Assembly (NCBI GenBank): GCA_001630475.1
Contig: KV419414.1
Span: forward strand, 435,664 to 499,663
Source: Sistotremastrum niveocremeum HHB9708
Taxonomy: Eukaryota > Basidiomycota > Agaricomycetes > Sistotremastrales > Sistotremastraceae
Direction: 5' to 3'
DNA length: 64,000 bases
The notes below the pieces were generated by a model. That model searched no databases. It was not told the origin of the DNA and saw only the letters and a program-made list of their open reading frames with translations. Made by a program: the position numbers and the translations under genes. This document shows positions 1 to 64,000 of the stretch, piece by piece. Each line of letters begins with the position of its first letter. Within the stretch, counting starts at the first letter, position 1.

Positions 1-42
1 GCTGCTACCAGTAGAAGTCCCTCCCTCCTATCTTCGCGCGGA

Positions 43-861
43 TCAGGTACTCGCCAACTCGAGAACACCCTCAGCCTGTCTGAGCTCATCACTCTCATTG
101 ATCCCATCGCTGCTATCCGATCGTAACGACACCTAAACGCACCAACACCACCATCATGACTCCAGTCAGTCTTCTCACAGTAAGGATGAAGCGAAGGGAA
201 AGGGGGACGGACGTAGAGTTCGCGAAGATCGGCAACTGCGCTTCCGAGTCTTTCTTGTGTGTCCACGATCATCTTTTTGGATTCTTCGACCATGTTGCGC
301 TACGCGATGCGATGGAGTCAGTTTGCGTTAACGTCAAGGTCGGGAAAGGGAGGAGGGGAACGAAAGGATGGATTAGATAGGAGAGTAGAGGAGAGTACGT
401 GGATGCATATAGACATAGCATATATGCATTTAGTAAATGCACTCAATATCCGGAAGCGAGTCATCGTACTCGCAGATCGCAGCGATGCATCAACTCCCTC
501 GCTTGCAGATAAAAGACATGCGAACGAACGAGATGTGGATGAAGTGAGAGCAAGTGAGGATAGGGACGTACGCTATTTTTGATATGCCATTCGTCGCCTG
601 CTTCTGCGACCAGTTTGTCCGTTCTTCGTTTAAGATCTTCAGTTTCTGTGCGATACATTTGATGTTCGCGCATGAGTCTGCGCGTCGACATCGGAGGTGG
701 ATGCGAGCATAGTCAATCGTCGATTGTCAAAAATCGGGAAAAGGAATGAGTCAAATCAGGATAATCAGCGAGGTCCTGGGATAAAGAAATGGATGGATGT
801 ACCTCGACACGACGCCCGTCTTGATCTTCAATTGTCTCTTCAAACTCGTCGAATCGCTCAT
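43..861 (-). CDS. TBCA: Tubulin-specific chaperone A (tubulin cofactor A)
   Basis: TBCA/Rbl2 family: a small helical-bundle chaperone that captures beta-tubulin in the tubulin-folding pathway in the cytosol. Exons are 861-803, 677-572, 299-213 and 132-43; every junction keeps frame and gives 113 aa, the family's usual size. Visible signatures are an N-terminal LKRQLKIKTG block, then LMREHQMYRTETEDLKRR, then MVEESKKMIVDTQERL, and a C-terminal ELRQAEGVLEL helix. This is the family's pattern of three charged amphipathic helices. The start is the only ATG that opens straight into the KIKTG block. Donors are GTACAT, GTACGT and GTCCGT; acceptors are CAG, TAG and TAG. Exon 1 (59 nt) and exon 3 (87 nt) are too short to show as open frames, so the gene is easy to miss. 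The third intron's GTCCGT donor is the weakest point. Confidence 0.9.
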
Positions 862-2450
862 CCTATCCTTCTATTCTCACAATTGATCTTCGTGTCGATG
901 GTCCTATCTGATTAGGTGCAAGACGCGTCGCGTCGAGTGAGTCGAAGAAAATGACGAGGGTCGGTCGTGGGAGCTTGGGCTTGAGCTAGCTTATGCGATA
1001 GGAATTTGATAATTTGATTTGATAATTTTGCTAATTTTGCTTCCGCCGAGAGAGCTCGTGGTCGCCGGATGGTTTGGAGATGGGAAAGCGGCAAGTCCTG
1101 TCAATGGTGGGAGCAGGTGGTGAGAGTATTGGAGTACAATGAAGGTATGAGCTCAGTCGACGGCGACGTTGTGGAGAATGAGTAAGGTCAGAGATACGTC
1201 ACTATCGTGCTATTCCTACAGAGGAGATGAGATCGTTATCGGATCACTTCGGATGTCATTCCTATTAGCACTACTGCTGTAATGATCATGGTAATGATGT
1301 TGATGTCGTATTGGATATTAGCTTAGGAGATGAGATGAGAATGTAGTCGAGATTCGGATATGTATTAATGAAGTTGCTATTCTCCGAATCCGAGTTGCTA
1401 CGTATGCATATGCTACTACACTTCAGTCTGAATAAGCACTATGGACTCGGAGTAGTAAATCCCGAAGCTCCGAGAATGAGAACGAAACGAGAATGAGAAG
1501 TGAAAGAGAGCATGAGGTACGTCGATATAGCCAAAGGAGATGAGATTGAAGTTAGTGAGTCAGCTATCTCCAGCTCCGGCACTGTAGTATATGTACAAGC
1601 CATAGGTCATGAGGAGAGAACATGCTGGAAGATGGTCGAAAGCATATTTAGGGGGTTTATCGTCGATTGATGTTTTACTTTCGCATGAGGCCTTGATGTA
1701 GATGCCGAGTAGAAATTGAACGTAAAATATTCGAGTTGACAGACCGATCAGGAGAAAGTTAAGGTGGGAGACTCGGGCAGTCTGGCGATGTAATTGAGAT
1801 TCGTCGACCGTTATTAGTCTCCGAGCTTGACTTGGTTATGATCCGGTCTGTAGTTGAATAGTACAAGATCGAATGAGACCTTTTGTAGAGCCTCGAAGCC
1901 GGATGGCTACTTCGGTCGTAGCGTTCGAGAACGGCCCAAGAGATACGTATTCGGCCTCAGCCAATGATCCAGGTCGAAGTCACAGCGCGAGCGAATCGCA
2001 TGCACAAGTAAATTCATTGAGCACCAGGAGAAAGACGCGCAGCCAGCAGACGTGCGAGTGCCGGATGGCAGAAGAACCAGGATACTGTGATGCTGGCATG
2101 AATACGACGTTCGAGTTCCTGATCCTCACAGGGAGATAGGCGGTGTTTCATTCTATGGGTGAATTGACAGTGTCGGGAGGTACCCAGTTTGAGGCTGTCC
2201 ACAGGACAAGAGCAGGACGGTGAGAGACGACATAATTTGATGAACGATCATAGATCTCTCGCTATAGAACTTTCAGGAAGAATAAGCGAGCTGTGATCTG
2301 TTTTACTTTTGAGCTTTGGCAGGTCGCCTAGAAAGAACAAAATTCCTTCGCCAACCAAGATGTAACGCTGATAATCGAGGCGGATGCGGTTGGTCGGCGA
2401 GGAAAAGATGGATATGGCAGGTATGGTGTTTGGATAGTGATGTTTCTGTT
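862..2450. other. No recognisable gene (TBCA upstream region)
   Basis: Upstream of TBCA I see no frame with protein-like composition and consistent splice sites. From about 1200 to 1560 the sequence is AT/GA-rich and repeats short words such as GGAGATGAGAT. A small hairpin can form between GATTCGGA near 1350 and TCCGAATC near 1385. The short frame at 1873-2139 resembles no protein I know and I do not call it. Confidence 0.5.
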
Positions 2451-2453
2451 GTC

Positions 2454-2846
2454 TCAAGAAGATGGAGGGTATAGCGGGGCTGAAATTGACAGTGTCGACC
2501 AATGCTGAGTCCACCAAGGCTCGGAGGGATGGGCAGAATTACGACACGGTATCTTTTGAAGTAAGTTACTGTGAGTTGCGCTTTGATAAATTGTACAGGC
2601 AAGTGTAGAGGATGTGATGATTGGAGGGCTCGGTAGCACTTCGGCTTGTGAGTGTGGCATTGGGTGGTACAGCTGAAATAGACGGTCACATAGCACAAAA
2701 TTTGCACCAAATCTGAAAATAATACGCACCTGGGCTTTTGCGATATTCGAAGCCATGAGACAAACGTCTCGGAGACCACACCAGTAGCAGGCCTGAGTGC
2801 CGAATCGAGTGTCCAAGCGGCACATGTCTTTGGAAGAATTGCTCAT
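2454..2846 (-). CDS. Doubtful small ORF, unknown
   Basis: A 130-codon frame starting MSNSSKDMCRLDTRF. It may be split by a 57-nt in-frame intron (2729 to 2673, GTGCGT...TTTCAG), which would leave about 111 residues. The first part (TQACYWCGLRDVC) is cysteine-rich, but no family is evident. All three minus-strand frames are open here for over 200 nt, so simple lack of stops is an equally good explanation. Listed only because the splice signals are well formed. Confidence 0.18.
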   Translation of the reverse strand: MSNSSKDMCRLDTRFGTQACYWCGLRDVCLMASNIAKAQVRIIFRFGANFVLCDRLFQLYHPMPHSQAEVLPSPPIITSSTLACTIYQSATHSNLLQKIPCRNSAHPSEPWWTQHWSTLSISAPLYPPSS

Positions 2847-2989
2847 CGTTCCGTTTGTGCTTCATCTTGTTGGAAAGTGTTTTTCTGAATACTGTAAACC
2901 GTTTGGTTAGATAAAGATTGGACATTGCGTACTCAACTTGCTGGAGGTCATAGCGCAACCACCACCGCAAGCACACCCCCTATCTCGCT

Positions 2990-4515
2990 TCACTCTCGCT
3001 TATCGATTTCCAGCTCAGCAAATTACTTTCCGGGGAGTTTCGAGCACGATAAAAAGCCAGTCAGTCCGGAAATTGATGTCTGAAGCGAGACCATAATTTC
3101 GTATGCAGTAGGAGATCGTAGCGCACCAGTGTCCGAAGCGAAGTGTAGTGGACGGTTGTATGACCCTGAGTGGAACGAGTGATGGTGCTCCTGGCGGACT
3201 ACGAAAAGACACCCCCAAAATCTGGCACGCCGCTCGCCTCACATCCGCTGCTTTGATCAAGAACAGATTCACACTATTGATCTCTAAAACCGAGTGGCAT
3301 CCTAACAATCTGGTATATTACGAATGAACAGCTAATCGAGCTACTTTGCCGGACCGGATAGGAGGAGAGTGAGAATTGTGAGTATTTTCGCGAGTGCGAA
3401 GTCGTGGATGAAACGTGGCCTATGTCACCGATGTCGAGAACACTTACTGACCTTTGAAAATAGCCTGGTTTGACTTTAGATGATCTACGAAATTTACCCC
3501 GGTCGATATCTTGTGCCGTCGGGCACGCTTCGACGCTTGAATACTCTGAATTTCGGCATCGCCACAAAGCTCCTACTCATCACCGATGGCATTTCGGAAC
3601 CAACAAACCCTCGTTCTGCGACGATGTAGTCTCTATGCATGCGCTCCGACGCTATCATAACGTTTTTCGAAGAATCTGGTGCACCAACCGCGACTCGATC
3701 TTCGATCCATTCCTAGCGTTATTGCGACTCTCCTCACCGTTGGATTGCAACAAAATTGCATGAAATGTCTCAGGGATGCATGAACTGCATTTCAAAAATA
3801 CCATGCGCTCCGAATCGTGGACAGAAGTCGAAAATTCGCATCAGTAAGTCATATCCCCAAAGACGCTGATTCGTAGAAGACTCACCATTCTTACTCAACT
3901 TTCTTCCTGAACAGCTTCTGAAGTTAAAGAAATTTGTTAGAAGAAACTGAAATATGAGGCTTGTTCAAGAGGTCGCCGCACACATCTGTGTCGTGGTGCG
4001 CCACTACAGTATCCGGATTTACCACGGCAATCGCAAGAGGAGAATACCTCGTCCAAATGTTACCCCTACGGGACGGCTCAAAAGAGGACTTGCGACCCCC
4101 GGAAGACCCCATCGAACTACCAAAAATCGTGCACAATCTTTTCTTACTTACCAGCACACACAGAGCGTCTATTCGCTCATTGGCTTGGAGTCCTATATAT
4201 GGGCGTTCGGATTGAAAGGGATGCACGAGTCAGCATAATGACGATACGCTCGAACTGGAACTGGACTCACAGCGTCTTAATGGCTGAATGACCACCTTCG
4301 GCGCTCGACGCTGAGCATGGAGTGTTGGGATGGTGCTTACGTGGCGTGATTAGGTAAGCACATGCGCCCGCGATTAAGCAGGAAATTAATATGCCATCTA
4401 ACAAACTCAATGATAGCTCTGCGTATCATCAATACGCATGACATACCTGAGAGCCCTATACGATGGCCGATGGTCCATTCGATCTGCGAACAGACGGCTG
4501 GTCGCCTGATCGATG
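2990..4515. other. No supportable gene
   Basis: Short overlapping ORFs occur on both strands (for example 3470-3763 plus and 3924-4226 minus). None has splice-consistent extensions or a recognisable domain. The region may be decayed coding sequence linked to the tandem repeat that follows it. Confidence 0.4.
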
Positions 4516-4678
4516 AGATCGTCCCTAAATATATCCCGAGTTGAGAGGAACACCGTTACTCCAGCTCGTGGCGCAGAAATATCATTCAAGCCCACGAGCA
4601 GGGATTGTTGGACGTCTACCGGGCCTTTTTATGGCTTTCAGATCCCAGTATCTTGTCATTTCGCTCGCACATGGACTT

Positions 4679-5330
4679 AAGCGCCCATCAACGAATTTCT
4701 ACGGCCTGCCCGATGTTGATCAACAACAAACGATGTTATAAGAAGTTGAAACACTCATTTCCCCCTGACGTCCTTCCTCTTGAAGCGTAGGCCGAGTGTT
4801 TGGATATACTGGATTTCTTCCACATCGCTTCCACATCCGCTTAGGCGCCCGCTAGCGGACCCAACGAGCTGACGATATTCATGGTCAGAATCTGGCTGTA
4901 TGAGGCGTAGGGACACTCATCTGATCTCTGAGCTTCTTTCTCTTGGATTGCACATCACGCCCATGGATATCTCAGATTTCTCTAAGATCGACTGAACCTC
5001 GACACAAGCCCCCGTGAGCAAATTTCGTCGGCCTGTCCGATATTTATTATCAGGAGACGACTGTACGAGGCTTTAAGAGACTCATCTGATCTCTGAGCTT
5101 CTTGCTCTTGGGTCCGCCGAGCCTGTGGCTAAAAGAAATTCCTGCCAGATCGCTGGCATATGGACTTAGGCGCCCGCGAACGAATTTCAACGACCTGTCG
5201 ATATCCATTGATAGGATGTGGTGGAGGGCGGGGTTGAAAAACTCATCTGACGTTTGACCATCTTTCCCTTCGCTTCTAACGCATCCTCTGTGGTCCACTC
5301 CGGTCCTAGAAGACGTCGTGTCGGCCGTTC
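4679..5330. repeat. Four-unit degenerate tandem repeat, period ~163 bp
   Basis: Units begin at 4679, 4843, 5006 and 5168 (spacings 164, 163 and 162). Each opens with a variant of A(A/G)GCGCCCGC.AACGAATTTC and continues with CGGCCTG.CCGATATT. About 70 bp further on, each has ACTCATCTGATCTCTGAGC or a decayed form; units 2 and 3 are nearly identical there. Each unit ends near a block like CGCTGGCATATGGACTT. A fifth, more decayed copy of this end block lies just before 4679. On the minus strand an 82-codon frame (5298-5050) covers about one and a half units, so this may be a decayed repeat protein. The unit length is close to 54 codons. Confidence 0.75.
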
Positions 5331-5379
5331 TTGTCGAGACGTGTGATAAGCTTTCTCACCAAGCATTTGTGGGCGCAGG

Positions 5380-5553
5380 TCATACAGACGGAGGGCCAAG
5401 GTCGTCGTCGTGGTCTAATGACGGTGTCTCAGTGATCTCCTCATAATCACCCCGACTCGCGTTGGGGGCCACTCTGTCGTGACAATCGTCGTGCTTGGCT
5501 CGTATATATTGGAGGGTGACGTAGACGAACACGACGACGAGGAGAATCGTCAT
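5380..5553 (-). CDS. Possible short single-pass membrane peptide
   Basis: A 57-codon frame starting MTILLVVVFVYVTLQYI, a plausible membrane span. It is followed by RAKHDD and a polar acidic tail that ends DHDDDLGPPSV. The frame stays open upstream to about 5583 without a better start. Competing plus-strand ORFs cover the same bases (5479-5745). It could be the last exon of a longer minus-strand gene: a good donor (ACG|GTGAGC) and acceptor (CCCAG) lie near 5800 and 5743, but I could not chain them in frame. No family recognised. Confidence 0.2.
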   Translation of the reverse strand: MTILLVVVFVYVTLQYIRAKHDDCHDRVAPNASRGDYEEITETPSLDHDDDLGPPSV

Positions 5554-6389
5554 CTTCGTGTTCGAACCCGGATAGCCGAGCAAGGAAGAGTTACGGACAG
5601 AGTTGGGGCTTGTTCGTCGACACCTGGTCAGGTCATTGACCGAGGTTGGTCGAGATCGACGATCATCGCGATGGTTCCGATACGTGGCACCGATGAACAG
5701 ACTTATGTTCTTGCGATATATGGCTTAACAGAAGCTCTGGGATGAGAGGTGAGCCATGCAACGCCCGAAAAGGGATCATCGACGATTGTGCTCACCGTTG
5801 CGATGGCAGTGCGCGATGAACACATGATCCCAGCCATATCTTTCACTCAGGAACTTCACGCACTGATTCTGCAAGAGGCTCTGTTGCCGTGGCCAGGATT
5901 GAAGGTTGATCCGTCGTCGATGTGGCACGATACGCGTCGGGCGCGAACATGATCTCTGTAAGCGAAAATTTCATTGATGAAGACGTGTGCGCTGATGAAT
6001 CGATACGTTTTATCCTACTAGAATACGTGAACCAGGAAGAACAATGGGACGCAGGTCCGTGGTCGTAGTCGTGGTCGTGAAGAAGACGAATGCGGCGGAC
6101 ATCGACAACGACGAAACCGACTCCGACGCCGACGCCGACACCGTCGTCGACGACCTTCCATGGCGTTCCATGGCCTTGAGCTTGACGATGCTAATTATCA
6201 CAATCACACGTATTCACGTTCACTCGAGAAGTAGCCCGCGCAAATCAATGCAATTTTTACAAGAGAAGCAGACGACAAACGCAGAGCGAGAAAATACACG
6301 GGAAGCAGACGACAAACGCACGAGCCAAGAGAGCAGATAAAAGGAAACTAGCCACGATCCTATGATCAGGGGAAGTAAAAGTACAGGGT

Positions 6390-6489
6390 AAGAGAGTTGA
6401 GAGATGAGACGAGAGCAGAGAAGAGGAGAGAGAAGAGAAAAGAGAAAACAGAGAAGAGAGAAAACACAGAGAGAGAGAGAAGAGGAGGG
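6390..6489. repeat. Polypurine (GA)n tract
   Basis: About 100 nt are almost pure purine on the plus strand, mixing GAGA and GAAAA runs. It lies just 3' of the gene ending at 6549, so that gene's transcript would carry it as a CT-rich stretch. It may act in 3' processing or simply be slippage-derived. Confidence 0.7.
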
Positions 6490-6548
6490 TATGGGACTGG
6501 AAGAGGAGATGACGATGCAGCGACGATGATCAGGGAGAGAGGGAGGAG

Positions 6549-7564
6549 CTAGTCGCGGTGAGTAGCTGGTGCCTTGGCCTTTTTGGAAGAGCGACGACCT
6601 TCGTCGTCGTCGTCGTCGTCGCCGCGACGGCTCGCTTTCCGCTTCCGTGGGGAAGACTCCGTGTCGCCCTCACATCCGCTATCATCGTCAGTGCTGACGA
6701 CTGGACTCCCGATGTCCACGTTGATGCAGAGGCGTCCCATCGCATCAGCGATGTCATTGTCTCGAACATATGCCCGGCGGATAGCCAGGTCAAGGGCGTT
6801 AAAGCCGGCTGTCAATGCGTCGATCTCATCGACGTTTTGAATAGTGAGCCCAGCCATGACTTTGACCAACGCATCAGCGCTGGCCTTGACAAAGGCCTTG
6901 GTCGCCGACACTTCTAAGCCCTTGCGGGCAGCGTCCTCCTTGATGCGCTTCATGCAAGCGTGCCGGAACTTCACTGGGAGATGGGCTACAAGGGGGTGGC
7001 TCATATTGGCCAGACGTTCCCGCTGCGCTGCATTCCAGATGGGCTGAAGGACCTTTTCCGTGAACGATGCGCTCTTCGCCTTGGATGGAAGGTAGGAGCT
7101 CGACGAAGGAGATGACGAGGTGACGGGGGCGATGGGAGTGACGATGGAGGTGGCGACGGGGGCGGGAGTGGGCGCGGGGACATCGACAGCGACAGGGGTG
7201 GGGGCCGAGACGGGGGAGGTGGTGACCAAGGTAGGGATGGAGAGAGGAGGCGAGGCAGGCTCGGGAGTGGACTCCCGCGAGCTGGAAGAGGAGCAGGAGG
7301 ACTCGTCGTCCTCAACGTCGGAGGACATCTCACTGTCCTCGACGATGATGGTCTGGGCCCTAGTGGGTTGCTCAGTGCACGGTTTTCCGAACCGGGCTGG
7401 AGATCAGACACAATCGTCAGCTTGTGGTCGAATGTCGTGGACTATTCTGCCTTACCTCTGGGTCGGTGCTTATCAGAGAGGGCCGACATAGCCGTCGAAA
7501 TGTTGCCTATCTTGATTGGCTTTGGCTGCCATGATGACAGTCCAATGGAAGTGATGTGAGGCAT
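6549..7564 (-). CDS. Unknown protein with acidic linker and nuclear-type basic tail
   Basis: Two exons, 7564-7456 and 7396-6549, give 318 aa across a 59-nt intron (GTAAGG...CTCCAG). The N-terminal part is Ser/Pro/Thr-rich low complexity. A compact, probably helical domain of ~110 residues follows, beginning SFTEKVLQPIWNAAQRER and ending near ADAMGRLCINVDIG. The tail alternates RKRKASRR, an Asp run and RRSSKKAKA, typical of a bipartite nuclear localisation signal. I do not recognise the central domain. ATG 7564 is chosen because a TATA box lies about 90 nt upstream; the more upstream in-frame ATG at 7645 would be only about 10 nt from that box. An internal start at 7488 is possible. Confidence 0.75.
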
Positions 7565-7652
7565 TGACGAAGGTGAGTAGTTGTTTAACGATGTGTCGAC
7601 AACGAGTTGCTGATGGTGGTACCGAAGAAGGAGGGGCGTCGCCACGTCCGCT

Positions 7653-7660
7653 CTTATATA
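7653..7660 (-). promoter_or_regulatory. TATA box for the gene at 6549-7564
   Basis: TATATAAG on the minus strand, about 90 nt upstream of the chosen ATG at 7564. This spacing leaves room for a start site near 7625 and a short 5' leader. Confidence 0.5.
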
Positions 7661-9081
7661 GGCGTATCAAGGCACAAACATGCACAAAGCCCCAAAAAAC
7701 GGCCGAGCGACGCCCATGCCTACTTTTCAAGGCTGTAGGCTCTCTTTTGACAGTCTAGGGCTTTCTGACAATTTTTCTCAGCTTAGCATCGTGTTCTTTG
7801 GGTCTTTGGACGTCTTGGTGCACTCGTTTTCTCTTTTTCGCTGGGGGCGATCCTTATCGATCTTGAATTAATGCTCCACGTCCGCCTCCAGCGTTTTCTC
7901 CCTCGTCTTCTCTTCCCAGAGACTCATAGCAAGACGCAATCAATCGCCTTATCCTCTCGCCGACGATTCTTCTCCCTTTGTCTTGCCCTTGGCCAAGATC
8001 GATCACTGCTATCTAATGACGATACCCGCCAACCTGAGGTCCGATTCACGGACGTTATGTGGCCTTCAGTCGCCCCTTCTCAAGATTTCACATCAAACCG
8101 TACTATGAAAAAGAGGATGGCACCTTGGAAAACGTGTTGACAAGACAAAGCAAAAAGAGTGGTCTCGACAATTCGCCTCGTGTCAGTCACAGTCACATCA
8201 AAAAATAGCCGACGGGGCTACTGCGGCGGCGATCTCCATTTAAGCACAATGACAAGACGCGCATGCATCCACCACTGAGCTCGCAAACCGAATTTCTGGG
8301 TATGGGCGAAGCAAAAGACTTCAGGTGGGTGTGCTCGCGTCGTTTCCTTTCAAAGCACGAAGAGAATTCATGGACAAGCCTTCCACTGATTCGGCCGGTG
8401 GTCTGGGGGTTGTAGACAGTCGGCGTGAATACTAAAGCTAGGTCAAAACATCATGAGCTTTTCTTTCTCAGCAGACAAATAATGGAAGGTCGGCCCTTTG
8501 TCTGGTAGATGTAATCATCGATGACCTTACTGTGCTTGAATGTTCATTCATCATGGCTGAGGCTCTGAGCTGTAATGGAAGTGGTGAAGGGAGAAAGCGA
8601 TCGTCAGCGATTAATATAGCAGCGAATGGAAGAGTCGCTTTCTTACTTCGTGATTTGAGGAAACAACTTGGGAAATCACGGTTCGGGATATCGCGATGTT
8701 GACCGCGGAAGCAATCGGGACTTCGGCACCTACTTGAGAAGGGAGCTCCGAGATAAAAGCACACCTGACGCGATAGGCGCCCACCGGTACTCAACAGACG
8801 ATTTTTAGCAGGAATTTTAGCTCTGGAGGACCACGGATGGTCTCAGTTGTAGAAGAATCAGGTACTTCGACTCTTGAACTCGGACTCTGCAACAGGGATA
8901 CATGCCATCCATGTCATGGATAAAAAATTCTCACGCAGGCTGTCACACAGCAGAGAGTAAAGACGAATACATCGGACTTTTCAGAACATGTCAACAATCA
9001 ATGATTTCAACAAAACGGCTGAGATAGCACGCAGCACTATGTTAATGGTACTGCGAGAGAATCGAGCTTCCAAGCAGAGGA
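7661..9081. other. No supportable gene
   Basis: Intergenic stretch between two minus-strand genes. The ORFs at 7871-8140 (plus) and 8468-8794 (minus) have low-information composition, no recognisable motif and no convincing splice partners. Confidence 0.45.
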
Positions 9082-11493
9082 TCAGAGTCCCTCCGTAATC
9101 TCATCCCACAGGGTATATTCTCCGTAGCTAGAAATAACCCCCTTTCCTCGAAAATGTTGCGCCATCCCCTGTGCGAATGAGACTTTAACGGAAGGTATGG
9201 CCTCACGTGGAATTTCTTCTCCGTAAAGCTTAAACGGCGCCAAAGATACGTTAGTACTTCTTTGCTTTCTCGTAGATCTAATCACCTACATTCGTGACCT
9301 TCCAGTGCAAACCTTCTTTCGGACGGTCGGTTTGCGGAAGGCCGCTATAAAAGTCTGGCCTCAAGTGTCTTTTGATGACATCTCTGCCAAACTTGAGCCG
9401 TCCACCGGGACCGGCTGCCAAGGACTTGGTGTCGCCCTCCGTAAGTTGATGGAATAAGGCATGGGTAATGGGAACTTGGCCGGTAGAAAGAGCATGATCC
9501 TGTTGCTGTACCTCGCAATTTGGGCATGCATTGGAAGCCAAAGGCGACGAGAAGTTCGAAACTTGACCGACTTTGCTGTTGGCGATCAAGATATGAATGA
9601 CAAATGGTTCGCCGTTGAGAGCAAATCTGTTGTCCAGAGAGATATTAGTAGATTTCAAGCGTCAGAAGCATCATATGAAAGCGACCTTTCGTATTCAACG
9701 TTAACAATATAGTCTTCATGTTTCTCTTCGTTAAATGTGCGAGCAAAGGTCTCTACAATATGGCCGCCGTACAAAATTTTGACTTCTTCCAAGATGTGCT
9801 TGATGTACTCTTGCTCGTCGAGAACACCATTGACGTAGAAGCGCCATGGCTGCAGTTCTGGGTATGAATAGCCAAATTTTAACCAATCGCGAACCTTGTC
9901 TGAGTCAAAGTAAGTGCCCTGGCCATCGTGGAAAGGGGCCAGGGGAGTTTTGGGGGTGGGAATGGTATGAGGAGCAGTGGACCAGTTACCCTTTGGGTCT
10001 TCCAACTGCTCGGAGGGGTCGGAGAACCATGAATTCGGATTCAAGGTTTGCCAAATTGCAAACAATCGATCGATGTTGCTGAGGGGCAAAGACAAGGTAT
10101 CAATAGAAATTGTAGTCAGATCAAAAACATAATCTTACTTATGATGAAGCCAGAAAATAGGATCAAACGCAGCCACTGGAACGATGCTCATATGTCCTGG
10201 GCCACTCTCCGATTTGTCCCTGGGCCCACCACCCCCTAGCCAAAGATGAAGGTTGCTACAAGTAAGAATGAAAAGGTTTCGGTTAAGCGTGTCACTAAAC
10301 AATGTATTTGTGCGTACTTATGGATGGCTTCAAGAGAGAGGAAATCAGCCAATCGATCTTCCGCCTCTTCGTTCTTTTCGTAATTGGTTGATGCGAAGTA
10401 CGAATATTTCGAAAAATATTCCCTAGTGAACAGACGATATACCACCTCGCCAATGTCGTTCGGATATTTAGGGGGCTCGGGCTTTTCAGGATCTTCGGGC
10501 TTTGGGTTGTTGTACCAGTCTGCTCCACGAAGTGCATCGGTGATATTGTCGTCCAACCTAACGCCTTCCGTCCACGCAGTCACAGTTGAAGCTTTTGGTT
10601 TCTCCGGCTCGGGCGGCCAATAGGGGGGATATCTGCTGGTCTCCTTGGCAATGTTGAACTAATAAGTATTATTTAATGACAGCTAACGTCAGTATCAATG
10701 TCGTGGATAGAGATCGGGCCATTGATACTCACCGGTAGAAGAAATATATTGCGGCCGGTATCTACTTTGACAGCCTCTATGTCATAGTCTCCCATGGGTC
10801 CTGGTGCTCGGAATGCATGAAGAGGGTTTGGTATAACCGTCGGGCCGGTCGACGTCAGAACTTGTATGTTAGGCGAGCGAACAATGTCTGGAACGTCGGC
10901 ATTCTTGACTGCCCAGTCCCAATATGGCAGGCGCCACTGTTGGGCCTGAGCAATCAACTTGTCGTGGTCACCTGGAAGTGTCGGGATGATATCTTTGACC
11001 ATGATCTCGTAGAGCCTTTGCTGTCGTACGTTTCATCTCATCAATTAAGCTGCATAACTCGAAAGTTGACACTTACTTCGTAAAGAAGGAGATAGGGTCG
11101 ATGCCAAGTGGGAAATAAAATGCTGTTGTGCGTACAGTATCCATTCCGAGTCTCCGGCGATTGACTCTCGGTCTTTTCGTCCCATGGCTTGAAAGGCAAG
11201 CCATGTATACCTGAGATCCATGAGCAAGAATAATCAAACATCGTCAGGCAATCGGGGTTACCGGCAATTTGGAAGTAAGAGAGTTTTTCGTCGTACGGGA
11301 TCGCTTGAAATCGAGCCAAAGCCAGAAGGAAAAGATTAACTTGGTCGACATTCTCTGGATTAGTGGCCCAGGCGTTTATCTCTTGGCGAAGAGGTTTTTG
11401 ATCAGGAAGCGGCCCACGACCCTCCTGGATACCAGTGATGACATAGTTCGTTAACGTCGCTTCCGGAATGGTAAAATCAGACGGTTCAGTCAT
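9082..11493 (-). CDS. Tyrosinase (polyphenol oxidase, type-3 copper)
   Basis: Oxidises monophenols to o-diphenols and o-quinones, the first steps of melanin formation. Exons 11493-11262, 11210-11077, 11020-10733, 10658-10318, 10255-10139, 10078-9686, 9626-9290 and 9228-9082 encode 662 aa with all phases consistent. The CuA site shows GIHGLPF, CTH and PTWHRPY; the Cys-x-His pair is where fungal tyrosinases form a thioether bridge. The CuB site shows IHNNLHLWLG and FWLHHNNIDR. A long C-terminal domain follows, with a CPNC motif and an SSYGEY block near the end; in the family this domain shields the copper site until it is clipped, and a CxxC there helps load copper. There is no signal peptide, so the enzyme is probably intracellular. 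Intron 1 (51 nt) is in frame and would read through as spurious residues between FQIAG and IHGLPF if not removed. Intron 6 has a weak GTCGCT donor. Confidence 0.95.
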
Positions 11494-11736
11494 TGTTGAA
11501 GCTGAGATCAGAATGTTTTCTGATGTTCGAAACTGATCGTCGAAATCGCCTTCTTATACTCACTTTCTGGCCCGGCCTTTGTAGAGCGCCGCCACAGAGC
11601 AGCTCAGATTCCGCATCCCACACCAGTCCAATGCCACCGACAACGTGTTCGGCAGCAGCTTCGCAAAACTCACGCTTTACATCGGATCAATCCTTCATCG
11701 TCCAATGGCCTTCGTAGTCGCGTCAGGTTCAGGGTT

Positions 11737-12293
11737 CTAAGACATCCGGTGTTTATTCAAGAGCCCGCGAATTGCATTGGCGCTCTCGAGAACCAAGATA
11801 GCCTCACACAGCATGCGCCTCTCAGGCATGCCTTGAAGCTCGGCATGGAAGGGAAGTAGCACGGGGTCTGTATTGATCAACAAACAAGCAAACAATTCAA
11901 AGTTGAGAAAGGGTGTGCGCCTGGTGGGAATTGAAAGCAACCAGTTGCTATCCGGCGTCTTCTTAGGTGCCCGCAAGCTGACGAAGTCGGCAATGAAGTT
12001 ACGAATGGACGGTAGGATGATAGGAGTGAGATTTACCTGCTTTACTAGAAGACCAGGGTTTAATAACGTGTCGGCGCAGTACTTTCATAAAATCGCAACA
12101 CGTTCTTAGAAGGGGCGGTAAGAAAAGATCGCGGGATGATGCATCTTGAATAAGGATAGACGATGACCTCAGAGGTCCAGGTTCGAGGCGCGAACATAGT
12201 ACTGTTCAACATACCCAATATCGCATATGTCTCAGGAAGGCATCCAGATGCAGATGAGAAAAGAATGCCCCGACCCAGCCCTAGAAGAGGCAC
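11737..12293 (-). pseudogene. Broken or mis-spliced ORF pair, unknown
   Basis: The downstream frame (12081-11737, 115 codons) reads YCADTLLNPGLLVKQVNL ... GLLNKHRMS and looks like genuine protein. The upstream frame (12293 to ~12085) reads ...TWTSEVIVYPYSRC...APSKNVLRFYE. A one-base frame change at about 12083 would join them naturally. Alternatives are a 38-nt intron (GTACTG...TTCTAG), short for this genome, or an unrelated first exon beginning MKVLRRHV. Plus-strand ORF 12227-12433 overlaps and looks less natural. No family recognised. Confidence 0.35.
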
Positions 12294-13147
12294 ATTTGAA
12301 TTATGAAAACTTCATTGGCAGGCGCTCGAAGAGATACTGCGGTTATGAATGGGACCCCGAAGTGCCAGTGAATCGAGGGTGTGACCCAAAAGAGGCGGAT
12401 GCTCTGACCTGGAGGGAGCACCGACGATATTGATTTATGATTTTCGCGATTCTCCAAGCCCCGGTACATCATACACCCAATTCATCTCGGTTTCTCGAAC
12501 TCACGAGAAATGCTTCCGAAAGAGCAGGAGCGTGAGTAGGAGAAGGTAGAGTTCACAGTCGGAAGAGCTTGAATTTTACCATAGAGGGTACGATCTTTGT
12601 TCCGTCGAATGTGAATCGCAGAGCTACAGGCAGATTTCGTATTATGAGTGTTGATCCATTGGGATTCCTTGGGAATGGCGCCTGAGATCTGTATGATGGA
12701 GATAAAGCATATCAGTAGTCCACAGAATGCTTTTCCCAGTGTTTTTAGCTCCTTAAATGATACTGTTGATAGTGGGCAGCCCTCCCGATAGGCATCGTCA
12801 TTAAAAATACAGAATCAACATTCAAGAGACGAGATAGCCCACATGGCGCCAGGATGAGATGTGGACGCACGGAAAGAGTTGCGAATCGAAGGAATCTGAT
12901 AAAAATTTCAGCCTGAGCTAAATGCAATTTCTGAGAGTTTTTATTCTTGATATCCTCGAAGGAAAGTGATGGAGAGGCTGTGGACCGAGATCGCCGAGCG
13001 GGATTTCAAAGTCCAGAGTGTCTATGGCTGTGCAGCGTAACGGAAGCTGTAACGGAGTCGTAACGGTCAAGAAAACAGCATAATAAAGCATGTCGACCTC
13101 ACCTCCCCTCGTACCTTCTAGTGTTGGGACACTACCCTCACACCGAT
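12294..13147. other. No supportable gene
   Basis: Spacer between the broken minus-strand ORFs and the first DUF6535 gene. The plus-strand frame ending at 12433 and the minus-strand frame 13310-12918 have no splice partners or motifs; the latter is antisense to DUF6535 exon 1. Confidence 0.4.
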
Positions 13148-15599
13148 ATGTCGCCTCATCCTGAAGACGCTGAAGACTCCTCACAAGCGGACGACGAATA
13201 TGTGGACATGTTTGAATCTCCATTATTTCAAAAGCTACTGGCTTTGGCGGAGAAGCAAGCTGCTCACACTGAAACTCTGCAGAAGGAGGCTTTGAAAGGT
13301 GACGTCCCAATCGCTGTCATGATAACTTAGACGTCTAACGTTGAATTTATAGGCGAACAACCATTCACTAGGGCGAACTGGACGCACGAGCCGACCTGGG
13401 CTTCACTGTTCAAAACGGCGACTGGGAAAACTAAAGAGTTGACAGAGGAATGGATGGACGGGATGGATGCCACGTTGATCTTCGTATGTCATTTTGCAAG
13501 CCTGAGACCATCACTGACCAATTTCTAATCGTTGCCAGATTGCCCTATTCCTGACGGTAGTGACTGCATTTGTGGTCCCGGCCACGCAAGCATTGACGGC
13601 CTCCGCCTCTGGTAATACATCTCCGACTATCAATGTATCCAATGCTAGCAATGTCGTCATCCATATCAACCTTCAGAATGCCACCGAATCTGACTCTTCA
13701 TCGAAACCGCCCGTCCCTTCCAATTCCGCGCAAGTCGTTTGCCTGTTCTTCTACCTTGCCCTTGTGATCAGTGTTAGTGACTTTTCATTCCTCTGCAAAA
13801 TCTTCTGAATCCTTCGCACAGTTGTTGAACGCCGTAGTCTGCATTCTCGGCCGCCAATGGGCAAGAAGTCTGAATAAAACCCCCACGGGACAGTCTTTCC
13901 TCGAACGAACCATGAGGCATGAAGATAGGAAGGCCATGGCGAGGAAATGGCTCGAGCCTCTCATCAATTCACTCCACAGCTCCCTTTTCGCCTCCATCGC
14001 ATGCTTTATCGCCGGCTTTTTGTACCAGTTGTGGACAGTGGCGCACTCCTTCAGTGCTTGGGCCCCTGTCCTGGCTTTTACGAGCGCTTTAGGCACTTTC
14101 CTTTCCCTCTTTGTGATCGCCATAATCGGGCTCACCATATTTCATGCTGTGTTGCATGCCGAATCTCCGTTCGCGACTCCATTTACCAGAGCGATTCGTA
14201 GGCTGATCGCACCTTGGCGAAAAAGCCATGACAAATACGCCATATTCGAGGCACTCGGAACAGAACAGGAGAGGGACGCACCGGCAGCTATTCGTGCCCG
14301 CGATGAAGCATTGCAGCGAGGTTGCCAACTCGTCACCAATACGACGGAACCGGCTTTCCTCGAGGGCGCTTCTTCTACTTTCTTGGATAGTAATTGGGGC
14401 AGAACTTGGACGCCAGCGTTCTCCCTTGTGAACTGGATCAGCGCCATTTCCAGAATGTTGGCAACTGACACGTCGTTTCGCGCCAAAATCACTATCGCCA
14501 GTTTCTTGCCGAATTTCATCGGCTGGTTGCATTATCACAAGGTCACTGCCAACGTAGCCCCTTTCGTCGCCAACAGGATTGATATCCTTTGGTCTCTCAT
14601 CTATGACCTCTACAACGAAGTTTATAGGCTGAGCACGGAGCATGAGCAAACACTTTTCAAGGCCCTTGTCAGCGTGACATCCCTCTTCAAAGACAACGAA
14701 GACCTCTCTGAAACAGGCGAGCACGTTTATCAGGATGCCGTTGTGGAAGTTTTGTGTTCTTTTGACACGGATAACGTGGTGGGCGAACGTCGCGAGATCT
14801 TGCGTATAGCTCTGGAATCATTCGCGTCCCGAATCTCATCGAGTGACCAGTCTTTCCCTGAGGTTCTACGTTTCCGAATACTGCGAGCCATCCTCGCGCA
14901 GCCTTACTTCGAGTGGACTCGCTCGAATGTCGCCCCCGAGTTGATCAAGGGAAGAGAGCCCGCCGTCCTCCTGGCGCTCTCTAATTTCCTGTCCCACGTG
15001 CGACACCTAGGAAAGCTTGGGGATTATCTACATATCATCGAATTCCTCCAGTATATCTATCCGTCGGTATCTCACATACCAGCTTCAGCGGACCTTGACC
15101 TGTCCAGAATCCTGGAGCTCGCGTGTCGAGATGCGCATCCTAATAAGTGGGAGCAGTACAGCCATACACTGATGGACTGGATTGAGTATTGTGGCGTCGA
15201 TCATATTTCCGACAAGAGGTCCCTCTCCATGTTTCTTCATTTGTGTGCGCACCAGGAGTGGTTGGATGTCAGATTAGCGGGCATTTCTGGGTATCGGCAG
15301 GGTTCCACCGACGATATCACTCGAGAACGCGCTCGGGAGTATCTCTCGACGATCAGTGGTCTGTTTGTTTGTTTCCTCATGGCTTATCCTTTACTGATTG
15401 GGTTGCAGATCTGCCGGCCGTCAAATTGGAGGAGGTGATTGTCGGTGGGACGGATGTGGCAGTGGTAGTAGCTCCAGCACCTCCCTCCATTGCAGAAGTC
15501 AATAATGCTTCACCTTCGAAACGAGTGGCCATTCGACGCTGGCCATGGTTTTCAGAACGTACTGAACAGCCTGATCTGGAGGATCCAAAACGAGATTGA
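13148..15599 (+). CDS. DUF6535 membrane protein, copy 1
   Basis: Exons 13148-13298, 13353-13483, 13539-13772, 13822-15358 and 15409-15599 give 747 aa. A charged N-terminus is followed by an amphipathic helix (SPLFQKLLALAEKQ), then the DUF6535 core: TEEWMDGMDATLIFIALFLT, a Ser/Asn-rich loop after the first span, and LNAVVCILGRQWARSLN. The ERTMRHEDRKAMARKW block and two further spans (to ~14150) complete it. The remaining ~450 residues look like helical repeats. DUF6535 proteins are common in agaricomycetes and have no established function. ATG 13148 is the first ATG in frame. The five-exon plan with a fixed 131-nt exon 2 is shared with the next two genes, showing tandem duplication. Confidence 0.87.
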
Positions 15600-16003
15600 A
15601 GCTAGTTTTTGGATAGCAATTTGCGAAGCAAGTCCAATTCAGTTAGAATCCCTGGAGTAATCTTTCCTTGTATTCGTAACGCTCAAGAGAGGCACACATG
15701 TACCCTAATTATAATCGCGAAATCGTCGGAATTTAAATCCCGGCGCTCAATTTTCAGCATGACTTTCTTCGTCGACGTTTAATGTGAACACGATTCAGAC
15801 ACTCAACAGAGTATACACTATGGCCAGCCAGTTACGCAACTTATAAACCTGACGAGCCTCAAATGGTGACAGTAGTAGGCAAGGGCTGATTGTTATCGAA
15901 CATGAAACTGTGAGCGGACCCTATAAGCGCAGCCACAGCTATTTTATTTTGCGAACTAGTGCAGCCACCAGCGGGGTTCTCATCCTGTCTCACAGCAGCT
16001 TCC
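15600..16003. other. Spacer between DUF6535 copies 1 and 2
   Basis: 3' region of copy 1 and 5' region of copy 2. AT-rich; no ORF or RNA gene seen. Confidence 0.5.
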
Positions 16004-18463
16004 ATGTCTTCGTCCTCTGAAGACGATGCGGAAAGCCTGCTTGGGTCCTCGCTCGGTCGATCATTGATTGAGGTGCTGGAGAGGCAGAGCCGTCTCCTCG
16101 AAAAGCAGACAGCCTGTCTGGAAGCTTTGCAGAGAAACGTTTCGAAAGGTGAGGCTTTGGATTGATTGCTGTATCTATAGATTCTTAATGTCTGACAGAT
16201 GAATCGTCCGGTTCTGAGGCTCCTTGGCATGCTGAGTCTACTTGGGGTGCAATCTTTGAAACGGCCGTGTCAAGGACGCGAGAAATGACTGAGGAGTGGA
16301 AAGGCTTCATGGATGTTTCCCTGGTGTTTGTGAGTGCAGTGCCTAGGAAAAGAAAATCCATCGCTGATCCAACATAAGAGCGCCATCTTCCTAGCTGTTG
16401 TTACGGCTTTCCTGGTTCCTGCCAATCAAAGCCTGTCAACGACCTCTACTGATGCTACAAATACATCAGCAGCGAATCCCTCGAATGCTACGCTGGACTG
16501 CGCAAATGCGACATCTCCATCTCCTCCCGCCCCTTCTCGACCTATGCAGATGGTAAGCGCCCTGTACAGTTCGGCGTTCACAGTCAGCGTAAGTCTCCCT
16601 TCAGTGATCACAGGGAGTATCGCAGCTGATTTCTTTCCCTGTTCAGATACTCAATTCGGCTCTGTGCTTGCTTGCCAGGCAGTGGGTCAGCAAGCTAGTC
16701 AGTATACCTTCTGGCAAGACCAACCTTGAGCGCACCATGCGACATGAAGATCGAAAAAAGATGTCCGAACGCTGGTTACCACCCCTCGTATACATCCTAT
16801 ATGGCACTCTCCTCTGTTCAATTGGCCTCTTCGTATATGGATTTCTCCTGCAACAGCGACTGTTGTCAGAGTCGTTTGATGGGCCAGCTCCTGTCTTAAC
16901 CTTGGCAGAGGACTTCGCGATCGTATTATCGGTCTCCGTGTTGCTTCTGGTTCTAGCGACCATTGCTCATGCACTTTGCGTGAGAAATTCGCCATTCGAG
17001 GGACCGCTAACAGTAGCGCTGCTTTGCCTTCTAGAGCGTAAACGGGGTTCAGGGGATCGCTTCTCTGTCTTTGCTGAAGCTGGAAAGGTTTTGCTCAGTC
17101 CAGAAGCAAAAGAAGCCAGAGAAGAAGCCCTCATGAAATACGCTGAGTTGGTATCCGAAACCAAAGACCCTGAGGTGTTGGAACGCGTGGCGCCTTCACT
17201 AGTCTTCAAGGACTGGCTGGAGGTCGGTGATCTTCGACCTCTCCTCGAGACGACATTGCGGTTGCTGTCAAGCGACACATCCGCGCGCGTCAAAGCAATC
17301 GTGTTCGATCAAATTGTGAGCTTCAATAGCTGGTTGCAAGTTAACCTCGACCATCATACGGGAAGCTTGGTGCACTCTAGCCGCGCAGACATTATTCGGC
17401 GCTGGGAAACCTTTTATGATAGCGCCAAGGGATCTTCGATGCCACAGGAATACAGGGAACAATTCCTTCACGTCCTCGTCACCCTGACATCGTCACTGCC
17501 GGCTCATCGCGAACTCCGAAGCGTTAGCCAAGCCTCCTTCGGAGCAACAATTGCAAATATTTTGTGCATGTTCTCCCAGATAAGCGATCTCGGTCACCGA
17601 GGTTTCCTGTTCTGGGAAGCAGTGAAGGAATGTCGACGTTTGCTCCAGTCGCGAAAGACGGCCGAATTGAAGGCGCTTCTTGCATCTGTTAATCGCTCAC
17701 GGTTGCTTCGGTCGCTGGTTCGCAATCCAGCTTTCCCCTGGTGGAAAATCAACGACATCGGTACCGCTATCATCCAAGGCTCCGAATGGGAGATCCTCGA
17801 TGAGATGTCTGATTTCTTGACTGATCTACCCGAGCTCGAATTCTCAGCCCACTTCAACGTCCTAGAATTCCTGGTTGACCTGTCTAAAGGCCTACCTGCC
17901 GACTTTCACGTTCCCACGGAGCTCGATCTCTCGCGGATCGTCGGATTTTTGGCTCGTCATCCACGTGTTCGGAATTGGCGGGAGCAAAGTGACGCGATGA
18001 TGTTTTACTTGGACCATTGTGATATCTCGCAGCTTTCGGAAAGAACCTCTGTCTTTCAGTTCCTCAGACTTTGCACGGATCGACTACTTTTCTCTGAAGA
18101 GCCGCCTGAGAAACAGACTAGTCAGCATACTAGAGATCTGGCTGCATTTTATTTCCCAAACTTCACACGTACGGTTTTCCTCTGTTTTCCGTCTGTTGAG
18201 TGCTGATGTTTTTATTTTCATCAGGATTACCCAAATCTCAATCGTATGAGTCCAGCCTCGCAACCCCAGTCCGCCTTTTCGGAACTGGCAAGAATGCCAA
18301 GCTGTCGTCCAACCAAGATATCTCCTTTCCGCCTCCTGTTTTCCAAAAGCATGCGACATATCCTTGTCTGCGTCGTTCGAGTCGGTCCTTCCGCGACCTG
18401 AAGACCCCGTTCATCTCGTCTTCTCTCTTTATATCCTCGGCACCATCTGCGACGAGTACATAA
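16004..18463 (+). CDS. DUF6535 membrane protein, copy 2
   Basis: Exons 16004-16148, 16199-16329, 16379-16588, 16647-18168 and 18225-18463 give 748 aa. Layout matches copy 1: N-terminal helix (LIEVLERQSRLLEKQTACLE), exon 2 ending TEEWKGFMDVSLVF, a first span in AIFLAVVTAFLVPA, a loop, then LNSALCLLARQWVSKL, the ERTMRHEDRKKMSERW block and paired spans (LYGTLLCSIGLFVYGFLL and VLSVSVLLLVLATIAHAL). The long C-terminal region aligns along its length with the neighbouring copies but the last exon does not. Exon 3 follows an AAG acceptor. This copy has no internal stop. Confidence 0.87.
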
Positions 18464-18930
18464 CAATCTCCTGATTCATTCTCAACAGTACGAGATGCTC
18501 CTTCTAATACGGAAGAGAGTCCGCTGCCATTGCGGTTGGCCTAATAATATTCTCTGGATCTAATCTCGGTTTTCTTGGACCTCACTAGTATACAATGTAG
18601 AACTTTTCTCTGCGATACACCCACACACCAGCAATGCTCTGTCGTTGTTCTACATATCTTAGGTTTAGCGGAGTAATTATACGAGTCCCTCTTTCACTTC
18701 TCTTTCATTGAACTGCGGAAGTCACGAAGAGCTCGTCCAGCGAGCGCTCCCAGCAGGTCAACTGCAGGCTGCTAGTATATGTGTGACTATCACCTGCGCG
18801 ACCCTTCTTGGACCTTGATTCACGGTGGTGAAGTCAACGAGCCCATTATGGCCTCAGGAACGACCTCCAGGTCCAGACAGTGCCGAACGCCGCCTATTCT
18901 CGTTTCGCTGATGCCTCTTCCCCTCCTATC
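18464..18930. other. Spacer between DUF6535 copies 2 and 3
   Basis: 3' region of copy 2 and 5' region of copy 3. Frames here (18779-19009) are shadows of the copy-3 first exon or lack support. Confidence 0.5.
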
Positions 18931-21500
18931 ATGTCAGGAAAGCGCACCGTACCCGTACCCGATGAGCCACCAGATCCTTGCAACTCTCCCATATTCCAGA
19001 AGCTCATAGACTTGATTGAGAAGCAGAGCAATGTCTTAAAACGACAAGCTCGGTGTCTTGAGACTTTGGAGAAAAACGTATTGAAAGGTTCGTGTCGTAT
19101 CTCCTAAAGAACTGCCCTTGTTAATGGAATGCAACAGAGGAACAGCCTCATCCCGCGACTCCATGGCATGCAGAGTCGGGCTGGAGCGCCGTGTTTGAGG
19201 CAGCTGTGGCTAAGACAAGAGAGAAGACTGAGGAGTGGAAAGGATTTCTGGACGTGTCTCTGGTCTTCGTATGTGCTCGTTTCATCTGATATATAAGAGT
19301 TATACTGAAGGGCCAACTTGAAGACCGCCATTTTCCTCGCTGTAGTCACTTCCTTCCTTGTTCCCGCTGCTCAGGCACTGCAGCCTAACGATGGCGAGCA
19401 TCTTCTAACATTTCGTTGAAATCCATCGCAGCTCATTGCGATATCAGGGTCGTCGTCTTCTGCACCACCTGCACCACCTCCTGAATCGGCACAGACGATT
19501 TACGCGCTCTATTATCTTGCTTTGACCGTCAGTGTGAGTCTCCCCGGTTTAATTTACCAGAGCTGCCGCAATCCTAAGCGCGTTGCTCCACAGATTCTCA
19601 ACGCCGTCTTGTGCGTTCTTGGACGACAATGGATTGGGAAACTCAATAGCATTCCTGTCGGAAAGACGCATATCGAAAGAACGATGCGTCACGAAGAGCG
19701 AAAAGCACTCGCCTGGTCATGGCTGGCGCCTTTGATCTGGCTTCTATTCGGCACTCTCCTCTTAGCCATCTCATTGTTTGTGGTTGGATACCTGTACCAA
19801 CTACAGGTTTTATCCACTTCGTTTAGTGGTCCCACCCCTATCCTCCGAGCCGCGTGCATTATCGCGATCATCTTGGCTCTTTGTGTTCTGGTTCTTCTAG
19901 CGTTGACAGTCGTTCATGGCGTACTGGTCCCCAATTCGCCGTTCGAGGGACCTTTGTCCAAATCGCTGCTCTCGCTTATCCCTTCGAGAATGCGGAGATC
20001 CGACAGATTCACCATTCTTACCAGCAATAACAGAGATCGAGAATGGAAAGAAACTCGTACTGCGAGGGAAGAAGCAGTATCGACATATGCACGTCTTATC
20101 TCAGAAACCAACGACCCCAATCTCTTGGACCGAGCGGCGCCATCGCTCGTCTTCAAAGAGTGCATGTCATCCGCATCATTGCCTCACCTCATCGCGGCAA
20201 CTCGCCGCCTTCTCTCGACGGATACATCAATTCGGGTCAAGGCTACAGTTCGAACACAGTACGATGCATTCATTGGCTGGCTGCAGAATGATCCCGTCAT
20301 CCCCGTTCAACAGTCGAATGCTCTGTCCGTCGACGACGTTCGTGATATCATCCGCTGGAAGAACGAATGTAGCACTCTCCTACAAATCAAATCCGAGAGA
20401 ATCTGGTTCTCTCCCGTCAACGTTATCCTCACGTCGTTTCTCCCTCACAATAAGGATCTTCTTCCCATTGGCAGGCTCCCTTTTGAACAATGCATAGCGC
20501 GTGTTCTCTGCATATTCGACCAGAGCAGACGACTCGGCGATTGCGAAGACGTGCTCCGACACGCGATGGGACACTGTAACTGGCTTATCGCACATCAGAA
20601 GGTGGATGACGTCACACGAATTCTATCTCATGTCGACAGAAATTCCCTGCTTCGCTCTCTCATACGGAATACATGCCTTAACTGGCCTCTCATACGAGAC
20701 ATTGTCGGAATTCTTATTCAAGGTCGAGAGGAGGAGACTCTGGTAGAGATGGCTCCGTTCTTGACGGGTCTTCCCGACGTTGGACGTGTGTTTGGATCGT
20801 TTATCGTGGTTGACTTTCTGGAGGAGCTTGCACAACGTCTTGGATCCGATTTACGAACTCCAGCGGACATTGACTTCTCCAGGTTATGCATTCTCATCAT
20901 ACAGGAGTATTCCTCTACCACATGGACCAAGGAAGCTAGCATCGTGATGTTGTACCTTGAACATAGCGAAACGTCGCAGGTGGCGGACAAAGCGATTGCT
21001 CGGGACTTCTTTCGACTTTGCCTGCTTAGATCGGAAGAGGATTCCGTTGGGATCAGCTCCCTTCGGGTCCCATATTGTCTAGGAGAAAGAGCACAGTTCT
21101 ATCTATCATGTTTAACCGGTGCGTTATCTCTTGCTTTGTAGATGGAGACATAACCTCATATAATATGTCTTGCGATGACACTTTGTTCACAGAAATACCC
21201 TCTTCAGAAGAGGACCTACCTGGAGCTTGCGCTCATGCAGGAGGCCTTATGGCTGAGCCTACCGCCTTTTCGTATCTTGGACCAATCGTCGCATCAAGCT
21301 CACGAGATCCTCGAGTGTTCTGCAACATCGAAGCCTTGCCAGACTGGCGTAAGCCAAATACCAACACCTCGTCATCAAGCCGTGAACCCCACAGGCAACG
21401 CAGGTTCTTCTGGAGTCGTGATTATAGCGGTATTGCTCGTCGGGATGCGAACCTTGAGATGCATGGTCGCGATCCAGGATACTCTGACTCTAATGTATGA
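18931..21500 (+). pseudogene. DUF6535 membrane protein, copy 3, with in-frame TGA
   Basis: Exons 18931-19087, 19138-19268, 19324-19533, 19594-21118 and 21193-21500 follow the plan of copies 1 and 2, and exons 2 and 3 have the same length as in copy 2 (131 and 210 nt). Core motifs are intact: TEEWKGFLDVSLVF, FLAVVTSFLVPAAQAL, LNAVLCVLGRQWIGKL, ERTMRHEERKALAWSW. In exon 3 a TGA at 19417-19419 interrupts the loop after the first span, and the same frame continues cleanly to the donor. Rescue by an in-frame intron ending at 19431 would need a poor donor (GTTCCC or GTAGTC) and would delete part of the conserved span. The rest of the 777-codon frame is open, so inactivation would be recent. A sequencing error is also possible. 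Confidence 0.75.
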
Positions 21501-21542
21501 TCTGGTATATTCAAATTCTCTCTTGGAACGACTCATTCGCAG

Positions 21543-21914
21543 TAGTGATGCTCAATTCTAGTTCGGAAAGTTCAGGTCAAACAGTTTTATTTTCTAGCGG
21601 AGGCCTAAATCCGACGATTTCTGCAAAGCGAACTCATGAAGAAATGAGCAGGAGAGTTCAGAAACCGACGCGCGATAAAATTTCAAACGCCGATAGGGCT
21701 ACGGAAGCTCGGAAGTTGGGTTCCGGCGCGGGAGCGGGGTTTCAAAAGAGAAAAAACGAAGTGAACGGTTTCGAACACCGGTTTCGCTAAACCAGCAAGA
21801 TCACTTTTGTTTCTTGTTTTTTACTGTTTCTTCGGGGGTCCTTTGAGAATATCGCAAGAAAAAAATCACACATTCAAGCGAACTCCTGAATCGAACTAGA
21901 ATTGAGCATCACTA
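21543..21914. mobile_element. 372-bp inverted-repeat element (MITE-like)
   Basis: The first and last 23 bp are perfect inverted repeats (21543-21565 and 21892-21914), beginning TAGTGATGCTC and ending inside at TAGTTCG. Flanks allow a TA or AGT target duplication, depending on where the end is drawn. There is no coding capacity. It sits 43 nt after the DUF6535 copy-3 stop codon, so it may fall in that transcript's 3' UTR. Confidence 0.8.
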
Positions 21915-22173
21915 GTCGGAGCCGAAAGTAGTGATTTTATTTTATTTTATGCGATTATTTTTCTGGGGTTGCGACGAGCGATGGCTTCAGAATTTTGGAC
22001 GACATATAAACTTTCTTCGGCGCTACGAATACCATGAATTAGAACTCCCATTCGGGTGCTGTAGCTGTCGACGAGTAGAACGATGAGAAGTCGGAGTTTC
22101 AACAAAAAAAACTTAACGCTTTTGCTCCCACTCGGCGCTTGTCCCTCAGAAAAAATTGACTCGCGTGCCTTGC

Positions 22174-25100
22174 ATGCCAATGGCTTCCACAGCCACAATA
22201 CCAGAGCCCATGCAGGGAACGGAAGAGCCTATAGAGTCTGGGAACACTGTGGCAGAGCCTTCGCTCAAGACGCGGAAAAAAGCACGCAAGGGGAAGGACA
22301 GGGAGGAGCTACTACAGCCACCTACGACGTCGGCGACCGTAGAGGAGGCAGACGAGTATGAGGATGATGTGCCTCAATGGAGCTGGAAATCATTGACTGA
22401 TGCTGCTGCAAGCAAGCATCCTGCCACTTTTACGAAAGACGGACGGTGCGTACCATAGCAGGAATTAGCTTGAGTAACACTGACGTTCTGTTCAGCTATT
22501 TTTTCTTACCCGTATCATCTACGGTTAAGGTCTACTCTACGGCGACGGGCAAAGTCGTCTCTACCCTATCCGGATCGTCTTCGTCTTCGTCCAGTTCAAC
22601 TTCTACGAGCCATCCGCACACCCATATTATTACATCTGCAATCATCAATCCTCACAATGCATTCCAGTTGATCACGGCTTCTTTGGACGGATTCATCAAA
22701 GTGTGGGATTACTCGGAAGGTGTTCTTCTGCGTACCTTGAAGATAGGGAAACCCATTACGCGCCTTTGCGCACACCAGGCAATCAAGGATTTCGTTTTCG
22801 TTGCTGTCAATGATCAGAAAAGAAGTGAGTATCTACCTTTCTACGTCCCATCCTTTTCTGATTGCTTCTAGCCAAGTATAGTGAACGGGTCTCTTCGGTT
22901 CTCCGAGTATCCCTCAAGCCAACGTCCAAGACGAAGCAATCCCAGATCCAGACACCCGCCGATGTTGTGAAAGTCGGCAAGACACGAGCGGTCACTGGTC
23001 TCGCCCTTTCATCATCCGGTGCATGGCTCGTTGCCATCGGCGGTCCAAGAGTATACGTGTGCTCCGTATCTTCCTTGGACAAAGGCTTCGTGAAGTTCTA
23101 TTCGCCCAAAAATTTGACTTGCCTTGCCATGAACCCAGTCGAGGAATCCTTCTCAACTGGCGACGAGGAGGGACAGATCCGTGTGTGGCATTGTTTCGAC
23201 GATCTCGACCGGAGACCTATTACCCTGGAGAACAAGGATGTAGAAAGAAGGACTCACACCACTGCGATGCATTGGCACGCTCATGCCGTCGCTTCTCTCG
23301 CTTATGCACCGAATGGTGCCTACCTGTTAAGTGCGGGTGAGGAAGGTGTACTCGTGGCATGGCAGCTTCACAGCGGAAAAAAGGAATTTGTGCCGAGAGT
23401 TGGAGCCCCCATCAATACTGTTGCGATTCTGGAAGGAACTCCAGAACAAGGAATGGAATACGTTCTTGGCTTGGCGGATGGGACTCTGGTGTTCGTGACT
23501 GCGGCAAATCTGAAAGTGTCGCGGTTCATTTCGCGCGTAAAAATAGGTGTGTGTTCCTTCTGCTGCGTCTGTCTCATATTGTACTGACTCTTTCATTAGA
23601 TTCTCAGACCGACTTCCGTCACCATTTGGTCCCTTTGGCCGTCCATTTGCAGTCCTCTACTATCTTGTTGCCATCCTCTCACCCGTCATCTCTCCAAATA
23701 TACTCCCCCGGAACGGATACCCTCTTATCCGAACTAGAAGTTTCGCCTTCAAATCGCGTGTCAAGACGCGACGAAAAGCCAATTGACGTTGCCCGCGTCG
23801 AGTTCGCCTCAATCAGTGATTCTGGAGATTGGCTTGCCACCGTCGATTTACGGACCGGTGATGATGAGTTCGTGTCCGAAGTGTATCTCAAGTTATGGAG
23901 GTGGAAAGACGGAGAATGGTCTTTGAACACCCGCATAGATCACCCTCACGGGACCAAGAAAGTGACGGCTATAGAATTCCGGCCTTCTGTCAAGGACGCC
24001 GCTGACGCTCTGTTGGTGACCGCTGGAGAAGATGGATTCGTGAAGACGTGGAAGGTCGCCGCTGCCGCGTTATCACGAAGGAAAAAGAGAGAAGGCAGCG
24101 AAGAAGCCGAACGTAAGCGATCATAGCGTCTCTCGAGTCTCTGTCTAACTTTCATCCCAGTTTACTGGGTCAACCGTTCTTCCCACGAATATCGCTCTCA
24201 AATCCCTTCCCTCATCTCATGGGCACCTGATGGCTCTCTGTTCGCCGTGGCTCATTCATCGTCTCCAATGATCACTATCTTGAATCCTTCTGACCACGCT
24301 CTGCGCGAGACCGTCGGATGTCCGGAAATAAGGACGGGAGCTACGCACATGAGCTTTGTTGGTCGCACTGGACGATTTCTGGCAATATCTGGCAAGAAGG
24401 ATGTCGTTCTATGGGATCTTCTCTCTGGATCTGGTACGTCATTCTTTTAATCTTTATGGCGCACTCCTGAGCCCCATTCGTAGTCCATTGGCATTATTCT
24501 TCTCCTTCGTATATCTCCCATCTCGTTGTTCACCCAGTGCACAACAGCATCGCTGTCCTGCAAGCTCGTCCTCGTACTGTTCCTACCAGCCAGATCAGAA
24601 AGCCACCTAGCACCCAGGTTTCTGTGTTCTCGACTGCTTCTCCCATCCCCACTCGGGTGTATCGTGTCCCTTTCTATATTCGCTCTGTTATTTGGGATAC
24701 TATCGCTCCCGTTGCGGTGGCACAAGCGTCTCCGTCATCGCCAGATCATTCCGAGAGAGCAGCTCATTATAGCTTGATCGGAATCACAGATAAATGGAGC
24801 GTCAACCTCTTCGGTGATGAGGTTCAAGTTGCACCTGCCCGAACGGAAGGAGAAGCAGCATCACAGCTTGCCTCAGCGAATAACGTCGCGCAGACTGGGC
24901 GCCGAACCCTCTTCCAAGATATTTTCGGCAAATCTGCATTTGTTGACGTATCTCAACCTCCTGCTTTACCAGCTGGGCCTACAGACGCTACTGTGCCCTC
25001 GAACAAGATACGAGGCGTTTTGGGAGACATATTCAACGTCCCGGCTTATCTATGCCCTCCCATGGAGACGATCTTCGGCGTTGCAATGGAGGAATTCCTA

Positions 25101-25571
25101 CGAAAACCTCCGGAAGAAGAAGACGTTCATGAAGATCAAGAACCAGGCGATGGTGATGTAGAGATGCAGGGTGTTGATGAGGCTGATGCCGATGCCGGTA
25201 TGAAACCGCCCGATCAAGCAAGGCGGACGGTTGAGCAGTGGGAGTTGGATACAATGACGGCTTTATTCTCGAAGACGGTTGTGCAAGGTGAACCTCGTAC
25301 GCTGCTGTGGTGTCTTCGGGTTGCTCACTCTCTTTCAGCGCCAGAGCGTCATACCAATGGCAAGGCGCATCATCCAGAAGCGGCCCATCCTGTGAACGGT
25401 ACAAATGGCACGATAAATGGAAAGTCCAAATCTGCAACGAACGGCAAGATATCCCCGTCCAAACCGTCACCGATCCCTACAGTCATCAAAGCGGTTCCTT
25501 CTGTACCGAATTCGCCTTCAAATATCGCCAGTCCTCGGACCGGTTCAAAACGAAAGCAGTCATCCACTTAG
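22174..25571 (+). CDS. NAN1: WD40 protein WDR75/Nan1 (Utp17), pre-rRNA transcription and processing
   Basis: t-UTP/UtpA component of the small-subunit processome; acts in the nucleolus in rDNA transcription and early 18S rRNA processing. Exons 22174-22445, 22496-22824, 22872-23546, 23600-24112, 24161-24433 and 24484-25571 encode 1049 aa, with all phases consistent. A lysine-rich N-terminus precedes WD repeats such as LITASLDGFIKVWDYSEG, EEGQIRVWHCFDD, LLVTAGEDGFVKTWKVA and ISGKKDVVLWDL. A second propeller part lies around VHWHYSSPSYISHLVVHP. The acidic, low-complexity tail ends in GSKRKQSST. The protein is longer than the human (~830) and yeast (~900) members, mostly through the tail. The start is the first ATG of the in-frame N-terminus; the ATG at 22180 is equally possible. 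Confidence 0.9.
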
Positions 25572-25955
25572 TTTTCTGACCAATCTTCTTCTGTTGTCGT
25601 ACTCGCGCATTTTCGGTTGCATCGTGCATTGGATTGCTTTTTCTCAATTCACATATTTACATAGCATTGACTCATAATTCTATTCATCCCTGTCTCCTTG
25701 TCGCACATTATTTTTGTCTATAATTGCATTCCCTCTGAGTTACGAATCTTTCGCCCTCGATCAATCTCTGCGTCCTGTTCTACATCAACTGATGAAATGC
25801 CAGTGCAGAGGATGACTTGCGTCGAAGTCGACTCGAACGTCAACGTCGGGATTGTGGCGGGATTTTCATGCGAGTGGTGTCGGGGTCGTCGGGGTTCTCC
25901 GGCAAACTGATCGTTTATAGCCGGACTCGACGTTTCCTGGCAGTTGAGTTCAACG
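25572..25955. other. Spacer between NAN1 and the lyase gene
   Basis: T-rich after the NAN1 stop, then GC-rich before the lyase ATG. No ORF of interest. Confidence 0.5.
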
Positions 25956-28197
25956 ATGCCTAGCATGTTGAGGACGACCACTCATCTCGCCCGCCGGTTT
26001 ACATCGACATCATCAGTGATTGGGTCAATCCAGGAACTACCTCTCCAGCCGCCGTCGCCCTCAGTAGAGACGGCGCAATTTCAAGAACGTGTAAACCAGG
26101 TTCAAGCTTTCTTCGATCTCCCCAGGTTTGCCTCAGTCAAACGACCGTATACTGCGGCGTCGGTTGTTGCGAAACAGGGATCCCATAGCCCGCTACCCTT
26201 ACCCTCTGCCTTAACCGCCACCAAACTATATGCTCAACTGGAAGATGCATCGAAAGAGGGGAAGCCTTTGCACACGATGGGTGCTATTGATCCCGTTCAG
26301 ATGACCCAAATGGCGAAATATCAGGAGGTCCTATATGTTAGTGGATGGGCATGTTCGAGCGTTTTGACGACGGGAAATAACGAGGTCGGCCCCGACTTCG
26401 GGTGAGTGTCGAACTCTCTTTGTGAAACTAGTTCTGTTCTTACGTGTCGACAAGAGATTATCCTTATACAACTGTGCCGAATCAAGTTCATAGACTGTTC
26501 AGAGCCCAGCAGCTACATGATCGCAAGCATTACGACCAACGTATGTCAGCGTCCCCCGAAGAGCGAGAGAAGATGGAGTATATAGACTACCTCCGGCCAA
26601 TCGTTGCAGACGCGGATACAGGGTTAGAGATATCCCATTACCGTCTTAATCATTTGATTCACTTCTCCTAGGCATGGTGGACTTTCCGCCGTCATGAAGC
26701 TTGTCAAGTTGTTCGCGGAATCTGTTCGCCCAAACCTTCTCCCTGCTGACGTTTGAATTAAACTCCGGCTATGTTAGGGTGCTGCGGGCATTCATATGGA
26801 GGATCAACTACACGGTGGCAAGAAGGTATGCATTTTTGTGATCTTGACGGCATTCACTTGACATGCTGTAGTGTGGTCATTTAGCGGGCAAAGTCCTTGT
26901 TCCGACTTCAACACATATTTCCCGCCTCATTGCTTCCCGTTATCAACTTGACCTTCTCCTTTCCCCTCTTCTCCTCATCGCACGAACAGACGCAGAATCT
27001 GCCAACCTGATCTCATCAACCATCGACACAGCCGATCATCGTCACATCCTCGGCACCACTACGCCAGGGGACGGCCGAGGACTTGCTGAGATATTAGATG
27101 CAGTCGAACGATCTGGTGGAAGTGGAGCGGACGTCGATAAAGCTGAGAAGAACTGGCTCGCGGAGAACAAACTGGTCACATTCGATGAAGGTGAGACTCT
27201 CAATGATGGTTCAGCATACCATTGTCGCTCATGGAAACTCTGCCAGCTGTGGCTAATGCTATTGAGAAATCTGGCATGTCGAATAAGAGCGCTGCTCTGG
27301 AACTATACCTCAAAGAGGCTGCCCAGCGGTCGAACAATGATTCACGCGAGGCTGCGATTGGCATACTCGGACAACCTGTATTCTGGGATTGGGATCGTAA
27401 GTCACCCACCTATATCTATTTCCCAGCGACTAACATTTACCGTGCCTCAGTTCCTCGGACCCGGGAAGGCTACTATCACTATTCTGGTGGTCTACCCGGT
27501 GCTACAGCTCGTGCATTAGCATATGCTCCTTATGCAGACCTCCTGTGGCTTGAAACGAAAGAACCCAATCTTGAGGTAGCGCGCAAATTTGCTCGAGATA
27601 TCCGAGCACAATACCCCGGAAAATGGCTGGTTTACAACTTGAGTCCCAGTTTCAACTGGGCTGGCCATGGCTTTACTGGTGCGTTCTAACATGTAGAGAA
27701 TCATTGGATGTTGAGATATATCTCCAGATGATGATCTGAAGAACTTTGTCTGGGAGCTAGCGAAGGAGGGGTAAAAATTCCGCATCATGGATGGGCGCTA
27801 CTTGCTGACGTCATGCTTTCCAGCTTCGTCTTCCAACTGATTTCTCTGGCTGGCTTGCATAGCACCGCTCGCGTCACTGTGGAACTGGCCAAGCGATTCA
27901 AGACAGAAGGCATGTACGCTTACGTTGATCTCATTCAGCGAAAGGAGAAAGAGCTTGGATGTGATGTATTGACACATCAGAAATGGTATGATTATCGCTT
28001 TGTTGTGCTCGGATAGACTGATTGAACGATTGTGGAATAGGAGTGGTGCTAACTATATTGATGGAATCTTGTCAAGTGCGTATACGAACGTACACGTTCT
28101 ATCCTGTGCTGATGTCTTGCGTGTTATTCTAGCGGTCTCTTCTGGATCATCTAGCACTTCATCGATCGGCACTGGGTCCACGGAACATTCGTTCTGA
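25956..28197 (+). CDS. Mitochondrial 2-methylisocitrate / isocitrate lyase
   Basis: ICL superfamily; cleaves 2-methylisocitrate to pyruvate and succinate (propionate detoxification) or isocitrate to glyoxylate and succinate. Eleven exons (25956-26401, 26455-26622, 26672-26723, 26778-26825, 26872-27190, 27247-27396, 27451-27678, 27728-27770, 27824-27985, 28041-28075, 28133-28197) give 571 aa. The N-terminus [17 protein letters not shown] is a typical mitochondrial presequence, which favours the methylcitrate-cycle role; the sequence alone does not fix substrate. Visible landmarks are [20 protein letters not shown], the Mg-binding region VADADTGHGG, the KKCGH active-site signature (split by an intron after KK), [14 protein letters not shown], the [16 protein letters not shown] helix, [10 protein letters not shown] and the C-terminal lid region. 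The protein lacks a peroxisomal C-terminal signal. Confidence 0.93.
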
Positions 28198-28341
28198 GAA
28201 TGATGTTTCTCCAACACAACGATGAATTCTCTGTACAATGATAAAAATAATTGAAAGGATATACAAGGCTATACATGACACAAGGTCTGGAACCGCGGCG
28301 CGAATACCTCCACATTCATTGCATGTTTCACCAGATCGATG

Positions 28342-29365
28342 TTATGAATCGGAGCAAACCGGCCACTGTACAATAGGGATCCCCTTCGCTTGCAACTGAG
28401 AAGTGGTCTTCTTTTCCCAAACCCACTTATCATCTTCCTTATTCATAATTCCTGACACCCACATCGAGTTCTTTGGAACACTTCGATACACAACTCCATA
28501 TAACAAAGGGGCCTTCAGATCTTCCATCCATCGCTCGTGACTCACGACCTTTGGACTAAGGTCGTTCTTGTAGACATAATGCGCTGTTAGCCAGATGAAT
28601 TCGTGATCGAATCCAACTGAAAACAATCCGATGAGAGTGAGGTCCTCGAGAGGGATGATCATAGCAATGACTCACACACGCAGGGAACAAGAGCCACAAA
28701 CTTCGGATCCTTGATCCATTTCTTCTCCTCATTCTCCAACAAAGGATGGAATGCCTGTAATGCATGTGCGACCGCCTTCTCTGCTGGTGAATTTTCCTTG
28801 AAATAGGCTTTGTCCAGAATGAAAGCAGAGGACGGATTCCCGTCACTCTCTACTCGATAAGACAACTCGAAGAAGACGTGGTGGGTCTTCCAATGGAAAG
28901 GTTGGTCTGAGACATGTAATGCCGAAGCCAACGCTTTCACGATACTGTATCGGTGGAGCGTGTTCCAATCCTCGAGGATAAGTCGACGCTCTTGGATAGG
29001 TGGCTTGCCACACGTATGAAACGAGCTGTGGTGGTTGAGCGTCTCCAATGCCTTGTTGCTCCGTTGCTGCTGCTTGCAAAATGCCTTGTGAAGCGGCCAA
29101 AATGCCACTTGATGTTCTTTATTCTAGAAGATATGGAGATCAACGGACGGCTCGCGTGGATTTGGACGAGAAGGCTTACACAGAACCTCGCACTCTTGCA
29201 TCCGTTGCATAGGAAGAGAGGTGGATCTCCAGGTTTTCTATTGGCTTGGCAAAATGCACATCCTTCTGGAGTATTTTTGCTGATCATTATCTTCGCGCCG
29301 GGACCTGTGGCGGCGGTGTTGACTTTGAAAACGGTCCTCTGTGAGGAGGCTCTGAATTCGGGCAT
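28342..29365 (-). CDS. MYND-type zinc-finger protein, copy 1
   Basis: Three exons, 29365-29180, 29123-28676 and 28616-28342, give 302 aa. The finger is split by intron 1: exon 1 holds CAFC and CNGCKSARFC, exon 2 opens NKEHQVAFWPLHKAFC. Spacing matches MYND (C2-C2-C2-HC), but the sixth ligand, normally Cys, is His (NKEH). After the finger come ERRLILEDWNTLHRYSI, a block FELSYRVESDGNPSSAF and a C-terminal part with DHEFIWLTAHYVY and GVVYRSVP. MYND fingers usually bind proline-rich peptides; the rest of the protein has no recognised domain. The ORF ends 145 nt from the convergent lyase gene. Confidence 0.82.
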
Positions 29366-29887
29366 GATATAGAAGAAAGGTTGAGGAAACGCGAAGTTCT
29401 GAAGGTGGCAAGAAAGTGGAATGCAAGTGGCAAGTTTGGTCACGGTCCGTGACATGTCTCACATTTATTGACTTCATGCGCATAGAAACCCCGCTTGGTA
29501 CCCCGCAGTGGCCTAGCCATCGCATGTCCGATCGCGAGTCACAGCTCCTCCCTAGTCTTATTCGTGCTTGGGCCTGCGCGCTCCCGAGGCCGCTATTTAT
29601 GATATTCACTAAACAAACATTCGTACGCGAGCTAGATATTAGGAACCCCAACAGTGTTTCTCGATCTTGATTCTTGAAGACTGGTGTCGAGGCTTGATCT
29701 TCTGTGCTCCTCGACATAAAATTTGAACCGCTGCGCTAGCGTGATCGTCTCGGGCGGGCTGTGTGAGTCGGGGCTGGCTCTGGTGCAAATCTTCGTCTAA
29801 ACTCAAGACAAACTGTGCAGCCTCTCCTTGAGTAGTTCAGAACAGCCTGACTGCACCCGGCAATCTGGACGCCTTTCCGATAATCAG

Positions 29888-30921
29888 TCATCGGACAATG
29901 GCGCTGACATTGATGCCTTTCGCTTTCAAACTCTCCAAACTCTTCTCCTCCCAAACCCATTTGTTATCCTTCTTCTCGACAAACCCGGGGAGCCATACCG
30001 GACCATCCAGCGTACGACTCCGGACGCGATAGACCAGCCCGTGCATGACCAAAAATTTGAGCTCTTGAACCCAGTCATCGTGGTTTTGCGAAAGGTTAAG
30101 GTCACGCTTATAGCAGGGCTGACCAGTGATCCATCCATATTCGCGATCGAAGTGAACTATTACAAGAGTCAATGACACGGCTACAGCGATACGCTGAACG
30201 AATACGATCACTCACACAGGCAAGGGACAATTCCAATGTAATTCGAGTCCTTGGCATCACGTGAACGTCGCGAGGGGTTATCCAAGAGTTCAGAGATAGA
30301 ATCGAAGCCAGCCCGACTATTGGTGCCCACTGGTGGATTCTCGTTGATATAGGCGTCATCGAGTTCAAAGGCAGATGATGGATTCCCATCGCTGTCTTTC
30401 CGGTATGACAGGACAAACAGAACATGCTGATTCTTCCAATCGAATGGTTTCTCGGCGGTATGCAATGCCGAGGCACAAGCTTTGATAAGACTAAGCCGAT
30501 GCAGCTCGACCCAGTCCTCCACTATGAGTTTACGCTCCTGAACTGACGGGAAGCCGCTTTTAGTAAGTGAGCTTGTCGCATTGATCCTTGCTATAGCCTC
30601 TTGGTTCTTTATCTGCTGTTTGCAATATGATTTGTGCTCCGGCCAAAAAGCGACTTGATGTTCCTTATTCTGCCAGTGGTGAACGATCATCAGATCCTTA
30701 TAATATATATGTTTTAAAATAAAATGACTGACACAGAATCTGACACTTCTGCATCCGAGACACAAAGGTAGAGGCGGCTGTCCCTCTTTTCGAGGAGCTA
30801 GACAGTATGCACATCCTTCTGGTGTATTCTTGCTATACACCAATCCCGGCTTTGATCCCGATTTCGTCGCACTATTGATTTTAAAGATGGTCTTCTCTCC
30901 CGGACGACTGAGATCTGGCAT
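29888..30921 (-). CDS. MYND-type zinc-finger protein, copy 2
   Basis: Exons 30921-30733, 30669-30216 and 30156-29888 give 303 aa, with exactly the same intron positions and phases as copy 1. Intron 1 is 63 nt and in frame (GTCAGT...GGCAG), so read-through would insert 21 residues inside the finger. The finger is CAYC, CLGCRSVRFC, then NKEHQVAFWPEHKSYC, with the same His at the sixth ligand. The FVLSYRKDSDGNPSSAF block and the last-exon HFDREYGWI and GLVYRVRSR blocks align with copy 1. Copies 1 and 2 are the closest pair. Confidence 0.82.
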
Positions 30922-31524
30922 GACTCGTAAGATAAGGTGTAGAGTCAGGAAATTGATGATCGTGTGGACGAGTCGTAGGAGAGATACAAAGGCTCTCGAC
31001 AGCGTTAGCGCGCGTCATCAACGTGTTGTTCGGCGTTGACTTCTAATCGCCGAAATACTTCTGCTTTCCCAAAATGTTGAAGCCTTTGGCCTTTTCTCCA
31101 AGAGTCGATTTTCCAAGTCTTCTGTGCTTTTGCATGGAAATAAAATGTGCTTTATCGAATCCAATACAAGGAAAAAAGGGAGAAAAAAGCCATCCCGGGC
31201 CGAGATCGTGTGTCACTGCCAGTGAATGAATTCATTGGCACGATCTGCGGCACACTGGATTCGGATTCACGCTGGGGTTTCAACATAGGATATGTGGTGC
31301 TTGGAGCCTTATAATTGAGGGGGAGAGCTACTTTGACTATACTGTAAATTTGTGCCCAGCATTGGTCTAGTGAAAGTTCAAACAGGGAATATCACATTTT
31401 TTACGTTCTGTACATTCTACTAAACCGTTGCAGCATCTATATCAGCAAAAACATCCATAACGAATCAAAAGTCTCGGATGAATAGGGCGAAAGCCTTCAT
31501 ACCAAGTTTCCTCCAAATATCCTG
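30922..31524. other. Spacer between MYND copies 2 and 3
   Basis: No ORF or RNA feature seen. AT-rich. Confidence 0.5.
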
Positions 31525-32549
31525 TCAAGAGCTCCCGAGCAAGTCGACTCGGCGTAAAACAATTCCTATCGCAAGAAACTCCTCGACAGTTTTCCTCTCC
31601 CACTGCCATTTCTTGTCCTTCTTCGAGACTAAACCAACAGCCCACTCGCTGGCAGCCTGCGGATCGTTTCCTCTTACAAGTCTGTATACGAGACCATGCC
31701 TTACTGCGAATTGCAAGCGTTTCAGCCAACCATTATGAGCGAGGCTTGTGAGCACGTCCGTTTGGTAGACGTAGTGGGCAACGAGCCAACAGAATTCTCC
31801 ATCAATATGGACTATCGGTATATATCAGCGACTTAGGTTGCTGTAATAAACGTTCAAAGACCAACGACTTACACAAGCAAGGTATTACCGCCAGAGGGGG
31901 GATGCCACTCCATCTTTTCTCTTCCTCCTTCAATATAGAGTGAAGAGCTTCGAATCCCAAAGCGTTGGGTGTCCCCGATCGAGGCGTCTGTTTGATACAG
32001 ACTGAATTGATCTCAAAAGCACTAGATGGATTTCTTCGACTCTTCGGGCGATATGACAACTCGAATAGAAAGTAGTGAGTTGTCCAATCGATCGGTCCTC
32101 GGAGAGTTTGTAAGGCCGAAGCTAAGGCTTGTCGAATGCTGTATCGATGAAGGGTGTTCCAGTCTTCCAGGATAAGTCGACGCTCTCGGGCGTTTGGGAT
32201 TTGACGCTGATAGGGCATCGTTTCGAGGTGTTCTAAGAATCTATTCCCTCGTTGGACTTGTAAACAGAGTATTTCGTGAGTCGGCCAAAGGGCTTCCATG
32301 TGCTCGTCATTCTGAATATTTTCAGAGTGAGGTCCGAGACGATGAAGTAGACAGTCATAGACGTACGCAGACGTATGTGCTCCTGCAATCGAAACACATG
32401 ACAAGGTGGGGCATTTCAGGTATCTCGGTGGCGTGGCAGTAGGCACATTCTCTGGGGGAATTCTTGCTACACAAGCTGCCTGTGGACTTCATGAAATCGC
32501 TATTCTTGATGAAGACGGTCTTCTCGTCAGGATTGTTCGACAGGGACAT
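31525..32549 (-). CDS. MYND-type zinc-finger protein, copy 3
   Basis: Exons 32549-32367, 32311-31873 and 31811-31525 give 302 aa, the same structure as the two neighbours. The finger is CAYC, CFDCRSTYVC, then NDEHMEALWPTHEILC, again with His in place of the sixth Cys. Downstream are ERRLILEDWNTLHRYSI (identical to copy 1), FELSYRPKSRRNPSSAF and DGEFCWLVAHYVY. This is the most diverged copy in exon 1 and in the loop after the finger. A TATATAT string lies about 190 nt upstream on the minus strand. Confidence 0.8.
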
Positions 32550-33244
32550 CGTCGCAAGGATAAACGCAATTCTGGCAAGGCTGAAAGTGATTTTTTTGTG
32601 AGCAGGGTGAGGGTGATGAATTCAAGATGACTGGAAACGTACTGGGGATGGTAACAGTGGGAAGGAAGGCCCAGTGCAGACAGCGCAGATCGTCGGACTG
32701 CAGGTGAAGGTTGTAGAAGAGCCCCAACCTTCATCCTCCGATATATATGTAGACTGCATTGATGCCACAAGGTTGACAAAACTGACAAAAGCGAGAGCAA
32801 GTGGCATTGCGGGGTATTCGAACAAGTAAGCAGCACAATGGCCAGTGGCTCGGTTTGTAAGCGTTCACTGTCGTCAACTAATAAAATCTCAGACAGTTAT
32901 CATTGACGACCGTCGCAGGACATACCTTCTTATCAATGGACCGGAGTGGCTCATTGAGTCTACAAAATGAAGATCTCCCGGTGAGAACTGTTCAATATGT
33001 AGAACATTGAACCTACAATGACTGCCTGAGTAGTAGTTTATGCGAAGGCTCCCGAACATCCAGAGCTTTATTCTCATGGTCGCCGGAGCGAACAGAAAAG
33101 ATCGACAGTGTTCTTTGCGGTGATAGAGTTTTGGAGAAGTATCGGGCACTGGAAACCGGAGGCAGTCAAAGAGATCTAGACTAATGACGCCCGTCGCTTC
33201 TTTGATTTTGTCTTCAGAAACAATCAAAGTCACACCAGTGAATT
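32550..33244. other. No confident gene; one minus-strand ORF
   Basis: Promoter side of MYND copy 3 and a 114-codon minus-strand frame (33233-32889, MTLIVSEDKIKEATG...) with no recognised domain and no clear join to its neighbour. Its first codons also overlap a possible terminal exon of the ORF at 33245-33667. Confidence 0.35.
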
Positions 33245-33667
33245 TCAGGTACGACCATTTGGTGGATCTTTCTCAGAATTTTTGAGATCTCGATGAGAGG
33301 CAGTGGCGCGTCTCCGACTCAGGAACCTCAAACAATCGTAAGCGAGACGGAACCAAATTGACATCAAGATCTCGGCAACCAAGCTTGGGAAACTGGTTGC
33401 GAATCCCAAGACGGAGAAAACGGCCTTCGGCTTTTTCGGGGATCCGGGTAGCACGTTGACCGAGCCAAGCGACAGCCAGCTGGCAACACTTGTGGCAATA
33501 TTGAATAGTGACCGGAAACACAAGAAGCCACGAAGTTTCATTTCAATGTGGCGAAGATAATCAAAAGTCTCCTGTTGGAAACTGACTGCCAATTCTCGAG
33601 TTGTTAGGCGCAAACTTCCCAGATAGGCTTGTACAGTACAGATGGCGAGTCTCCGAACATCAGCCAT
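33245..33667 (-). CDS. Unknown protein with hydrophobic segments
   Basis: A 140-codon frame, MADVRRLAICTVQAYLG..., with a charged stretch (QETFDYLRHIEMKLRG) and a likely membrane segment around AVFSVLGFATSFPSLVAEIL. Its last codons may be replaced by splicing at ...YDCLR (donor GTTCCT, acceptor CTGAG), giving a short end KIHQMVVPEIHW. No family recognised. Neighbouring genes give no hint. Confidence 0.35.
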   Translation of the reverse strand: MADVRRLAICTVQAYLGSLRLTTRELAVSFQQETFDYLRHIEMKLRGFLCFRSLFNIATSVASWLSLGSVNVLPGSPKKPKAVFSVLGFATSFPSLVAEILMSIWFRLAYDCLRFLSRRRATASHRDLKNSEKDPPNGRT

Positions 33668-34639
33668 GCCACGAACAGGATCAGGGAGCAGAAACTGTGG
33701 ACAGCGGTTGTTTTCGAAACCGGGACAAGACAGTCAGGGTATAGCCCCGAGCCCGAGTGCAGGGTATCCGGCTTGCCTACAGGTAGCCGGTGAGACTGCA
33801 TACATGCATCCATAGAGCCATTCAGTTGTTCGCGTCCCTTCGCGAAATCTAACCAGGCTTGGGTACATCAGCACACAGAAGAATGCCCATCAAGAACGTT
33901 CAAAAGAGATTCGCATGCATAGAAAATATAAGCACAGCCATGTTTCCTTGATTGATTACATAGAAGGAAACCGTCATATGTCCTGTCGTAGCGGATAAGG
34001 TGAGGAGGTGTGGGAACGGAATGCAGCCGTTGCTCCTGCATTGTTCTATGACCTTGTCGGCTGATCGGTATTTTCATATTAGGGACAAGACAACAGGCTC
34101 TGGATCAGAGCCTGATTCACAAGGTTCCCTGAGACTCCTAAACAAGTACACGCGGCCTCATGCATTGCGCCGCCAGGTTTATGAGAGAGTGAGAGCAAGC
34201 AGGACGGTCGCTGTCGCGCGTTGGCGGGTTGACATCGGGCAGCGGGCGGCGCGGCAATAAACGTCGGGATCACGGGTTGTGGCTACGGCCGCCTGCCGAG
34301 GCCAAAAATAGCGGAAATGGCGGAGATAACTGTTGCCGGGTACCCGGAGGGGTAATTAACACCGATCGATATCCCGTGCCCGACCCGGTCCATTGAATGA
34401 GCCGATCCGAGAACGGGTTGTCTGGACTGCTAAGCTCCATTTGGAATGTCTCACGTGGGAAATCGACCGAGATATGCCGGTGCTAGGAGCCGGAGAAAGG
34501 CGGCAAAGACCCAGCACTGTCTCGCCTCGCCCGCTCCCTGCAACGACCACGACTTACGAAGGACCACGAGCGTACGAAAATCAACGGGAAATATTCCTGT
34601 TTGCTAGTTTGACTAGTCGCTGCGCTTCTTACCCTCCGC
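33668..34639. other. No gene; upstream region of the Zn2Cys6 gene
   Basis: Short frames only. The last ~400 nt turn GC-rich (CGGGTACCCGG near 34338), as expected for a promoter. Confidence 0.4.
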
Positions 34640-36018
34640 ATGTCAGCAGCCGGCTCAATCTCTAGCACCCGCGCGTCGTCGCAGACTCCAGTTGACTCAA
34701 ACGCTTCCGCCGCTCCGTCTCACCCTCATCTCGTCGTTACTGGCGGTACCAGTCACCAGCAAGGCTCTATACCGACACATCATCACCAGCACCAACAACA
34801 GCACCCACATCCAATGTCCAACAACATCACCAGCTCGCCGAACGGCGGCTCAAACCCCACAACCCTGTCGGCTCCATCCACAAAACCGTCAGATCCGAAC
34901 GTACCTCCCGCAGCACCGAACACAGCTGGCGGATCGTCTGACAATCCAAAGGAGAAGCAAAAGGATAAAAGAGAACGTCTCAGGCGAGGGTAATGTCCTC
35001 TAATTCGCTCCGGAATGCTGGCTCATATCAGTCCCGTGCTTGTCTTACATTTCATTTCCGTCAATTTTCGTCCTGCAGTCGGGCCTGTATTGCATGTCAT
35101 GCCGGCAAGACAAAGTGCAGTGATTCGCTGCCATGCGAGTACTGCATCAAGAAAGGCATCGCAGATTCTTGTGCCTATCCCGAACCAGATAGCAACAAAC
35201 CGTCATCCGAACCGGCTCACCGACGCCGCGGTAGGTCTACGGGTTCCAGCGAGCAACAGTGGCACTCATACAATCCAGGGCCCATTCCAGCCCAACCAGC
35301 GAATGTATCTCAGACGCCGGTACCGCCACTATCCACGTCCACTCCTCCATCCACAACGAGTACCATCGTGTCTCAGCAGCCCTATTATGCCAACAATAGC
35401 GCCCCTCAATCATATTACTATGAATATCCTCAATCATTCCCTCCGCCTGCGCAGAACACCAATATAACATCTGCGCAAAGGCATCATCAGCAACAGCAGC
35501 AAATTCAACAACAGACGCTGCAACAACCACATCAAACGCCCAATCCCAATGGGCACTTTACTGGTGCCGTGCCTCCACAGGGCGCCCAACCACCACCGCC
35601 GCCTCATCTCACGGCCCCCTCACCGCCATCGTCTCGCGAGCCCCCCGAGCCATCTTCAAATCGGCCGTCTAAGCGTGCTCGTCACGGCCACAGACAATCT
35701 CAACCTCCCACACAACCTCATGATCCTTCTTACCCCTCACCTCATTCTGGGATCCCCATGCATGCATCCGCGTCGGCAATGGAGGAGGATCACCAGCTCA
35801 AACAGCGCTTCTACCGCCGCGGCAAGTTCTTTGTCGGCGATAGTGCTCCTGTCACAGTAGACCCAGCCCTACCATTGCGTCTGGTCTTGTCTGACTCCGA
35901 CAGCGTCGATTTCTTCATCGATGGACACTCTCGTCCTTTCGGCGTTCCCGGAGAACATCATGCCCAGATGGTTGGCCATGGTCCTTTACCTCCGCCACCT
36001 CCACCCCCGACTTCCTAA
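34640..36018 (+). CDS. Zn2Cys6 binuclear-cluster transcription factor
   Basis: Exons 34640-34989 and 35079-36018 (89-nt intron) give 429 aa. The intron falls just before the zinc cluster, which reads RACIACHAGKTKC then CEYCIKKGIADSC: Cys spacing C-x2-C-x6-C-x5-C-x2-C-x8-C, the Gal4-type DNA-binding fold. It is followed by a basic linker (HRRRGRST). The N-terminal 115 residues are Ser/His/Gln-rich and end in a charged run (EKQKDKRERLRRG) next to the cluster. The remaining ~260 residues are Pro/Gln/Ser-rich with a basic KRARHGHRQ. A short ordered part near the end (RRGKFFVGDSAPVTVDPALP) precedes a polyproline terminus. There is no fungal middle-homology domain. Probably a nuclear regulator; targets unknown. 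Confidence 0.82.
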
Positions 36019-36694
36019 ATGCTTTGAATGCTTTACGTTCTGACCGACGATCTCATGACCCAAAGTAAACGACTGTGGTCGTTTCCGTTATGGTTTCTCT
36101 TTTCTTTTTGGTTGCTGTCTTTCTTCCCTTCTCATTCCTCTTGCTGTGACCAAATTGTCTGTTTGTCTTCCCATGCCTCCCACACGTAATGTGTTGACAC
36201 GATCTCTTTGCTGTTTCTTTTTGTATGATCACCTTTTCTTTGTCTTGAATTGTGTGCCTTCTGTAATGCCTTCTCCACGTCACCGCATCCCCAGCTTCGA
36301 TTCATGCCTTCTCCTTGATCTCATGATCGTTCACCTGCTCCAAAACTGAAACAGGTTGTGTCTCACACCGTTCATAGAATTACGTATCGAGATGTTCCAT
36401 ATGTGAAACATCGACTCGATCATGATTGGACAATCGTATTGCCAGTAATGATGGTAGTTGCATGTACATGTAGCTGACCTCCGTTGTCTATGCTTTCCTT
36501 TATTATCTTCTCCGCTTTTGCTGCTGCTCGTCTTACCTATCTGTCTGTTGTTGTTCTTGGTTTATCCCATATAGCTTTCCGTCTCAAGTCCAGGAGACGG
36601 AGATTGGTTGTTTTCTGCTTTGGCCTACGTATCGTATCGGCGTCATTCTATTAGATAGAGACCAAAGAAGTTCCCCCATCTAGGGAGATGTCGA
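36019..36694. other. 3' region of the Zn2Cys6 gene
   Basis: Pyrimidine-rich, with many TTTCTTTTT and CTTTC runs, as in a long 3' UTR. The minus-strand frame at 36283-36053 is its low-complexity shadow. Confidence 0.5.
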
Positions 36695-37622
36695 TCATTG
36701 TTTCGGCCGGCTGCGAAAAACAAGATTTAGATTGGCTCGGGTTAATTTGACATCAGGCGCCAGGATCTTGGCCCATCGAGAAGCCATCGAGAAGAGGTCG
36801 TCCCCGGACGGACGAGACATGTAAAAGGATAAAATGGCCCGGCTCGGGATTCCGTCGAAAGCCCCTATGTCTGTTGCGGTGGATTTTGGACCGTCATGGG
36901 TTTGACGGGAGACGGGAAAGGGATACAAGCCGTTCCGGCGGCCGAGGGTGAGGAGATATCCGAGGAAGTTTGTAGGTTCCCCATGTTTCAGATTCATACA
37001 GTAACTCACAAGTCGACAATTGAGTTTCAGAGAAGATAGACGAGATAAACCTCGTCTCGGCGTCGTGCGAGTGGTGGTCCGGACTTCGGCTTACTATCTT
37101 GGTGGCTTAAGCCATACTTGTCAGAATTGCCTGGAAGTTTCATTTGAGGTTGGCAGACCGGAACGGAGGTGCCTGCTGATTAGTTTCCGCGGGTGAAGAT
37201 ATTGGGCGACAAACTTGAAGCGTCTATTTGGCCAGAAATATTTGACCGTAGAAGAGCTCAAAAATTTGTGGTGGACAGTATTCGCCGATCTCATAAGCAA
37301 CGTCCTTGCAGTACCAGATATAACATCAGCCCATCTGGTTCGCAACTCCCGAAGATCAGGTTTGGGAAAAGGTGTCGAGATCGTCAGGAGAGTTGATCAA
37401 GTTCGAGACTTCTAAGCCACTGATTCGAGTGGCTCCTAAGGGCCTGTGACTTTCGAACCGAGGTAGCTCATTATATAGCTCTTCAAACGTGAATCTAAAT
37501 GTTGGCGATCCAGATTTGGAGGTGAGCTCGAGCACGGAGCCAGTGGCTGTGATGAATTTTTCGCATGCCAGATAATCCTGAGATCCTTTTCGTGTCAGTG
37601 ATCGAGAGAAACAGACACTCAC
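36695..37622 (-). CDS. Doubtful cluster of minus-strand ORFs, unknown
   Basis: Three consecutive frames: 37622-37356 (LTRKGSQDYLACEKF...), 37345-37121 and 37009-36695 (...NLKHGEPTNFLGYLLTLGR...). They could be exons of one gene, and the first reads like protein (TFEELYNELPRFES). I could not find splice pairs that join them in frame, so decay is as likely. No domain recognised. Confidence 0.22.
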
Positions 37623-38079
37623 AGTAGCACTTTTTATTATGGATTTTTTCCAGAGCCATTCACAGCCTTTTGATCAGTGCATCAGTCTGGGTCGTTGAGT
37701 TCAAGAGCTTGTTCAAATCGCGATCGTGATTAGACGCCTACCACAATACGCACAAACATCGTTTCGACTTCGCGTCCACGGTTCGCTTTTGCGCTCACTA
37801 GGTCTTTACCTGTCCCAACTTGCAATCCAGTCTCCTGTTAGCTATTGTATTCTCGAGAACTGTGGTATTTTCTGCAACCAAAGTTTATCTGGAGGGACAT
37901 TAGGAGCTATTTGGGTCTTGGGAAGAAGAGGCCGAGGGAGACCATTTGTAACGGTAAGCAGCATCCATGGTCTCCGACCGTGTCTGAAGAGCTGTATACA
38001 GTCTCTTTTAAATCAAAAATACCGATTATTCTTTCGCTGAAGTGGTCAAGTCACTCTGCGAAGTCTCAGTCGGAGACTC
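37623..38079. other. Upstream region of the F-box gene; possible 5' exon
   Basis: A plus-strand frame from 37845 reads YSRELWYFLQPKFIWRDI and reaches a good donor (AACG|GTAAGC, ~37951). Acceptors CAG at ~38069 and AAG at ~38041 follow. This might be a 5' exon of the F-box gene, but the frame does not join cleanly to its ATG. Confidence 0.25.
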
Positions 38080-39603
38080 ATGGAAACCTTACCTTCTGAG
38101 ATATTCCACATGATTATCTTCGACAATCTTTTGGAGCCTACCGGCGAAAATCACCCCATCTTCCCAACTTATCTGAAACGCGATTTCCTGAATCTCCGCT
38201 TGGTTGATCGGATGTGGAATGCGCTAATTGTCAATGACAGCCGATATTGGAGTCGAATTGACATAACGACTCCAGGCTCGCTGCAGTGGGCCCGAGTATT
38301 GTTGTCGAGGGCTGCTCAGGCCACACTTTCTCTATCACTCCGACCATCCCGAATAAAAGCGAAAGGGCTAGAGGACTACCTATATAAGTGGAATTGTCAC
38401 TTGGAGGCGGTCGATTTCATACTCCCGTTGCTACCTCGCTGTCATCAGCTCTCCATATCCCTCCCTCCAGAATACCTGAGTCACGCTCTGGACACCTTAG
38501 GCTCCGGAGTGTCAGCTCCAGTTCTGCACACTTTGATTGTCGCCAATACAAAGTATCAGGATCCGGCGGAAGCATACGAGGTTTCATGTTTACGGCCATT
38601 TCGGGCCGTCAGTCAACCTCTCTTTAATTCCCATCTTCCTTCTTTGCGCGACGTGACACTGCGCGACATTGGTCACGTGTGGTCCGACGCGCTACCTTTT
38701 CCGATCCCTTTGCACAGGGCGAAGAATCTGTGGCTTTCCTTTAGTCCGGACCGCTGGGGTTCTCCCACCAGTCTTTCCGTTGCTCAACTCTCCAGTATAA
38801 TACAGCATTCGTTGTCACTCCTCAGCCTAGCTATCTACGGCGTTCAGGAACTCGATGTCACCAGGTTATGCCAGTCAGCACACCTTCAGACAGTGATCAT
38901 TTCGGGTCCTACCCGCTTGAACTTCCTAAACTTTGACCTTCCGCAGCATACCATCACGACACTCAGTCTTGAAGGCGTCGCTGTGACTGGACTTCACCCC
39001 GGCGCGGTCGTGCGAGGTCTGGCATGCCTGCCTGCCCTGCAGAAATTGACCTTGAACATAGACGATTTGACTTTTGATGAGGAGCAGGTTTCAGCTCCTC
39101 CCGTAGGCTTGACTTTACCTAATCTCAAGGAGCTGAGAATTTCCAAACAACGCTCCTTCCATCTATTCGTCTTGGGCTCATTGTCATTTCCTCGACTAAC
39201 TCATCTTACCCTGGACAATTCAGACTTCTCCGATTGGACTCCTAATCCAAATTGGCCCTTGATCGAAAGCATGAACCCAATCACAAGCCTCTCGGCCTTG
39301 CACATAAATTACAATGGCTGCGACACCCCGCGCTTATCTTTATTGGTATCGAAGATGCCAAATCTCTATACCTTGGGCTGCGCTGTTGACGCGCTCAAGT
39401 TGGGAATTCAATGGCCTCTGCAAGAGGAGTCACCTTTCGGCCAGGGCATCATGTGCCGTCACCTCAAAGAAATTGTCCTACCTAGGAACGTCAAAAGATC
39501 CGATGGCCTCGAAGCACTTATACTGTGTCGGAAAGAATGGGCCAGTAAGGGAATCTGTGCAGAGCTTGTCTGCACTACTCCGAGTCACCCCAAACTGTCT
39601 TAG
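38080..39603 (+). CDS. F-box / leucine-rich-like protein
   Basis: A single exon of 507 aa. The N-terminus METLPSEIFHMIIFDNLL, followed by LNLRLVDRMWNALIVNDSRYW and SRIDI, matches the F-box helix pattern that docks on Skp1 in SCF ubiquitin ligases. The rest has irregular leucine-rich repeats (for example LSLLSLAIYGVQEL, LPALQKLTLNIDDLT, LTHLTLDNSDFSDW) ending near GLEALILCRKEW. Large families of such single proteins occur in agaricomycetes and their substrates are unknown. The ATG sits just before the F-box, so no N-terminal extension is needed. Confidence 0.75.
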   Translation: METLPSEIFHMIIFDNLLEPTGENHPIFPTYLKRDFLNLRLVDRMWNALIVNDSRYWSRIDITTPGSLQWARVLLSRAAQATLSLSLRPSRIKAKGLEDYLYKWNCHLEAVDFILPLLPRCHQLSISLPPEYLSHALDTLGSGVSAPVLHTLIVANTKYQDPAEAYEVSCLRPFRAVSQPLFNSHLPSLRDVTLRDIGHVWSDALPFPIPLHRAKNLWLSFSPDRWGSPTSLSVAQLSSIIQHSLSLLSLAIYGVQELDVTRLCQSAHLQTVIISGPTRLNFLNFDLPQHTITTLSLEGVAVTGLHPGAVVRGLACLPALQKLTLNIDDLTFDEEQVSAPPVGLTLPNLKELRISKQRSFHLFVLGSLSFPRLTHLTLDNSDFSDWTPNPNWPLIESMNPITSLSALHINYNGCDTPRLSLLVSKMPNLYTLGCAVDALKLGIQWPLQEESPFGQGIMCRHLKEIVLPRNVKRSDGLEALILCRKEWASKGICAELVCTTPSHPKLS

Positions 39604-41024
39604 AGTCCCGCAGCTTTCCTGAGGACGATGTACCTTTGATAAATTTCCATGTCTTGTAGCATCGTGCAGTGTGTCTCTCATCCGTATCTCAGAATCTCGA
39701 TCAAATGTGCCATCAGGGTAACTGCTGGAGTCGCAGTATATTACTTTCTAGTTCGTGTTGTACTATCACTAAAAGAGAGCGCGGCGCAGAGGGAGCAGTA
39801 GTAGTGAATTTGAATCAACGTTCGTGGGAACATTCCATTCCAGTGACAACCGTTCATGTATACATGTAAACACTGCATCTTTCGATGTTGCAAGCACTAC
39901 CAAATGGATGGTTGGATGATACTGAGTCACATTCGCCCATTGGCGCTCAGCTAATATTCCCTCGAACATTCTCATAATATGGTGCGTTGCCGGCCTCGTA
40001 CAGTTTATCTCCATATCAATGCCAGGCTTAATCCTCGACAGTACTCGTAGGTCACTAAGTGTCGTCTTCCGCCAGGGAAGAATATTTGGGGCACCATCCT
40101 TCGACGACAGGAAGAAGGGTGTGATGATTCTTCATTGGACCTTTTCACGAATGAATTCCCTTGTAATTTTGTAGGCTCAAACTTCTCGTTCTGATTTAAA
40201 CTTCTTCTCGTTCTGGTTGCGGCTCGCATTCTCTTATAATTGTACTGTGTAGCTCCCCTCTTGAGCTCATGATTGGGAAGATAACTGAAACACGAATGCG
40301 TTGGGAGATTCAAACAAATAACGCCGCCAGACTGCTTCCGATATCCGAACGTTCAACGTCCGAAACTGTCGCCAACAAGGTCGCCTCCAGATCGTATCAG
40401 TCCCTTTACAAGCCGATAGCTGGGCTGTAAATCATAGAAAAATACCGACGTGTATCTCTGTAACGCAGCTGATTACCCTGGTCTCTGAATCTTTCCGCGT
40501 CTGTTTCGCCTCAGTTCTTGACAGCGATACCATCCAGGTCCTGTCACTCAATGCTGGACATTCATCGCATCACCACATCTGCAGCCTTGCGGCACTGACT
40601 GAGATGGTCTCTCTGATCAGTCAAGTAGGATGAAGCAAATGTGACTGCGGTTTTGACAATGTGAAGAGTCGGCGTTGAAACCACCCTCGTTGATGGACCC
40701 TGTGAAGAAATCTCCGGTGCAAAAGGTCACAAATTAGTGATCCAGCCCGAGAAAGGACTGGTCCATCTATCTGGTCCATTCCCTTATTGTTTCCAGTTTT
40801 GAAGCCGATAAGCCGTTACCGGTGGGCGGGGCGCGATTCTGGATTAGATCCAATATAAATTGGCTCCCTCGAGGCACCTCCCGATCTCCTTTACATCCAT
40901 CAAGCCACCCTTCCGAATCCCATCAGCGATAGAGGATACGCCCCGCAGTCTCCCCTCGCTCTCTACCCTCATCTCACTCTCCAGTGGGATCAACCCCCTT
41001 GCATGAAACAGTCTGTCTAAAGGA
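39604..41024. other. No gene; long spacer with promoter at its right end
   Basis: About 1.4 kb without a supportable gene. The minus-strand frame 40313-40005 is Arg/Lys-rich but has no motif. The right end holds a GC-rich box (GGTGGGCGGGGCGCG, ~40820) and a TATA box for the zinc-module gene that starts at 41025. Confidence 0.5.
40854..40859 (+). promoter_or_regulatory. TATA box of zinc-module gene A
   Basis: TATAAA, about 170 nt before the ATG at 41025, with a GGGCGGGGCG box about 30 nt upstream and a CT-rich stretch downstream. Arrangement typical of a focused RNA polymerase II promoter. Confidence 0.5.
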
Positions 41025-42574
41025 ATGCCACGCCGTGGGCCTCCTTTGACGACTGCGGATGCTCAGAATCCGCCAGCCCATCTGAAGTACTTACAGAGAA
41101 CTCAGTCTAATCGTATGTCTGTCGTTCGGTCTCGCATCGCCACCTACTCAGCCTTTTCTCTTAGATGGTAGTCCTTTGCCTCCCCACAACGGCGGTAGTG
41201 GCATGGAAATCCCGCCGCTCATGATCCATGGTTCAGACAGAGAAGGAGGGTCCGGTGTTCATCAAGTGGGCGAAGAAATGTTCTGGGAAAGCTCTCCGAA
41301 TATCAATGTCAACCGTAAGTCACATAAGACTCGTCCACTCCATGCTACTCATCTGAACTTCTTTACTTCTTGAAGGCGCCGCACCATTCGAACGCGTCAG
41401 AGTGCCACCTCCACCACCTGCTCCCATAACACCGAGGATTCGTGCTCCTCCCAAATGGCCAGGAGAGACGGTCGGACAATGCCACGCCGTGACGGGGGGA
41501 GGCGGAGGTCCTCGATGCTCGAAACCAGCTTCAGGCGGGCTATATTGTGGACAACATTCTAGCATGCAAAGTCAGTATATAGGCTACCTCTTCCTTGTCT
41601 AGCACCTCTCATGATGTGTGACAGATGTCGTTTCCATTGCCACCGATCCCGAACGCGCCTCGCCAGCGGAGAATGCCCAATGTTATGGCCAAACTACTGC
41701 TTCAACCCGAACCAACCGAGTGAGATGCAAGATCAGGCCACCGGGTGGTAGAGGCATTGTCTACTGTCATTATCACGGGGATCAACGCGAAGATGATATG
41801 AGAAGATATCCGGATGATTTCGCGTCTGATGATGACGGACCTGCACCAGAGCCGGCGCAAGGTTCGGTACATGTCACCGCCCATGCTAGATATGACGGTG
41901 GACGAGCTCGATCGGAAATGCGTCCCAGACCGATTACGCCGTTGGATCGTCGCCCACCTTCTCCCGTCCCATCTTCCGCAGGATCGCTGCGTTCCGAAGA
42001 ACTCGAGGACTTTATCTCAGATTCTATCTCAGAGCCGGCCGAAGAAGACCAAGCCGATCTACTTCCTAACGACGAAGAGCTTGAGCGCTACAGCTCCTAT
42101 TCGTCTTTGCTCGTTGGCCTGTCTCTTCCTAGACGTTCGCTCCTGGAACTCGATTCCACTGCAAGCGACGTGGGCACAGAACGTGATGACTTCGTCACTG
42201 AAGCAGTTGACTTGAGTCTTTCCCGAGAGAGCGCTAGGGAGTCCTCTGCACCTCCAAGTCTTCCCATTGTGTCCGCTCAGATTACGGCCCAATCTCAGGA
42301 TGTCGAGGTCGCGAAGGATGCAATGTTCCCCGGTGCCTTCAGCGACATCATCACCCCTCAATGTTCGAAGTCGGGCCTTCGCGAACTCAACTTTATCTCT
42401 TGGCACAAGATCTTCGTCTTCATTCTGATGATGATCTTGGCCCTTTTCTTCACCGCTGATCCCACAACGCCCAATGGCATCTTGACAATCGATGCTGCCG
42501 AACAAAGTGATCGTATGATCATGGAACTCATTCAGAAAGGAGTGCAACTTGTGATGAATCACGTCAGAACTTAG
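41025..42574 (+). CDS. Zinc-module protein A, C-terminal membrane anchor
   Basis: Exons 41025-41112, 41165-41314, 41376-41570 and 41625-42574 give 460 aa. It carries two modules: QCHAVTGGGGGPRCSKP ... YCGQH, and QCYGQTTASTRTNRVRC ... VYCHYH. Both fit C-x(n)-[RK]-C-x(n)-[YF]-C-x2-H, so each could bind one zinc with three Cys and one His. An intron separates the two modules, as in genes B-D. Next comes a ~230-residue acidic, Ser/Pro-rich stretch and, near the end, a single hydrophobic span (KIFVFILMMILALFFTADP). No known function. The pattern resembles short Cys/His modules of bacterial proteins and of some GIY-YIG nuclease proteins, but no nuclease domain is present. Confidence 0.75.
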
Positions 42575-43674
42575 GAGCCGAAGATGGATGCACTCATCGA
42601 CTACTTTTTTTCTTGGACTTCTCGAAGACATGGTCGTATGCTGAAGGCATGACGAATGTCACTTCTCCAGTTTGCTTGACTCGAAGAGCCAAAGGGCTTC
42701 AGTATAGTTACACATGTATACGTAAAATATCTAGTTGCACTCTCCTTTCATAATAATAACTGCCATTCCTTATCTATCGTGTCGGAGCATCGAATCCATG
42801 AATACCTGAATACATGCTGCTGATGCTGTGCCCGTGCAACGCATCTGAGCAGCATCTCCGAAGTTCCGACCCAATCTGCTTCCGCTCCGTTGCTCCAACT
42901 GCCCCTCGACGCTCGTGCCGGACTACAAGGCACTTTCTGACGCGGCATCCTAAACCATAGGTTGACCCACCACATATGGAGCTCGTGCATGCATATCGGA
43001 CTGAGTCTCCTCTTCTTCAACGCCTTGGATTCGTTATTGTGCCCTGGCAGCGCGATCATCGGCTTCACCTCAGCACGACTGACATTGCAGGACGTTGTTA
43101 CGTGATAACGGAACCCCTTTAGAGAATACAAAGCCTTCAAGGCGCGGCGACCGGCCTGAGCTGGCGGCGGACGAAGCAAGAAGTTTACGACGGCGCACCC
43201 TCGTTAGTGAAAGGGGCCCGAGAAGACCGCTGCAAGTGGAATTTCCAATACCTGTCTCGACAATAAAGGGGACTCAACCTGCTTGTGACTCGAATGGGCT
43301 CATATATCCATCTAGAGCGCCATCGGTCCCGTCGACACGTCCGCTGCGTGTGCGATGTTTCGACGTCAGGAGCTGACCGGAGGCTGATCCCACCACTCTT
43401 GCTCCTTTTCACCTCAAGCTACACGCAAGAGCAGACCTTCGAAGCTGTATCGCTCCAGTCCCAGTCAGTGGCGTTCGTCGTTTCGTCCCGGGATCTCCCC
43501 ATCACGGCGGTACATCCGACTGCACCTGTTCGTGTCGTTTTGCAACGTCCGGAAGTCTTCTCGGCGCAATAACTCGGTTCAGTCCAAGGACGTTTCAGGA
43601 GCATCGGTCTCGTCGCCCGGAAATTTGAGTAGTGAGGACGCCGATCTATCCAGCCAACCCAGTACAAACCCGCG
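42575..43674. other. Spacer between zinc-module genes A and B
   Basis: Contains a 143-codon minus-strand frame (43179-42748) with Arg/Ser/Cys-rich composition and no splice support or motif; I do not call it a gene. Confidence 0.4.
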
Positions 43675-45214
43675 ATGAACGCGGCCGAAGGTCAATATAA
43701 TTTTTAAGACTGTGTCGATGATTATTCAAATCTTGTTTTTTCTCAGCTGCTTCAACTAACTCTGCTGAGTATGCCCAGCGTAAGAAGACAGAATGGCCAG
43801 AGGGTGAAAACCTTCGGTGTTATGCGATCAACGTTAGTAACGGTCTGCGTTGTGCTCGCGCATCTGGAGGTGGGGAATTTTGTTGGCAACACTATGGAAT
43901 GGGCGATCGTAAGTTTCAGTATATTTCCCTATGTTGGCCTTCTCTGACTCCTTTCCAGGCGCAGTCTCCTGCAAAGGCATGGCAGAATATGAGAACCTTG
44001 GCGGCAGTTCACAGTGCTATGGCGAAACTCTCGGGGGCTCAAGATGTTCCCGTCGGTTCGCTGTATACCAGAAGATTGTTTACTGCGACCAGCATGAAAA
44101 GCAGTACGACGACGACAGGATAAAGTTTCCCGATGACTTCCCTATGACTGTTCCCGTTTCGTCGGCCGTCAAGAAAGATTCGCCCGCCAATGTCGCGACA
44201 CAGGCTAGTCCCAGTACGATAGACGAGCCGCATCAAGCCTCCGTAGCGCCGTCCACTTCAACATCCATCGATCCCGCGGGGCCTGTGACTCCACCGACCA
44301 CTCCTAGTCGAGTAACACACGCTCCTGCGAGCAGCACGAAGAAAGGAGATGGTGAGATCACAACGGGTGGCGACCGCCTTTCATCCGTTAAGTCTACCGG
44401 AATTGCGACCCCTCCTCAAACACCTGCATCAAGGCGCAACCCGCCTTCGGAGCAAGTTCACCCGAAGAAACCTATCGTAGAACCGCCCAAATCAATCCAG
44501 ACCAGTGTTCAGGCTTCCAAGCCAGCGTCCCCGGTACTCCCTTCCCCTCCGCCCACTCCTCCCCGTACGCCGGTGATCGCGGATAGGTCCACTGTGTCAA
44601 ACGCGACCCCTGTGAAGAAAGAGGAGCTCATACACTCGTTGGCACCTGGAAGTCCTTTGTTCTTACCATCCAGCCCTTATGCTTCGTTATTCGGCATTGC
44701 TCCGAAGGCAGAGAAGGATGCAAAACGCGCATCACTTTTTGGTCCACGTCGAATGGAGACATCCAAGGACGTGAACATCGGACGCCAGTCGTTGCCACAG
44801 GGCAATACCGAACTCACGTCCAGCTTTACGTCGGGAAAGAATAGAAATATTCCCTTTGTTGCGACCAGAATTGGTCCCTCGGCTCCCACATTTTCGAAAC
44901 CGAGACCTTCAAATCCAAATGCAAAGCCAGTTTCTGGATGCTTGGATACTGTAGTATCTCCCGTTAAGACATTTGGCGACCATCTTCCGCTTCGTGTCCA
45001 CTGCAGAGAGCCAGACCCCTCAACACTCAGTGCAAGGGCTGAGGCAACTGAACACGGAGGACTGGCGAGGATGACGGCTGAAGATCTCGTGCTTGAAAGT
45101 ATGAATGCATGGGCCTTTCTTGCGAGCAAACTGTCTCGTATTCGTGAGTCGACGGGCAAGGCTGGATGGAGCCTGCTGGGACATTTGACGAAATCAAGCT
45201 CACCAAGATTTTAA
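43675..45214 (+). CDS. Zinc-module protein B, Pro-rich tail
   Basis: Exons 43675-43690 (16 nt), 43747-43908 and 43959-45214 give 477 aa, all in phase. Module 1 is RCYAINVSNGLRCARA ... EFCWQH, module 2 QCYGETLGGSRCSRRF ... VYCDQH, joined by a conserved linker (RAVSCKG). A KFPDDFP block after module 2 is shared with gene C. The long tail is rich in Thr-Pro pairs (ATPPQTPASR, PPPTPPRTP), candidate proline-directed kinase sites. It also holds two LFG motifs (SLFGIAP, SLFGPRR). Near the C-terminus RMTAEDLVLESMNAWA matches gene C almost exactly. Lacks the membrane anchor of A and D. Confidence 0.75.
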
Positions 45215-46266
45215 AACGTATGGCATCTTATCATCTCCGAGCTTTTGAATCCACGCCTGACTCTTGTCTTGTCTTTTCCTCCACCTGGTTCTTTCTTCTA
45301 CCTCGTTGACCAATCTCAAAGTTGGACTTGGGATCCCGGTGACTACTGGTAGACAAGTAGTAAGACGATGCCTCCTTTTCGCAATCACTCTTGAGTATGG
45401 TCCAGAATAATGATTCGATAATTTACTATTCTTTCTGAAAATAAAACCCCTCGTTGAAGCTATTACCAATGATTCTGCATTCCTTCTGCGATGATACTGC
45501 GGATTGGTCAGGCTACCCGATTTTTTTGGAATGATTCGAGTCCGGCCTCCTTTGGTCTGAGCTCCGAATTCCGAATTTGCTTCCACTCAGTGTCCTCTGC
45601 AACACTCAGAGAAACCCTAGGGCCGACTCTGCCATGCCGTCTCCCAGAATCTCTATTGGAAATGAGCAGCCTTGTATCTCTGCTCCGTCCGTCTGCGAGC
45701 TGCGGGCTGATATCCCTCCCTCTTGGACACTCCAAATCGTCAGTTAAAGTCTGCACTGGTGATGCAGCGAGACCTCCACTACCTGGAAAGTTGCACCGTG
45801 CTTAATGCACGTCGGTCCTCAACAACTGAGATTCGTTGGAGCGTATGAATTGTGGGAGATCGTCACTATAGACTCAGCCATTGATCGACGCCGCAAAGTC
45901 TCCGGCAAAGGTGCCACCCTCGCTAGGAAAAGAGGCTCGGCAAAAATGCCACAGATGCAAGACCCGATGCTTATCTGCAATACAAAGAGGAACAACTTCA
46001 TCGTGACTCGAAAACCCTCATATTTGTCTCTTTGGTTGCTGGTCCCGTTGGCACGTCAATAGTGAGTGAGCCACTTCCTTATCTCTGCATTCGGCGACTT
46101 ATAATCTGGGTCGTAGAGTCTCGCGTGATTGTTCACTCTCTTCCTGACTTCATCCTACAAGCTCGGACCTCTCAAGAACGTGCCGCCCATATCCCACTCA
46201 GACGCGTTCGTCTTCGTACTAGGAATATACCCCCCTCTTTTTCGGTACATCCCAACACACTCGATC
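45215..46266. other. Spacer between zinc-module genes B and C
   Basis: Overlapping frames on both strands (45491-45805 plus, 45756-45508 minus) cancel out; neither has a motif or splice partner. Confidence 0.4.
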
Positions 46267-48173
46267 ATGTCGCGCGGCACTACCTCGAATACCTCTCAAT
46301 CCAAGGAACTTATCTATGATACCGACGGATTCATTCATTTTGAGGAAAAGATAAGAATTCCACGTATGTCGCATCTCACCACCTCGACCGTCCTTTATCC
46401 GACCTTCGCTGCCACAGCCACAGCCACTTCCAAATCCAAAGCCAAGTTTAGTGGCAGCAACAATAAGGCCATTGAGAGGACTTGCGAAGATTTGGTGCGC
46501 AGCTGGGAAAGCGACAGTGACTTCAGCAGTGACGATGATGACTCGCCTTCCAGTTGGCAGTCCGTGGGAAGCGTCGCTGAAGGTGAATCTCGATACTGTT
46601 CACCGAATTTTGGGACTGAATTTTGCTAGTTGTTCACAGTCCGCCTGCTCCAATAAAGAAGACGAAATGGCCGGGAGAAACGAACACTCAGTGTTACGCG
46701 CTCAATGGGGGTGTTGGTCCACGGTGCTCGCGTGCAGCTGACTCCGGGGAATTTTGTTGGCAACATGACGGGATGGGCAGTCGTGAGTTTCACTGCTACT
46801 CAATACGTGTACATTATCTAATGCCATTCCCAGGAGCGGTCTCCTGCAAAGGCAAGCCAGGCTATAGTGGGCATTGTGGCAGCACACAGTGTTATGGCAC
46901 AACAGGCTGGGGCTCAAGATGTGAACGCCGATTTGCCACAAGCGAGAGGATTACCTATTGCTGGCAGCATGAAAGGCAGTCTCACCAGGACAGACTTGCC
47001 TTCCCAGGTGACTTCCCTGATATTGCCCCAGTCCGGCCGGCGATTAAGGCGGCTTCAGCAGGCGAAGTCGTCGTGCAGGCGAGCTGCAAGAAAGCGGACT
47101 CACATCATGAACGCTCGTTAGCTTCGTCCAACGCAATCACCACCAAGCCCATGCTCCCTGCGACTCCGCCAGCCACGCCTCTTTCCAAATCTAGTTCTGC
47201 CTTGAGTGTGACGAAGATTGAAGCGAGTCACACTAAATCCCGTCGCGAACAGTTTTCAACTATCGAATCTTCCGTGTTCGCTTCACCTCCTCCTACACCT
47301 CCTCCGTCAGTTCACAAGGAACCTTTGAAGAAGACCCAGAAGAAGAAATTGAGATCGGGCCAGACTAGTGATCGAACCACCAAGGAGACTCCAAAAGTTC
47401 GTCTCCCCCCTCCCTCGCCCATCTCGCCGGTTGGAAACAAATCCTCTGCGGTTAACGTCTTCATTGTAAAGACGGACAACATCAACATTTCGTTGGGCTC
47501 ACAAAGCCCATCCTCGTCGATCCCTGGCCCTCTGTTTGGTGGCACAGCGATTGGAAATGACGTCCGCCCGAGAGCGAAAGAAGTGCAAGCGAAATCGCCC
47601 TTCGACTTTAGTGACTTGAAACCGTCGACAGCAGTGAATCTAGGTTTCACATGGTCAGTTCCTCAGAATATCAAACCGACGAATGCGTCCACGAACATCT
47701 TCACTTTCGGAAAGGTCAAAGACGAATCTACGTCGACCCCTACAGGCTTTCCAGCCTTCACGTTCTCCGGGTCGAATCCTCTCGTTTCGAAGCCCGTCTT
47801 TGGATCTACGGACGGGACAGTCTTTCAAACTAAGGCCAATAAGAAGCAACCAAAACTGCCTGTTAAAACCGAGCAGACAAGTTCGGCATTGCCCTCGGAC
47901 ACTCCCTCTGCTCCTTCTCCCATGAAAGTGAAGGAAGCCGGGACGGAAGCTCAGGTCAAGGTCAAATCGACAACTAACCACAAAGAGAGGAGGATGACGG
48001 CCGAAGAACTGGCTCTCGAAAGCATGAATGCTTGGGCATCTGTCTCATCCACATCGTCTCGCGACTCAGCCGGCAAATCTATATCGAGCACTCCCGAAAG
48101 TTCGGAGAAGTCAAGCTCGGCCTTCGTTCTCAATGAAAAAGATCTCGAATTTCTTGAAACGTACGTCATTTAA
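46267..48173 (+). CDS. Zinc-module protein C, FG-containing tail
   Basis: Exons 46267-46363, 46418-46582, 46630-46782 and 46834-48173 give 584 aa. An acidic N-terminus (SDSDFSSDDDD) precedes module 1, QCYALNGGVGPRCSRA ... EFCWQH, and module 2, QCYGTTGWGSRCERRF ... TYCWQH. The tail repeats Phe-Gly and Phe-x-Phe motifs (PLFGGTA, IFTFGKV, PAFTFSGSNP, KPVFGSTDG) spaced by Ser/Thr/Pro/Lys, like FG nucleoporins. Near the end RMTAEELALESMNAWA is shared with gene B, then KDLEFLETYVI. Intron 1 (54 nt) is in frame, so retention is possible. Confidence 0.75.
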
Positions 48174-49168
48174 ATCACAGTATCCAGGTCTGATTCTGAC
48201 TGTCGTCCTGTCTTTTCTCCTGTGTGGCGCTTGGCACTCTTTGGGGTCGATCTCAAAGTTCGGCCTGGGCTTCCAAAGACTAATAGTGTTCCAGTCAAAA
48301 GGAGGCTTCCCCAAGTTTACAGACTGAGCTAGAGACAAAATTTTCAACTAATTTTATGATTTATTGATACTCTATCCTGATGCAGCGATAACCTATAGCA
48401 GACCTGTTGATATTGATACCTACTGTCCCTTCTGGATAAGTCCTTCCCTAGTTATTTATCGTACTGTTCGGCTTCCTGTACGGCCTACAAACATACATTC
48501 CATTTTCTATACGACTTTTCAGCTTCAGCTTCGGTAACCAGTGGATGATGACGCATCTGGATTGTCTGCTTCCGAGCCGCTGCCTGGTCAAGGTCAACCG
48601 GCCAAGTTCCTAAACGCTGCAACATTCTCTGCTCATCCCTGGTTGATCCTCGATGCTGAATTGGTTCCAGAAAATTTGACTAGGCATCACTGAACTCTTT
48701 GCGACGCGCCCGGCTTCCATTTATACCTACCAGTGTCTCGTACCGCGGACCAGTTGCAACATCGGAATCCAGTCCAGCCGCTATAGACTTTCGGCCAAAA
48801 AATACCATTTAATCCATCACAACTTACTGATCAGGCCTAAACATCAAGACATACCGGTTTCTGGCAACAGAATGGAGAAGAGTTCGTTCGCAGCTGACTG
48901 GCCTCGTGGCAGACCCTAACGGTGTGAGGAGCGCTCTGGATAAGGCAGCATCTCACGGCATGCGTGAATCCAGTTAAAGCCTTATTTGATCCAGAGACTG
49001 AGCACGCCGAACCTTGTCCACGCTGCAGGAGTTGATGCACTGATCGCCACCCCTATCATTTCATTGGCTCTGTGCTAAAATCTCTGTGCGACCAGTGATT
49101 TCCCCTTCCCCGGTTCTCCTTTCAGAATCTGTGCCTTCTGTGCATGTTCGGTCTCTCCTAAAGTCATC
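48174..49168. other. Spacer before zinc-module gene D
   Basis: No confident gene. If gene D has an upstream first exon, as A and C do, it should lie here; a Cys-rich frame ending at the D start (ICAFCACSVSPKVIM, from ~49127) follows a CTTTCAG acceptor. Confidence 0.4.
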
Positions 49169-50423
49169 ATGAGCTGTAAGGCCGTCAATCTGAAAAGTAC
49201 CCCGTGCCAAAGATCTTCCAGCGAATCGGGATTTTGCTGGCAGCATGAAGGCGAGTCCACGAGTGCAGGTCTGTCCCGACTCCCTACCTTCCTCTCGTTG
49301 TGTTCATCCTAACCTCATTTCGTTCCAAGAAACGTCTTCCGCTGCACCGCAAATTCGTCATGAAGAACCTTCTCAGGTCACATGTGAGACTCTGATCGCT
49401 GCCGAAGAAGATCTCTCGGCCCCCGATAGAGAGGGAGAGGTTTCCGAGGAGCCTGCCGACGATGCTGACCGCAATAGTGAGTCTAGAAATCCCTCGCTAC
49501 ATTTTTCAAAGTATATAATGTGCCTCGAGGTCTGACTGTATTGGACACCGCCCACGACGAGCAGGAAGGTCCTGCTGGGCAGACCAACGTCGCAATCCCT
49601 GCAACGAATGAAAATGCGACCACCGAATGGATGGAGGAGACGAATAAGCAATGCTCTGCCGTCACCTTATTTGGGACAAGGTGCATCCGCGCGTGCAATT
49701 CACAAAGCTATTGTTGGCAGCACGAAAGAAAGAGCACCAGTGAGTTCTTCAATATGCCTGACGCCATGTCATCCTCACTGACGAGACCTACAAGGCGTAG
49801 TCTCTATCACCGATAGTCCGAGATATGCGCATCTCGCGCCGAGCGTCCAATGCTCAGGCACGACTCTCAAAGGCAACAGATGCTTGATCAGACTCAAGCC
49901 TGACAGCCAAGGAACCGGATACTGTCACCATCATCGACGCGAGACCGTCATCGCACCAAATCCTCCGATGTCCTCCGTGGACGTGGCTATCGACGCGACC
50001 AGAGATATCACGACTGTCGATGTTGGCTCGCGAGTTGAGGAAAGCATCCCCGCACCTGCTCAGCCTACTCAGGTGGCAGTCGCTAAAGGTACAATATCCT
50101 GTCAATATCTTATATCATTGCTGAATCCCCTTGTTAAAGGCCCTACCATTCTGATACTGGACGACACGGATAGTGAAGGCGAAGAGGAGACTGCTGTTGC
50201 AACACTAGCCCCAAAACTATTCGAACGCGGAGACAACATGGCGTATTACTACGCGCTCATTCTATTCATCTCGACCTTACTATCTATGTTCTTTACGGCG
50301 AACAAAGCAGCTTCCATCAGTATCTCTCAGATCGACGGACCCATCAAAGGATGGACCTTCCAAAACGCCATTTGGGCCGAGATCTGCAAGCGTGTTCAAT
50401 TTGCCTGGGAATACGCCTTTTGA
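49169..50423 (+). CDS. Zinc-module protein D, three modules, SIM-like motif and membrane anchor
   Basis: Exons 49169-49268, 49330-49476, 49530-49739, 49795-50088 and 50140-50423 give 344 aa from ATG 49169. There are three modules: SCKAVNLKSTPCQRS ... FCWQH, QCSAVTLFGTRCIRA ... SYCWQH, and QCSGTTLKGNRCLIR ... YCHHH. After the third, ILILDDTDSEGEEE fits a SUMO-interacting motif (hydrophobic core then acidic residues). The C-terminal half has one membrane span (YYYALILFISTLLSMFFTA) like that of gene A. Intron 4 (51 nt) is in frame. The true start may be further upstream, because the frame stays open into a preceding acceptor. Confidence 0.7.
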
Positions 50424-50819
50424 AGGTTTCGAATGTGCCGTCTTGGCGAATGCTCAAGTGTTCACCTATGCCCATTTTCCATCAGGGACGATTATCTCAA
50501 AGCCATCTCCAACGTTAGGAAAGACCTGGTCCGTGTTTCAATTACGTGATTTTTTGTTCCTACACATTTCTCCCGATCTGCGAGACCACCTAGGAGCCCT
50601 AGGTACTGTACTGGGATCTGCGGGTCTCTCTAGCTATATGTATCACGACTACCTCAATATATATGTGATAGTCGTTTCAACTGTACGCGTGGCGGCAGAA
50701 ACCGACGCAGAACTGGACGTGGAAAGGTGTCATACATGAAGAGAGCCGATGCCTTCCTCGTGTCAATGGTCACACGTTTCAGCTGGAATACTATGGTACA
50801 TTATTATGATTTCTTATAT
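50424..50819. other. Convergent spacer between module gene D and receptor 1
   Basis: Shared 3' region of two convergent genes. No feature beyond AT-rich stretches. Confidence 0.5.
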
Positions 50820-52472
50820 TTATACAGGGAGGTGAAGATCTAGCGAAAGTGCAGACTTCCGACTCCTTGAAGGCGTAGAATCCTTCACCGAGTTCAGAGA
50901 AGACTCTGCGCTGCTCATACCGCTCATCGTGGAAGGGCAGAGCGTCGTGTCTCGACTTTCGCTAGATGTAGCAGGGTTTGATCCCGCCGGAATAGTGATG
51001 TGAGTGAGGGTCATGAATGTTTCAAACGATGTTCGTTCCGGAGCTTCACCTAGGATTATACCTGGGCGTGTCAACGAGAATAAAATGACATTGAAGAATC
51101 CCGAAGAATCGAATGCCATGCCAGACATGATCGTGGCAATTGGGGAAGGTGGGTGATTCGGTTTCGCAAATTGCCATGTTCTAGTGATGCTAACCGGAGC
51201 GACCTGGATGATATCAAGTACATTAGTAAGGCTCTCAGCTTGTAGAATCTATTTTACCCGACTCACCGTGATGAAATAAACTAGCGGATACCTAATCTTT
51301 ATCAGCCGGAGCCCGCTAAACAGGATCAATTAACTAACCATGCCATCTGAAGTGCCAACTTGTGTAACTTCTTTTCTTGCTGAGATTGCTGATCAGAATT
51401 TGGACGGCGTCGAAGCTGCAGGAGTTTCACAACAATCCAAATATAGAGAAGAAAGTTCAGAATCGCTGACGTCCACACCCAGGCATAGAAGCAAGCTGTC
51501 AAGATGAATTAGAATTATGTCGCGAAAACTATGGAGCTATCTCACCTATCCCTCCGGGAAGAGTGTATGGCATGCGAATAAAACACCCTTCAGGTCAATT
51601 TATTCATTACGCGCCTAATATCGAGTGAGATTGAGCAAACGTACAATAAGTCGTACTTCCATAAAATGGATGGGATCTGTGAACAGCTGGCCCGATGACC
51701 GCCATCAAAATGACGAATAACCATATGGAAGCAACAACAGCAGCAGCGACTTTGGGAGAGGGGCTCGACCATTGTTTTACGAGACAACCCCAGGTTGTGA
51801 CAGCAATAGCCTATCACATATATCAGCTGACGTCGAGGATCAGAAGGCCGTAGCATACCAGAATGCTGAGGGAGCAGTAGCGTAAACGGATCAGCACAGA
51901 GCTTGCTTTGATGGCACAACAGAGCTGTACTCACGTAAGAGCGACACCGAGACCTCCTGATTGCCTGAGGATTGCCTGGATTTGACAATAGGTTCCCTCA
52001 AGGATGCCCTGGATGACCGTGAGCTTGGCGGTTTGTATTGGGTAAAACTCCACTCACGGCATCATGGACCCATCTAGCGTCCATGATCGAACCTATACAG
52101 AAGAATCAATATCGAAACGATCAGAGAGCACCAGTGTATGCTGACTCATATCTTCGACAAGGTCCGCACACAACAAGGATAAGAAGAAGATATGCATGGG
52201 AGAAGATCTCAGGAGCTCGCATATGCCATGTTTTTGAACGAGTCGCCGAGCACGTCGCTGAGAAATAAACAGCCTGAAGTCAGTATCATGAAAGAACTCA
52301 ACCTGAAGAGGATTCAGGGTATCATCGCACATACCGCGATAAGGACAAGGAGGATGATTATAGTAGAAGCAGCCAAGAAAGCGGCCTGCACTTTGAAAGA
52401 TAGCTGGAGACGAACTCTATCCGGGAAGGTGCCTCGAGCATCCACGGGATAGGAGAGGTTGAGCGGGGACAT
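50820..52472 (-). CDS. Seven-helix receptor-like protein 1 (cAR/Git3-like)
   Basis: Ten exons (52472-52335, 52257-52146, 52092-52058, 52008-51935, 51859-51865 [7 nt], 51810-51645, 51587-51546, 51495-51339, 51291-51267, 51203-50820) give 379 aa. Helix 1 is FLAASTIIILLVLIA. Helix 3 starts at GTYCQIQAIL and ends GVALTILAIAVTTW. Helix 4 is VAAAVVASIWLFVILMAVIG. The extracellular loop FYGSTTYWCF carries the Trp-Cys that pairs with the helix-3 Cys in such receptors. Helix 7 is SSGFFNVILFSLTRP. The cytoplasmic tail is Ser-rich. The overall pattern recalls fungal cAMP-receptor-like or Git3-type receptors, which signal through G-alpha; the ligand is unknown. The 7-nt exon is required for frame. Confidence 0.78.
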
Positions 52473-53061
52473 ATTGTGCACTTCAGCTTGGACTGAAGTG
52501 ATTAAATTTTAAACGACAGGATTGCTGTATGTGAATAAGATTAGACTGGTAATAAGCGGTCGTCCTCGGCGAGCTAAGACTGACCCTCCGGCTACAAAAC
52601 GTGCTAAGCATTCCTTGAAGCATTCGCAACGAACCACAGATATTGAGACTTTGATGAGCCGCGGCTAGACTGAGGGTGACGAGCTCGAGTACAAGATCGC
52701 AATCCATAAATTCAAACGGTCTTGGGCGCGTTGCGCCGCCGCGCGTACCGTAGCGTCCTGTCAAGATTCAGGATGTTCGGGTCCGGAACGTGCTGTTGAA
52801 CGACATCCAGTGCTCGGATCGGCTTCGGATGCTTGTTTTTCGATCGAGAAGATTACCTCATGAGCTTGAGTTTCCGGAATAAGGCATAGAAGGAGGAACA
52901 GACTTCTTTCCCTCCAGACCGAAATTAGCCGCAATTAATTCTGTATTCATATTGTAATATGACTAGGGGAATACCGGTGTACATCAGGATATTAACCTCT
53001 GGACATAGTCGGCGAGGGTGTCGTGTTTCGATGGCTACGCCAGTGAATAGCCAGTGCAATA

Positions 53062-53071
53062 TATATAAATA
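53062..53071 (+). promoter_or_regulatory. Orphan TATA box
   Basis: TATATAAATA followed by GGGCCC and, ~55 nt later, a CT run: a classic promoter layout. Transcription to the right would run antisense into receptor 2. The core is near-palindromic, so it could also serve leftward transcription. Confidence 0.3.
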
Positions 53072-53125
53072 GGGCCCACGCTAGGCGGCTTTGAAAACTG
53101 CACATCAAGGGCTCGTGTATATCCG

Positions 53126-53142
53126 CTCTCTCTCTCTCTCTC
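53126..53142 (+). repeat. (CT)n microsatellite
   Basis: Seventeen nucleotides of perfect CT repeat just 3' of receptor 2. Confidence 0.85.
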
Positions 53143-53177
53143 GAATAGCTAACGATCCAGCACTTGGAAAGTGAGCA

Positions 53178-54702
53178 CTATATAACACTCGTACCATCTT
53201 CCGAATTTTCTTCAGTCAGTTCCCGGAAAGCGAGTGTCGAAATATCCGTGGCTTGTATGCAGGGAGACTCGTGATCGGACCCTGCGTTGGGGATCAAGGT
53301 GGGGCGTGTGAAGGTGAACAGCACGACATTGAATAAGCCGGACAGTGTAAAGAGGATTAGGGCTGTGGCGGTGAATGGGTAAGGGGGCGGATGGTTGGGG
53401 AAACCCAACTGCCAGGCTCGATTGATACTCATGGGGACTACCTGTACACAAGCTGTCAGTTTTGGACAAGGTTAAAAATGGACAATCGTACGGTGACAAC
53501 ATAAATTACTGGATACCTGTTGCCGTCATTGATAAGGCAAGCGAAGACATGATTAAATTCGTGAAAAACATACCAAGTCATTTGAAAGGCAATCTTGGCC
53601 ATGCTTCGTGGGCCTCCAGGACGGAGAGTTCCAAGATTGAATGGAAGTCGTCTTTCGTAGATAGTGTACGCCACGGATACGTATAGCACGATTTCGATCA
53701 CTGTAGCCAGCCAGATCCAAGCCATGGAAAAGGCTGGAAAAAATAGATAAGAAGCCCCTCCGATTTTTACGAAGGTGTACTTACCAATGCTATCGGTAAG
53801 GCCGTACTGGGGACTGATCCAACACCCTAAATATGAACAGACATGAGTCTAGATGTTCTGGGGGAAGTGCAAAATTCCCACAATATTTAGTGCTACCAAA
53901 GAAAGGTACCTCCTTGTGAACGCCCAGCTGTAGCACTGACATAAGAAGGGTGAAAACCCAGATGACCACCACTATAGCAACTGCTAGCTCGGGGGGAGGT
54001 CGCGACCATTCTTTAACAATCATTCCCCAAGTTCTGATGGCTATTGCCTAGGATAATACTCAGCATTTGATCGTGTTTGTGACTCTATAACGTACGAGAA
54101 TCCTAAGTTCACATATGGATCAGCTCGTGAAGGTAAAGAACAGTAAGTATTTTTAAAACTCACGATAAAGCTACCCCCACTTGTCCTAATTGCCGCAGCA
54201 CACCTTGTGCAGTGCATATCGGCCCTTCTACAACTCCCTGAAATCGACCTCATTAGCTTCGAAGTCCCCGCGCAATCGGACTCTTACTTTCTCGAGCATC
54301 CATATTATATTCAGCACGGCTCCTGTGAAGTCGATCAATATTGGTATAATTCATTGACTGGTGGTTTAGTTTACCGATTGATTGGATAAGATCGAAAAGG
54401 AGCAGGGAAACGAAAAGGAGTTGGAGATCGGTCGGCCATTCGAAATGGTATCGATCTTTCTTGTGAACGATCCGATAGGTTTGCCACTTGAAAGTACGCC
54501 ACAATCAGTTTCTATCGTGGTGATCGGCAACAAAGGGATGCCTCACGAATATAAAACATAGGAGACCGAATACCGAAACTGTCGAGAGGATGGCAGCCGC
54601 AACACTGAAGCCCAAGCCGATGAGAATGTCTTTTGTAAAGGTACCTCTGGCATCCGAATAGTGATATAGCTCAGCGTAGGGGACGACGCCAGTAGCCTCC
54701 AT
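53178..54702 (-). CDS. Seven-helix receptor-like protein 2 (cAR/Git3-like)
   Basis: Ten exons (54702-54547, 54486-54375, 54322-54288, 54237-54164, 54102-54096 [7 nt], 54047-53882, 53826-53785, 53733-53574, 53516-53492, 53441-53178) give 346 aa. Exons 2-7 and 9 are identical in length to those of receptor 1 (112, 35, 74, 7, 166, 42, 25 nt). Landmarks are helix 1 VAAAILSTVSVFGLLCFIF, helix 2 LQLLFVSLLLFDLIQSIG, helix 3 Cys in GPICTAQGVL and its end GVALSILAIAIRTW. The loop FFGSTKYWCWISPQY has the WCWI signature of cAMP-receptor-like GPCRs, and helix 7 is LSGLFNVVLFTFTRP. ATG 54702 opens directly before the conserved DARGTF segment. The tail is short. Confidence 0.8.
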
Positions 54703-55209
54703 GATTAAACGGACCCGTGGGGGGCTCAAACACATCGTAACCAATCATGCTTTTAAAGACCCTCAACGCAAAGGGGTCATGGTGCCGAAGCAGGTGCCGC
54801 TAGCGCTGGAAGCATTTTCAGTCGGCAGCACCGGATTCAGTAATGATGGCTCCATTTAATTTTTCGTCGAGTGGCTTCACCGCATCCTGTAAAGCTTTAG
54901 ACCGCCGATCGATCATTGTTGGCCGCGATCATTAGCGTCATGCGCAGACGTGTTGCCAGATAGCCAGTAAAGCAGGCTCTTTTCCTACAAAAAATGATGC
55001 TTTCCATATGGGTCGTGCTAGTAAGCTCATAGCCACAGCATCGGGATCGACTTACGCCTTGATAGCAACTAACTTCCCGAAAACTTCCGAGTCGTGGGCC
55101 TAGGTGTCTATCCAATCAGAGGGTGGGATGCTGTGCTGTGCTGAGTATGCTCGCGCCAAACACGTTTTCAAGGGTAAGGCACCCATGGTACGGTAATGTC
55201 CTAGTGCGA
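54703..55209. other. Upstream region of receptor 2
   Basis: No supportable gene. The short minus-strand frame 55115-54897 has no motif. Confidence 0.45.
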
Positions 55210-55699
55210 GTCCAGAAAGGACCTGTGATAGCCGGGGAGGAACCCAGATCCCTAATTTCTGGCTTCGCGCGCTTTTTACCCTAACGAAATTTTGAGGTTT
55301 TAGGACCCAAAATACCTGTAAAACGCATCCGGGTTCCAGCGGTGGCCGATTTTACCCTAACAAAAATCCGAGTTTGGGCACCGTAGACGCCGGATTTTGC
55401 CGACCGGAGGCCGCATTGGCAATATTTTTCGTCCAAGGCCATTTTCTAGCTTCTCCAGGCCATTTTGGAGAGATATACGACGGATTCTGTCAATATATTG
55501 ACCTTTTTTGCGGGTGTGTGACTTCATTAGGATGAGAGTGCGTCACTGGGCCCCCTTCTTACCCGTACAAAATAAATGGGTTCTCAAAATTTTCTGATTT
55601 TCGTACCCGTATAAAACATGGGTTCGGATTTTTCGCGAGCCATTTTTACCCGCCAAGGGATCCGGGTTCGACCCTCACTATCACGGGTCCTGTCCAGAA
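55210..55699. mobile_element. hAT-like non-autonomous element with 8-bp target duplication
   Basis: Element at 55218-55691 (474 bp). It starts AGGACCTGTGATAG and ends CTATCACGGGTCCT. The imperfect inverted repeat extends over about 40 bp on each side (GAACCCAGATCCCT on the left, AGGGATCCGGGTTC on the right). It is flanked by exact copies of GTCCAGAA (55210-55217 and 55692-55699). An 8-bp duplication fits hAT-type transposition. There is no coding capacity; the interior is AT-rich with repeated TTTTACCC words. Confidence 0.8.
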
Positions 55700-56269
55700 A
55701 GTCACAGGGAGAATCTATTGATGCGATCAAGCGAGGACACGCTGCAGCACACGACCAATACGAGTTTAAGCCACAGATCGATGGTCGGATTCTCGCGCCA
55801 TTGCCTCACTTGATCAGGTCTAATGATCCGGTCGTAGAGATGATCAGAAACAGTAGGGCAGACCGTGCGTAAACAAGGAGCAAAAGAGAGAGTTTAAAGG
55901 ACCACGTGATTGTGTTCGGCGTTCTATTGCATAATTTTTGTGCTTTTTCTTGGCTCGGGTCCTGAATTTCTTACTCGATGGTTTGGACTAGCAAAACTTT
56001 GCATGTGTTCCTTGCGCCACCGCACATTCTTTATTGACCGGACTTGCCTTAGTTACAATAATTGGTCAACTCTGAAACATCAACATTGGACGATGCCTCA
56101 ACTCAGGGTTCGTACCGACTCTCAAACGATCTTAACTCCACCCACCGCTCACGATCTATTAGATCTGATCAAAGAAATGGGTATAAGCTGCTCAATACTG
56201 CTGTTATACCTCCGGAAAATGTTTCTATACAAAGGTTACGCTATGGACCCGAATTATCCCAGATTTCGT
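55700..56269. other. Spacer 3' of the aldo-keto reductase
   Basis: No supportable gene. The long plus-strand frame running from 55910 into 56635 is antisense to the reductase's last exons. Confidence 0.45.
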
Positions 56270-57703
56270 TTATGCGAAAATAGCAATGCGAGGGTCAATC
56301 TCGCCGGGGTTGTTGAACCTGATGTTCTGGTTCAAGCTGGAGATAGACTTGATCTCAGCCTCAGACAAGTCAAATCCATCGGAGGCCAAGTTCTGAGCCA
56401 AACGCTCAGCGTTGTTGCTCTTGGGAACCACAGCGATTCCACGCTGAGTCGCCCATCGGAGAAGGATCTGGGCGGGAGCTGTGATATCGCGATCAGCGAT
56501 CAGCAACGAAGAAAGGTAAGTGAACGAATTACTCTTGTTGTGAGTCTTAGCCACGGAAGTGATGACATCATGTTCAAGCAAAAGCTGAGCGCCGCGTCCC
56601 ATGTTGAGCTCCAAGAAGCTCTGGGGTCCGAATGAAGAGTAACCAGTGACGGCGATGTCCAAAGTCTTGCAGAGGGAGATCAAAGGCTCCTGAGTGAGAT
56701 AGGGGTGGTGCTCGATTTGCAAGACTGCGGGAGGGTATTTGGCATATCGGAGAACATCAAGGATCAAAGATCCCTGGGAGTTACTACGGGAGCGTCAGTT
56801 CATTCAGATGACCGAGTGGAGTGGGAATCACCTCAAACCAATGTTTTTGGCAAGACCCTCGTCGACGAGTTCTTCCATTGCCTGCCAGGTCTCCTGGAGA
56901 GGGGTGTTCTCTTTGGGGAAAGTGAGTATGATTTGGAGCAACGAAGAAGTAGTCTTACGGAGGTGGACTTTGCCATCATCACCGAACCACTCAGGGGGGT
57001 AACGGTGAGCAGGGTCGACGTAGGCGAGAGAGATAGGGAAGTGGACTATAAGAATCAGGTGGGTTTTGAGTAATTTCGAGCTATTTTATACTCACCCAAG
57101 AACAGGTCGAATGACTCGATTCCATAGAAAGCGAGCTGCTTCTTAGCGAGAACTTTGACGTGCTCGCGGGCATGGAAAGTGTTCCACAACTATCGATATC
57201 TATCAGCGTCGTACTCTCTGGCGCAAATGAATGCCTCACTTTCGAGGTGATGACTATTCATTAGGAGATTAGTCGAGATCGCAATGATCAGAGCCGAAAT
57301 ATATCTTACAGAGATCCTCGCGCTTCACAAGGCCCTCCTTGATTGCACGCTGGATACCATCACCGGCCTCCTTCTCGTTTCCGTAATCGCCAGCTCCATC
57401 GAACAGACGGTACCCGGCCTTGATGGCGTTGTACACGGTGTCGGCACAGGTGGATTTGGTGACCTATACGATATACGACATCAGAAACATTCTTTTAATC
57501 ATATAAAAGATTGCACACCTTCCAGAGACCGAACCTGTAGCCGATTTGAGACGATTAGCACGACGATGCTATAATGAAATTTTTCGCAGGATATCTTACC
57601 CGATCAGGGGCATCTAGGGAAGAAGTAGATAAGGCATGGGTGGGTGAATATAGCGAAAAAATAATGCCTTCTGTCCGGTGCGCTTGAGAGTGATAGCGGC
57701 CAT
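56270..57703 (-). CDS. Aldo-keto reductase (xylose-reductase type)
   Basis: NAD(P)H-dependent reduction of aldehydes and aldoses; the closest type is fungal D-xylose reductase/Gre3. Ten exons (57703-57668, 57613-57600, 57534-57519, 57463-57310, 57253-57240, 57189-57096, 57045-56959, 56910-56832, 56783-56533, 56478-56270) give 317 aa, the family's usual length. The catalytic tetrad is visible: Asp and Tyr in [12 protein letters not shown], Lys in FITSKLWN, His in FDLFLVHFP. Substrate and cofactor regions show [16 protein letters not shown] and the [10 protein letters not shown] phosphate-binding segment. Exons 2, 3 and 5 are only 14, 16 and 14 nt. Intron 1 uses a GC donor (CAGAAG|GC...CCCTAG). 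The penultimate intron (54 nt) is in frame. Acts in the cytosol. Confidence 0.94.
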
Positions 57704-57891
57704 TTTTTGAAGCTTGTTCTGAGAGTAGGAGATGGGGGAAAGAGACAGACGTGGACGGAGAATCTTCTGACCTTAAGACCCGGCCTAAATAAGTAACCGG
57801 AGTTCCGGGCCGCGATAGCCGTCAAAATTTTATCTTATCGGAGCTGATCGGATTGAAACGGAACGGCACATGGATTATCTTTCAGAATTAT

Positions 57892-58506
57892 TTACTGTTG
57901 TACAAATACACTGATTGCAGTAGGTACAGTCCGCGATGGATGGGTAGGCTCGATACCCAACAGTTCCAACATTTTTAGGAACCGCTGACGTGTCGGTTTG
58001 TCTACAATGGGAAGATCTGTGAATTTCTCATGGAGGTGCAGAGGTGACGAAGTGATGGTATATGCCGGAAGACATGGAAGACGATCCAATCTGTCCACGA
58101 CACCGACGCAGCCAAACCGACCAAGAACTCGCTTGACTGATTCGTGGGGGCGTCGAGCCTTGAGTCCGTCTGGACCCTCGACTTCTTCGAAGGTCCAAAC
58201 AGGAGGTAGGGGCTTGGATCCAGGTTTGAATTCATAGATGGCTTGTACCTCGTGAAGCTGGAGAGCGAATATATGACCCCTAATAATGGAGATTATTTCT
58301 CCAGGAAGGTCTGCGATCGATGTTCTGGAAGGGTCTGAAATGCGGAGCGTGCCTGACTCTCGCCGACGCGAAATCATGTCCAGAGCGATCATAGAAGGGA
58401 ATGCATGGTCCAAGGCCATGCATGCAATTTGGAGAGGTGCTTCCTCAACGGTGATTCCAATGACCCAGTACAATTTAGCTGGACCTCGCCAAGCAACGAG
58501 CGCCAT
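57892..58506 (-). CDS. Unknown protein, possible F-box-like segment
   Basis: A single exon of 204 aa, MALVAWRGPAKLYWVIG... The middle segment IADLPGEIISIIRGHIF resembles an F-box-like start, but the rest of the box is not clear. The C-terminus is leucine-rich and ends TAISVFVQQ. Composition is normal and there is a clean ATG and stop, so a real gene is likely. No known domain. Confidence 0.55.
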   Translation of the reverse strand: MALVAWRGPAKLYWVIGITVEEAPLQIACMALDHAFPSMIALDMISRRRESGTLRISDPSRTSIADLPGEIISIIRGHIFALQLHEVQAIYEFKPGSKPLPPVWTFEEVEGPDGLKARRPHESVKRVLGRFGCVGVVDRLDRLPCLPAYTITSSPLHLHEKFTDLPIVDKPTRQRFLKMLELLGIEPTHPSRTVPTAISVFVQQ

Positions 58507-59005
58507 ATTGCCTGAAAGTCACTAGTAATCTGCCAAGGGTAGGTCAGAAGATCAACGCTGGCTGCGAACAGGCAGATAATTCACATGAATGTGTGTTTGC
58601 CAGCCAAGATACTCAGAGCGCTGGGTGAGCTGGCAGGGTGGCAGGGTGGCGAGATGATGCTGGAAGAGCGCAAGATGGTGTTGCCCCTGTAAGGTCGTGT
58701 GTCAGATCCAGTACGTGTTCAGGACAGTTCCCATGAGATTTCGTTAGGGGCGCTGCTTGAACTGCTGACGAAGTCCAGAGACGTGGCAGCGAGCAGCGCT
58801 GTCGACGTTGCGCCCAGGCGAAACGTTCTTGCCTGATTACATAAGCGAATACGGACCACGAAATCGGTCATTGTCCAATTGGCCAACTTTGCAACCCGTA
58901 CCCACCCATTCAAGACCTATTTATCCAGCGCATCAAAAGCTCACCGTCTCCACTAGGAGTCAGACCGACGCCTGCGTCTAAAAAGCGCATTTCTCTTCCT
59001 CACTT
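58507..59005. other. No supportable gene
   Basis: Includes duplicated GGTGGCAGGGTGGC words near 58635. The minus-strand frame 58913-58719 is Ala/Ser-rich and has no support. Confidence 0.4.
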
Positions 59006-59732
59006 GTGGCTTCCAAGTTGTTCACGATTTTCATGCCGGTGTTGGCGTTTTACTGGTACTTCTCACTTCCAAGAGGGACGCAAATCGGATGGGCAGTTCT
59101 CGTTTTAAATATGAGCCATTGGATAGTTCAGATCTTTGGACTTTATGGGCCCTTCAAACAACTGAGGGTTGGTACCCGAAAACACATGGCCAGTAAGCTC
59201 TCTGGCTTGTGGCTCACTATTATCCTGATACCAACTTATAGAAGATTAATATCAGGACAATCTTGGTTGTTGACCTTGACTCTGAGACAATATGCCTCTA
59301 CCTTCGGAACGCAGTGCTGCTCCTACACTCCACGCCGCACAGGAGCAAGCAAGACAGACTTCCTCTTCACGAAGTTACACTACGACCTCATGAAAACGCG
59401 CCAGCAATGGCTTCACTAGCGTGCCTAATAATAGGATCTATTCTATGCAATCAGGGTAACTCACTTCTGTTCAGAGCAAAGTGCTACGCCCGGACCCTTC
59501 AAGAAATGAAAATTTCCGGCAAATCACGAAGTGCATTCAGAGCTGTGCTACCCCACGCCTCACTTCCCTGGGACTTGAGCCGAACCCCAATCGTCAAATT
59601 CGAACAGCCTCTTTTGAGCCATGTGGAGACTCTAAAAATTGGCTGATTGACGGGCTCGAACCACTTGACGACATTATGTTTCGTGGCAGTCGCTATTGGT
59701 GCCATTGCTCCCTGATCCAATGTTCTCGTTAG
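59006..59732 (+). pseudogene. Overlapping plus-strand ORFs, unknown, possibly decayed
   Basis: Frames 59006-59419 (hydrophobic FMPVLAFYWYFSLP ... LVLNMSHWIVQIFG), 59263-59646 and 59481-59732 overlap in different phases and each reads like protein for part of its length. I could not connect them by splicing. Consistent with a frameshifted gene, but no family is recognised. Confidence 0.22.
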
Positions 59733-60319
59733 GTTCTAGTCAACATTTCCTGCTGCGATGTTGTTTGATCCCCAGAGAACTGGCGACACTGGGGATCGTC
59801 CGCCGGAGACGACAGCGCTGCTCTGTTAACATTGCGTCGTGTTCCGCCTCAAATCGGTTCTTCGGCCGTTGCGAAACGCACCCGGCGTCTTGACTTCCAT
59901 CCAAAAGGAACTAGATTACCGTATACAGAAATGTATTCCTGACGGCATTTCCTGTTACGCCGATTTCATTCTGATGTCTCTCACTGGGCTTCCACGTTGA
60001 TTGCATCCTTCCGCCATGGCATGGACTCGACATTAACCTTCCAAGTATTGCGCTTGGATATTCTTGAGTCATTCACTCGCTTTGGTGAACATCGATTCTC
60101 TCAGGCTCGGGTTTATCGGCAACGATCGTTAGCGCTCAGATGTTTCTCTAGGGTTCCTCAATCATGGTACAATTCATTTAATGCTCTGCCTTGCTTCATT
60201 TGGTGGCTCTTCGAATGCTGGACTTCATAAGAAACCGGAATGATAGTATTGACTCTCTCCAACGGACTTCTCCCACTTGCTTGCTCAAGGACCTGTTGAG
60301 CCATCATCGATCATCCGTC
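59733..60319. other. No supportable gene
   Basis: Short plus-strand frames only (59997-60230, 60191-60469); the latter is out of phase with receptor 3, which begins at 60320. Confidence 0.4.
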
Positions 60320-61835
60320 ATGGACACGTTCTCATGGGAAGTGCGAGTCGGCCTGGCATTCAAATTCCAAGCAGCATGCGTATCCGCCATCTCAATTCTT
60401 GGATTACTGAGTTATTTGATTGTATGTGTCCCTTTGATTGGCTTGTTCCATGTATCGTATCTCATTTAATACGACAAGTACCAAACATTTCGCATTCGGA
60501 AATCTCGAGGGTCTTTCTCGTGTCCAACCCACCTTCATATTTTCGTCATCTCTCTTGTCTGCTCCGATATGTTCGAGTCGATCAGTGGGTATCAGCATCT
60601 TAGAGTCGTAATGGATGTTAACGTTGCTCAAATTCTAGGTACAATCATGGGTATTCGATGGCTTCTCGATGGGGTTCGTAATCCAATGTCTTAATGTTAG
60701 ATCCAGGACCGCTCTGACAATGGCACAAGCGCATCACAGAGGGCCCGTATTGCACCGCCGAAGCGATGATACGGAACACCGGGAACGTAGGAGTTGCATT
60801 GGCGTAAGTCCGCACAAAGCATTCACTTCCTGTTCAGGTATTTAGCTGAGCGTCTCTTTTCTTAGGATTTTGGTAGGTGTCCGGATTGTCTGGAAGGTCA
60901 TCATACTGAGCCTGTGCACAGGCGATTGCCGTTAGCACATGGGGTGTGATTGTTCGAAGATGGTCGTGTCCATCTCCAAAAGTTGCTATTGGGGTGGTCG
61001 CTTTAATATGGACGTTCGCCTTCTTGATGGTCATGGTCAGCTATGCGGTACATAAGTCGGAGCGTTTCTACGGAAGCACAACATATTGTTGGTCGCCTAT
61101 TTCAGTCAATTACCGGATGCTGAATAACGCCTAGGGTGCTTTATCCGGCCTCCTTACTCATATCACGCAGGGATAGGTAAGTTCGAAAATCCCCAGTTTC
61201 TTCGCATTTACTGACGTCTGCGTGAAGCACTTGTTTACACGTGGTATTGGCTCACTGCCACGGGAAATCTTGTTTTGTATGTATCTGTTGCATACAAAAT
61301 CATAGACAGTCGACGCCAGCGTCCACAGTGTGTCGCCATTGAGAGAACAGAGCGAAGTAGGTTGCAGATAGCTCTCCTAATGACCTGGTATGTCTCTGTC
61401 CTTAATCAGTCTATGCTCCAGCTTATCAGCATCGTCTCAGTTATCCTATCGTTTATCTTGTCATAGTACGCGGATATCCCGTTTTATCGTCTCTATACTC
61501 ACGTTCCATAGATTATACCGACAAGCGTTACACGGATATGGCAGTTCGCCCGCCCTGACCATCCACCATCAGCCGCTTTCATTATTGTGGCTGGTATCAT
61601 ATTTTCGTCCTCTGGATGGATGAACGTCATGCTATATTGTTTCACTCGACCCTCGCTTATTCATCCTCATGATGAACCCTCTCCCACTGAACACCGTAGT
61701 AGTTGGGTGGCTCGGCGAATATCATGCGCTGTCTCCAACGTTGATGGTGTTCCCGTGGATCAGCCTCATGCCTTTTCCTCGCCCTGTGCACGTGGAAGCT
61801 TTGAGTCATGCTCGAAGACTATTGAAGCTGCCTAA
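60320..61835 (+). pseudogene. Seven-helix receptor-like protein 3, with a disrupted helix-6 region
   Basis: Exons 60320-60421, 60479-60584, 60639-60677, 60740-60803, 60866-60872 (7 nt), 60922-61087, 61135-61176 and 61228-61387 rebuild the first five helices and keep frame. Landmarks are FVISLVCSDMFESIS, GPYCTAEAMIRN, GVALAILAIAVSTW and STTYWCF. Exons 5-8 match receptor 2 in length (7, 166, 42, 160 nt). The last part (61511-61835) holds the helix-7 region SSGWMNVMLYCFTRPS. Between 61467 and 61510 the expected 25-nt exon and its intron are not found. Instead a frame runs through a 9-nt GTTCCATAG that ends in TAG and then continues in the same frame. Either the gene is inactive or an unusual splice is used. 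Confidence 0.7.
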
Positions 61836-62405
61836 CGGTTCAGAGGTTAAGTTACTGATAACATTTATATTTCATGCAACAGAATAGCGAATGAATTTGC
61901 TAGATAATATCCTTTTCCTAGTTCTGACCTTATCGAAGTAATGGCACTAATATCATCTACGTCCGTGTATCTTCTATGACTCTATTAGTAAAATTTTGTA
62001 TTCGTGGGAAAGTTTGATTTTGTACTTTTGCGTCATACACAGGCAGCAATTCCAGTGTTTATAAAGAATCCTCGCGCGAGGTACACGGCCAGACATCCCA
62101 GAAAAAGAAACCCGTGAAGTGGATTATGAGATTTTCTTGTGGCCGAAAGTCTTTCTTTTGATTTGATATCCTCGTAAATCAGGGTCTCGGAGCCTCTGTC
62201 CGTTTCTAAAGGGCGTAAAGGATAGCTAAGCGAGTCTTAGCGAGACTGTCTTTACTCGACATTTAATATGAAATACAAACGGCATTTCTTGAGAGCCAAA
62301 TCCATTTTGCCAGTCTTAAACGTCGAAGCCGAAACCAACTTGTTGTCGGAGCCTCAAACTCTTCTCATCCCCAACCCTCATCTTCAACTGACGCATTGCG
62401 CCTCC
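61836..62405. other. No gene; AT-rich spacer
   Basis: 3' region of receptor 3 and upstream of the small gene at 62406. No ORF of interest. Confidence 0.45.
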
Positions 62406-62895
62406 ATGTCCTCCACCCTTCCCTCCGCCGATGCATCCACTCTCGTTCATGCTCTCGAGACTACTGTTCAACGTGCTCAACGTGTGTCTATGTCCTTTTG
62501 GTATCTGTCGCACTGGAGCCCCGATCCGTCATCTCTCGATTCTCGCGCCGAACGTGTCTCGGTTCTCTTTGTTCGTTGTCGTTCTGGTCGGGCCCGCTGT
62601 TTGTGCTGTGTGTTTTGAACTTCTCTCATGTTGTGTTGTCGTCGTCAGCTCGTAGTCTGGGAGTCTTATCACTCATCTCAATCTTGCTCAATTCTCAAAA
62701 TCCTTTCCCCATTGGCCCGTCAGCTGAACAATCCAGTGTCCTTGCGTTTCACCCACAGGCTCGCAGCGGGATGCATTAGAAGGGTCCCCAGGTCATGACA
62801 TCGCAAGGTTCTATCGCGTTATCAAAGCTGAGCGAGCGAGAGGTTCGGGATGGCGATATAGCGAGTTTAAGGTCGTTGTGGAGAGGCGGCTTTGA
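62406..62895 (+). CDS. Small unknown basic protein
   Basis: Two exons, 62406-62481 and 62759-62895, give 70 aa: MSSTLPSADASTLVHALE..., then a charged second half (SPGHDIARFYRVIKAE and WRYSEFKVVVERRL). Splice sites C|GTGTGT and CACAG are well formed and the frame joins exactly. The 277-nt intron is much longer than others here, which is the main doubt. No family recognised. Confidence 0.42.
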
Positions 62896-63869
62896 GCTGT
62901 ATGCAGAGCAAGAGCAAGGACACTGTCGTCTGGGAGAACCAGTAGGCATAGATCTTGACCGATGTATAGGACGATAGCATGTATCTCGTGGGGCAGTTTG
63001 TAATCATATATTTATCATTTGCATTGATTTCTTTCTGCCGCTGTAAGAACCAAAAAAGGGATTGTCTGCAAGAAGCGAGCCGGGGAACAGCTGCCGACTG
63101 GATTAAACAAGAGTTGTTTGGAATTTTTTGGATTTAAAGATGCAGGAATGTCGGAATTTAGGGTAACAAATCGGTTACTTCGGTGCGAAAATTTTATGTT
63201 TTCTATGCTATCCGTATGGTTCCCCAAAAGATATGCTTATCTTTTTTCGGGATGTCTGCCTGTGTACATGTATATTTTTTGGATTCTTGCAGGATTTCAA
63301 AAGAATACTTCCCACCGAATTATTTTGAAAAATAACATTCCGGAATACACAAGATCTTTGAGGAGAAATAAGGAAAATTCTGAGGCAAAAGGCTGCAAGA
63401 TCCCTGATGTTCGGAGTGCTTGCGAGGATTGCCAGTTTGCCATCTGTTTAGTGCCATACTGATTCAACTGCTGGTGCCTGCGAAAGGTGCTTTCACGTGA
63501 ATGTTGAGAATGGAATCACGAAGGACGTGATGGATGGCAATGATTCAGATGTGATCACACAGAGAACGAGATGGCTTGGGGGTACAGTGACGGACGAGGG
63601 GAGATGGAAGGAGAAGACAAAGAAAGTGATGTTTCCGAACTTGAAAGTCCGGCAATGTTGGAAGAGGCTGCCGAGACGCGGCAAACCAAATCGAGCAGCG
63701 CCCGAATGAACTCCGACATTTCTTTTCATTTTTTCGAATGGCCAAGCTGAAAGGAACCTTTCAGTAAATCTGGCACAAATATTCAAACTTTCCTAGAGCC
63801 CAAGGATTCTTTTTAAATACTGGAACCTCTGGCAGTGTAGGCTTGGTTCCGGTGTAGACTTCTGCTGAA
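62896..63869. other. AT-rich stretch with one unsupported ORF
   Basis: A plus-strand frame at 63118-63462 (114 codons) contains a hydrophobic stretch (LPVYMYIFWILAGF). It is AT-rich and Lys/Asn/Phe-heavy, unlike genes around it. It lacks splice signals and is more likely chance or a decayed insertion. Confidence 0.35.
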
Positions 63870-64000
63870 ATGCCACGACGAAAGCCTCAGTCCGCAAAAC
63901 AGCACAAGGCAGAACTTCAACTCAAACGGGCCATCAAGAGAGGCGATATACCACCCCCTTCTGCTTCAGAAAAGCCAGCCCGTCCGAACAATCGGAAAAA
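63870..64000 (+). CDS. GNL1-type GTPase (MMR1/HSR1), 5' end only
   Basis: The window ends inside the first exon. The 43 visible residues begin MPRRKPQSAKQHKAELQLKR and continue AIKRGDIPPP. This matches the basic N-terminus of GNL1-family circularly permuted GTPases (human: MPRKKPFSVKQKKKQLQ), linked to ribosome assembly. The G-domain lies outside the window, so the call rests on the N-terminal signature alone. Confidence 0.7.
   Translation, partial: MPRRKPQSAKQHKAELQLKRAIKRGDIPPPSASEKPARPNNRK

Follow-up and report, generated by a model that had tools for sequence, protein, structure and literature searches.

The window, i.e. the whole 64,000-nt stretch of DNA analysed, carries four neighbouring plus-strand genes (A–D; positions 41025–50423) which, judging by their sequences, are paralogues built on paired copies of a short Cys-Cys-Cys-His module, and a fifth member of the family (gene E) was read in the DNA of another contig (C9). 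The module is not new: sequence comparison places it with Pfam DUF5763 (PF19067) and NCBIfam NF045806 (GvpO_arch_Nterm). With some reservation, we favour the view that the five genes encode non-enzymatic adaptors or scaffolds with paired zinc modules, of which A, D and E would be membrane-anchored, and B and C soluble.

Gene models and modules of the A–D locus

The gene models were built from DNA alone, and each is one open frame after removal of short GT-AG introns. The identified features are as follows.

41025..42574, plus strand: gene A, 4 exons (41025-41112, 41165-41314, 41376-41570, 41625-42574), open spliced model of 460 aa; M1, M2, acidic middle, hydrophobic segment at the C-terminus
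41480..41557, plus strand: module A-M1, C-x11-C-x9-C-x2-H (NF045806, E 2.2e-7; DUF5763, E 9e-4)
41571..41624, plus strand: intron between A-M1 and A-M2, phase 1, GT-AG, frames joined
41681..41776, plus strand: module A-M2, C-x14-C-x12-C-x2-H, with the longest first spacer among the nine modules
43675..45214, plus strand: gene B, 3 exons (43675-43690, 43747-43908, 43959-45214), 477 aa; M1, M2, tail rich in Pro/Ser, RMTAEDLVLESMNAWA stretch; model without a hydrophobic segment
43818..43892, plus strand: module B-M1, from the pattern scan
43909..43958, plus strand: intron between B-M1 and B-M2, phase 1
44015..44095, plus strand: module B-M2, from the pattern scan
46267..48173, plus strand: gene C, 4 exons (46267-46363, 46418-46582, 46630-46782, 46834-48173), 584 aa (602 aa if the in-frame first intron is retained); M1, M2, long tail rich in Pro/Ser, RRMTAEELALESMNAWA stretch; model without a hydrophobic segment
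46692..46766, plus strand: module C-M1; the 42-aa region around it finds GvpO-annotated proteins by tblastn
46783..46833, plus strand: intron between C-M1 and C-M2, phase 1, 51 nt, in frame and stop-free
46890..46970, plus strand: module C-M2, from the pattern scan
49169..50423, plus strand: gene D, 5 exons (49169-49268, 49330-49476, 49530-49739, 49795-50088, 50140-50423), 344 aa; M0, M1, M2, acidic middle, hydrophobic segment at the C-terminus
49175..49246, plus strand: module D-M0, at the extreme N-terminus of D
49652..49723, plus strand: module D-M1, from the pattern scan
49740..49794, plus strand: intron between D-M1 and D-M2, phase 1
49851..49934, plus strand: module D-M2, from the pattern scan; finds gene E on contig C9

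Gene D has two further introns between M0 and M1. Of all splice sites modelled, the acceptor of gene D at 49529 (CTCGAG) is the weakest.

Scanning of the window in six frames with a loose Cys/His pattern revealed nine complete modules. They all lie on the plus strand, within genes A–D, at the starts listed above (D-M0 was also reported with longer, overlapping starts). The one other match, a Cys-rich stretch on the minus strand (30724-30813), is unlike the modules in its make-up. The pattern given in the preliminary description, slightly widened, occurs at nine places in the window and at none in any of 60 dinucleotide-preserving shuffles, while a looser form occurs at ten places, against 0.017 on average in the shuffled windows. 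Every one of the nine modules has the three Cys and the single His, which bears out the nine C-C-C-H copies proposed earlier, and both modules of gene E also keep the four ligands.

The modules are 24–32 residues long. Their first spacer comprises 9 residues in five copies, 10 in two, 11 in one and 14 in one; the second comprises 9 in five, 12 in three and 13 in one, and never exactly 10. CWQH, previously named as the commonest ending, closes five of the nine. Module ligands account for 6 of the 7 cysteines of A, 6 of 9 in B, 6 of 10 in C and 9 of 12 in D. It is plausible from these sequences that each module holds one zinc through Cys-Cys-Cys-His. AlphaFold2 yielded two low-confidence models (mean pLDDT 59.8 and 46.6), and a search of the PDB gave two chance-level matches only (best E 0.082).

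Paralogy of the genes and a fifth family member

In a BLASTP comparison of the four proteins (filters off), all six pairs aligned, with E values of 1e-12 to 1e-78, in agreement with the tandem family described previously. The M1-M2 pair is common to all five genes, and a third module is found only in D. The intron between M1 and M2 lies in phase 1 at an identical point in each of the genes A–D, so the reported separation of the modules by introns also holds. The absence of an enzymatic domain was likewise upheld, since a Pfam scan of the four spliced models (E<=1) returned DUF5763 only. The suggested link to GIY-YIG-associated fingers was not seen: T5orf172 was not detected in the genome at E<=1, neither GIY-YIG nor T5orf172 was detected in proteins A–D, and the sole GIY-YIG domain found in the genome (contig C5) has no such module in the surrounding 3.2 kb.

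Gene E was detected with the last exon of D as a genome query (E 0.007), and carries the same module pair. The sole frame-joining intron in the examined stretch of this gene is 55 nt long, in phase 1 and at the matching point. Used in the same way, the last exon of A retrieved A itself and B, and gene E retrieved itself, D and weak places on contigs C7 (E 0.11) and C16 (E 0.55). Weak additional places on C4, C1, C40 and C14, obtained with DUF5763, NF045806 and the C exon frame as queries, contained no complete module when read. Of the nine known modules, such genome searches recovered only two (DUF5763) or six (NF045806), and, given this low sensitivity, further copies may exist. The preliminary description did not mention gene E, the arrangement of the modules as M1-M2 pairs, or the hydrophobic segments near the C-termini of A and D.

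Tails, charge and putative membrane segments

Proteins A, D and E are acidic, and each ends in one hydrophobic segment followed by 33–42 residues: (i) hydropathy 2.19 over residues 402-420, then 40 residues in A, (ii) hydropathy 1.78 over residues 284-302, then 42 residues in D, and (iii) hydropathy 2.33, then 33 residues in E. The tails of A and E aligned with a score of 78 and those of D and E with a score of 51, in both cases with none of 2000 shuffles as good. Compared directly, without E, the tails of A and D gave a weak alignment, which none of 2000 shuffles equalled with one cut and two of 2000 did with a longer cut. Judging by hydropathy and tail similarity, the three segments look like tail-anchor membrane segments.

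Proteins B (+13) and C (+15) are basic overall, their simplest models have no hydrophobic segment, and their tails are long, with abundant Pro, Ser and Thr. Downstream of the C stop codon lies a hydrophobic reading frame that may be a last exon missed by the model. For such an exon in C or B several frame-joining introns were found, none of which combined a good donor with a TM-like product. A lysine-rich run in C (KKTQKKKLR), noticed by eye though not picked up by a pattern search, could be a nuclear signal. A nucleoporin-like reading of B and C was rejected as too weak (three FG dipeptides each, with 0.9 and 1.4 expected).

Comparison with plant and other fingers

The modules resemble the plant HRT/EFFECTOR OF TRANSCRIPTION repeats and the WRC of GRF proteins in having three Cys and one His at nearly equal spacing (HRT/ET were compared by published descriptions). 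In the portions of PMC7380329 and PMC9323871 consulted, the spacing is given as CX9CX10CX2H for WRC and C-X8-9-C-X10-C-X2-H for HRT, and WRC is described as acting as a DNA-binding domain; the consulted portion of PMC6585611 describes ET repeats, variable in number, as zinc- and DNA-binding. This raises the alternative, which we consider rather unlikely, that the modules are nucleic-acid-binding fingers acting like these plant ones and the proteins regulators of transcription or chromatin, with A, D and E tethered to a membrane. The spacing is indeed near that of the plant fingers (first spacer of 9 or 10 in seven of nine modules, second of 9 to 13), the core of A-M2 is basic (+6), and the overall charge of B and C and the lysine-rich run of C fit such a role. 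However, the other eight cores have a net charge of only 0 to +3, and A, D and E are acidic with hydrophobic tails. Moreover, the WRC profile (PF08879) is absent from the Pfam matches of the nine modules at E<=1 and of five of them at E<=10, and a WRC search of the same genome gave four places, none within the A–D locus. The exact C-x8-9-C-x10-C-x2-H spacing occurs in none of the nine modules and, unlike plant ET and GRF proteins, A–D have no GIY-YIG or QLQ domain.

Zf_WRKY19 (PF24906) gave a sub-threshold match to two of the nine modules (best E 0.0021), but the alignments displayed span just the second half of the module, and the spliced proteins A–D were unmatched at E<=1. A literature search for CX9CX10CX2H zinc fingers in fungi retrieved plant work only, and the accessible part of PMC5906684 holds nothing relevant to the module.

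Kinship with DUF5763 and the GvpO N-terminal module

The preliminary description knew of no described fungal family of such architecture, but Pfam and NCBIfam already list the module as DUF5763 and the N-terminal module of halophile GvpO, in both cases without a function; its likeness to small bacterial Cys/His modules was recognised correctly. Whole protein D matched DUF5763 over three stretches with 42.3 bits, above the cut-off of 26.3 bits; A (18.6 bits) and C (12.5 bits) matched below it, and B gave no match at E<=1 in the Pfam scan of the spliced proteins. Singly, seven of the nine modules matched DUF5763 at E<=1 (best 6.5e-5), and eight matched NF045806 at E<=10 (best 7.2e-10), below the model cut-off. 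The equivalog cut-off of NF045806 (52 bits) was not reached, the best score being 38 bits (C exon frame), and none of the four spliced proteins showed a GvpO domain at E<=1.

Two tblastn queries against plasmids gave five records each, eight of them different, and five of these yielded a set of prokaryotic modules; Halorientalis (no complete module in the listed frames), Rhodococcus and Aeromonas were left out. In profile-profile comparison with this set, M1 reached E 3.7e-14 and M2 E 1.3e-7, and the nine-module fungal profile scored the five modules at 36.5–41.1 bits, values which are optimistic because the set was found with these fungal modules themselves as queries (hits of E 0.03 to 10). 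None of 1000 decoys that keep Cys and His reached the score of its parent (best decoy 25.7 bits with the fungal profile). Among three prokaryotic proteins scanned with DUF5763, the cut-off was passed by a true GvpO, at 49.1 bits, and by a protein labelled GvpO, at 31.2 bits, but not by a Bacteroides protein, at 19.7 bits.

The fungal core is of the same type as that of DUF5763/GvpO_arch_Nterm (C-x-[AG]-x-T ... [RP]-C-x-R ... [YF]-C-x-Q-H). Unlike in these families, the fungal modules are paired, with an intron between them and longer second spacers in M2, and a tail, either hydrophobic or long and rich in Pro/Ser, takes the place of the GvpO domain. In a GvpO-annotated protein of Halobaculum halobium (P0001), the N-terminal module is 59% identical to C-M1 over 27 aa, and a segment resembling C19orf12 comes after it (E 6.8e-5, under the cut-off); unlike the fungal genes, that of P0001 is archaeal, has one module and adjoins BREX genes. 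Literature searches retrieved nothing on DUF5763, alone or with basidiomycete zinc fingers, nor on an HGGxSTG motif. The available part of PMC9372576 names zinc once, for GvpC, and mentions no cysteine and nothing about the GvpO module.

The prokaryotic match might also reflect convergence of small Cys/His modules, the family being a fungal invention. The modules are short, and their single scores lie under the curated cut-offs. In a tree of nine fungal and five prokaryotic rows none of the 11 inner branches was well supported: the M2 copies grouped in 68% of bootstrap trees, the M1 copies formed no cluster, and D-M1 was placed, weakly, among M2 copies. Pattern scans confirmed no relatives among 74 and 41 matches (two scans of a viral contig collection) or 23 matches (one scan of a prokaryotic genome contig collection). 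Nevertheless, the similarity exceeds the ligands and is lost in shuffles that keep Cys and His (0 of 9 matched any NCBIfam model at E<=10), and D stands above the DUF5763 cut-off, which makes convergence improbable. In PHROGs, one unnamed family matched three of the nine modules (best E 0.053). A tblastn search of phages found three Rhodococcus phages at E 9, taken as chance.

Selection

Estimation of dN/dS was attempted for three of the six A–D pairs, and values come from B-C only (A-C and A-D gave no dS). For the B-C modules dN/dS was 0.30–0.32, and for the tail 0.36 (NG86) or 0.79 (YN00). Since the ratio is about 0.3, the B-C modules are, on this estimate, under purifying selection, and not under diversification as had been suggested for the family. 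We find it very unlikely that the module is a mere structural zinc clip, with the selected function residing in the tails and the short MTAEELALESMNAWA stretch: the tails are long and Pro/Ser/Thr-rich, the MTAEE stretch is identical at 14 of 16 positions between B and C (dN 0.05), and A, D and E have tails conserved in their own way, but the B-C modules are conserved above the tails (60% vs 37%), and the M1-M2 pair is the part that all five genes share.

Proposed role of the family

Read from sequence, the adaptor or scaffold interpretation combines the homology of the genes, their invariant ligands, the shared intron position, the kinship to the prokaryotic module and the conserved hydrophobic tails of A, D and E. 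From these we infer zinc binding, the membrane topology, the solubility of B and C, and a partner that is a protein rather than a nucleic acid. Each M1 or M2 module would most likely bind one zinc and present a small, rigid face to its partner. The tail-anchor-like segment of A, D and E would hold the modules at the cytosolic side of a membrane, and this anchored form is probably ancestral. B and C, which have long tails of disordered appearance as well as a short conserved stretch, probably serve as soluble scaffolds.

A bolder proposal, to which we give little credence, sees in the C-C-C-H module an ancient zinc adaptor associated with membranes and common to archaea (gas-vesicle GvpO, the BREX-locus protein), bacteria and fungi. 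In this fungus it would have been doubled; A, D and E would have stayed at the membrane and B and C would have left it, and the anchored, acidic paralogues would assemble with the soluble, basic ones as a receptor with its scaffold.

The uncharacterised prokaryotic module of DUF5763 and the GvpO N-terminus is now linked to a multi-copy fungal family. The role of the module could be tested genetically in this eukaryotic family, which has the modules in pairs and probably includes anchored as well as soluble paralogues. Should the module prove to be a binding unit that depends on zinc, this interpretation could be extended to the N-terminus of GvpO and to similar proteins near defence genes.

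Gene structure of the module family

Scanned in all six frames, the window has nine complete C-C-C-H modules, every one of them plus-strand (41480-49934), in which the three cysteines and the histidine are invariant (9/9). The pattern proposed in the preliminary description, slightly widened, matched the window nine times, with zero matches in 60 dinucleotide shuffles, which confirms a module repeated across four genes. Each of these genes (A-D; predicted models) is open in frame once short GT-AG introns are spliced out:

41025-42574, plus strand: gene A, 460 aa, spliced model
43675-45214, plus strand: gene B, 477 aa, spliced model
46267-48173, plus strand: gene C, 584 aa, or 602 aa with the in-frame first intron retained
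49169-50423, plus strand: gene D, 344 aa, spliced model
41571-41624, plus strand: M1-M2 intron of A, phase 1
43909-43958, plus strand: M1-M2 intron of B, phase 1
46783-46833, plus strand: M1-M2 intron of C, phase 1
49740-49794, plus strand: M1-M2 intron of D, phase 1

At the outer limits previously assigned to it, the cluster opens with the start codon of A and closes with that at which D stops. The module pair M1-M2 is present in each of the four genes, and D has an additional N-terminal module (M0). As had been proposed, an intron separates the modules in every gene: the phase-1 M1-M2 intron lies at the same point in 4/4 genes, just ahead of a [VA]-V-S-[IC] stretch.

When the terminal exon of D served as query against the genome (34.7 Mb, 111 contigs), a hit on contig C9 (E 0.007) led to a fifth gene, missed by earlier genome searches with family models:

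contig C9, about 458037-459036 (L033:1359-2358): gene E, with M1, phase-1 intron, M2, acidic tail and hydrophobic C-terminal segment

The DNA of this locus codes for two complete modules, CAIIGGRKRCSHGAIDGILCGKH and CSAMTKQNARCSNTIPEGSQKAYCRVH, which have the same four Cys-Cys-Cys-His ligands. The sole frame-joining intron in the stretch examined (55 nt, phase 1) occupies the corresponding position; after it comes VTLITDDPKYEHI, the D counterpart of which is VVSITDSPRYAHL. Thus, the family has five or more members, spread over two loci.

Short introns, together with neighbours that include genes for DUF6535, a tyrosinase, isocitrate lyase and a Zn2Cys6 factor, give the genome a fungal appearance. 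Three long plus-strand frames (13768-21141) resemble DUF6535 genes in tandem; Pfam confirmed the first, and the other two were judged by eye. Several adjoining, apparently related Cys-rich frames on the minus strand (28659-32488) resemble MYND-type genes; for the single frame compared with Pfam, nothing matched at E≤0.01.

Relationship to DUF5763 and GvpO

The whole D protein exceeded the cut-off of Pfam DUF5763 (42.3 versus 26.3 bits, E 5e-11, three stretches), while A (18.6 bits) and C (12.5 bits) scored under it and B had no match at E≤1. Among single modules, 7/9 matched DUF5763 at E≤1 (best 6.5e-5) and 8/9 matched the NCBIfam GvpO N-terminal model NF045806 at E≤10 (best 7.2e-10, below the 52-bit cut-off); nine Cys/His-keeping shuffles gave zero NCBIfam matches. 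Since a genuine GvpO scores 49.1 bits in its N-terminus, above the cut-off of DUF5763, DUF5763 and the GvpO N-terminus are one kind of module.

When 72,556 plasmids were searched by tblastn, the C-M1 region matched five records, three of them annotated as GvpO (E 0.03, 1 and 4, the best hit having 59% identity across 27 residues), and D-M1 also matched five (three with gas-vesicle annotation, one Bacteroides protein at E 10). Against five prokaryotic modules from these records (four haloarchaeal, one Bacteroides), the fungal profiles gave E 3.7e-14 for M1, with 50% identity, and E 1.3e-7 for M2. The nine-module profile gave them 36.5-41.1 bits. All scores for these five modules are optimistic because fungal modules were used to find the set; the Pfam and NCBIfam results are free of this bias. 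None of 1000 Cys/His-keeping decoys reached its parent score (best 25.7; scores obtained for 997/1005 sequences). Independent origin of this likeness by convergence, already considered improbable, became slightly more so because D passes the DUF5763 cut-off. The architecture had been thought undescribed in fungi; the paired fungal setting is indeed new, but the module itself is already catalogued, though uncharacterised.

One protein of Halobaculum, labelled "gas vesicle protein GvpO, halophile-type" (NZ_CP126160.1, 95358-96119; L024:980-1741, L031:7359-8120), is encoded within a BREX locus, where brxL lies on one side of its gene and a PglZ-domain gene on the other. It carries a DUF5763 module and a C19orf12-like segment, with no GvpO domain at E≤1, and is probably misnamed. 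A Bacteroides ovatus plasmid protein (L028:713-1207) begins, judged by eye, with what resembles a signal peptide; it also carries a DUF5763-like module with a YCWQH ending and closes in a PBCV basic adaptor-like segment, both matches being below cut-off.

Divergence within the family

BLASTP aligned 6/6 pairs of the A-D proteins (E 1e-12 to 1e-78, four-protein comparison), B and C being the closest (60% in modules, 37% in tails). In a tree of the modules, M2 copies clustered in 68% of bootstrap trees and M1 copies did not; little else was firm. The simplest history is that the module doubled and was then copied along with the gene.

A, D and E each have one hydrophobic C-terminal stretch (mean hydropathy over 19 residues 2.19, 1.78 and 2.33), followed by 40, 42 and 33 residues, respectively. 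The tails of A and E align over the entire end (FPGA-[FY] ... DIIT ... hydrophobic ... LI-x-KGVQ), as do those of D and E (0/2000 shuffles as good in both cases); A versus D was weaker (2/2000 for the same cut, 0/2000 for a shorter one). These proteins are acidic (net charge A -15, D -21, long E exon -29), whereas B (+13) and C (+15) are basic, with Pro/Ser-rich tails sharing a MTAEELALESMNAWA-type stretch (14/16 residues identical) and, in the simplest gene models, no hydrophobic C-terminal segment. The DNA past the B and C stop codons (45215-45330 and 48174-48290) is still alignable, and may be either 3' UTR that has been conserved or a final exon that the models miss; in C, the stop codon is followed by a hydrophobic frame, with no good splice donor linking C to it.

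For B versus C, dN/dS was 0.30 (NG86) or 0.32 (YN00) in modules (dS about 1) and 0.36 (NG86) or 0.79 (YN00) in tails; A-C and A-D, also tried, gave no usable dS. In this pair the modules are under purifying selection, contrary to the suggestion of a family under diversification.

Possible function of the module

Because the ligands are invariant in the nine modules and the two of E, and the cysteines of the proteins are concentrated there, each module may well bind one zinc. Ligand spacing is almost that of the plant HRT, ET and WRC fingers, described in PMC6585611, PMC7380329 and PMC9323871 as binding zinc and DNA. This spacing, the basic character of B and C and a lysine-rich run in C would suit nucleic-acid-binding fingers, a role that we nevertheless regard as doubtful, given that the WRC profile had no match, that 8/9 module cores have a net charge of only 0 to +3, and that 3/5 proteins bear hydrophobic tails. 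We lean, by a modest degree, towards a zinc-stabilised module that would act as a protein-binding adaptor; the part of this reading that would place some of the proteins at a membrane was strengthened by the finding of E, with its hydrophobic tail. AlphaFold2 models were too poor to inform the mechanism. A-E constitute a real, orderly gene family, in which a module of a known but uncharacterised kind is found in a new setting.
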